Below are positions 1-35,235 of a stretch of 35,235 bases of DNA, piece after piece. Each line of letters begins with the position of its first letter. Position 1 is the first letter of the stretch. This DNA comes from an uncultured Bacteroidia bacterium (lineage in GTDB: Bacteria; Bacteroidota; Bacteroidia; Bacteroidales; Prolixibacteraceae), in contig CAIYPA010000209.1 in assembly GCA_903927965.1 (NCBI GenBank), positions 1-35,235 on the forward strand, in the 5' to 3' direction. Made by a program: the position numbers and the translations under genes. The notes beneath the pieces are model-generated. The model worked only from the letters and a program-made list of their open reading frames with translations. It was not told the DNA's origin and did no database searches.

Positions 1-1
1 C

Positions 2-148
2 CATCGTTTGGGTTTAACAATGGATTGGCAATTCAGGTTTTACGACCATGTCATTCGTGACGATGCAGAATATGCCCGAATTGCCCAATATATCGAAACC
101 AATGTGGACAATTGGGCCACAGATAAATTTTTCGATCCGGAAGAATAA
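2..148 (+). CDS. REP-associated tyrosine transposase, C-terminal end (partial)
   Basis: Only the last 48 codons are present; the gene starts left of the window. The reading frame contains MDWQFRFYDHVIRDD followed by a Y-I-x-x-N-P/V-x-x-W-type tail (YIETNVDNWATDKFF). This is the typical end of the Y1/IS200-like transposases called RAYTs, in which a W-Q-x-x-(F/Y)-(Y/H)-D-H-(V/I)-I-R block precedes a helix ending in N-x-x-x-W. RAYTs act on short palindromic chromosomal repeats, and several degenerate palindromes occur elsewhere in this window. The catalytic Tyr and HUH motif lie outside the window, so activity cannot be judged. The next gene has its own promoter box directly after this stop codon. 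Confidence 0.75.
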   Translation, partial: HRLGLTMDWQFRFYDHVIRDDAEYARIAQYIETNVDNWATDKFFDPEE

Positions 149-149
149 C

Positions 150-157
150 TATCTTTG
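150..157 (+). promoter_or_regulatory. -7 promoter box for the DUF4062/hsdR operon
   Basis: TATCTTTG matches the Bacteroidota -7 consensus TAnnTTTG. It lies 2 bases after the transposase stop and 20 bases before the GTG start at 178, giving a leader of about 15 nt. No good -33 TTTG is visible at the right distance. Confidence 0.45.
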
Positions 158-177
158 AAACATAAATAGTTGGCGTT

Positions 178-2097
178 GTGAAGAGACTCAAAGTATTTAT
201 ATCGAGCGTACAAAACGAATTTGCCAGAGAACGGGAAGAATTGGCCCGTTATCTCAGGCACGATCCGTTATTGGGTACTTTTTTTGAGCCATTCTTGTTT
301 GAAGAGGTTCCCGCAACCACGCACTCGCCAGGCAGGATATACATCAATGAGGTTGAAGATTCGGATATCTACATCGGACTGATTGGTGAAGCGTATGGCT
401 ATGAAGATCAGGAAGGCATCTCGCCTACCGAAAGGGAGTACGATCATGCTAAAAAGGAGCATTTGCCACGTTGGATTTTTATCAAAGACGCAAAAGGAAT
501 TGTGCGTCATACGAAGGAAATCGCCTTTATCCGGAAAATTGAACAGGATGTTTCGCGCAAGAAATTTTCGGATTTTGATATGCTTAAACAAGAAGTTTAC
601 CGTTCGTGCGTCTTATTTTTGAAGCAAACGGGAAAAATTGAAAGTCGCGATTTTGACGATAGCCTGCACCCAACAGCTGGACTTGAAACACTGGATGAAT
701 CCAAAATCAAGGAGTTTATTGCCATTGCCCGTAAAAAACGCAACTTTCCGCTTAAAGAAACTGCTTCAGTTGAACGGGTGTTGAAACATCTGAGAATGAT
801 GAGGGAAGGGAAATTGGTTAACAGTGCATTGCTTGTTTTTGCACCTGATCCTCAGTTGTACTTTCCTTCGTCAACCATAAAATGTGCCCATTTCCATGGG
901 AATCAGGTTCAAAAGCCCATTCCCGATTATAAAGAATATGGAGGCACCATTTTTGAAGTGGCCGATGAAGCGATAAATTTTGTGCTGTCAAAATTAAGTT
1001 TGTCAACAGGTACCCGCGAAATAAGCAATCAGGTTGAAACAATTTATGAAATTCCCAGGGCTGTAATCGCAGAAGGAATTATCAATGCCGTTGCCCACCG
1101 CGATTATACAAGTAAAGGGAGTATTCAGGTTTCGGTCTTTAAAAACCGTGTTGAAATAAGCAATCCTGGAAGTTTGCCCCCCGAATTGGATATCAGTGAT
1201 TTAAAAGTGCCTCATAGCTCCTATCCTCATAATCCGCTCCTTGCGGGTTGTATGTTTTTAACCGGAGATATCGAACGATATGGAACGGGTATTATTGAAA
1301 TGTTCAAACTCATGAAAGATAGGGGATTAAAACCTCCTATGATTTCTCTTGATGAAGGATTTAAATTGACGATTTGGAGACCTTCTGCATCTACCACACA
1401 TGAGACAGGACATGAGACAGGACATGATACAGGACATGATACAGGACATGATACAGGACATGATGAAACCGACATTTATACAGAAATCCCGCAACTTGAA
1501 CATCGGTTGGTATTGGTTGTCAAGGATGAAATGAGCAGGGTTCAACTCATGGAAATTCTTGAACTCAAAAGCAGGGCCCACTTTATAAAAAATTATTTAG
1601 ACCCCTCTTTATCAGATGGTTATATTGAAATGACCTTGATGGATAAATCAAAAAGCCAGCATCAAAAATATCGATTGACAGCTAAGGGAAGTGCTTTAAA
1701 GGATCAGTTATTGGTCCGTCAATTGACCAGGAACCCGGAAGCTGAAGAAATTGAAAAATCCGTTTTGGGTAATGCTACCGGGGAAGTTACTGGGGAAGTT
1801 ACTGGGGAAGCTACTGGGGAAGCTACTGGGGAAGCTACTGGGGAAGTTGGCGAATATGTAATAGAAGAAGTCCGAAAAGTAGTAATTGCTTTGAATAGGG
1901 AGATGAAAAGATCAGAAATACAGCAAGGGCTTGAATTAAAGCACAATGATTTTTTTCGAACACATTATATTGTACCTGCACTTAGTTTGGGTTATATAGA
2001 ACTGACATATCCTAATCGTCCTAATCATCCAAACCAAAAATACAGATTGACCCCCAAAGGATTAGCTTTAAAACAACAACAGGAAAATAAAAAATAG
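178..2097 (+). CDS. DUF4062 / GHKL-type ATP-binding protein with two winged-helix repeats
   Basis: 639 aa, GTG start. Residues 1-105 form a DUF4062 domain (KVFISSVQNEFAREREEL, then GLIGEAYGYE and SPTEREYDHA). Residues about 285-400 form a GHKL/HATPase_c_4 ATP-binding domain like that of RecG-like/AlbA-linked regulators (EGIINAVAHRDYT, EISNPGSLP, ERYGTGI). The C-terminal third holds two homologous winged-helix units, each ending in QKYRLTxKGxALK. Each is preceded by a low-complexity linker, of H-E/D-T-G units and T-G-E-V/A units respectively. The stop is 2 bases from the hsdR start, so the two are probably translationally coupled. Proteins with this ATPase fold are often encoded inside type I restriction operons. 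A regulatory or accessory defence role is inferred; the biochemical function is unknown. Confidence 0.8.
   Translation: MKRLKVFISSVQNEFAREREELARYLRHDPLLGTFFEPFLFEEVPATTHSPGRIYINEVEDSDIYIGLIGEAYGYEDQEGISPTEREYDHAKKEHLPRWIFIKDAKGIVRHTKEIAFIRKIEQDVSRKKFSDFDMLKQEVYRSCVLFLKQTGKIESRDFDDSLHPTAGLETLDESKIKEFIAIARKKRNFPLKETASVERVLKHLRMMREGKLVNSALLVFAPDPQLYFPSSTIKCAHFHGNQVQKPIPDYKEYGGTIFEVADEAINFVLSKLSLSTGTREISNQVETIYEIPRAVIAEGIINAVAHRDYTSKGSIQVSVFKNRVEISNPGSLPPELDISDLKVPHSSYPHNPLLAGCMFLTGDIERYGTGIIEMFKLMKDRGLKPPMISLDEGFKLTIWRPSASTTHETGHETGHDTGHDTGHDTGHDETDIYTEIPQLEHRLVLVVKDEMSRVQLMEILELKSRAHFIKNYLDPSLSDGYIEMTLMDKSKSQHQKYRLTAKGSALKDQLLVRQLTRNPEAEEIEKSVLGNATGEVTGEVTGEATGEATGEATGEVGEYVIEEVRKVVIALNREMKRSEIQQGLELKHNDFFRTHYIVPALSLGYIELTYPNRPNHPNQKYRLTPKGLALKQQQENKK
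1399..1464 (+). repeat. 12-bp tandem repeat, 5.5 copies, in frame
   Basis: The unit CATGA(G/T)ACAGGA is repeated and encodes H-(E/D)-T-G. It links the ATPase domain to the first winged-helix unit. Because the unit is 12 bp, copy-number change alters linker length without breaking the frame. Confidence 0.9.
1777..1848 (+). repeat. 12-bp tandem repeat, 6 copies, in frame
   Basis: The unit AC(C/T)GGGGAAG(T/C)T encodes T-G-E-(V/A), six copies. It lies between the first and second winged-helix units of the same protein. It is unrelated in sequence to the repeat at 1399-1464 but has the same 12-bp period. Confidence 0.9.
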
Positions 2098-2099
2098 CC

Positions 2100-5000
2100 A
2101 TGCCTAGCCAAACCAACGAACAAGCCCTCGAATCGGCCATCGAAAGACGGTTGACCGGCACATGCCTCGAAGATCTTAAAGAACAAGGGATTACAATAAA
2201 TTCCATCAACGAAAAGGCGGAAGCCTACAGGAGCGGAAATGGCTATTTTATGGGGTCGCCAGAAAACTTCAATGCCAAATTTGCCATTGACGAACATCAC
2301 TTCTGGAGCTTTCTGGAAACGACCCAAAAAGAGGAACTGGCCAAACTTCAAAAACAAAACGACTGGAAACGGAAAATATTGGAACGGCTCGACCGCCTGA
2401 TCAAAAAATATGGGATCGTCAGGTTGTTGCGCAAAGGTCTCGAAGTTGACGACGCCCATTTTACATTGTTGTATGTGTTGCCTTTGGCCAGCAGCAGCGA
2501 AACAGTCAGGGAGAATTTCGAAAACAACCGGTTCAGTGTAACACGCCAGGTACGCTATTCAGGTGCCAATCAGCACGAAGAAATTGACATGGTGCTGTTT
2601 GTGAATGGTTTGCCCATCTCGACAATGGAGCTTAAAAATCAGTGGACCGGACAAAACGCAAAAGTTAATGGTCAAAACCAATACAAGTTCAAGAGGGACA
2701 TTGCCCAGCCGCTGTTAAATTTTGGCAGGTGCCTCGTCCATTTCGTGATCGATACCGACGAAGTGTACATGACCACAAGGCTCAATGGTAACGATACTTA
2801 CTTTTTGCCTTTCAATCTGGGGCATCGTTTCGGCAAAGGAAATCCTCCCAATCCGTTTGGACACAAAAGCTCCTATTTATGGGAGGAGGTGTTTACACGG
2901 CAAAGCATGGCGAATATCATCCAGCATTTTGTTCGTTTCGATGGCAAGGAGAACGATCAGCTTGGCAAAAAGACGTTGTATTTTCCACGGTTCCACCAAT
3001 TGGATGTTGTGCGCAAATTGGTTGCAGATGCTAGCAAAAAAGGGGTGGGTCAAACCTATCTGATCCAACATTCTGCAGGTTCGGGCAAATCGAATTCGAT
3101 AACCTGGGCAGCCTATCAATTGATCGAAACCTATCCCGAAAGCGATGTTGTTCCGGGAGGCAGGGGCATTTCGAACCCGCTTTTCGATTCTGTGATCGTA
3201 GTAACAGATAGAAGATTGTTGGACAAACAGTTACGTGATAACATCAAAGATTTTTCGGAAGTAAAGAATATTGTTGCCCCGGCCTATTCGTCCAAAGAGC
3301 TTAAAGATAACCTCGAAAGTGGCAAGCGTATCATCATTACGACCATCCAGAAATTCCCGTTTATCGTGGATGGCATTGCCGATTTAAGCGACAAACGGTT
3401 TGCTGTGATCATCGACGAAGCCCATAGCAGTCAGAGCGGTAGCGCATCCGACAATCTTAACCGTGCAATGGGCAATAATGGAAGCGAAGAAGACGACCCT
3501 GATCCACAGGACAAAATTTTGGAGGCGATGCGTTCGCGAAAAATGAGGGGGAATGCTTCTTACTTTGCTTTCACGGCTACGCCCAAACCGAACACATTGG
3601 AAAAGTTTGGGATCAAACAGGAAGATGGAAAATTCAAACCGTTTCATCTTTACTCGATGAAACAGGCTATCGAAGAGGGTTTTATCCTCGATGTGCTTGC
3701 CAATTACACCACCTACAGGAGTTACTACGAAATTGAAAAATCAATAGCAGAAAACCCTGTCTTCGAGACGATGAAGGCTCAAAAGAAACTCAGGGCATAT
3801 GTTGAGCGGCATGAACAAACCATTGGCACCAAAGCCGAAATCATGCTCGACCATTTCATCTCAAAGATCGTGAATACGAAAAAACTGAAAGGGAAAGCAA
3901 AGGCCATGGTCGTGACCCAAAACATCGAATCTGCCCTGCGATATTTCTTTGCCTTACAGCGATTACTGGAAGAAAAAGGAAACCCATTCAGAATAGCCGT
4001 AGCATTTTCGGGCAAATACAAGCTTGATGGGATCGAATATTCGGAGGAGACGATCAATGAGTTCCCAAACAGCATGGAAACAGCAAAACCTTCCGATCCG
4101 GGGTACATCAGCGACAAGATTGCCCGGTATTTTGACATGGAACCCTTCAGGATCCTGGTGGTGGCCAATAAATACCTTACCGGGTTCGACCAGCCAAAAC
4201 TAACGGCCATGTATGTTGATAAAAAATTGCAGAATGTGATGGCCGTACAGTCCCTATCGAGGCTGAACCGTTCGGCTGACAAGCTTGGGAAGAAGACAGA
4301 AGATTTGTTTGTGCTCGATTTCTTTAACTCGACCACCGATATCAGGGAGTCGTTCGACCCATTTTATACCTCTACGACTTTAAGCAGGGCAACCGATGTG
4401 AATGTTTTGCACGAGTTAAAATCAAGCCTCGATGAGGTAGGTGTGTATGAATGGTCTGAAGTTGAGGATTTTGTGGCGAAGTATTTCAACAATGTCAATG
4501 CACAGGAATTGAGCCCGATCATTGACCTTGCTGCCGATAGGTTCAATTCGGGGCTGGGATTGGATAGTATTCAAAAAGCAGATTTCAAGATCAAAGCCAA
4601 GCAGTTTGTAAAAATCTATGGACAAATGGCGGCCATCCTCCCTTTTGAAGTTATCAAATGGGAAAAACTCTTTTGGTTTTTAAAGTTCCTGATCCCAAAA
4701 CTTGTAATTGTCGATCCGGACCAGGATGCGCTGGATGAGTTGTTAAATTCGGTGGATCTTTCAACCTATGGATTGGAAAGGGTCAAACTGAACGAGTCGA
4801 TTGGTCTGGATGCCGAGGAGACCGAATTGGAACCACAAAACCCAAATCCACGCGGGGTGCATGGTCCTGAAATCGATGAAGATCCACTTGACCTGATCAT
4901 CAAAGCATTCAACGAAAGGTGGTTCCAGGGCTGGGAGGCAACACCCGAAGAACAAAGGGTCAAATTTATACACTTGGCACAAAGTATGCGTACACACCCT

Positions 5001-5189
5001 GATTTCAAAGAAAAATACTCCGAAAATGCGGATACCCAGAACAGGGAAATTGCATTCAACAAGATATTTGACGAAGTGATGTCGAAACAACGCAAAAGCG
5101 AACTCGACCTTTACCGGCTGATCGCAAAGGATGATGCTTTTAAATCGGCTATGCAGGATACTTTAAAACGGATATTGCAGGCATCGTAA
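2100..5189 (+). CDS. hsdR: Type I restriction enzyme, R subunit (HsdR)
   Basis: 1029 aa, the usual HsdR length. The N-terminal nuclease domain carries D163 and E177-L-K179, the D...ExK catalytic pattern. The SF2 translocase motor follows: Walker A HSAGSGKS near 324-331, DEAH at 439-442, motif III TATPKP near 492. Motifs V and VI are present as LTGFDQP and QSLSRLNR. In the type I complex this subunit translocates DNA with ATP and cleaves it when the methylase and specificity subunits find unmethylated sites. The ATG overlaps no upstream codon but follows the DUF4062/ATPase stop by 2 bases, so the pair is one transcription unit. hsdM and hsdS are not in the window; they may lie left of the transposase, in which case the transposase gene splits the operon. 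Confidence 0.93.
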   Translation: MPSQTNEQALESAIERRLTGTCLEDLKEQGITINSINEKAEAYRSGNGYFMGSPENFNAKFAIDEHHFWSFLETTQKEELAKLQKQNDWKRKILERLDRLIKKYGIVRLLRKGLEVDDAHFTLLYVLPLASSSETVRENFENNRFSVTRQVRYSGANQHEEIDMVLFVNGLPISTMELKNQWTGQNAKVNGQNQYKFKRDIAQPLLNFGRCLVHFVIDTDEVYMTTRLNGNDTYFLPFNLGHRFGKGNPPNPFGHKSSYLWEEVFTRQSMANIIQHFVRFDGKENDQLGKKTLYFPRFHQLDVVRKLVADASKKGVGQTYLIQHSAGSGKSNSITWAAYQLIETYPESDVVPGGRGISNPLFDSVIVVTDRRLLDKQLRDNIKDFSEVKNIVAPAYSSKELKDNLESGKRIIITTIQKFPFIVDGIADLSDKRFAVIIDEAHSSQSGSASDNLNRAMGNNGSEEDDPDPQDKILEAMRSRKMRGNASYFAFTATPKPNTLEKFGIKQEDGKFKPFHLYSMKQAIEEGFILDVLANYTTYRSYYEIEKSIAENPVFETMKAQKKLRAYVERHEQTIGTKAEIMLDHFISKIVNTKKLKGKAKAMVVTQNIESALRYFFALQRLLEEKGNPFRIAVAFSGKYKLDGIEYSEETINEFPNSMETAKPSDPGYISDKIARYFDMEPFRILVVANKYLTGFDQPKLTAMYVDKKLQNVMAVQSLSRLNRSADKLGKKTEDLFVLDFFNSTTDIRESFDPFYTSTTLSRATDVNVLHELKSSLDEVGVYEWSEVEDFVAKYFNNVNAQELSPIIDLAADRFNSGLGLDSIQKADFKIKAKQFVKIYGQMAAILPFEVIKWEKLFWFLKFLIPKLVIVDPDQDALDELLNSVDLSTYGLERVKLNESIGLDAEETELEPQNPNPRGVHGPEIDEDPLDLIIKAFNERWFQGWEATPEEQRVKFIHLAQSMRTHPDFKEKYSENADTQNREIAFNKIFDEVMSKQRKSELDLYRLIAKDDAFKSAMQDTLKRILQAS

Positions 5190-5309
5190 TTAAATAAATT
5201 AAATGACGGGGGATTTAGTTAAAACGAAGTATGAAAAAACCAGATAAGCTAAATATATATAAATAATTATAAATCAACATATTAATATTTTCAGACATCC
5301 TTTATCGTA

Positions 5310-6431
5310 TTATTTATAGATCCACCGAAGGCTCAATTTCGTTATCTGCGTAACATCCAGCCCTATTCCCTTGGTACGGTTACCAGCGCAATATCCCAAT
5401 AGTACTTCCTTTTTTGTGAAATGAATGGCTGTATAGCAGTACCAGCCATCAGGGTCAACTTCGATGTTCTTTATCTTTTCCCATGTTAACCCATCGTCTT
5501 TGGAAACAGCAATTGTCAAAGGGGTTCTTTTACCTTTGATCGCAGGATCGTCCCCGCCATTGTTGTTCCAAACCATTAACAGATCCCCGGTTGACGGAAT
5601 TCGCTTAATGGATGCAGGAGATACGGGTGATTTAATGTTGGTTGGTTCTACTGGACTCCATGTCACCCCATTGTCTTTGGAGAGAGAGGAACACTGAAAG
5701 CCAATATCGGAACGGATGATCATCAAGACATTTCCGTTCTTTAGTTCAACAATGCCGGGTTCCTGAGTCAGGTATTTATTGGGATTCTGAACTTCGATAC
5801 CTGAATTCCAGGTTATTCCATTGTCATCGGAATAATAACTCCACAAACTGCCTTGATTTAATAGTGATCCTTGAGGAGTCTTATATAGATTAACTGCCAT
5901 CAATATCCTGCCATTTTTTAATTGAATTACACGGCTGTTGTTAAGGACAAAATATCCTGATTTATCTGTTATACAGGCTATTGGTTCACTCCATGTCTTC
6001 GCCTCATCTTTCGAAAATCGCACCATCGGGATACAATCGGTCGTGGAATTTTTCTTCAAATAGAACAGGGAAATTTTCCCATTCTGCAACCGGAGAAGCG
6101 TGACAGACATTACGTTCATAGTCCCTTCGTTTTCAATGATTTTCACATCATCGCGCGACCATGTTTTTCCTCCGTTGTCCGAAAATCTCCCTGCAAGATA
6201 GGCTGGTGCGTGATCGCCACCATTGTCACCTGTATAGTGGCTGTAAATAAACAAGATGCGTTTATCTTTCAGGGTTATGAAGTCACCTTCGCTATTTCGC
6301 GGATTGTTAAGTCCCGGTTCCAGTCTCAAAACGGGTACCTTCCCCTTTTCTTCGGGTTCAGGTTTGAAGCCACTGCAAATCAACATCGCGACACACAAAG
6401 CTAAAAAAAGAATTATACCAGATCGTTTCAT
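5310..6431 (-). CDS. BNR-repeat sialidase-like lipoprotein or secreted protein
   Basis: 373 aa with a hydrophobic signal (residues 5-20) ending ...MLICSG. The lipobox is poor, so either lipidation or plain secretion is possible. Five Asp-box motifs mark a six-bladed sialidase-like propeller: SDNGGKTW, SKDEAKTW, SDDNGITW, SKDNGVTW, SKDDGLTW. The N-terminal blade reads NPRNSEGDF. The FRIP/YRIP arginine motif of true GH33 neuraminidases is not seen, so it belongs to the broad BNR_2 'sialidase family' and the real substrate is uncertain. It is the last gene of the susCD operon, 21 bases after the acetylesterase, which supports a role in trimming the same glycan. Confidence 0.8.
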   Translation of the reverse strand: MKRSGIILFLALCVAMLICSGFKPEPEEKGKVPVLRLEPGLNNPRNSEGDFITLKDKRILFIYSHYTGDNGGDHAPAYLAGRFSDNGGKTWSRDDVKIIENEGTMNVMSVTLLRLQNGKISLFYLKKNSTTDCIPMVRFSKDEAKTWSEPIACITDKSGYFVLNNSRVIQLKNGRILMAVNLYKTPQGSLLNQGSLWSYYSDDNGITWNSGIEVQNPNKYLTQEPGIVELKNGNVLMIIRSDIGFQCSSLSKDNGVTWSPVEPTNIKSPVSPASIKRIPSTGDLLMVWNNNGGDDPAIKGKRTPLTIAVSKDDGLTWEKIKNIEVDPDGWYCYTAIHFTKKEVLLGYCAGNRTKGIGLDVTQITKLSLRWIYK

Positions 6432-6452
6432 GATATTCCAATTTTCAATTAT

Positions 6453-8027
6453 CTAATTTACTATTAAGCTGAACGTTGAGGCGGGCAATCCGTAACAGTT
6501 GATCAGATTTCCACGTGAAAAAGGTCTCCATCCATATCTTACCTGCCTGATATCCTGATCGGTTTTGTTCAAAATGGTTATTTTGTTGTCTTTCAACTCT
6601 CCCGAAATAGAATAGAAAACTTCATCTGATCCAGCAGCATCGAGTTCAAGCAAAGATTGACCATCGGAAGTCTGAAGTTTCTGATCCTGATTGAAAATGA
6701 TCTCTATACTGGATTTCCCAACTCTTGTTGCTTTCAAAGGCATTGGTCCATCAGCCTTCACCGCCTGACCATAAACCTTTTGCAAGGCCTGTAAAGCCAG
6801 ACGATGGCCCACCTCCTTTTTCCGAATTGGATGTACGTTCAGCGAATCTCCCAAATCGGAGGTGACCGACATGTAACAGGCCGGTATCTCTCCTGCCATC
6901 CTTCGTTGTGAATCGCGGAACAATTCCCAGCCAGGACGCTGAATGGATGAGAGTTGCGCAAAAACAAAAGGCAGTTTGTCATTTTTCCAAAATTGCCGCC
7001 AACTCCGGATCAATTCCGGGAACACAACTTCGTGATGCTCCATGTTGTGGGCATTCGACTCCCCCTGATACCAGAGGACTCCCTTTACTGGATATCCTTG
7101 AAACCTTGAGATCCCAGCTTCAAAAATATAGGCTGGCATATATGGGTGTCTTTGCAGTAGATTGTTGCCGGATGAAATATTTGCCATTGCGCGTTGCCTG
7201 CACCACTCCATAATGAAATCGTTGCTGCTCCAGTTGTACAGGACATTTACAAGCTGGGGATGATGTTCAAGGGAATATCTGTCGATAAACGATTCGGCAG
7301 GGGCACCGCCCACTGCAACCTGTATAAGGCCAATTGGAACATGGAGGCGTTCCTTTAATTCCTTTCCGAAATGGTAGGCAATGGCGGAGAAACCTGCAGC
7401 TTCTTTCGGGTCACATTTTTCCCACGCACCTTTAAAATATTGCAATTGGTCCACTTTCTTCAAGGTTGTGGAGTCCCATTTGGTATCAGATGTTTCCGCA
7501 ATTTCCCGAAAATTCAGGAACCTTAGATTTTCGTCAAGTGCATTTTCAGACTCCTCCTTCCCATTTTGGGATTGGTCAAGCCTGAATACCATGTTCGATT
7601 GCCCGGAGCAAAACCAAACTTCCCCAACCAGAATATCGTTCCAATCCACAACGATCTGGCCATTGACAAGAATCTGCATTTTGTAGGGACCTCCGGCAAT
7701 AACCTGTGGTACTGCAAGATGCCATTTCCCATCAGGACCGGTAATAAATTGGGAGGTGATTCCGGCGAAATTCAGTTTGATACGGTCCTGGCTGTTGGCT
7801 GTTCCGGAAATTTCAACGGGTTTGTCTCTTTGTAAAACCATATGCTCCGAAAAGGCAGGTGACAGCTTAAAGCCCCCATAATTGCCCGTGATTGCCGCAC
7901 CGATTGTATTGGCAATGATCCCGGCACCTTCAATGTCGGGGTGGAGCGCATCGGCAAAAAGGTCAGGGCGCGAATACAAAGGCGTATGTAAATCAATTAT
8001 TTCCGCACCACAACTCTTAGCCACCAA
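6453..8027 (-). pseudogene. Acetylesterase, C-terminal part after a frameshift (GDSL tail + SASA domain)
   Basis: The 524 codons begin in mid-domain. The first 35 residues are the end of a GDSL/SGNH hydrolase, including its catalytic D-x-x-H block (DALHPD). After a beta-rich linker comes a complete SASA (sialate O-acetylesterase-like) domain with the nucleophile motif CSGQSNM near 140-146, WYQGESN, and a late conserved His region (HPIRKKEVGH). The matching GDSL front half is the overlapping open frame at 8017-8601. Removing one base from the run of four T at 8034-8037 joins the two frames into a protein of about 715 aa, a common GDSL+SASA layout in Bacteroidota. The family deacetylates glycans; sialic acid is only one possible substrate. 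It could be a true pseudogene, a sequencing error, or two separately translated parts. Confidence 0.75.
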
Positions 8028-8601
8028 TTTTAATTTTCTCCTGTATCTGCCAGAACCAGTCGCGTGTTCCCGATTTAAACCTTGGATGGGAATGAAAAAT
8101 CGGGGTCATGAGACAAATATAAACTTTGGGGGCTTTTCCATCCTTTGTTTTAAAGGAATGGATAAGTTCCAGGTAATCCCTGATAAAATCATCCCGGTAT
8201 TGGGGCCAGTTGCGTGGATCGGTATCGTTCAGCCCCAAATCAACAATGACAATATCAGCCTTAAATTCCAATGCCTGACGGTAAGCTTCAGATTGCACAT
8301 AGGGCCGATGACCCTTTGAGAGAAGGGTGGTGCCATTGACCCCGAAATTTCGGACAACAAAATTTTCCCCAAGAATTTTCTGAAGTTGTGATGGATAACT
8401 TTCTGTCTCTCTGTTATGCAATCCGTAACCGTAAGTGACAGAGTTCCCAATGCAAGCAATGCGCCGTGGCGAAGCGTCTACAACTTGACAAGGATCCACC
8501 TCCGCACCCAACAAATCAGGAATTGAAAAGAGCAAAAAAATTAGCAGCAATTCAAGGATTCTGCTAAATTTCAAAGATTTATGAGCTTTCTGGTCCATCA
8601 T
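8017..8601 (-). pseudogene. Acetylesterase, N-terminal part before a frameshift (GDSL domain)
   Basis: 194 aa with a signal peptide (hydrophobic residues 15-31), then a GDSL/SGNH hydrolase with block I IGNSVT (Ser54 as likely nucleophile), block II around GVNGTTLL, and block III DLGLND. The frame ends just before the expected D-x-x-H block V, which is found in the next frame at the start of the 6453-8027 reading frame. The stop codon comes from a one-base shift next to A-rich runs. Alone, this fragment lacks the catalytic Asp and His. The gap upstream to susD (181 bases) contains a palindromic repeat. Confidence 0.75.
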
Positions 8602-8782
8602 TGTACGGAAATTAGAAAGGACAAGTTAAGAAGTCCATGGTTTGTATTTTCTATAAAAAAGCAAAGAGCACAAAGATAAATTACTTTGTAGTAATTCTTT
8701 GCGCTCCTTGCGGTTTAACCCTTACGGACATTATTTATAATATTTCAACCTTATACACCACCTATATTAAATTGAATATCAA
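8602..8782. other. susD-acetylesterase intergenic gap
   Basis: No coding potential is seen. It holds the palindrome listed at 8661-8712. Transcription from susC/susD would have to cross that hairpin to reach the esterase genes. Confidence 0.6.
8661..8712. repeat. Imperfect palindromic intergenic element
   Basis: The arms 8661-8675 (GCAAAGAGCACAAAG) and 8698-8712 are complementary at 13 of 15 positions. The loop has an inner perfect AATTAC/GTAATT pair. The alternating GCAAAGAGC/CAAAG style matches dispersed palindromes scattered through many Bacteroidota genomes. Confidence 0.65.
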
Positions 8783-10348
8783 TTAATTGGCGGGTTTAGA
8801 GGTTGGATATCCAAGTGTCTGGTTCACAGTAGGATCATTTGTCCAAATCGCTTTGTCAATGGGCCATAGGATCATATAGGATTGGGTTGTCTTGTTCAAA
8901 ACCCCGAAATTATGACTTGTGGTTTTAAACACCAATGGATCTGCTCCATATTTCATGCGCCTTAAATCGTACCAGGTCTTTCCTTCATGGACAAACTCCT
9001 TCATCCTTTCGGAGAAGATGGCCAATTCGTTCTTGTCCTTGGTTGAGTTGACGAAAGGAGTTGGATCAGCAACAGGTGCAAATGCCCTGTCCCTGATTTG
9101 TTTAACATAGCTGGTAGGATCACCTCCTTCTGCATTGGCAATCTCTGCCAACATCAGCAATCTGTCGGCTTCCCGATAGATTGGCCAATCATCGGAGAAG
9201 TACCTTTTGTTGGCGTTGATTGTTCCCAGGAATTTAACAAGCGCAGTATTTCTGACGTTTATTGCATAGGGAACTTTGGTCACTTTGTAATAATCGTAGA
9301 ATGTGGCGTCACGTCTTTTATCTTTGACATCATATGCTTTAAATAATTCAAAAGTATATCCGTAACGCTGAATGATCTGCTGTGAGTTCGTTGCAGCAAT
9401 TACCAAAGGATCAACGAGCAGTGGACCGCTTGCAAGCGAATCTTTGTAATGCAGGTTGTCGAAGTTGAATGTCGAGTACAAATATTGCGATACTCCCGTC
9501 ATTTCAGCTTCACCCACAGCGTAACGAAGTGCAAAAATGATTTCATTGTTATTTTTCTGGGCAAAAGCAAAAGCATTGGCAAAACTTGATTGTAAAGTGT
9601 TGCCAGTGATTGAGTTGAGGGCAGATTTTGCGTCGGCTAAATCGGCACTTGTACCATAGACCTTTGCTGACCACAACATCACTTCACCTTTCAGCATAAA
9701 TGTTGCTTTGGGGCTCCACTGGCTTTTTTCTGCTGGACTTGCAGCGGTGCCAAAATATCCAACTGACTTTCCTACATCACTTTTAACCGAAGCAAGTGTT
9801 TCTGCTTCTGTTGATCTGGCTTTTCTCAGTAGTACAGGGTCGGTATTCCCGTTCAATACTTCGGGTTCCAAGCGAAGGGGTACACCACCATAAGTGCGAA
9901 GCAGGTGGAAATAGTAAAAAGCCCTTAATCCATAAGCCTGTCCAAGAAAATAATTCTTTTTTGCATCGGTTAGAAATGTAACTGCACTAACCTTCTGAAT
10001 AAATAAGTTTATCTGCAATATCGGACCAAACAATCCAGCCCATGAGGATATACCTGGCGAATTTTCGTCAATCCGTTGCTCGATGATCGGCAATTCATTC
10101 AACGAGGTATTCTGACGGTCAACATTGCTATAAGTTCCTCCGCGCATTTCGCCCAATCGTAAAAGCATGAACTGATTGTCTCTCAGTTGTTTATGAATTC
10201 CTACCATGAAATTGGTAACCTGAGCTTCATTTTGCCAGAAATTTCCGTCCCCAAAATAGTCTATAGGCGCAAGTTCTATCGTCTTTTGGCATGAGAAGGC
10301 GACCAATGCAAAGAAACCAGCTATTATTATGTTTTTAATCTTTTTCAT
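8783..10348 (-). CDS. susD: SusD/RagB family outer-membrane glycan-binding lipoprotein
   Basis: 521 aa. The signal peptide ends in a clear lipobox, LVAFSC, with Cys20 as the lipidation site. The following segment (ELAPIDYFGDGNFWQNEAQ) is the conserved start of SusD proteins. The middle has the TPR-like helical region, including QAYGLRAFYYFHLLRTYGGVP cut short here to LRAFYYFHLLRTYGG. The end has FVHEGKTWYDLRRM and a late LWPID. SusD caps the SusC barrel and binds oligosaccharide at the cell surface. It lies 33 bases after susC on the same strand, so the two are co-transcribed. The substrate cannot be read from the sequence. Confidence 0.95.
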   Translation of the reverse strand: MKKIKNIIIAGFFALVAFSCQKTIELAPIDYFGDGNFWQNEAQVTNFMVGIHKQLRDNQFMLLRLGEMRGGTYSNVDRQNTSLNELPIIEQRIDENSPGISSWAGLFGPILQINLFIQKVSAVTFLTDAKKNYFLGQAYGLRAFYYFHLLRTYGGVPLRLEPEVLNGNTDPVLLRKARSTEAETLASVKSDVGKSVGYFGTAASPAEKSQWSPKATFMLKGEVMLWSAKVYGTSADLADAKSALNSITGNTLQSSFANAFAFAQKNNNEIIFALRYAVGEAEMTGVSQYLYSTFNFDNLHYKDSLASGPLLVDPLVIAATNSQQIIQRYGYTFELFKAYDVKDKRRDATFYDYYKVTKVPYAINVRNTALVKFLGTINANKRYFSDDWPIYREADRLLMLAEIANAEGGDPTSYVKQIRDRAFAPVADPTPFVNSTKDKNELAIFSERMKEFVHEGKTWYDLRRMKYGADPLVFKTTSHNFGVLNKTTQSYMILWPIDKAIWTNDPTVNQTLGYPTSKPAN

Positions 10349-10381
10349 AATCCTTTTTTAAGATAATATTGTTTTTTTCAA

Positions 10382-13300
10382 TTAAAAGGTAATATCAGCA
10401 CCAAGGATCAATTGTGTTGGTATCATATAGGCACCATTTTGACTTCCGGTACGTTCTGGAAAATTCAGCATTTTATCGGTAAGATAACCGAGATTCTGCC
10501 CTGAAACTGTCAATACAAGACCCGACATCTTAATCTTCTTGAGTAGTGAAGGAGGCAATTTATAGCTCAGTGATACTTCCCTGAATGAAAGGTAATCAGA
10601 TTTTCTCCAGAACATTGTACTGGGCCTGTCATAATTTTTCGTGTTCAACTGATCGGCCCATACATACCTTGGAAGACTGGCATTTGGATTATCGGGGGTC
10701 CATGTGTCATTTACTTGAGTCGTAGGGGCAAATTCTCCCTGAAAACAACCTATGGCCCACATTTGCATCTGATCCATTTGTATATGTCCCAAAGCGTAGT
10801 CCATACGGACATTGAGGCTAAAATTTTTGTAAGTAAATGAGGTGCTTACACCACCGGTCCAACGTGGCACCTGGCGTCCAAGCGAAACCATATCGCGTGT
10901 ATCAATGGTATCGTTTTTGTCGATATCCTTCCACATCATGTCTCCCATTTGTGTTGGAATCCAGCCACCTGCAAGGTTTAATCCCCTTTGGGTCATTATT
11001 TGCTGGCTTGCCACCCTTTTCCCGGCTGAAGCACCATACCAAACTTGTCCTGCTGCCAGGTCAACTTTATTATAATTGGCCAGATCAGTCGCATTTCTGA
11101 TGATCCCTTCGCTTACAAAGCCAAATACTTCGCCCCACTCTTGTCCTTCCTGCAAACCGCCGACCCATGCCAATTTTCCGGTTCCCGGATCATAAATCTG
11201 CTGGCCATCCTGTCTGTTGTTCACATTTCCGTTGTAAGGGAGTTTGGTAACAACGTTTTTATTTCTGGATGCGTTGGCGCTAACCTGCCATTGAAAATCC
11301 TTTTTCTGGATAATTTTGGCAGTGATCTCCATTTCCAATCCAATATTTTTCATACTGCCATTGTTGGTCCTTACACTGGAAACACCTGATGAGGTGGGAA
11401 GTAGGACGCTGGCGATCTTGTCGCTTGTGATTCTATTATAATATGCAATAGATGCATAAATTCTGTTGTTTAGGAAACCCATATCGGTTCCAACTTCCAC
11501 AGTATTCGACTTCTCCCATTTAAGGTTTGGATTCGCAATACCTGTCTGCAAAAATCCAATGGTTCCGGCATAAGCGGTCTGTGAGCCATACGCACCTTGC
11601 AATTCGTAAGTGCCTATTCCACCAATATTTCCATTTTTCCCCCAACTTGCCCTTAACTTAAGATAGGAGAGCCAATCTTTGGTCGATTCCAAAAATTTTT
11701 CTTTGTGCAAAAGCCATCCCCCTGAGAATGCAGGGAAAGTACCGTATTGATTGTCACCAATTAACCTTGAATAGCCATCCCTCCTGACAGTGAAAGTAAA
11801 AAGGTATTTCCCAACATAATCGTAATTGAAACGACCAAAACCTGACAAAATTCTTTCTTCAGAATGCCATGAATCTGTTACCCTCGTTTGTGAGGTTGCG
11901 TTATTTAAAGTCAAAGCCAAATCCTGAAAATCATCGGTAGGGACAAGGGCACCATAAGCATAAGTTCCTTTGTTGAATGAATCATAGTATTCCCCACCAA
12001 TCATTGCAGATATATTGTGCTTTTCCTTGAAAGTGGCCGTATAATTGGCTATGACATTGTATGTTTGCCTGACAGTACGGTCAAAGTTGTCGGAAGCATC
12101 CCTGTTTCTGTTCCAACCGGTGTTTGGATTGGTATAGCTCATCACACCTGTCCTGAAATCCTTGTTAAACGATTCGGCAAACGATTCATCGTACATCATC
12201 AATGCACTGGCCTTTACATACAAGCCCTTCATGATATCAATCTTAAAAGCCTGGTTCAGCGTGAATTTATCCGATTGATTGCTCCTTACATATTTGTCGA
12301 TATTGTATGCCGGATTTCCATCACTGGCATCACGCCCGAGGATCAAATCCCCATTTGCGTTGGTACCACGCATGGTCGGAGGGGCTGAGAGCATTCGTGC
12401 CCAATAATTTGATTCCCCATTTTGAAGCGATTGGTCCCTCCAATTGGCTTTTGCAAACTGGACACCACTCTCTGAGGTCAACCAGTCGTTCATTTTGTAT
12501 TCCCCATTGAAAGCAAAATTTAACCTGCGGTAAAAGGTCGCCAATGACAAACCACCTTCATCATAATAACCAAGGTTTGCAAAATATTTACCTTTATCAT
12601 TACCACCGGAAAAACCAAGGTTGTAGTCCTGTGTGGCAGCAACTTTGTTCAATCCATAGTCGCCATAATTGAAATCTTTGTAAATCAAATCATAGTTAGT
12701 TCCTAAGGGGTCATAATTTCCTGAAGTATTTGTCTTAATTGGGTCTTTCATTTGCTTCCATCCCGGTTGGCTTAATAGTTCCTGATTTGTGGCATCCAAT
12801 CTCATTACACTCCAAATGGCCCTTGAATCGTAATTTCCATCCAGAATGGCACCTGTGGTTGGATCTTTGTACATATTACCTGTGCCTCTAGGCCCAACTC
12901 CGGCGACATTGCTTGCCGCCAAAGTCCCGTTTTTGATTGCCTGTTCTGCCCCAAGCCGCGCCCATTTTACATAATCGCCTCCATCGGTAAATTTATAGGG
13001 AACATTCAGGTAGTTAAAACCGTGCTTGATCTTAACAGAGATGGAAGAGGTACCCGCCTTCCCCTTTTTGGAGGTGATCAGGATGACACCGTTGCTTGCC
13101 CTTGCCCCATAAATTGCTGTAGCTGAGGCATCTTTCAATATCTCCATACTTTCAATTTCCTCAGGATTGATATCGCTCAAAGAACCGCGGATCTGACCAT
13201 CCATAATGATAAGCGGGCTACCACTACCATCAAAATTGGTACCTCCCCTTAATATAATGGTTGGAAGTGCCCCAGGTCTTCCTGTTGTGGTTGACACCCT

Positions 13301-13759
13301 CAAGCCAGGGACTGTTCCTTCTAAAACCTGGGCCGGATTGGACCGCACACCTGTAGTTAGTAATTTATTATCAACTTTTGCAACAGAAGAGGTCATTTTA
13401 GACCTTGTCTGTGTGCCATATCCTACGATTACAACCTCGTCGATATCTTTGCTCTGAGCAATGAGTGCTATATTGAGCACATTTGAAGCACCGATTTTGA
13501 TTATCTGGGTTTGATAACCGACCATCGAAACCACCAGTTCAGTGGCATTTACAGGTACAACAAGACTGAATTTGCCATTCATATCTGTATTGGCCCCGGT
13601 TGATGTTCCACGAACAACAACGTTCACGCCTGGAGTAGTAGTCCCATCTGCAGCATCGGTCACAATACCTGTAACCGTGCGTTGTGCGATGGCCATACTG
13701 AACGACAGAAAAAGTGCCATTCCAAGCAAAAAAAGCTTTTGTGCAATAATTCTCCTCAT
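10382..13759 (-). CDS. susC: SusC/RagA family TonB-linked outer-membrane transporter
   Basis: 1125 aa, full length. The signal peptide ends ...SMAIA/Q near residue 25. Residues about 27-100 form a carboxypeptidase-regulatory-like domain (VTGIVTDAADGTTTPGVNV). The TonB box region DEVVIVGYGT is at 107-116. The plug follows, with the SusC signatures LRGGTNFDGSGSPLIIMDG and EILKDASATAIYGARASNG; the rest is the beta-barrel. It imports oligosaccharides in complex with the adjacent SusD. No N-terminal secretin/anti-sigma (STN) domain is present, so control by an ECF sigma/anti-sigma pair is not indicated. The divergent GntR regulator and the palindrome at 13795-13819 are the likely control. Confidence 0.95.
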   Translation of the reverse strand: MRRIIAQKLFLLGMALFLSFSMAIAQRTVTGIVTDAADGTTTPGVNVVVRGTSTGANTDMNGKFSLVVPVNATELVVSMVGYQTQIIKIGASNVLNIALIAQSKDIDEVVIVGYGTQTRSKMTSSVAKVDNKLLTTGVRSNPAQVLEGTVPGLRVSTTTGRPGALPTIILRGGTNFDGSGSPLIIMDGQIRGSLSDINPEEIESMEILKDASATAIYGARASNGVILITSKKGKAGTSSISVKIKHGFNYLNVPYKFTDGGDYVKWARLGAEQAIKNGTLAASNVAGVGPRGTGNMYKDPTTGAILDGNYDSRAIWSVMRLDATNQELLSQPGWKQMKDPIKTNTSGNYDPLGTNYDLIYKDFNYGDYGLNKVAATQDYNLGFSGGNDKGKYFANLGYYDEGGLSLATFYRRLNFAFNGEYKMNDWLTSESGVQFAKANWRDQSLQNGESNYWARMLSAPPTMRGTNANGDLILGRDASDGNPAYNIDKYVRSNQSDKFTLNQAFKIDIMKGLYVKASALMMYDESFAESFNKDFRTGVMSYTNPNTGWNRNRDASDNFDRTVRQTYNVIANYTATFKEKHNISAMIGGEYYDSFNKGTYAYGALVPTDDFQDLALTLNNATSQTRVTDSWHSEERILSGFGRFNYDYVGKYLFTFTVRRDGYSRLIGDNQYGTFPAFSGGWLLHKEKFLESTKDWLSYLKLRASWGKNGNIGGIGTYELQGAYGSQTAYAGTIGFLQTGIANPNLKWEKSNTVEVGTDMGFLNNRIYASIAYYNRITSDKIASVLLPTSSGVSSVRTNNGSMKNIGLEMEITAKIIQKKDFQWQVSANASRNKNVVTKLPYNGNVNNRQDGQQIYDPGTGKLAWVGGLQEGQEWGEVFGFVSEGIIRNATDLANYNKVDLAAGQVWYGASAGKRVASQQIMTQRGLNLAGGWIPTQMGDMMWKDIDKNDTIDTRDMVSLGRQVPRWTGGVSTSFTYKNFSLNVRMDYALGHIQMDQMQMWAIGCFQGEFAPTTQVNDTWTPDNPNASLPRYVWADQLNTKNYDRPSTMFWRKSDYLSFREVSLSYKLPPSLLKKIKMSGLVLTVSGQNLGYLTDKMLNFPERTGSQNGAYMIPTQLILGADITF

Positions 13760-13794
13760 AAAATTTGTTTTAATAATTTGATTTCATATTTTTA

Positions 13795-13819
13795 CCGTCT
13801 TATGTCTGACTTAAGACGG
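13795..13819. promoter_or_regulatory. 25-bp palindrome, predicted GntR operator
   Basis: Two 12-base arms around a central T match at 11 of 12 positions. The outer arms are CCGTCTTA and TAAGACGG, and the core GTCTGAC fits the FadR-subfamily pattern GT-N3-AC. It sits in the divergent susC/gntR space, directly downstream of the predicted susC -7 box and covering the expected start site. That is a position suited to repression by the adjacent FadR-type regulator. Confidence 0.7.
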
Positions 13820-13820
13820 A

Positions 13821-13852
13821 CAAAGGTAAATATTAAATTATCATTTCAAAAA
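13821..13852 (-). promoter_or_regulatory. Predicted susC promoter
   Basis: On the minus strand, the -7 box TACCTTTG (13821-13828) is preceded by a TTTTTG -33 element (13847-13852) with 18 bases between. This fits the Bacteroidota pattern TTTG-N19-21-TAnnTTTG closely. Transcription would begin inside the palindrome at 13795-13819. Confidence 0.6.
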
Positions 13853-13871
13853 GAAATTTAACTTTTTTTAA

Positions 13872-13879
13872 TAATTTTG
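13872..13879 (+). promoter_or_regulatory. -7 box for the GntR regulator gene
   Basis: TAATTTTG fits TAnnTTTG and ends 4 bases before the ATG at 13884, implying a leaderless or nearly leaderless transcript. No clear -33 element is seen. Confidence 0.4.
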
Positions 13880-13883
13880 CATC

Positions 13884-14597
13884 ATGACAGCAGAGGATTT
13901 TTTAAAGGACGAACCACAAATAGATAACCGGAGTTTGGTCGATAAGGTAGAATTCTATCTGATCGATCTTTTTATTCGTAAGAAGTTGAATCCAGGTGAT
14001 TTGATCCCCAAAGAGATGGAGTTGGCAAAAACACTGAGGGTAAGCCGGACCGTTATCCGGGAAACGCTCAACAGGCTGAAGACAATGGGGCTGATTGAGT
14101 CGGTCAAACACAAAGGGACCATCATCAAGAGCCCGGACCTGTCGGAGATTCTTCAAAAGACACTGATCCCCAATATCCTGGATCAAAATACGCTGAAAGA
14201 TATTTTCGAGATGCGTTTGGTCATCGAAGTTGGGATGGCCGATCTGGTGACCCAGCGGGCAACGAAAGAGGACATTGCCGAACTCTACGATATCATCAAG
14301 GACGAGGTGTCACCTTCCAAGGAGACGCTGTTTGACATCGACCATGAAGTGAAGTTTCATGGCAGGTTGTACGATATTACAAGAAATGATACCCTCAAGG
14401 GATTTCAGAAAATGTTGCTGCCGGTGTTCAATTATGCCTATTCCAGTGGACTCATCCACAAACATCTTGATACGCAACACTTTTTCTCCCACAAGGAGCT
14501 GGTCGAAGTTTTGGAGAAAGGTGATGCCGGACAATTTACACAGGCCATGCGGATGCACTTGGAAAACCATTACAATAGATTGTTCAGTATGGAGTAG
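13884..14597 (+). CDS. FadR-type (FCD) GntR family transcriptional regulator
   Basis: 237 aa. Residues 15-82 are a winged-helix GntR domain (LNPGDLIPKEMELAKTLRVS, then RTVIRETLNRLKTMGLIE). Residues 100-230 are an FCD effector domain. The predicted metal ligands of that family are visible: an Asp near 151-153, H159 in FHG, H203 in SHKEL and H225 in MHLENH. FCD regulators bind small organic acids or sugar acids and usually act as repressors. It is transcribed away from susC, and the shared 124-base gap contains a fitting operator. Regulation of the sus operon, with de-repression by a breakdown product of the glycan, is therefore inferred with fair confidence. Confidence 0.9.
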   Translation: MTAEDFLKDEPQIDNRSLVDKVEFYLIDLFIRKKLNPGDLIPKEMELAKTLRVSRTVIRETLNRLKTMGLIESVKHKGTIIKSPDLSEILQKTLIPNILDQNTLKDIFEMRLVIEVGMADLVTQRATKEDIAELYDIIKDEVSPSKETLFDIDHEVKFHGRLYDITRNDTLKGFQKMLLPVFNYAYSSGLIHKHLDTQHFFSHKELVEVLEKGDAGQFTQAMRMHLENHYNRLFSME

Positions 14598-14852
14598 GAA
14601 TAAAAGCATAAAGGTAAAATTGAAAACTTGCCTAGATATTACTGGCAACATCTTTAAATACTTAATTTTTAATGCTTTTATAAATACTTTTTGATTGTAA
14701 TAAACTATATTATAGCATATTATGAGATAGTTTCTTTCGAGTCCAAAAATACGGGAACCACATATTAAAGTGATTAGGGATTCCAAAAAATGTTGAACTA
14801 AAATTATTTGAAGAAAACTGACAATAGTTGGTCAATCCCAAAAAAAAGTACT

Positions 14853-14860
14853 TAATTTTG
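14853..14860 (+). promoter_or_regulatory. -7 box for the yefM/yoeB operon
   Basis: TAATTTTG lies 21 bases before the ATG at 14882, with a TTGG about 22 bases upstream. It argues against an upstream start at 14828, which would precede the promoter. Confidence 0.5.
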
Positions 14861-14881
14861 TACTGTTTTATATGTATGATC

Positions 14882-15139
14882 ATGAAAGCTGTAAATTATT
14901 CGGAACTAAGACAAAATTTGAAAAGCAGTCTTGATGCTGTTACAAACGATGATGAATTGTTGGTTGTTCACCGTCCGAAAGGGAAAAGTATCGTTATGAT
15001 GCCTTTGGCAGAATTCAACTCACTTCAGGAGACCTATTATCTTAACCGAAGCAAGGCAAACCGTCAGCGGCTCGAAGAATCTATTGAGAACATCACCAAC
15101 AAAAGCAACCTGCTAAGCAAAACACTTATTGAAAAATAA
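14882..15139 (+). CDS. yefM: YefM/Phd family antitoxin
   Basis: 85 aa from the ATG at 14882; an ATG two codons earlier (14876) is also possible. The N-terminus MKAVNYSELRQNLKSSLDAV and the following LVVHRPKGKSIVMMPLAEFNSL are the dimerisation/DNA-binding fold of the YefM antitoxins. The C-terminal tail binds the toxin. The length is close to the 83 aa of the E. coli protein. It represses its own operon and neutralises YoeB; the toxin gene starts 2 bases after its stop. The open frame extends upstream to 14828, but that start precedes the promoter box and adds an unconserved leader. Confidence 0.9.
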   Translation: MKAVNYSELRQNLKSSLDAVTNDDELLVVHRPKGKSIVMMPLAEFNSLQETYYLNRSKANRQRLEESIENITNKSNLLSKTLIEK

Positions 15140-15141
15140 CA

Positions 15142-15396
15142 ATGGACCTACTTTGGGACAGGTTGGCATGGGAAGATTATCTTTACTGGATAGAAACTGA
15201 CCGTAAGATTTTGAAAAAATTAAATGCCTTAATCAAAGAGTGCCAGCGGACACCTTACACTGGTACCGGAAAACCCGAAGAGTTGAAACAGAACCTATCT
15301 GGATTTTGGTCGCGAAGGATCAACGATGAACACCGTCTTGTTTACAAAGTTGAAGGCAATGTTTTGTATATTGTACAATGTCGGTACCACTACTGA
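15142..15396 (+). CDS. yoeB: YoeB family mRNA interferase toxin
   Basis: 84 aa, the same length as E. coli YoeB. All three residues linked to catalysis sit at the same numbers as in E. coli: Glu46, Arg65 and His83. The characteristic ends are present too (GKPEELKQNLSGFWSRRI and HRLVY...QCRYHY). The protein cleaves mRNA in the ribosomal A site when the antitoxin is degraded. It appears intact and therefore probably active. It lies between the sus-locus regulator and trxB, an ordinary landing place for a stand-alone toxin-antitoxin module. Confidence 0.95.
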   Translation: MDLLWDRLAWEDYLYWIETDRKILKKLNALIKECQRTPYTGTGKPEELKQNLSGFWSRRINDEHRLVYKVEGNVLYIVQCRYHY

Positions 15397-15789
15397 TAAA
15401 CGGTGGGCAGATCCTTTTTTTCTTTTTTACACTTGCCATAACTGATCGAAAATGAGTGAGTATTTGGGAGTGAAGTGAACATTACTTTGAATGATGCTAC
15501 TAACATGGGATTGCCGCACTCGCATTTCGATTCTGCAAACCATTGAATATCAATACGCTCGTTCGAAATAACATTTCATAGAGGATGAATGCATTAATTA
15601 ATTTAAAGCTAATAATTTAATATACAGATATTTGGTTTGTGATTGCATCTTCTGGGTTGGAAGGGTTAATAAAAATACAGCATCATTTTACCTTTGTCGC
15701 GTGTTTCTTATCCAAAAAGCACAAAAACGGCACAACACCTAAAAAACAAGGGTCAGATATTTCTATCTAACCCTTTGATTATCAATTAG
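15397..15789. other. 393-base gap between yoeB and tRNA-Pro
   Basis: No convincing gene is seen. It contains the tRNA-Pro terminator at 15743-15775. A solitary + strand -7-like box TACCTTTG at 15689-15696 has no -33 partner. The rest is AT-rich sequence with no long repeat. Confidence 0.6.
15743..15775 (-). terminator. Rho-independent terminator of tRNA-Pro
   Basis: Read on the minus strand, a 12-bp stem (AAGGGTTAGATA with TATCTGACCCTT, one G-T pair) closes a GAAA tetraloop and is followed by GTTTTTT. It lies 15 bases beyond the tRNA 3' end. Confidence 0.85.
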
Positions 15790-15866
15790 TCGGGGTGACA
15801 GGATTTGAACTTGCGACCCCTCGCCCCCCAGACGAGTACTCTAAACCAAGCTGAGCTACACCCCGA
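15790..15866 (-). tRNA. tRNA-Pro (anticodon GGG)
   Basis: 77 nt on the minus strand. The acceptor stem TCGGGGT pairs with ACCCCGA, and the D-arm begins GTAGCTCAG. The anticodon stem CTCGT/GCGAG closes the loop CTGGGGG, giving anticodon GGG. The T-arm contains GTTCAAATC. No CCA is encoded. It has its own promoter and terminator. Confidence 0.95.
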
Positions 15867-15892
15867 ATTGATCGCGTTGTTGAACGCGGTTG

Positions 15893-15923
15893 CAAAAGTA
15901 ATCGCCTTTTTCCTTTTTGCAAA
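15893..15923 (-). promoter_or_regulatory. tRNA-Pro promoter
   Basis: On the minus strand, TTTG (15920-15923) and TACTTTTG (15893-15900) are separated by 19 bases, a textbook Bacteroidota promoter. The leader to the tRNA is about 20 nt and contains a small CGCGTT/AACGCG hairpin. Confidence 0.7.
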
Positions 15924-15944
15924 CATTTGTATCCATAAAATGGT

Positions 15945-15952
15945 TAACTTTG
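15945..15952 (+). promoter_or_regulatory. -7 box for trxB
   Basis: TAACTTTG lies 23 bases before the ATG at 15976. It supports that ATG as the true start rather than any upstream in-frame codon. Confidence 0.5.
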
Positions 15953-15975
15953 AAAAAACAATTAATAGTAAACAA

Positions 15976-16974
15976 ATGGATTTCTTTAAGCCAATGAATA
16001 TTGCTGAAAATCAGCCCGAAGTGAAAAAGCCGAAAGGTGAAGTCGAAAAGGTCAAATGCCTGATCATCGGTTCCGGACCAGCAGGATTTACTGCCGCAAT
16101 TTATGCTGCACGTGCCAACCTCAATCCAGTGATGTACGAAGGTCTGCAACCGGGTGGACAATTGACAACAACTACCGAAGTTGAAAATTTTCCGGGCTAT
16201 CCCAATGGGATTACTGGTCCTGAAATGATGGAAGACCTTAAAAAACAGGCCATAAGATTTGGGACGGATGTCCGTTGGGGCCTTGCCATAGCCGCCGATC
16301 TTTCAGGTCCGAAACACCTGATCACCATAGACGAAGAAAAAGTTATTGAAGCTGAAACAGTGATCATTGCCACGGGTGCGACCGCCCAATATCTGGGTAT
16401 CCTCGATGAGCAGAAATATGCAGGTTCGGGTGTTTCGGCTTGTGCAACCTGCGACGGATTCTTTTACCGGAAAAAAGATGTCGCGGTTGTTGGGGGTGGG
16501 GATACTGCCCTTGAAGAAGCGATTTACCTTGCCGGTCTTTGCAGGAAGGTTTATATGATCGTAAGACGGAATGTTTTCAGGGGATCGAAAGTGATGCAGG
16601 AACGTGCAATGAAAACCCCCAATATTGAGATCTTATGGAAACACCAGACACAAGGGCTATTTGGAAAAGGGGTAGTTGAAGGGGTTGATCTGATCGTAAA
16701 TAAAGGGGAAGCCAATGAAACTACAGCAAAGATCAAGGTTGATGGATTCTTTCTTGCCATCGGGCATAAACCAAATTCAGATATTTTCAAACAATACCTT
16801 GAGACTGATGAGGTTGGATACATCAAAACTCTGGGTGATACTTCCAAAACAAAAGTCCCGGGTGTTTTTGCCTGTGGCGATGTGATGGATCCGGTTTACA
16901 AACAAGCCATTACCGCTGCTGGTTCGGGATGCAAAGCGGCTATTGATGCGGAAAGATATTTGTCCGAAATTTAG
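15976..16974 (+). CDS. trxB: Thioredoxin reductase
   Basis: 332 aa from the ATG at 15976. The FAD-binding motif GSGPAG is at 32-37, the redox-active CATC at 156-159, and the NADPH-binding GGGDTALEEA at 173-182. The C-terminal FAD motif GVFACGDV lies near the end. It reduces thioredoxin with NADPH in the cytoplasm. The frame is open back to 15805, but that part runs antisense through tRNA-Pro and precedes the promoter box, so it is not coding. A 20-25 residue N-terminal extension precedes the FAD domain. The gene ends in a bidirectional terminator shared with the convergent gene. Confidence 0.95.
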   Translation: MDFFKPMNIAENQPEVKKPKGEVEKVKCLIIGSGPAGFTAAIYAARANLNPVMYEGLQPGGQLTTTTEVENFPGYPNGITGPEMMEDLKKQAIRFGTDVRWGLAIAADLSGPKHLITIDEEKVIEAETVIIATGATAQYLGILDEQKYAGSGVSACATCDGFFYRKKDVAVVGGGDTALEEAIYLAGLCRKVYMIVRRNVFRGSKVMQERAMKTPNIEILWKHQTQGLFGKGVVEGVDLIVNKGEANETTAKIKVDGFFLAIGHKPNSDIFKQYLETDEVGYIKTLGDTSKTKVPGVFACGDVMDPVYKQAITAAGSGCKAAIDAERYLSEI

Positions 16975-17009
16975 AAAAAAATGCCTCCCAATCAGGAGGC
17001 ATTTTTTTT
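16975..17009. terminator. Bidirectional terminator between trxB and the convergent gene
   Basis: ATGCCTCC (16981-16988) pairs with GGAGGCAT (16995-17002) around a 6-base loop. The stem is flanked by A7 on the left and T8 on the right, so it works in both directions. Confidence 0.9.
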
Positions 17010-17060
17010 GTGTTTATTCAAAAAGTAGATATTTTATTTAATCTACTGTTTGATAATGCT

Positions 17061-18308
17061 TTATTGTGAAACCTGTGCCAGTTTGGTACTTGCATACTTT
17101 CCGGCTTCGAGTTTTTTGCGTACTTCGGAGAAGGCCTTGATCGTATATTCGACATCCTCGATTGTATGGATCGCTGTCGGGATCAACCTAAGCAGCAACT
17201 GTCCTTTCGGGATGACAGGGTAAACAACGATCGAACAGAAAATATTGTAGTTTTCACGAAGGTCAAAAACAACATTGGTACCTTCAGGAACACTACCTGA
17301 AAGGTAAACAGGTGTAACTGGCGAATTGGTAACACCCAGATCGAAGTTCTCTGCTTTTAATCCTGATTGAAGTGCCCTTACGATAGTCCAGAGGTTTTCC
17401 CTTAACTGGGGTTGAGTCTTGATCAGTTCAAGACGTTTAATCAAACCCAGTACCATCGCCATTGGAAGCGATTTGGCAAAAATCTGGGAACGCATATTGT
17501 AACGGAGGTAGTCACAAACTTCTTCGCTGCTTGCAAGGAATGCACCAATTCCGGCCATTGATTTGGCAAAGGTCCCAAAGTACATGTCGATCTGGTCCTG
17601 AACGCCAAAATGCTCCCCAACTCCTGCACCGGTAGCACCCATTGTTCCAAAACCATGCGCATCGTCAACCAACAACCTGAAACTGAATTCATTTTTGAAT
17701 GCAACGATCTCATCGAGTTTGCCAAGGTCGCCGGCCATACCGAATACACCTTCAGTAATCACAAGGATACCACCTTTGGTTTTGTCAGTCAAAGCGGTAG
17801 CATGTTCCAACTGTTTACGGAGGCTATCCATATCGTTGTGCTTGTAAACAAACCGTTTGCCCATGTGCAACCTGACACCATCGAGGATACAGGCGTGGGC
17901 TTCGGCATCATAAACGATCACATCATTGCGGCCACAAACTGCGTCAATAATTGAAATCATCCCCTGATAACCAAAATTGAGCAGATAAGAATCGGGTTTT
18001 GACTCAAAACTAGCAAGTTGCCTTTCAAGTTCTTCGTGCATACTGGTTTGACCCGACATCATCCTTGCTCCCATCGGATAACCAAGACCATACTGAGCAG
18101 CGGCCAAGGCATCGGCTTTTCTGACTTCCGGATGGTTGGCAAGTCCGCAATAGTTATTCAAACTCCAGTTAAGTACCTCCTTGCCCCTAAATTTCATTCT
18201 GGAACCGATCTCACCTTCCAGTTTTGGAAAAGAGAAATATCCATGAGCTTCTTTCTGGTACTGACCAAGGTTACCCTTGTCTGTTTTAAATTTTTCAAAA
18301 ATATCCAC
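17061..18308 (-). CDS. spt: Alpha-oxoamine synthase, probable serine palmitoyltransferase
   Basis: 415 aa, GTG start. It is a PLP enzyme of the alpha-oxoamine synthase family (fold type I): NNYCGLANHP, YDAEAHACILDG with a substrate-stacking His near 138, and DDAHGFG at 215-221. The PLP lysine K249 lies in GTFAKSMAG. The family joins an amino acid to an acyl-CoA with loss of CO2. In Bacteroidota a close homologue makes the 3-ketosphinganine base of sphingolipids from serine and palmitoyl-CoA; some relatives use cysteate to make sulfonolipids. BioF (biotin) and Kbl (threonine degradation) are less likely, because there are no bio or tdh neighbours and the sequence style is SPT-like. It is monocistronic. 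Confidence 0.75.
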   Translation of the reverse strand: MDIFEKFKTDKGNLGQYQKEAHGYFSFPKLEGEIGSRMKFRGKEVLNWSLNNYCGLANHPEVRKADALAAAQYGLGYPMGARMMSGQTSMHEELERQLASFESKPDSYLLNFGYQGMISIIDAVCGRNDVIVYDAEAHACILDGVRLHMGKRFVYKHNDMDSLRKQLEHATALTDKTKGGILVITEGVFGMAGDLGKLDEIVAFKNEFSFRLLVDDAHGFGTMGATGAGVGEHFGVQDQIDMYFGTFAKSMAGIGAFLASSEEVCDYLRYNMRSQIFAKSLPMAMVLGLIKRLELIKTQPQLRENLWTIVRALQSGLKAENFDLGVTNSPVTPVYLSGSVPEGTNVVFDLRENYNIFCSIVVYPVIPKGQLLLRLIPTAIHTIEDVEYTIKAFSEVRKKLEAGKYASTKLAQVSQ

Positions 18309-18336
18309 GATGTTTTGATTTTATTTTTAGACCCTG

Positions 18337-18366
18337 CAAAAGTAAATTTTTTTTCATTGCCACAAA
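18337..18366 (-). promoter_or_regulatory. Promoter of the serine palmitoyltransferase-like gene
   Basis: On the minus strand, TACTTTTG (18337-18344) is preceded by TTTG (18363-18366) with 18 bases between, about 29 bases before the GTG start. Confidence 0.6.
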
Positions 18367-18556
18367 TAAGTTAAGGATTTGATTTTTCGTGAGAAATATC
18401 ATAAATGCGGAATTTAAACCCTTTGAAGAAAAAGCTGACCGATAAGCAACTATTCGGAAAGCTGACCGGTCTATATACTAATTGTGTCATAAACACATCA
18501 TTTATACAATCTTGTTGTTTATTTCAAAAAAAAGTATTGTGATTTGTTGAAAAGTA

Positions 18557-18564
18557 TATCTTTG
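18557..18564 (+). promoter_or_regulatory. -7 box for bamD
   Basis: TATCTTTG ends 4 bases before the ATG at 18569, implying a leaderless or very short leader for the bamD operon. Confidence 0.5.
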
Positions 18565-18568
18565 CAAA

Positions 18569-19393
18569 ATGATTCGAAAAGTGAAAAATATCCTTTGGAT
18601 TGGCCTCTTTTTAGTGGCCGCGGCATGTGGTGATTATCAGAAGGTAGTCAAAAGCACTGACTATGAGTTTAAACTGAAAAAGGCCAAAGAGTATTATGAG
18701 GCTAAGGAATATACCCGTTCCTCGCAGCTTTACCAGGAATTGGTCAATATTTACCGGGGAACAAGCCGGGCCGACCAGATTTATTATTATCTGGCGAAGA
18801 GTTTCTATGGACAGCGCGATTATGTTTTGGCAAGCCACTACTTCAGGCAGATGTTGAAAGAGTTCCCACGCAGTGAATTCAATGAAGAAGCGCAATTTAT
18901 GATTGGTTACTGCTATTTCCTCGATTCCCCAACTGCAAGGCTCGACCAGAAAACGACACAGGATGCAATCGATGCACTCCAATTGTTTATCAATATCTTC
19001 CCTGGAAGTAAAAGAGTTGCGGAAGCAAACAAGCTCATTGACGAACTTAGGGAGAAACTGGTTTACAAATCTTATTTATCAGGCAGGTTGTATTACGACC
19101 TTTCTGATTACCGCGCTGCAGTTATCTCCCTGACCAATAGTCTTAAAGAGTTCCCCGATTCAAAATACCGTGAAGAGCTGATGTATTATTTGCTCAAAGC
19201 CAAATACCTGTTGGGCGAAAACAGCATTGATGAGAAGAAACGCGAGAGGTTAAACAATGCCCTGGATGAATACTTTACATTTACGGATGAATTCCCGGAA
19301 AGTAAATACAGAAAAGAGGCTGACCGTTACTTTGCAAGTACAAAGAAACTGATGAACCTCAGCGATGAAGAAATAAATAAAATACAGAAATAA
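18569..19393 (+). CDS. bamD: Outer-membrane assembly lipoprotein BamD
   Basis: 274 aa. The signal peptide has lipobox VAAAC (Cys20). The body is a row of TPR repeats with the BamD signature pattern of Y-x-x-F-x-x-x-x-P: HYFRQMLKEFPRSEFNEEAQ, FINIFPGSKRVAEA, LKEFPDSKYREE and TDEFPESKYRKEA. BamD is the essential lipoprotein partner of BamA for inserting beta-barrels such as SusC into the outer membrane. It starts a run of core genes; the omega-subunit gene follows after 2 bases. Confidence 0.93.
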   Translation: MIRKVKNILWIGLFLVAAACGDYQKVVKSTDYEFKLKKAKEYYEAKEYTRSSQLYQELVNIYRGTSRADQIYYYLAKSFYGQRDYVLASHYFRQMLKEFPRSEFNEEAQFMIGYCYFLDSPTARLDQKTTQDAIDALQLFINIFPGSKRVAEANKLIDELREKLVYKSYLSGRLYYDLSDYRAAVISLTNSLKEFPDSKYREELMYYLLKAKYLLGENSIDEKKRERLNNALDEYFTFTDEFPESKYRKEADRYFASTKKLMNLSDEEINKIQK

Positions 19394-19395
19394 TT

Positions 19396-19722
19396 ATGGA
19401 TTATAGAAAAACAAAGGCTGCAATGACCACTGTTCCAAGGGATTTGGATGAATTGGAAGCTTTCACCGGGAATATTTATGAGTCATTGATGGTTATTGCG
19501 AAACGTGCCAACCAGATAAATGCAGAGTTAAAAGAGGAACTGAACACCAAACTTCAGGAGTTTGCCTCTTTCAGCGATAACCTTGAAGAGGTATTCGAAA
19601 ATCGTGAACAGATTGAAATTTCGCGTTATTACGAAAAAATGCCAAAACCAACCCTTATTGCTTATGAGGAGTTTAAAGAAGGGCAGATTTATTACCGCAA
19701 TCCAGCAAAAGAGAAAAAATAA
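19396..19722 (+). CDS. rpoZ: RNA polymerase omega-like subunit (Bacteroidota type)
   Basis: 108 aa. The sequence MDYRKTKAAMTTVPRDLDEL, then TGNIYESLMVIAKRANQIN, matches the RpoZ/Rpb6-like family that Bacteroidota use as omega. The conserved helix has the N-x-Y-E/x-x-x-x-I-A-K/R-R-A-x-x-I pattern. It continues with a lineage-specific C-terminal helix ending in YEEFKEGQIYY. Omega helps assemble and stabilise core polymerase. The position directly between bamD and coaBC is the usual one in this phylum. Confidence 0.88.
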   Translation: MDYRKTKAAMTTVPRDLDELEAFTGNIYESLMVIAKRANQINAELKEELNTKLQEFASFSDNLEEVFENREQIEISRYYEKMPKPTLIAYEEFKEGQIYYRNPAKEKK

Positions 19723-19754
19723 CAGCGACCGGTCCGAAAAATAGTACTACAAAA

Positions 19755-19762
19755 TATTTTTG
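19755..19762 (+). promoter_or_regulatory. -7 box overlapping the coaBC start region
   Basis: TATTTTTG ends 6 bases before the ATG at 19769. It may give coaBC a separate short-leader transcript inside the operon. It also overlaps the in-frame TTG at 19760, which is therefore unlikely to be the start. Confidence 0.4.
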
Positions 19763-19768
19763 GCGCAG

Positions 19769-20989
19769 ATGCAACTGCAAGGGAAAAAAATTATTTTGGG
19801 GGTCACAGGAAGTATTGCAGCCTACAAGGCTGCATATCTTTTAAGGGGACTTATCAAACAAGGTGCTGAGGTGCAGGTTGTCATGACACCTTATGCCAAA
19901 GAATTTATTTCGCCTCTAACGCTCTCATCACTTTCCGGAAAGCCGGCTCTCAATTCTTTTTTTGTAGCCAGCGATGGCCAATGGAATAGTCATGTCGATT
20001 TGGGTTTGTGGGCCAACCTGATGGTTATCGCTCCGGCAACAGCTGCAACAATAGGGAAGATGGCCAATGGGATTTGTGATAATTTGTTGATTACTACATA
20101 TCTATCGGCAAAGTGTCCTGTAATGGTGGCACCTGCAATGGATCTTGATATGTTTCAACACCCCTCTACAAAAAGGAACATCGAACTTTTGCGTTCTTAT
20201 GGTAACCTGATTATTGAACCTGCTTCCGGGGAGCTGGCAAGTGGGCTTATTGGAAAAGGGCGGATGCAAGAACCAGACACCATCATTAGCAAGATCATTG
20301 ATTTCTTTGCTGAAAAAAAAAAACTGCTGAATAGAACCTATCTTGTAACAGCAGGTCCCACTCACGAAAAAATTGATCCGGTACGTTATATCGGGAACTA
20401 TTCATCGGGGAAGATGGGTTTTGCGATCGCAGAACATCTGGCCAATTTGGGTGCGAAAGTTATTTTGGTCACAGGTCCAGTCGCAATTCAATGCAGGAAT
20501 TCCAATATCAACCGAATCGATGTAGTGTTAGCAGTTGAGATGCTGGAAAAATGTCTCAAACATTTTGAGGCTTGTAACGGGGCTATCATGGTAGCTGCAG
20601 TAGCCGATTTTGCTCCCATTATCACCGAAACCAAAAAGATCAAAAGGACTTCTGGCAATTACTTTATCGAATTGCGTCCCAATCCTGATATTGCTGCAAG
20701 TCTTGGAAAAATAAAGCTTGATAATCAGATACTTGTAGGATTTGCCCTCGAAACCGATGATGAAGAGCTAAATGCCATTGCAAAAATGGAAAAGAAAAAC
20801 CTCGATTTTATCGTTTTAAATTCATTGCGCGACAGTGGGTCAGGTTTCCAATACGATACCAACAGGATCAAGATACTGGATAAAAATGGGATCGTTCAAG
20901 CTTTTGATTTAAAACAAAAATCGGAGGTAGCGGTTGATATTGTCAACAAATTGATCGAGATGGAAGGCGGGATTACTGAACGGTTTTAA
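19769..20989 (+). CDS. coaBC: Bifunctional phosphopantothenoylcysteine decarboxylase / phosphopantothenate-cysteine ligase
   Basis: 406 aa from the ATG at 19769. The N-terminal CoaC flavoprotein domain begins KKIILGVTGSIAAYKAAYLL. It has the catalytic His in SHVDLGLWANLMVIAPATAA and the PAMxxxM motif as PAMDLDMFQHP, with Asp where E. coli has Asn. The C-terminal CoaB domain has YIGNYSSGKMG, AAVADFAP and KIKRT. The two domains turn phosphopantothenate into phosphopantetheine for coenzyme A. An in-frame TTG at 19760 would add three residues but overlaps a promoter box. Confidence 0.93.
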   Translation: MQLQGKKIILGVTGSIAAYKAAYLLRGLIKQGAEVQVVMTPYAKEFISPLTLSSLSGKPALNSFFVASDGQWNSHVDLGLWANLMVIAPATAATIGKMANGICDNLLITTYLSAKCPVMVAPAMDLDMFQHPSTKRNIELLRSYGNLIIEPASGELASGLIGKGRMQEPDTIISKIIDFFAEKKKLLNRTYLVTAGPTHEKIDPVRYIGNYSSGKMGFAIAEHLANLGAKVILVTGPVAIQCRNSNINRIDVVLAVEMLEKCLKHFEACNGAIMVAAVADFAPIITETKKIKRTSGNYFIELRPNPDIAASLGKIKLDNQILVGFALETDDEELNAIAKMEKKNLDFIVLNSLRDSGSGFQYDTNRIKILDKNGIVQAFDLKQKSEVAVDIVNKLIEMEGGITERF

Positions 20990-20994
20990 TTTTG
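20987..20994 (+). promoter_or_regulatory. -7 box for porD
   Basis: TAATTTTG overlaps the coaBC stop codon and lies 29 bases before the ATG at 21024. Confidence 0.4.
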
Positions 20995-21023
20995 TATCTT
21001 TCGGGGAAATATTATCACGTTAT

Positions 21024-21929
21024 ATGACAAAAATATTGATCTTAATTATCCTGATATATTGCTCTTTAGGGGTTTCAGGACAGGAGTTTAGGTGTAATGT
21101 CAGCGTATCGAGTTCAAGGATTGAGGGAACCTACAAACAGGTTTTCGAATCCATGCGTACGGATATTTATGAATTTATGAACAACCGTAAATGGTCTGAT
21201 AACGTTTTTGCAAGTGATGAAAGGATTGAGTGTACAATCTTTATTCAGATTACAGAACAGATTTCGTCCGAAGAGTTTAAAGGAACAATGCAGGTACAAC
21301 TTAACCGTCCTATTTTCAACTCCTCCTACAATTCCCCTGTACTGAACCTTAAAGACAATGACATTCAATTTAGGTATGTGGAATTTCAACCCATGGAGTT
21401 TGACGAGACTTCCAATTCCAATCCGCTTACGAATGTTTTGGCCTATTATGCCAATGTCATCCTGGGTTTCGACTATGATACATTTTCCCCTCTGGGTGGG
21501 TCGGTTTACTTTCAACGGGCACGCGACATTGTTAATCGTTCGCAAAACGCACGTGAAAAAGGGTGGCGTGCCTTTGAAGGAACTTTTAACCGTTTCTGGC
21601 TGATCGAAAACCTTACAAATAAAGCTTACGGATCCTTCAGGGAACTTATTTACCGGTACCATCGTTTGGGATTGGATGTGATGGCCGATAAGCCTGATAT
21701 TGGGCGTTCTGAAATTGCGGATGCTTTGAAAAATATGCAACGTGTATATAGGGCAAAACCTGATACCTATGTTAATAGGATTTTTTTTGATGCTAAATCG
21801 GACGAAATTGTGAATATTTTCTCCAAAGGAAGTACCGATGAAAAAGGCAGGGTCATGACAGTGTTGACCGAGTGCGACCCCTCGAATTCGGGGAAGTACG
21901 AGAAAATAATGCAGCAAAAAGTATTTTAA
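21024..21929 (+). CDS. porD: DUF4835 / PorD family protein
   Basis: 301 aa with an N-terminal signal peptide ending near SGQ. The sequence QEFRCNVSVSSSRIEGTYKQVF is the conserved start of the DUF4835 family. Further on are LTNVLAYYANVILGFDYDTFSPLGGS and, near the end, FFDAKSDEIVNIFSKG; only short parts are quoted here. The family is annotated as PorD, linked to the type IX secretion system in Bacteroidota. Its exact role there is not established and it is also found in species with few T9SS substrates. It lies between coaBC and recN, the usual place in the phylum. Confidence 0.88.
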   Translation: MTKILILIILIYCSLGVSGQEFRCNVSVSSSRIEGTYKQVFESMRTDIYEFMNNRKWSDNVFASDERIECTIFIQITEQISSEEFKGTMQVQLNRPIFNSSYNSPVLNLKDNDIQFRYVEFQPMEFDETSNSNPLTNVLAYYANVILGFDYDTFSPLGGSVYFQRARDIVNRSQNAREKGWRAFEGTFNRFWLIENLTNKAYGSFRELIYRYHRLGLDVMADKPDIGRSEIADALKNMQRVYRAKPDTYVNRIFFDAKSDEIVNIFSKGSTDEKGRVMTVLTECDPSNSGKYEKIMQQKVF

Positions 21930-21945
21930 CGCAAAATTGGCCCGA

Positions 21946-23601
21946 ATGTTAACACGTTTAAGAATACAGAACTATGCGTTGATCCGGGAATTGGATGTTG
22001 ACCTTCATTCAGGTTTCTCAATCATAACAGGTGAAACAGGTGCAGGAAAATCAATCTTGTTGGGAGCATTGTCACTGATCCTGGGGCAGCGGGCCGATAC
22101 CACCGTTTTAAAGGATAAATCACAAAAGTGTGTTGTTGAAGCAGTTTTCAGGGTTGACGGTTTAGGTCTTGAGGAATTATTCAAAGTAAATGACCTTGAT
22201 TATGATCATTTTGCCATTTTCAGAAGGGAGATCAACCCTGCAGGGAAATCAAGGGCTTTTATCAATGATTCGCCTGTCATGCTGAAGACCATGCAGGATT
22301 TGGGTATCCATCTGATCGATATCCATTCCCAAAATCAAAACCTGGAATTGAACACTCAATTGTTCCAACTTATGGTTGTGGATATTTGTGCCAATACAAA
22401 GGGATTGCTTGCAACCTATAGGGAAACCTACAAAGAATTCAGGAATATTATCAATGAACTCAAGGAAGCCGAAGCCAAAGCCGAGAAATCGAAAGCAGAC
22501 CTTGATTATTACCAGTTTCAGTTTGACCAGTTGCATAAAGCCTCCCTTCAGGAAAACGAACAAGAGCAACTTGAAAATGAGCTTGAGTTGTTGACCCATT
22601 CGGAAGAGATAAAGGCCGGCCTTACAAATGTAACTGAAATATTGAACGGAGAGAACATTTCGACTTTGATACAGCTAAAAACGACTGTTGGAGTGATCAG
22701 CAAAATGAACCATTTCCTGCCTGAAGCCAAAGGACTATCGCAACGGCTGGAAGTAATCTACCTTGATTTAAAGGATATTGCACAGGAAACAGAAACTATT
22801 GCCGAAAAAGTTGAATATGATCCCGAACGCATCAAAGTGATTAACGAACGTCTTGACCTTATTTATTCTTTACAGCAAAAGCACCATGTAAAAACTGTTG
22901 GGGAATTGATTGATATCCGCAATGTTCTTGAAGCTAAAATAATAGCTGTTTCTACGAACGAAGAGGAGATTTTGAGGTTGGGTCAGTTGCTGGAGAAAAA
23001 GAACGAAGAGGTCAATCATCTGGCATATCAATTGACTATTCAGCGCCAAAAGATTGTCAAGGAAATCGAATCCCGTGTCATCAGGCAACTTTTATTGTTG
23101 GGAATGCCCAATTCGAAATTCAAGGTGGAAATTTCCCCATTGGCAACTCCCGGAATAAATGGGGTCGATTTTGTGAGTTTCCTTTTTACGGCAAACAAAA
23201 ACGGTATTTTGTGCGAAATATCAAAGGTCGCTTCAGGTGGAGAAATGTCGAGGGTGATGCTTGCTATTAAAGCTTTGATATCCAAATCTAAAGCCCTTCC
23301 TACAATAATTTTTGACGAAATTGATGCTGGTGTGTCTGGTGAGATCGCTGAGAGGATGGGGATTATTCTCAAGGAGATTTCTTCGGATATGCAGGTGATT
23401 AATATTACACACCTTCCCCAAGTTGCGGCAAAAGGTGACCACCATTACCTTGTTTATAAACAGGATTCGGAAAATGAAACAATTACAAGGTTAAAGCTGT
23501 TATCAAAACAGGAAAGGATTGAAGAACTGGCAAAAATGCTGAGCGGTGAAAATATTACGGCTGCAGCAATACTGAATGCCGAAGAACTATTAAAAAGTTA
23601 A
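21946..23601 (+). CDS. recN: DNA repair protein RecN
   Basis: 551 aa from the ATG at 21946; an in-frame TTG at 21937 is less likely. The SMC-like N-terminal head has LRIQNYALIRELDVDL and Walker A GETGAGKS (29-36). A central coiled coil rich in Glu, Lys and Gln spans roughly 150-370. The C-terminal head has the ABC signature VASGGEMSRVMLAIK and Walker B IIFDEIDAGVSG. RecN holds broken DNA ends together and supports RecA-dependent double-strand break repair. No SOS box was looked for, because Bacteroidota do not share the E. coli motif. Confidence 0.95.
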   Translation: MLTRLRIQNYALIRELDVDLHSGFSIITGETGAGKSILLGALSLILGQRADTTVLKDKSQKCVVEAVFRVDGLGLEELFKVNDLDYDHFAIFRREINPAGKSRAFINDSPVMLKTMQDLGIHLIDIHSQNQNLELNTQLFQLMVVDICANTKGLLATYRETYKEFRNIINELKEAEAKAEKSKADLDYYQFQFDQLHKASLQENEQEQLENELELLTHSEEIKAGLTNVTEILNGENISTLIQLKTTVGVISKMNHFLPEAKGLSQRLEVIYLDLKDIAQETETIAEKVEYDPERIKVINERLDLIYSLQQKHHVKTVGELIDIRNVLEAKIIAVSTNEEEILRLGQLLEKKNEEVNHLAYQLTIQRQKIVKEIESRVIRQLLLLGMPNSKFKVEISPLATPGINGVDFVSFLFTANKNGILCEISKVASGGEMSRVMLAIKALISKSKALPTIIFDEIDAGVSGEIAERMGIILKEISSDMQVINITHLPQVAAKGDHHYLVYKQDSENETITRLKLLSKQERIEELAKMLSGENITAAAILNAEELLKS

Positions 23602-23614
23602 ATTAAAAAAACAG

Positions 23615-24463
23615 ATGGCTTATAATTTGTTAAAGGGTAAAAGGGGAATTATTTTCGGGGCGTTGAATGAAAATTCGATAGCGTGGAAAGTGGCTGAAAG
23701 GGCTCATGAGGAAGGGGCTACCTTCACATTGACCAATGTCCCGTTTGCGATCCGGTTGGGCGACACACAAACACTTGCAGACAAATGCAATACTGTGGTG
23801 ATTCCTGCCGATGCCTCTAATGTTGACGACCTTGAAATATTGATTGTCAAATCGATGGAACTTCTTGGCGGGAAACTTGATTTTATTTTACACTCGATTG
23901 GTATGTCGCCGAATGTGCGGAAAATGAGGCATTACAGCGACCTCGACTACGATTTTCTCTCCAAAACATTGGATGTTTCTGCAATTTCTTTCCATAAGGT
24001 ATTGCAAACCGCGAGAAAATTGGATGCGATCAATGAATGGGGGTCGGTTCTTGCTTTATCCTATGTTGCTGCGCAGCGCACCTTTTATGGATACAATGAT
24101 ATGGCAGATGCCAAATCATTGCTTGAGTCGATTGCACGGAGTTTTGGATATATTTATGGCCGTGAACGCCATGTAAGGATCAACACCATTTCCCAGTCCC
24201 CAACACCGACAACAGCAGGAAACGGGATAAAGATGTTTGGCAACCTGCTCGATTTTTCTGAGAGGATGTCCCCACTTGGAAATGCAACTGCTGATGAATG
24301 TGCCGATTACTGTATCACATTGTTCTCTGATCTGACGAAAAAAGTGACCATGCAAAACCTTTTCCATGACGGCGGTTTTTCATCTATGGGAATGAGTTTA
24401 AGTGCAATGGAACAATACAACAGGGGTTGCGATGAATTGGAACCGGATCACAAATTTGACTAG
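23615..24463 (+). CDS. fabI: Enoyl-[acyl-carrier-protein] reductase [NADH]
   Basis: 282 aa. The Rossmann start GKRGIIFGALNENSIAWKVA is followed by HSIGMSPN. The FabI active-site pattern Y150...Y160-x6-K167 appears in SYVAAQRTFYGYNDMADAK. It performs the last reduction step of the fatty-acid elongation cycle and is the target of triclosan-type inhibitors. It follows recN by 13 bases. The length is slightly greater than the 262 aa of the E. coli enzyme, with a short acidic C-terminal extension. Confidence 0.95.
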   Translation: MAYNLLKGKRGIIFGALNENSIAWKVAERAHEEGATFTLTNVPFAIRLGDTQTLADKCNTVVIPADASNVDDLEILIVKSMELLGGKLDFILHSIGMSPNVRKMRHYSDLDYDFLSKTLDVSAISFHKVLQTARKLDAINEWGSVLALSYVAAQRTFYGYNDMADAKSLLESIARSFGYIYGRERHVRINTISQSPTPTTAGNGIKMFGNLLDFSERMSPLGNATADECADYCITLFSDLTKKVTMQNLFHDGGFSSMGMSLSAMEQYNRGCDELEPDHKFD

Positions 24464-24488
24464 TACAAATTAAATTTATTATAACCAT

Positions 24489-24539
24489 TACCAGGATGCT
24501 GTTTCAAGATTCGATTCAGATCCTGGTATTGATATTTTT
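24489..24539 (+). terminator. Terminator-like hairpin after fabI
   Basis: TACCAGGAT (24489-24497) pairs perfectly with ATCCTGGTA (24520-24528). The inner loop can add three CTG/CAG pairs, and TTGATATTTTT follows. It probably ends the bamD-fabI run. Confidence 0.55.
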
Positions 24540-24597
24540 CAAAATATGGGGAGTTCCTGTTGAATTTTCACATACGTTAATTTAAATAATCTCTATT

Positions 24598-25125
24598 ATG
24601 AAAATTACTAATAGAATTATCGTTTTAATCATTTCATTATCAATTATTTATTCCTGCACCACATCGGCATATATAACCGATCCGGAAAGTGCGCGCCGAC
24701 AAAAGGAGATGATGAGCAACCGCACAGGGACGAACATCCTTGAAGGTTGTTTATTGGTCGTTTCAACTGTTGTTGCGATGTTTACCGGTGTAGTCATCTA
24801 TCCAAGGCCACAGGAACAGTCCTTCAGAAAAATGGTGATTCTAAGTGAATCGAAGGATACCTTATTTATCAATATGGTGACCAATTTTCAATGGAAAGAA
24901 TCGGGTTATGCCGATATTCGCGATATTGTGATGCCACCCTTCAAAAAAGCAAAAATAATTGTTCCGATGGGTGCCGATTACAATGTCTATTTCCGGAACA
25001 ACTATTTTGCCCCTGATGATGAAAAGATAGAGATAAACACTTCCAATAAAAGGCGGTTAAAGTTGAAGCCATTGGTGATCAAACAGGATACAACCATAAT
25101 CAAGCAGGAATTGATCAATAAATAA
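24598..25125 (+). CDS. Small lipoprotein of unknown function
   Basis: 175 aa. The signal peptide has lipobox IIYSC (Cys20). A second hydrophobic stretch, GCLLVVSTVVAMFTGVVIY, occurs at about 50-68. The C-terminal half is beta-rich and basic at the end. No family is recognised. It is monocistronic after the fabI terminator. A degenerate copy of its codons around AMFTGVVI lies at 26922-26992, which suggests a past duplication of this gene or of part of it. Confidence 0.7.
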   Translation: MKITNRIIVLIISLSIIYSCTTSAYITDPESARRQKEMMSNRTGTNILEGCLLVVSTVVAMFTGVVIYPRPQEQSFRKMVILSESKDTLFINMVTNFQWKESGYADIRDIVMPPFKKAKIIVPMGADYNVYFRNNYFAPDDEKIEINTSNKRRLKLKPLVIKQDTTIIKQELINK

Positions 25126-25404
25126 CAGCGGCGAAGTAATTTTTTTTGTATTTCAGTAATTGAGGTAAATTTGAATTTTTAGTTCACTTCGAAAAGATAA
25201 AAACAAAAAATGCCACTAAGACTCTAAGACACTAAGATTTCACAAAGATTTATATATCAATACTATATACTTAGTGAAGCCTTAGTGTCTTTGTGTCTTT
25301 GTGGCAGAAGAGGGCTTTTCGAGTTGATTCAATGTTGATATTTTATCATAAAACCAATCTTTTTTATTGCCATTTTAAAACGAAAATTCCATTTCTCATT
25401 TATC
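25126..25404. other. 279-base intergenic gap with a long palindrome
   Basis: No gene is seen. The central 96 bases form the palindrome described at 25211-25306. Confidence 0.6.
25211..25306. repeat. Long imperfect palindrome (dispersed repeat)
   Basis: The 37-base arms 25211-25247 and 25270-25306 are complementary at 31 of 37 positions around a 22-base AT-rich loop. The arms are built of short iterated units such as CACTAAGACTCTAAG and CACAAAGACACAAAG. It resembles the elements at 8661-8712 and 26789-26873 in design and is a candidate RAYT/REP-like target. Confidence 0.75.
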
Positions 25405-26772
25405 ATGACTAAAACTACAATTTTTAAAACGATCCTGCTCATTTTCTTGTTTACTGTTGTGAAAGCAGTTTCGCCCGAAAACGCCGTTCTGGCAATTACT
25501 AATGACCCGCCCTTGTTGCATGAAAAGGAGACGATCCAAAAGAAAACCCAAACGCCTAAGGAAGAATATGTAAGATTATTTCCCAATGATGGCAATTGTG
25601 TTTACCCGGGCAAAGGCCTTTTGCGCAAATGGCCGGAAGGTGGTCCGCATGAACTTTGGCGGCTTAAGATCGGTGAGGGAAAGGCTGCTGTTATTGAGTC
25701 AAGCGGAAAAGCCTTTACCGCGTACCAGGCCGATGGAAAGCAGTGGGCACTCTGTCTTGATCCTGCAACCGGCAACATTATCTGGAAGAAGATGCTGATT
25801 GCCGTCGAAAACCATCATGTCGTAAATGGCACGGTTTCGACTCCGATTGTAGATGGTGACCGGGTTTACTTCTTTCCCTACGACAGCGACAAAGGCAACT
25901 ATTGGTATCCGCAATGCCCGATTTTCTGCCTAAAGATAAGCGATGGTGCAACAATCTGGGAGGAACACGAGCAATTCAATGCATCGGAGGGTGGGCTACC
26001 GCTTATCCTTGGGAATGTATTGTATATTGGTTCCAGTGGAAAGGCAAGTGTTCTCGAAGCTGTTGACAAGCTTACCGGAAAGATGCTATGGAAGATTGGT
26101 GACGACAGCGGGGAAAATTATTGCTACCAGACGGGAAGTTCGCTCAGCTATGCTGAGTTCGGTGGAGTGCCTCAGATCATATGTTGCATTTACAAGGATG
26201 ATTATATCGGGGTTAATGCCACGACAGGGGAGATTCTCTGGCATTGGAGCTTTCCAACGGCTCCTCCTGCTTCTGGTCCGGTACCTACGCCGGTGGTGCT
26301 GGGCAACTGGATGTTTGTCTCGGCCTTTCAGGGGAGCTCCTCTTGGGGAGCTTTACTCGAGTTCAGTATGAAGAATGGAAAATTATCGCCAGATACAATT
26401 TACATTAGTGATAAGTTGATGTGCAACGGTTTTCATACACCATCGGTAACGAAGGGAGCTGTATATGGCTTCGGAAGGGGGAATAGTGGCGATGCACTTC
26501 AATGCTTGGATCTCCTGAGTGGAAAACTCTTGTGGCAGCAGGAAAATCTGGAGTGGAGCCGCAACGGGAACATGATTGTTGCCGATGGATTGATTTTTGC
26601 CTTGACAAAGCGTGACGAACTTGTTTTGATTGAAGCGGGCAAAAACGGATACCTGGAGTTAGGACGGGTCAACCCTGGAATAAAACTGGGTATTCAACAA
26701 CAACCCACCATCTTTAACGGTCGCCTCTATTTAAAGGGCAATGACACAATCGTTTGTTATCAGGTCGAATAA
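25405..26772 (+). CDS. PQQ-type beta-propeller protein, exported
   Basis: 455 aa with a signal peptide (residues 7-22). The body has repeated PQQ-propeller blades marked by x-TG-x-x-x-W: LDPATGNIIWKK, DKLTGKMLWK, NATTGEILWHW and DLLSGKLLWQQ. These repeats belong to the quinoprotein dehydrogenase/BamB-like superfamily, but neither PQQ-binding catalytic residues nor a cytochrome domain is obvious. A structural or binding role in the periplasm is more likely than a dehydrogenase. Nothing in the neighbourhood points to a substrate. Confidence 0.75.
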   Translation: MTKTTIFKTILLIFLFTVVKAVSPENAVLAITNDPPLLHEKETIQKKTQTPKEEYVRLFPNDGNCVYPGKGLLRKWPEGGPHELWRLKIGEGKAAVIESSGKAFTAYQADGKQWALCLDPATGNIIWKKMLIAVENHHVVNGTVSTPIVDGDRVYFFPYDSDKGNYWYPQCPIFCLKISDGATIWEEHEQFNASEGGLPLILGNVLYIGSSGKASVLEAVDKLTGKMLWKIGDDSGENYCYQTGSSLSYAEFGGVPQIICCIYKDDYIGVNATTGEILWHWSFPTAPPASGPVPTPVVLGNWMFVSAFQGSSSWGALLEFSMKNGKLSPDTIYISDKLMCNGFHTPSVTKGAVYGFGRGNSGDALQCLDLLSGKLLWQQENLEWSRNGNMIVADGLIFALTKRDELVLIEAGKNGYLELGRVNPGIKLGIQQQPTIFNGRLYLKGNDTIVCYQVE

Positions 26773-26788
26773 TTCACACGTCTGTCCA

Positions 26789-26873
26789 AAAACTCTGTGT
26801 GACTCTGTGAATCCTCTGTGTCTCTCTGTGTAACTATTTGTACCACTGATTATCACAGAGAAGACGCAGAGTT
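26789..26873. repeat. Degenerate palindromic element (CACAGAG type)
   Basis: The left arm starting AACTCTGTGTGACTCTGTGA (26790) is nearly the reverse complement of the right arm containing TATCACAGAGAAGACGCAGA (26851). Extra CTCTGTGT iterations lie between. It is the third palindrome of this style in the window. Confidence 0.6.
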
Positions 26874-26921
26874 TCGAGAAGATAGAAAAGATTTTTTGAG
26901 ATTTTTTGAACACCCTAAACC

Positions 26922-26992
26922 GTTGCCGCGATGTTTACCGGTGTGGTCATTTTTAAAGCTAAGGGAACAGTCTTTAAGAAAAATGGTAATCA
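26922..26992 (+). pseudogene. Decayed copy of part of the small lipoprotein gene
   Basis: About 70 bases align with 24769-24840 inside the lipoprotein gene at 24598. The run GCGATGTTTACCGGTGT is identical, and GGAACAGT and AAAAATGGT are shared downstream, with substitutions and a one-base deletion. The original frame is broken, so this is a fragment only. Confidence 0.75.
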
Positions 26993-27039
26993 CAATTGAT
27001 CAATTTTATAGTGAAATCCTGAAATAGGGAAATAACAGA

Positions 27040-27972
27040 ATGTTAAACTACAGATATCAGTTAGAGCAGTATAACGGGCCTGCAACCCGGTTTCTATGCC
27101 CAAAATGCAAGGATACCAGAAAGACATTCGTACAATACATTGATAAAGAAACTGGTAAACATGTTAATCCATTGGTTGGGTGCTGCAATCGCGAATCGAA
27201 ATGCGGTTATCATTATCCCCCCAGGGAATATTTCAAAGATCAAAATATTGAAGAAAACCTTTTCCTGCACAATTATCCAATAGCGTCACCCGAACCCAAA
27301 ACTCCCTCTTTCATCCCGAAAGATTTGATGAAGAAAAGTTTATTAAATTTTGATCAAAACAACTTTATTAAATTCCTGATCAAATTGTTTGGAATTCAGA
27401 TTATTAATGGTTTGATTGAGAAATATTGCATTGGCACATCAAACCATTGGCATGGGGCAACCATATTCTGGCAAATTGATATAGAGGGAAAGATCAGGAC
27501 CGGAAAAATAATGCTTTACAACGCCGTAACCGGTAAAAGGTTAAAGGATACCCACAACAATATCCATTGGGCACACAATACCAACGGGAAAACGGACTTC
27601 GAGCTTCAGCAGTGTTTATTTGGTGAACATCTTTTGCATGGTAACTTCAAGCCGATAGCAATCGTAGAGAGTGAAAAAACCGCCATTATTGCCAATATTT
27701 ACATGCCACAGTTTATCTGGTTGGCAACAGGTGGGCTTTCAAATCTAACAGGTGAAAAGTGTATCAACCTCAAGGGTCGGTCTGTAACCCTGTTCCCAGA
27801 TTTGAACGGTTTTGAAAAATGGAACCTGAAACGGAAAGAATTATCTCACAAAATACCCGGTACATGCTTTAAGATATCCAAACTTCTGGAAAAGAACGCA
27901 ACAGAGAAGGAAAGGGAGGAAGGTTGTGACATTGCAGACTATCTGTTGAAATTGGATCCGAAATCGTTTTGA
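27040..27972 (+). CDS. DUF6371-like Toprim/zinc-finger protein
   Basis: 310 aa. The N-terminal region has a likely zinc site, C20-P-K-C23 with a second cluster CCNRESKCGYHYPP at 48-61. This is like the CHC2-type fingers of primases. The C-terminal half has Toprim-like motifs, the acidic IVESEKTAIIAN and LFPDLNGFEKW, and ends with DIADYLL. Proteins of this kind (DUF6371) are common on conjugative and integrative elements of Bacteroidota and are thought to be primase-related. Here it stands alone after repeats and a pseudogene fragment, so it may be a remnant of an older mobile element. It converges with the next gene, 7 bases apart. Confidence 0.7.
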   Translation: MLNYRYQLEQYNGPATRFLCPKCKDTRKTFVQYIDKETGKHVNPLVGCCNRESKCGYHYPPREYFKDQNIEENLFLHNYPIASPEPKTPSFIPKDLMKKSLLNFDQNNFIKFLIKLFGIQIINGLIEKYCIGTSNHWHGATIFWQIDIEGKIRTGKIMLYNAVTGKRLKDTHNNIHWAHNTNGKTDFELQQCLFGEHLLHGNFKPIAIVESEKTAIIANIYMPQFIWLATGGLSNLTGEKCINLKGRSVTLFPDLNGFEKWNLKRKELSHKIPGTCFKISKLLEKNATEKEREEGCDIADYLLKLDPKSF

Positions 27973-27979
27973 AATACAC

Positions 27980-29845
27980 TCATTCCGCCTTTTTTATGTT
28001 TAAGAAGTACTCCTGATATAGGTTAACGTATCTTAGATAGGTAGTTAAGGCATTGTATGTTTTCCTGATTTTAATTCTTGTTTTGACCTTTTCAGCAGTA
28101 ATTAAATCGATATCAGTGGCCAATTCAGCATCCTTGTAAAATATGTTGCGTTTAAAGAAAGGGATTTCTCTTTCATTGGGTATTTTTTCAATACAATTTA
28201 GGATCTTGGGAAATCCTAGAATCCTACTCTGGAACAGGTTTGAGATGTTTAATATTTCTCCTTTATCGTTCCGTTTTCGAACGCTTTCTGTTAAAATCCC
28301 TTTTAAGGCTTCCCTGTAAAGCACCCTGTCCTCAAAACCCATTATCATATATTTGGTGGGAATGCTAAACCAAAACTCCAAAAGATCCTTATCCAAAAGC
28401 GGATATCGGTACTCAAATCCATACTTTTCACCATAGATTAGCCATGAATCGATTCGGTCTGGAATATGGTAAAAGCCAATCAGATTATACATCAGTTGTT
28501 TATAACCAAAAAAACTGAAAACAGTTTCCCTTTTATGGAGAAGGATATTTTTCAGGTTTCGAATGATAAAACCATTTTTGAAATAGCGCAGGTGGGACCA
28601 TCTGAATGGACCATAAGAATGTAAAAGGCCAAATGGAACAATTGCAGGCAATACCTCCACACGGAACAGTAGGATTGACGATTTTACACCGATTTTCAAA
28701 ATGAATTCTGCCAACGAAATCCACTTTAACCTATAAAAAAGATGCCCAAAAATGCCACGCTTCCCTGATGATACAAATTCATCCCCTCCCCAACCACTAA
28801 AAAGAACCTTAACTTGATCTTTTTCGGCCATTTTCATAGTAGGGTGTTCCAAAAATTGTGTTTCAAAATCTGGGAGGGTATAGTTACATAGCAGTTCGGC
28901 ACTATCATTGTCACGAACGAATCTAACACTTATTCCCCTCTCTTCGGCGAAATTGGTGATGTACTTTTTTTCATCTTCACCTTTAATCAGATGACCTTTG
29001 AATTCTGCAGGTGACCAAGAATACCCAATGACTCTTTGTTTATCATTCAGGTAATCGTCAAGAATACATCCTATTCCTGTTGAATCCAACCCACCACTAA
29101 TATGTACGCCAATTTTGCCATCCGTAATCCGTGATTTTGTTGCTTCTATTATTTTGGCCCTCAATATAGAAACTGTATCTTCAAATGAAAGGGAATGATT
29201 GGTTTTAATTCGTTCCGGCCTCCAATATTTATACGACCTGCTTTTCGAATTTGAAAAAGAAATGCAATGGCCGGGGGTAAGTTTTTCAATTTGATCAAAG
29301 ACAGTCAGTGAGTAGCTGCCCCAGAGACAGAAAATCCTTTTAATGACAGTTTGTTCGGATAACCTTAGCTGAAATAAACCTGATTTCGCCAAACCAAACT
29401 CATGGGTAGCAAAAATCAATTGTTTCCCATTAAAATGATAAGCCAATGATCTTCCACCAATGTGATCCCTAAAAAGATGCACTTTTCGTTGTTCTTCATC
29501 TATGATCACAACGGCAAAATCACCATTTAAATAATTTCCACACTCAAATCCCTTATCAAGATAGACACTTAAAAATGTTTCCGCCACTGTATTAAAGCGG
29601 TATTCTTCCTTCAACTTATGCATATTGTAAAGACGAATATCTGCAATAATTGTCAATTGCCTGAACCTATAAATCTCTACAGTTGGTTTGAGCATTGGAT
29701 TCCAACAGCATCCAACCGAGAAAAAACCTCCTGAAATAATGCTGTCTTTAAATCCTTTGTTCCTCATGGCATTAGAGAGGCAGTCAATGGAGCATCTCTC
29801 AACCGGACGACTGTCAAAATTGACAATGCCAAAAATAAAACCCAT
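27980..29845 (-). CDS. Asparagine-synthetase-like ATP-dependent ligase, lasso-cyclase type
   Basis: 621 aa. The N-terminal class II glutaminase fold is recognisable (NGDFAVVIIDEEQRKVHLFRD near 107-127, cut here). The start is M-G-F-I-F-G, so the catalytic Cys2 of AsnB is replaced by Gly and glutamine hydrolysis is not expected. The synthetase half keeps the PP-loop SGGLDS (250-255) and SGWGGDE (350-356), so carboxylate adenylation is likely intact. Lasso-peptide macrolactam synthetases (C proteins) have this combination. It is the last gene of a minus-strand operon, downstream of a 38-codon peptide with a lasso-type leader and its terminator. A role in activating an acidic side chain of that peptide is inferred. 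An asparagine-synthetase-related enzyme of other purpose remains possible. Confidence 0.8.
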   Translation of the reverse strand: MGFIFGIVNFDSRPVERCSIDCLSNAMRNKGFKDSIISGGFFSVGCCWNPMLKPTVEIYRFRQLTIIADIRLYNMHKLKEEYRFNTVAETFLSVYLDKGFECGNYLNGDFAVVIIDEEQRKVHLFRDHIGGRSLAYHFNGKQLIFATHEFGLAKSGLFQLRLSEQTVIKRIFCLWGSYSLTVFDQIEKLTPGHCISFSNSKSRSYKYWRPERIKTNHSLSFEDTVSILRAKIIEATKSRITDGKIGVHISGGLDSTGIGCILDDYLNDKQRVIGYSWSPAEFKGHLIKGEDEKKYITNFAEERGISVRFVRDNDSAELLCNYTLPDFETQFLEHPTMKMAEKDQVKVLFSGWGGDEFVSSGKRGIFGHLFYRLKWISLAEFILKIGVKSSILLFRVEVLPAIVPFGLLHSYGPFRWSHLRYFKNGFIIRNLKNILLHKRETVFSFFGYKQLMYNLIGFYHIPDRIDSWLIYGEKYGFEYRYPLLDKDLLEFWFSIPTKYMIMGFEDRVLYREALKGILTESVRKRNDKGEILNISNLFQSRILGFPKILNCIEKIPNEREIPFFKRNIFYKDAELATDIDLITAEKVKTRIKIRKTYNALTTYLRYVNLYQEYFLNIKKAE

Positions 29846-29889
29846 TTTGTCGAACTTTTATGACATTATTGAACTTTCAGGCACCTAAT

Positions 29890-29929
29890 AAAAAGAAATC
29901 ACTGGAACATGATCCAGTGATTTCTTTTT
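29890..29929 (-). terminator. Strong hairpin between the precursor peptide and the synthetase gene
   Basis: Two 16-base arms, 29890-29905 and 29914-29929, are perfectly complementary around an 8-base loop. On the minus strand the stem ends in TTTTT followed by ATTAGG. It lies 11 bases after the peptide stop and 44 bases before the synthetase start. Partial termination here would make far more peptide message than enzyme message. Confidence 0.85.
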
Positions 29930-29940
29930 GATCCAAATAT

Positions 29941-30057
29941 TTAGGAAAAGCTAGTTCCATTCTCCACTAAACCAAGATCTTTCTGTGTCCTGTTCAAATC
30001 CAAATCTACAATCTCTGGCTTTTTCCACTCTTTTTTTGTTGTTGATTCTTCGTACAT
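29941..30057 (-). CDS. Candidate RiPP precursor with lasso-type leader (38 aa)
   Basis: A short gene of 38 codons, ATG at 30057. The leader contains KKEWKKPEIVDLDLNRT (8-24). This fits the W/Y-x-x-P-x-(L/I)-x-x-L-D-x-x-x-T pattern of lasso precursors, notably the paeninodin type (KKEWxKPxLxxLDVxxT). If Thr24 is the usual penultimate leader residue, the core is K26-S38 with Glu32 as core residue 7, a possible macrolactam acceptor. A 13-residue core is short, and the first residue would be Lys, not Gly. It lies 54 bases after the formyltransferase-like gene and before a strong terminator and an Asn-synthetase-like gene, the classic place for a precursor. No RRE or B2 protease gene is seen nearby. 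The leader match and context are seen; the product class is inferred. Confidence 0.65.
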   Translation of the reverse strand: MYEESTTKKEWKKPEIVDLDLNRTQKDLGLVENGTSFS

Positions 30058-30111
30058 CGTTTGTAATTTTTAAGTTGATAAAAAGGTTGTTATGGCAACT
30101 TCAAACTATTG

Positions 30112-31059
30112 TTACCTAATTGATTCTATTTTTATTTCAGAAAAATCTTCGAATGAATGACCTATCTTAAAGCCCAGTTCTGCCAAGCAATAAGCCGGAA
30201 AGTAGCTGTCCATGAAATACAGCATATTTATTTCAACAGCGTTGCTTCCATCACAGCATTTTACTTTTAGCATATCTCCTAATGCGACCATTGTGCCTGC
30301 AGTGTCGTTGTCCTCATTAATCACAACACGAGCATCAAGAATCTTCACCTCCTGACCTTTGTAAAAAGTAAGTGCACCCTTGTTCCAGGGATTGCAAGCT
30401 TTTACCAAGGAGCAAATTTCTTGTGCCTTCATACTGTTCCAATGGACCAGCACATCCTCCATTTTTGGTTTTGAATGGTAGGATGGAACGCCCCCTTTGC
30501 TTTGGATTTCAAGCACAGGAAGCTTTTGCAGCATAAGACTCAGTAGGAAAAAGACTCCTTCTATACAAATATTTCCGAAAAGCTGCTCGACATATTTGTA
30601 GTTAAAATAATCTTGGTTGTCGATTTCCTTGTGCCAAACAATTGAGCCATCGTCAAACTTTGAAGTTAGTCGGTGAATAGACAAGCCTAATTTCGGGATT
30701 CCTTGTTTCAACTGCCAAAAAACAGGTGTAGGCCCCTTAAATTCAGGCAGCAATCCAAAGTGGACATTGAAGAGTTGGGAACCATATCTTTTCAGTACAT
30801 CTTCTCGTATCAGTTTCGAATAGCCCAAAACAAAGCAGGCATCTAATTTTGAATCAGTTATCCATTTGTAAAGATTGTGGCTATGGTCATCCTCCTGTAC
30901 CATCGAAAACTTTGAAATCTTTATGTAGTGTTCCACTTTTTGGTTGATATAGGCATCAGGTGAACGTGAAAAGAACAGGTACACTTGTTGTTGTTGGGCA
31001 ACAAGCGCACCTGCCAATGGGATAAATAAGTCAGAGTTGGATATAATCCCAATCTTCAT
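30112..31059 (-). CDS. Formyltransferase-fold enzyme (Fmt-like)
   Basis: 315 aa. The N-terminal formyl_transf_N domain has the catalytic triad in the right spacing: N98-V-H100 in FNVHFGLLPEFKGPTPVFW, and D136 in KFDDGSIV. In E. coli Fmt the same residues are Asn109, His111 and Asp147. The C-terminal half resembles the OB-like domain of Fmt or sugar formyltransferases. It transfers a formyl group from 10-formyl-tetrahydrofolate to an amine. The housekeeping Fmt is normally next to def, which is not the case here. Its setting between tail-collar genes and a peptide precursor suggests a dedicated, non-tRNA substrate such as an amino sugar or a peptide amine. That is inference. Confidence 0.75.
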   Translation of the reverse strand: MKIGIISNSDLFIPLAGALVAQQQQVYLFFSRSPDAYINQKVEHYIKISKFSMVQEDDHSHNLYKWITDSKLDACFVLGYSKLIREDVLKRYGSQLFNVHFGLLPEFKGPTPVFWQLKQGIPKLGLSIHRLTSKFDDGSIVWHKEIDNQDYFNYKYVEQLFGNICIEGVFFLLSLMLQKLPVLEIQSKGGVPSYHSKPKMEDVLVHWNSMKAQEICSLVKACNPWNKGALTFYKGQEVKILDARVVINEDNDTAGTMVALGDMLKVKCCDGSNAVEINMLYFMDSYFPAYCLAELGFKIGHSFEDFSEIKIESIR

Positions 31060-31085
31060 AAGACTAATTGGTTCAACATAAAATA

Positions 31086-31631
31086 CTAATCACGTGTTGG
31101 AAATATTCCCGCGGTACAAATAATAAAGTTGATTGCTTTCGAAAGCATCATGTTGTTATGGGGTTGTCCACCACCAATAAATGGATGTATAACGCTATCA
31201 TCCAATACTTTTTTTGTACCTGCCGAAACATTGCTTACATAACCAAGGCCTGTTTGTCCTTCAACAACAACAGGTCCAAGATAGGTAGCTGGAGTAGGAA
31301 CGGCAACTGATGCAGTTGTTGACATGCTTGCTTTGATAAGATGGGTGTGGACTGGTGTTTCTGGAACGACCAATCCTGCGGTTTCTGTCCCTCCTTTAGC
31401 TCCTATTGGTTTTGGGGTAAGTCCAGGACCTGTTCCCAGGCCAATTGGCAGCCGGCCCCTTAAATCCGGAACGGCAAAAGTTGTCGATCCATTGCCACCA
31501 TATGTTGTACCAATCAAAGCATAAAGTGCATTGTATTGAGCAATGTCAAGAACACTCCCATCGCAAAAAAGCCAGTTCACAGGTGCGAAAGAACCTGCAA
31601 ATATTTTTATTTCACCTAAAAATGGATCCAT
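31086..31631 (-). CDS. Tail-collar domain protein, MdpB-like (third of three)
   Basis: 181 aa. The phage tail collar domain spans residues 6-58: GEIKIFAGSFAPVNWLFCDG, then LYALIGTTYGGNGSTTFAVPDLRGR (quoted in part). The middle part has the conserved HTH segment before a variable beta region and a final NFIICTAGIFPTRD. Bacteroidota and cyanobacteria carry such 'microcystin-dependent protein' genes in tandem, away from phages. The function is unknown; the fold belongs to receptor-binding tail fibre tips. It is closest to the formyltransferase gene, 26 bases away. Confidence 0.85.
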   Translation of the reverse strand: MDPFLGEIKIFAGSFAPVNWLFCDGSVLDIAQYNALYALIGTTYGGNGSTTFAVPDLRGRLPIGLGTGPGLTPKPIGAKGGTETAGLVVPETPVHTHLIKASMSTTASVAVPTPATYLGPVVVEGQTGLGYVSNVSAGTKKVLDDSVIHPFIGGGQPHNNMMLSKAINFIICTAGIFPTRD

Positions 31632-31665
31632 ATTTTACTTTATTAAAGGTTTTTAAAAGCAATTG

Positions 31666-32193
31666 TTACGGCCTTGAAGGCCAATTTCCGTTAAGCGCTA
31701 TGCAATAGTTGATTACTAAAAATGGTTGCATGTTTGCATGGGCTATATTTCCACCTGCGCTATCCAACATGGTGGGAGCCAAGGTCGTTTTATTATTTGT
31801 ATCCGTACTAAAAAGCTTTGCCGTTACGGTTGCATCGGATGATGTTGGAATGGCAATTCTGTTGGTCGGAATACCTGCAGCGCCAGGTAGGTTGGCAACC
31901 TCAAATTCGTGTGTGTGGGCAGGAATGTTGTTTGTTGTGAGGGCAACAGTTTCTGCTCCAGCCTTGGTACCCATTTTATAGTTCGGATTTGCATTGTTTG
32001 CTCCAACAATGCACCTGCCCCTTAAGTCGGGAAGAGCAAAATTTGTCGTTCCGTTCCCGCCATAAGTTGTCCCTATCAAGGCATAAAGTGCCTGATATTG
32101 GGGTATTTGAAGTACTGTCCCATCACACAGATGCCAGCCGGTAGGCACAAAGCCGAAAGCAAAGGGGCGAATTTCTCCTATATAATTATCCAT
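31666..32193 (-). CDS. Tail-collar domain protein, MdpB-like (second of three)
   Basis: 175 aa. It is a paralogue of both neighbours. The collar domain GEIRPFAFGFVPTGWHLCDG is followed by QYQALYALIGTTYGGNG, and the end is NYCIALNGNWPSRP. The first 60 residues are strongly conserved among the three copies, whereas residues 90-150 diverge. No signal peptide is seen. It is separated from the others by about 23-34 bases, so all three are in one operon. Confidence 0.85.
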   Translation of the reverse strand: MDNYIGEIRPFAFGFVPTGWHLCDGTVLQIPQYQALYALIGTTYGGNGTTNFALPDLRGRCIVGANNANPNYKMGTKAGAETVALTTNNIPAHTHEFEVANLPGAAGIPTNRIAIPTSSDATVTAKLFSTDTNNKTTLAPTMLDSAGGNIAHANMQPFLVINYCIALNGNWPSRP

Positions 32194-32216
32194 AGTATTG
32201 TAGTTTTACTTGATTG

Positions 32217-32783
32217 TTAAGGTCTTTCCGGATATTCCCCTTCCGCACAAATGCAGTAGTATAGAGTGGTAAAAGGAGATCTGTTCTCGTGAGCTGCTAC
32301 GGTTGTTGCTCCAACAACGGAAACGGAATCATTCTTTAAGAGTACTGCATTAGTTAGAGGATCAACATATCCATTTAAAGCTGTTTTGACTCCTGCACTA
32401 TTTTTGGCAGCCATATTGCCCAAAAAGGAGGATCCCGGAACAGGTGCATTTGAAAAATTGGCCTCTGGCAATCCAACATAACCATTCACATTGTGGTCGT
32501 GGGTAGGCATGTTCGAATTTGTAAGGATTACAGATTCTGCACCAATTGCAGCCCCGTTATCGAGCCGGGGTGTCAGACCCTGACCCGGTCCGACTCCAAT
32601 TACAGCATAAGATCTCAAATCCGGCACTTTGAAATTAACTTGATCTCCACCATACTTTGAGCCAATAATGGAGTAAAGGGCCTGGTATTGCTGGATACTT
32701 CGCAATTGACCATCACAGGGAATCCATTCCGGGGGATTGTACCCAAAAGCGAATGCCCGAATTTCACCGATAAGTCCATCCAT
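32217..32783 (-). CDS. Tail-collar domain protein, MdpB-like (first of three)
   Basis: 188 aa. The collar domain GEIRAFAFGYNPPEWIPCDG is followed by QYQALYSIIGSKYGGD, and the end is YYCICAEGEYPERP. It is the first gene of the six-gene minus-strand operon that continues through the formyltransferase, the peptide and the synthetase. No convincing promoter was found in the AT-rich sequence upstream. A weak -7-like GAACTTTG lies about 30 bases before the ATG. Confidence 0.85.
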   Translation of the reverse strand: MDGLIGEIRAFAFGYNPPEWIPCDGQLRSIQQYQALYSIIGSKYGGDQVNFKVPDLRSYAVIGVGPGQGLTPRLDNGAAIGAESVILTNSNMPTHDHNVNGYVGLPEANFSNAPVPGSSFLGNMAAKNSAGVKTALNGYVDPLTNAVLLKNDSVSVVGATTVAAHENRSPFTTLYYCICAEGEYPERP

Positions 32784-33091
32784 GTTTTAAGAATTTAAAA
32801 GGTTAATATTGTAACAAAGTTCAAAAAAATATTTGTAAAAAGAATATATTTTTATCTAAATTTTATTCCAAAAATCTAATCAATATAGTCTTTACCGGAA
32901 CTTACGAAATTTTGTTTCGGAGAAAACAAAGAATTTTAAATAATTATTATAATAAGGTGAAATCAATTTTTTCTTCAAAGAACATTTGAGAAGTTTTCAG
33001 TTATAAAGCTTGTGTATTTTTGGCGTGGATATACTTTTTGTAACAGTTCCAATTCAAAAAAATGGTTTGGTTAAAATGATGAATGTGGAGA
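32784..33091. other. AT-rich gap between the collar operon and the tRNA-Ser terminator
   Basis: No gene is seen on either strand. Very AT-rich; presumably holds the promoter of the minus-strand collar operon at its left end. Confidence 0.5.
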
Positions 33092-33124
33092 TAAAAAAAG
33101 GTTGCCAACTTTCGTTAACAACCT
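33092..33124 (-). terminator. Terminator of tRNA-Ser
   Basis: On the minus strand, AGGTTGTTAAC pairs with GTTGGCAACCT (two G-T pairs) around GAAA and is followed by T7. The build is the same as the tRNA-Pro terminator at 15743. It lies 10 bases after the tRNA 3' end. Confidence 0.8.
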
Positions 33125-33133
33125 CATTATCAG

Positions 33134-33196
33134 CGGAGAGAGTGGGATTCGAACCCACGGTACCCTTTTGGAGTACACACACTTTCCAGGCGTGCT
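33134..33196 (-). other. 3' fragment of tRNA-Ser(GGA): prophage attachment site
   Basis: On the minus strand this contains the anticodon arm (CACGC-CTGGAAA-GTGTG, anticodon GGA), the long variable arm, the T-arm GTGGGTTCGAATCCCAC and the acceptor 3' strand TCTCTCCG. The 5' acceptor strand and D-arm are missing; unrelated AT-rich sequence replaces them from 33197. A 3' tRNA copy of this kind is left when an element integrates into a tRNA gene. The intact gene should lie at the other end of the element, right of the window. Confidence 0.85.
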
Positions 33197-33249
33197 AAAT
33201 CTGTGTTTAAATAACTATATATTAATACATTAACTACTATGAAAGATGG

Positions 33250-33271
33250 CTTTCGCGAGTCTTTCGCGAGT
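33250..33271. repeat. 11-bp perfect tandem repeat inside the prophage end
   Basis: CTTTCGCGAGT occurs twice in a row, 54 bases inside the att fragment. Direct repeats at this distance can be integrase arm sites or excisionase sites. Confidence 0.6.
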
Positions 33272-33324
33272 AGTGATTTACGATACTTTAAGCTCTTTAA
33301 ATTTGAATTGAAGGACAATAAATG

Positions 33325-33357
33325 GAATAAAAAAACCCCGACTTTCACCGGGGTTTT
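33325..33357 (-). terminator. Terminator of the prophage lysis/late operon
   Basis: AAAACCCCG (33332-33340) pairs with CGGGGTTTT (33349-33357). On the minus strand it is followed by a long T-tract, and it lies 39 bases after the last prophage gene. Confidence 0.85.
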
Positions 33358-33395
33358 CGCATTCACTAACTAAACATCTAACCAAACAACTAAAA

Positions 33396-33773
33396 CTACA
33401 ATTTATCCCTTATCGAAAACTGTCCGCCCAGTTTTGACTTGTCGGGCACGAACCAAGTAAGAAGTTTGTAAAGGTTACCGATAACGGAAACGCTCCTTGA
33501 CGTGGGTATCTTTAAAGCCAGGAACTCATAAATTACAAGGAGTATGCCCGAAACGGCTTGCCAAAAATTCCCGTCCACCCAATTTACCGGCCCTGTGGCA
33601 CCTGCTGACGGAAGTGCCGGTTCATCTACGGCATAAATTACATCTGCTTGGACATTGCGGTCAGATGCCATGACGATCCCGGAAGGTGGCGCCAGTGCCT
33701 TTTCCATTGGGGGCGGGCCAAAGGCCAAAATCAAAATACCTATAAGAGCAAAAACGGACAATAAGTTTTTCAT
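33396..33773 (-). CDS. Small prophage protein with N-terminal membrane segment
   Basis: 125 aa from the ATG at 33773. An N-terminal hydrophobic stretch (NLLSVFALIGILILAF) may be a signal or anchor. A second hydrophobic segment is near FWQAVSGILLVIYEFLAL. The frame is open up to 33938, but that part has no signal, is rich in Arg/His and overlaps the M15 peptidase gene, so the internal ATG is preferred. The family is not recognised. Its position next to the peptidase and before the terminator suggests a lysis-related membrane protein. Confidence 0.6.
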   Translation of the reverse strand: MKNLLSVFALIGILILAFGPPPMEKALAPPSGIVMASDRNVQADVIYAVDEPALPSAGATGPVNWVDGNFWQAVSGILLVIYEFLALKIPTSRSVSVIGNLYKLLTWFVPDKSKLGGQFSIRDKL

Positions 33774-33850
33774 GCCAAATGTTTTAATGAATAAATTTGA
33801 ACTGTGCCACAAATGTCGGGAACGAAAGCCGTGGACTAAAGGACACTTTC

Positions 33851-34207
33851 CTAAACTTCGTTCCGCTGGAAATGCGGCGTATCGATAAAACCGGACCAGT
33901 TGCCGCCCCATTTGTTGAGCGGGTTTTGTTTTTCCCACCAGTCGCCCAACGGTTGGATGTCCGCTTTGTTGTAGGTCAGCTCCAATGACCCGGAAGCAGA
34001 CTTCTTGAAAAAATTCAGGTCAATGGCCAACCGGTCCTGGTGGGTACTGTGCCGCAGCTTTGATTTGCCACTTTTAAAATGGATGTCCTGCTGCTCCTGT
34101 GTGCGGAACAGTTCGCCGCCGGTCACTGTCAGGCCAAACTTTTCTGCCTGAAGGACCAGCCTTGCTGCATCCTTGAGGAACGATGCCTGTTGTTCAATTT
34201 TTGTCAT
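33851..34207 (-). CDS. M15 family peptidoglycan peptidase (endolysin-like)
   Basis: 118 aa from the ATG at 34207; a GTG at 34213 would add two residues. It has the zinc-ligand pattern of M15 D-Ala-D-Ala/L-Ala-D-Glu peptidases: H56 and D63 in STHQDRLAIDLNFF and H112 in GFIDTPHFQ. The WGGNW segment before the last His is typical of the phage M15C/M15_4 enzymes. It probably cuts cell-wall peptides at lysis. Short, single-domain, no signal peptide, so export would rely on a holin or similar protein. Confidence 0.88.
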   Translation of the reverse strand: MTKIEQQASFLKDAARLVLQAEKFGLTVTGGELFRTQEQQDIHFKSGKSKLRHSTHQDRLAIDLNFFKKSASGSLELTYNKADIQPLGDWWEKQNPLNKWGGNWSGFIDTPHFQRNEV

Positions 34208-34213
34208 AACCAC

Positions 34214-34504
34214 TTATTTTTCAGTTATTTTTTCAACTTTGTCCTTAATATCCCGGATCTCCAAGTCCATCCATTTGCAGCGTTCGCCCATTTGTGACCG
34301 GTAAAGCTCACAGACCGTTTTCTGTTTTTCGTCCCGCTGGCTGATCATTTCGATTGCCACTTTCCATTCCATCACGGCATCGGTGATCGCCTTTGCCAGT
34401 TCCCTGTTCGTTTTTATCTGCGATTGGATCAGCCAGCCCAGGGCCGAGATCAACGATGCCACGATGATTGACGCTATCGTTTCGCCAAATGGTGTCAAGT
34501 TCAT
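34214..34504 (-). CDS. Small membrane/coiled-coil prophage protein (holin- or spanin-like?)
   Basis: 96 aa. An N-terminal membrane segment (TIASIIVASLISALGWLI) is followed by a charged, coiled-coil-like tail ending in DIKDKVEKITEK. The layout and the place directly before the peptidase gene fit a holin-associated or hemolysin XhlA-like protein. No sequence family is recognised. Confidence 0.6.
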   Translation of the reverse strand: MNLTPFGETIASIIVASLISALGWLIQSQIKTNRELAKAITDAVMEWKVAIEMISQRDEKQKTVCELYRSQMGERCKWMDLEIRDIKDKVEKITEK

Positions 34505-34519
34505 GTTCCTTATTTATTT

Positions 34520-34975
34520 TTATTGTTCACAAAATGGCAAGATCTTGCTAAGCAGTGCAGGCTCGAACTTTTCCTCCCTGTCCGCCTCCTCCAAAAGGGC
34601 TAAAGGAATGGGTTTTGCCAGGAACTCGACCGGCTGGTCAAGCGCAAGATTGGCCTCCTCCCTCAGTTTTTCGGCAGCTTCGATGGCCTTAGCATGGATG
34701 CTTTGCGCTTTTTTCAACTGGGGCATGAAAAGGTCGATGTCCACCTCTTTTTTTCCATCTTTCTCCACCGTGCAGTTTTCCCTGATCAGCTCCACCTGCT
34801 TTTCATATTCCTGGATCCCTTTTGCCGGTTTCTGCCTTTCGCCGAACTGCTCGGCTTTTGTCTTGGCCTCAAGGATGGCGCTGCCCAAAGCGCACCTGAA
34901 GGCAAAATTCCCCCTAGCTACCAGGCTGGACATCGCATTGCTAAAATGCAGGCACTGTCTCAATGTTACCTTCAT
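34520..34975 (-). CDS. Hypothetical prophage protein
   Basis: 151 aa, helical and charged. It begins MKVTLRQCLHFSNAMSSLVA and ends in a conserved-looking PIPLALLEEADREEKFEPALL. The layout recalls phage DUF1617-like proteins, but this is only a style match. Its ATG overlaps the stop of the upstream gene (ATGA at 34972-34975), so the two are translationally coupled. Confidence 0.6.
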   Translation of the reverse strand: MKVTLRQCLHFSNAMSSLVARGNFAFRCALGSAILEAKTKAEQFGERQKPAKGIQEYEKQVELIRENCTVEKDGKKEVDIDLFMPQLKKAQSIHAKAIEAAEKLREEANLALDQPVEFLAKPIPLALLEEADREEKFEPALLSKILPFCEQ

Positions 34976-35235
34976 GCCTTGCCCCCTTCCTCTATGGCGA
35001 TCTGCGACAGTACGCCCTCTATTTCGGTGATCAGGTTGATGTACTCGGCCAATCCCCTTGGGCCATTGGCATTTGTGGATTTCTGTTTGTTTTCCACGAT
35101 GAAGGTCACCGTCAAATACATGGGCTGTTCCCCTTCCACCCCAGGTATCGTTGCCCCCGCGCTAAGGGAAAAGGGTGCTTTCCCCAGGATGCGCTCATAC
35201 GAGATGTTTACGTCCACCCCTTGCACCTTTACCAC
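34972..35235 (-). CDS. Hypothetical prophage protein (partial, runs off the window)
   Basis: 87 residues visible. The first codon at the window edge is GTG but the true start may lie beyond. The sequence is beta-rich with no recognised motif. Its stop overlaps the next gene by 4 bases. Confidence 0.55.
   Translation of the reverse strand: MVKVQGVDVNISYERILGKAPFSLSAGATIPGVEGEQPMYLTVTFIVENKQKSTNANGPRGLAEYINLITEIEGVLSQIAIEEGGKA

Follow-up and report, generated by a model that had tools for sequence, protein, structure and literature searches.

Can a lasso peptide be made from an operon that encodes a precursor and a cyclase but none of the leader-processing proteins, and what are three phage-tail-like collar proteins and a formyltransferase doing beside it? 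These questions are raised by six close-set genes in the window, by which we mean the whole 35,235-nt stretch of DNA analysed here. All six ORFs delineated in the initial annotation were found; they occupy the minus strand from 27980 to 32783, with intergenic gaps of 23, 34, 26, 54 and 95 bp. In the direction of transcription, the features are:

33133–33200, minus strand: 3' fragment of tRNA-Ser(GGA), a probable att site and boundary mark outside the operon
32217–32783, minus strand: collar 1 (PF07484), HxH site HDH at residues 95–97
31666–32193, minus strand: collar 2 (PF07484), HxH site HTH at residues 93–95
31086–31631, minus strand: collar 3 (PF07484), HxH site HTH at residues 95–97
30112–31059, minus strand: formyltransferase (FT) of Fmt/ArnA-like fold, presumed catalytic N98-H100-D136 retained
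29941–30057, minus strand: lasso-type precursor (gene A), 38 residues, predicted core KDLGLVENGTSFS
29890–29929, minus strand: 17-bp hairpin with five U closing its 3' arm, between precursor and cyclase genes
27980–29845, minus strand: lasso-cyclase-type Asn-synthetase homologue (gene C), 621 residues, no Cys2, SGGLDS ATP motif

The operon ends convergently at 27980, as had been stated, with a DUF6371 gene ending 7 bp away, and the AT-rich gap described ahead of 32783 contains the att-like tRNA-Ser 3' fragment. Promoter and terminator scans gave hit numbers at about chance level. The earlier observation that B1 and B2 are missing was borne out: no gene for B1, B2 or the kinase lies anywhere in the window. 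With neither B1 nor B2 encoded in cis, the operon comprises a lasso-type precursor and cyclase, not a complete cluster.

Both leader and core support the initial identification of the 38-codon peptide as a lasso-type precursor. The leader carries WxxPEI, with Trp at −15, Pro at −12 and Thr at −2, and so follows the paeninodin-like pattern [Y/W]xxPx[L/V/I] plus Thr −2; the core ends in Ser, as do all nine precursors compared, and in the deduced register has its acceptor, Glu7, within the span (positions 7–9) in which Asp or Glu is expected. The boundary of KDLGLVENGTSFS was placed by the W−15/T−2 register shared with the precursors of a second lasso cluster in this genome (contig C91) and of three other formyltransferase loci (L020, L052 and L084), and W(−15)..PEI.DLD..T(−2) has the same spacing in all five leaders. 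Departures from this register were seen in L054 and L085 (Trp −16), L029 (Trp −16 and Lys −2) and L053 (no Thr −2). In the portion of PMC13381572 consulted, B1 contacts leader position W−15 in the PbaA–PbaB1 complex. The curated precursor model NF033524 gave 13.2 bits against a cut-off of 27; the L084 precursor scored 16.3, and those of C91 and L020 gave no match at E 0.1. The precursor matches that of L020, encoded at the same gene position (E 3e-5 in a small ORF set), and the degenerate pattern WxxPE[IV].D occurs three times in the 7.57-Mb genome versus once in a reversed control; the two lasso precursors account for two of these three occurrences. This match and the rarity of the pattern indicate that the peptide is more than a chance ORF.

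The neighbouring gene, first described as an Asn-synthetase-like ligase, encodes a homologue of lasso cyclases, with GATase_7 and Asn_synthase domains and 41–42% identity to both C91-cluster cyclases and the L020 cyclase. Its best NCBIfam model, NF033535, gave 158.7 bits, below the cut-off of 525, as did the C91 lasso cyclase (160.5) and the L052 cyclase (170.2). The two domains would also suit an enzyme that uses a free amino acid, the peptide gene being incidental, but its N-terminus (MGFIF) lacks the nucleophile Cys2, its aligned relatives are cyclases from precursor/B1/B2 clusters and the precursor leader is conserved, which makes such an activity extremely improbable.

A search of the rest of the genome, as the initial annotation had suggested, located both B1 and B2. 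Contig C91 carries them in a complete lasso cluster, which supplies the two proteins missing from the operon and also encodes an HPr-kinase-like protein, a sulfotransferase, a nucleotidyltransferase and an ABC transporter. The C91 B1 (RRE) passed PF05402 (75.4 vs 23.4) and just missed the lasso-specific NF033536 (76.9 vs 80), while B2 (leader peptidase) passed NF033537 (56.8 vs 33); the kinase fell below PF07475 (23.4 vs 33.3). The C91 precursor leader is very similar to that of the operon. We favour, with a probability of roughly two-thirds, a satellite lasso operon that is matured in trans and carries a collar–formyltransferase module. The C91 B1 would bind the W−15/P−12 leader motif and the C91 B2 would cleave after Gln−1; the operon's own cyclase would then activate Glu7 with ATP and close the ring on residue 1. 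The terminal Ser of the core may be a substrate of the C91 kinase, and the product would be exported by the C91 transporter.

Residue 1 of the predicted core is Lys rather than the usual Gly, Ala, Ser or Cys; Leu and Trp are further residue-1 examples among lasso peptides. An excerpt of PMC12670498 names Gly, Cys, Ser and Ala as observed examples and adds Asn; since Asn1 has been reported, the usual residues are not strictly defining. Lys1 lies outside the residues named there, and because residue 1 would be Lys, the main rival to maturation in trans is decay, in which a once-complete collar–lasso cluster has lost its kinase, sulfotransferase, B1 and B2 and the product is no longer made. B1, B2 and the kinase, missing here in cis, are present in all seven other lasso loci that carry the module. 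The DUF6371 gene 7 bp from the cyclase stop belongs to a family that we take to be one of mobile elements, and L020, with a truncated B2 and a cyclase fragment, offers a precedent. However, the six ORFs are intact, the cyclase ATP-site motifs, the FT N-H-D, the collar HxH and the precursor C-terminal Ser are all retained, and B1, B2 and the kinase are at hand on C91. A strong hairpin also follows the precursor gene: the region 29880–29945 folds at −24.8 kcal/mol (z −6.3). We regard decay as unlikely. The hairpin itself (29890–29929), a possible attenuator, does not appear in the terminator scan output; hairpins after the precursor are clear in this operon, C91 and L054, and weak or absent in L020, L052 and L084.

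The collars score on PHROG tail families, and a gene for an M15 endolysin is found on the same strand roughly 1 kb upstream, as might be expected if the collars served the adjacent prophage as tail fibres and the remaining genes were its cargo (a moron). However, the att-like tRNA-Ser fragment, 349 bp upstream of the operon, separates it at 33133–33200 from the endolysin side; the operon is on the far side from the prophage and not between att sites, and contig C258, which would join the operon contig through the prophage, carries the intact tRNA with an integrase gene after it. The tRNA-like stretch was matched by two Rfam families that share the T arm; these are among eight Rfam matches, every one below its gathering score, and the others look like chance. 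A scan of viral contigs with two peptide patterns returned 22 matches and no confirmed relative, and the same module stands beside lasso genes in seven other loci. Because of the att-like fragment, the integrase side on C258 and the lack of a confirmed viral relative, prophage cargo was rejected as highly improbable. The label 'phage-fibre-type', given to the collars at the outset, holds by homology, but the operon is positioned beyond the att site and the viral scan confirmed no relative.

FT carries Formyl_trans_N and Formyl_trans_C domains, and N98, H100 and D136, which we take to be the catalytic Asn-His-Asp, are invariant in 12 of 12 aligned sequences. Its fold matches Fmt and ArnA equally. 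It is co-linear with the ArnA model (50–275 vs 53–276), has 8 residues fewer than Fmt before the core (61–269 vs 69–277) and falls below both curated cut-offs, with 94.8 versus 201.5 bits for the Met-tRNA formyltransferase equivalog TIGR00460. The genome's true Fmt is encoded separately on C226 (272 bits), and the possibility that FT is an Fmt duplicate was therefore rejected. Lasso-linked formyltransferases and that of L083 form one clade (99/95). Fifteen records matched in the Phages collection, with identities of 21.9–26.8% and one annotated Fmt among the 10 listed; 125 matched in Plasmids, the 15 listed being 14 Pantoea ArnA and one Spirosoma collar–FT locus.

The proposed co-occurrence of collars and formyltransferase proved widespread, a collar gene lying within 3.5 kb of FT in 33 of 36 loci; the HMMs behind this and the other counts over the 36 loci were built partly from these same loci. 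The others are L021 (two collars about 6 kb from FT), L022 (one collar at 3.8 kb, truncated by the end of the contig) and L066 (a contig of 6.5 kb); L057 has its collars on the opposite strand. A lasso cyclase is present in 8/36 loci, and seven of the eight have B1, B2 and the kinase in the stretch, the exception being this operon. The order of three collars, FT, peptide and cyclase recurs in L020, from a same-family genome. That the precursor always lies between FT and cyclase held for five of the seven other lasso loci (L020, L052, L054, L084 and L085, with further genes intervening in three) and failed for L029 (from the cultured species Sediminibacterium ginsengisoli) and L053, where it follows the cyclase. 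In the order survey, B2 was found in 5/6 FT-positive versus 39/387 FT-negative genomes (Fisher p 7.8e-5), a value that is indicative only because some of the same loci went into the B2 profile, the operon's own genome is among the five and the genomes are related.

In 25/36 loci, FT and collars occur with no lasso gene within stretches of 5.3–20 kb, and six of the eight FT-linked lasso cores lack lysine. These sequences point to the collars, and not the peptide, as the partner of FT. A dedicated RiPP formylated by FT would fit the Lys in this operon's core and the adjacent FT and peptide genes, but the lysine-free cores and lasso-free loci led us to reject the peptide as FT substrate, and the α-amine is needed for the ring; we consider such a product very improbable. 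The original proposal of amine formylation around one peptide is thus not supported, while the lasso precursor, cyclase and gene order of that interpretation stand.

The three collars scored 98.8, 98.0 and 73.7 bits on PF07484 (cut-off 24). A tree was built from 45 selected collars, all of which (45/45) keep the HxH metal site of the trimer axis; the site aligns with that of T4 gp12 (1ocy). In five loci, position-2 collars form a clade (99/98), as do position-3 collars (98/95), and position-1 collars group only weakly (84/80); collars of L029, L053 and L054 depart in places from this pattern. Since each position has its own lineage in these five loci, the collars are likely to form a heterotrimer. 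A monomer model (pLDDT 62) was too poor for structure search. A conserved collar lysine as FT substrate was rejected: among 25 collars from lasso loci and L083, no alignment column retains lysine throughout (at best 6/25).

Within the satellite operon that we favour, the three collars would combine, in the manner of T4 gp12, into a single heterotrimer centred on metal and provide a binding element located at the cell surface or beyond it. FT would work with the collars and not on the lasso peptide; we guess that it most likely modifies a small amine, for instance an amino sugar in a collar-bound glycan. More speculatively, and with rather little confidence, the secreted or surface-held, metal-knitted heterotrimer might bind a glycan of a target or of the cell itself and present or aim the lasso peptide, with FT tuning glycan or collar chemistry, as a phage-fibre-derived targeting element domesticated by RiPP systems; in other loci, the collars might then present or aim a large T9SS-linked protein.

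Across Bacteroidota, a phage-fibre-like protein set is repeatedly accompanied by a formyltransferase of its own, with one clade tied to lasso clusters. If this link is functional, it would add a new class of protein partner to lasso biology, and the operon offers a clean test case of whether one B1/B2 set can mature a precursor encoded far away, at a second locus. In the literature searched, 'lasso peptide' was not found together with 'tail collar', and in the two papers listed where it co-occurs with 'tail fiber protein', each term is mentioned once. 'Formyl' does not occur in the main text of PMC9266682 or PMC8498205, nor 'formyltransferase' or 'collar' in PMC13381572.

As far as the parts of PMC9266682, PMC8498205 and PMC13381572 consulted describe them, paeninodin-type (kinase-containing) clusters share with the operon the WxxP leader at −15, Thr −2 and the C-terminal Ser, and their separate B1 and B2, HPr-kinase-like protein, nucleotidyltransferase and sulfotransferase are matched by the C91 cluster. 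Unlike them, the operon has B1, B2 and the kinase outside it, adds three collars and FT, and has a predicted Lys1. The predicted ring has 7 residues, as in xanthomonin-type lasso peptides, whose context is different. With T4 gp12 and other phage tail collars, the operon collars share the PF07484 domain and the HxH site; unlike gp12, operon-type collars are 172–195 residues long with the domain at the very N-terminus, and one to three of them lie together on the chromosome, outside the adjacent prophage. FT shares its fold and N-H-D with the ArnA N-terminal domain and Met-tRNA formyltransferase, from which its sub-threshold scores, its shorter pre-core region than that of Fmt and the presence of a separate Fmt in the genome set it apart. 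Finally, L083 recalls the LPP/signal-peptidase RiPPs in the excerpted text of PMC13381572: close to its collars and FT are a peptide with a YxxP leader, a signal peptidase of the archaeal type and a nucleotidyltransferase. L083 adds a radical SAM enzyme, whereas a cyclase and a WxxP leader are found in the operon instead.

The six minus-strand open reading frames reported in the initial annotation were recovered when ORF positions were rechecked. Pfam detected a Collar domain in the first three proteins (98.8, 98.0 and 73.7 bits; cut-off 24), Formyl_trans_N and Formyl_trans_C in the fourth, and GATase_7 with Asn_synthase in the sixth.

27980-32783, minus strand: collar genes 1, 2 and 3, formyltransferase (FT), 38-residue precursor peptide and cyclase, with gaps of 23, 34, 26, 54 and 95 bp
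27040-27972, convergent with the operon: gene for a PG0870-type zinc ribbon and DUF6371 protein, ending 7 bp from the cyclase stop
33133-33200: 67-nt 3' end of a tRNA-Ser

The interval between peptide and cyclase holds a 17-bp hairpin (fold z −6.3), which we infer to be an attenuator; it was not among the calls of a terminator scan of the window. In an alignment with nine further cyclases of the lasso loci, which it matches over its whole length, the window cyclase retains SGGLDS and GWGGDE and lacks Cys2. Its NF033535 score of 158.7 (cut-off 525) does not set it apart, because the cyclases of L052, another FT locus, and of C91, a second lasso cluster in the same genome, score close to it (170.2 and 160.5).

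The peptide scored below cut-off for both the paeninodin leader (NF033524, 13.2 bits; cut-off 27) and PqqA (12.7 bits; cut-off 21.1). The leaders are EWKKPEIVDLDLNRT in the window and IWQKPEIIDLDMNAT on C91; a degenerate leader pattern gave three matches across the genome, two of which are the window and C91 precursors, and its reversed control gave one. With the register set by Thr at −2, Trp falls at −15 in the window, C91, L020, L052 and L084 precursors and at −16 in those of L054, L085 and L029, the last carrying Lys instead of Thr at −2; the L053 precursor lacks this Thr, and its core has no assignable start. Excerpts of PMC13381572 describe Trp−15 in the leader of PbaA in complex with its B1 (the PqqD-like RRE protein) and a nearly invariant Trp among paeninodin-like precursors, and Thr−2 is described as conserved, with Ile or Val as rare exceptions, in an excerpt of PMC10368454. 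In the inferred register, the cores run K1...E7 (window), G1...E8 (C91 and L085), S1...E9 (L020), S1...E8 (L052 and L084), G1...D8 (L054) and G1...E7 (L029). Lys as residue 1 of the window core is unusual; Gly, Cys, Ser and Ala are examples of observed first residues, and Asn is also reported, in the excerpted text of PMC12670498. All nine precursors end in Ser, a known kinase target according to excerpts of PMC9266682 and PMC8498205. Trp−15/Thr−2, Glu7 in this register and the terminal Ser bear out the initial assignment as a lasso-type precursor, and by homology the cyclase is lasso-type as well.

Relatives were collected with FT as bait. At 1e-20, only the window's genome and G046, from the same family, matched among 199 relatives. 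A genome-contig collection gave 10 loci; a phylum sample (n = 395) gave 21 genomes at 1e-35, of which all 20 non-self neighbourhoods were taken in, two of them on contigs of just 5.3 kb and 6.5 kb; an order sample (n = 393) gave six at 1e-50, three of them new; and one plasmid locus was added, the final set comprising 36 FT loci. The co-occurrence search proposed initially placed collars within 3.5 kb of FT in 33/36 loci (23 loci with three, 6 with two and 4 with one, against 3 with none). A lasso cyclase gene is present in the stretch in eight (the window, L020 of G046, L029 of Sediminibacterium ginsengisoli, L052, L053, L054, L084 and L085), and 25 combine FT and collars in a stretch free of lasso genes. 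L020 has the window's order (collars 1-2-3, FT, peptide, cyclase), followed by methyltransferase, kinase, sulfotransferase and B1 genes. The collar–FT–peptide–cyclase unit is real and conserved. L020 also contains a truncated B2 (leader peptidase) with a C-terminal cyclase fragment (1114-2067) and a second B2 (14614-15069); its kinase and sulfotransferase genes are duplicated.

Seven of the eight lasso-cyclase FT loci also encode B1, B2 and a kinase, whereas the window has none of the three, in agreement with the earlier observation that B1 and B2 are missing from the operon. The end of the DUF6371 gene might mark where a kinase-to-B2 block was lost. Searches of the rest of the window's own assembly (7.57 Mb, 584 contigs, the window being C209), as proposed initially, located both proteins on C91: with the window cyclase as query, two paralogues, 43% identical, were found there, with B2 (PF13471) and B1 (PF05402) genes between them.

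Gene order of the C91 lasso cluster (L006)
6239-6385: precursor
7346-9163: first cyclase
9712-10542: HPr-kinase-like protein (Hpr_kinase_C 23.4 bits, below cut-off 33.3)
next: sulfotransferase
next: PqqD/B1 (NF033536 76.9; cut-off 80)
next: B2 (NF033537 56.8; cut-off 33)
after B2, in this order: second cyclase, ABC transporter, NTP_transf_5

The cluster thus carries two cyclase genes, and between its precursor and the first of them lies an interval of about 960 bp (6386-7345) that contains no sizeable ORF. Maturation of the window precursor in trans by the C91 enzymes is the best explanation, at a probability of roughly two in three. In the order sample, B2 occurs in 44/393 genomes and FT in 6/393, five having both (G000, the window's own, G435, G591, G604 and G859); the Fisher p of 7.8e-5 is only indicative, since these loci were included in the profile used for B2, the window's genome is among the five and the genomes are related. 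B2 was not found at 1e-10 in the sixth FT genome, G674 (82% complete).

The three collar genes of the genome are all in the window (E 0.01). For the window, L020, L052, L084 and L083 (the G674 locus), collars form clades by position (position 2, 99/98; position 3, 98/95; position 1, weaker, 84/80), and these position-wise clades suggest old, specialised subunits, not recent copies. Of the L053 collars, those at positions 1 and 3 alone fall into these clades; in L029 and L054, collars 1 and 2 cluster separately. HxH is present in all 45 collars chosen for the tree and aligns with that of the T4 gp12 tip (1ocy); according to excerpts of PMC6116203, six histidines form a site on the trimer axis of pyocin fibres, and gp12 has zinc at its HxH. 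No lysine was conserved among 25 collars from the lasso loci and L083. Their monomer model was poor (pLDDT 62), which could reflect a fold that needs a trimer.

The FT model (AlphaFold2, pLDDT 87.6) matched Fmt (3tqq) and ArnA (5j63) equally in Foldseek (TMq 0.82 each). In profile coordinates FT runs co-linear with ArnA; compared with Fmt, it lacks 8 residues before the core, in the region that bears the tRNA-binding loop of Fmt. The genome's proper Fmt is on C226. Since FT and collars stand without lasso genes in 25/36 loci and 6/8 FT-linked lasso cores contain no Lys, the peptide is no general FT substrate, and the amine formylation around one peptide suggested initially was not supported. 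Our guess for the substrate is an amino sugar.

An intact tRNA-Ser(GGA) on C258, followed there by an integrase gene (L098, C258:36000-52000), ends in exactly the sequence of the tRNA-Ser fragment. Beyond the fragment, G+C is 49.5%, versus 42% for window 1-25000, and an M15 endolysin gene was the sole PHROG match among five ORFs scanned there. One prophage appears to span C258 to C209, split over two contigs, with the operon just outside it. A viral-contig scan with two FT peptide patterns gave 22 matches, none confirmed.

The second common form of the module (20/36 loci: L023-L028, L030, L058-L065 and L067-L071) combines collars, a Peripla_BP_6-like protein and FT; a 100/100 branch splits these FTs from the lasso-linked ones, which with L083 form one clade (99/95). 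No signal peptide was seen by eye on the Peripla_BP_6-like proteins of L024-L027, and a 952-1523-residue protein follows the module in L025, L026 and L027. In L055 and L056, one collar and FT precede a 2426- or 2054-residue protein, followed in L056 by PorP/SprF (T9SS, 183 bits). On the Spirosoma oryzicola plasmid (L103:7309-14572), three annotated 'tail fiber protein' genes precede a 'formyltransferase family protein' gene, followed by a gene of 4.5 kb that encodes a cellulose-binding-domain protein. Genes for an Asp/Asn beta-hydroxylase and Sulfotransfer_3 adjoin the L053 lasso–collar locus (3633-5315); similar proteins are encoded close to the L024 collars and, by eye, those of L021, two loci without lasso genes.

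In the openly licensed PMC literature, no paper joining 'lasso peptide' and 'tail collar' was found, nor was 'phage tail protein' in a related search; no title or abstract start in the collar-term literature concerned lasso peptides, and none of the matches listed joined lasso peptides or RiPPs with formyltransferases or collars. This absence is weak evidence, because the coverage was of openly licensed papers only. 'Lasso peptide' and 'tail fiber protein' do co-occur in two papers, each term being mentioned once per paper. The window operon is best read as a split lasso locus carrying a collar–FT module. The collar triplet and FT of L083 (36-6617) have as neighbours a YxxP leader peptide whose tail contains Cys, a radical SAM enzyme, NTP_transf_5 and a signal peptidase of archaeal type (TIGR02228 53.2; cut-off 51.85), and lasso genes are absent from the 15.8-kb contig; this gene set recalls the LPP family as outlined in excerpts of PMC13381572.
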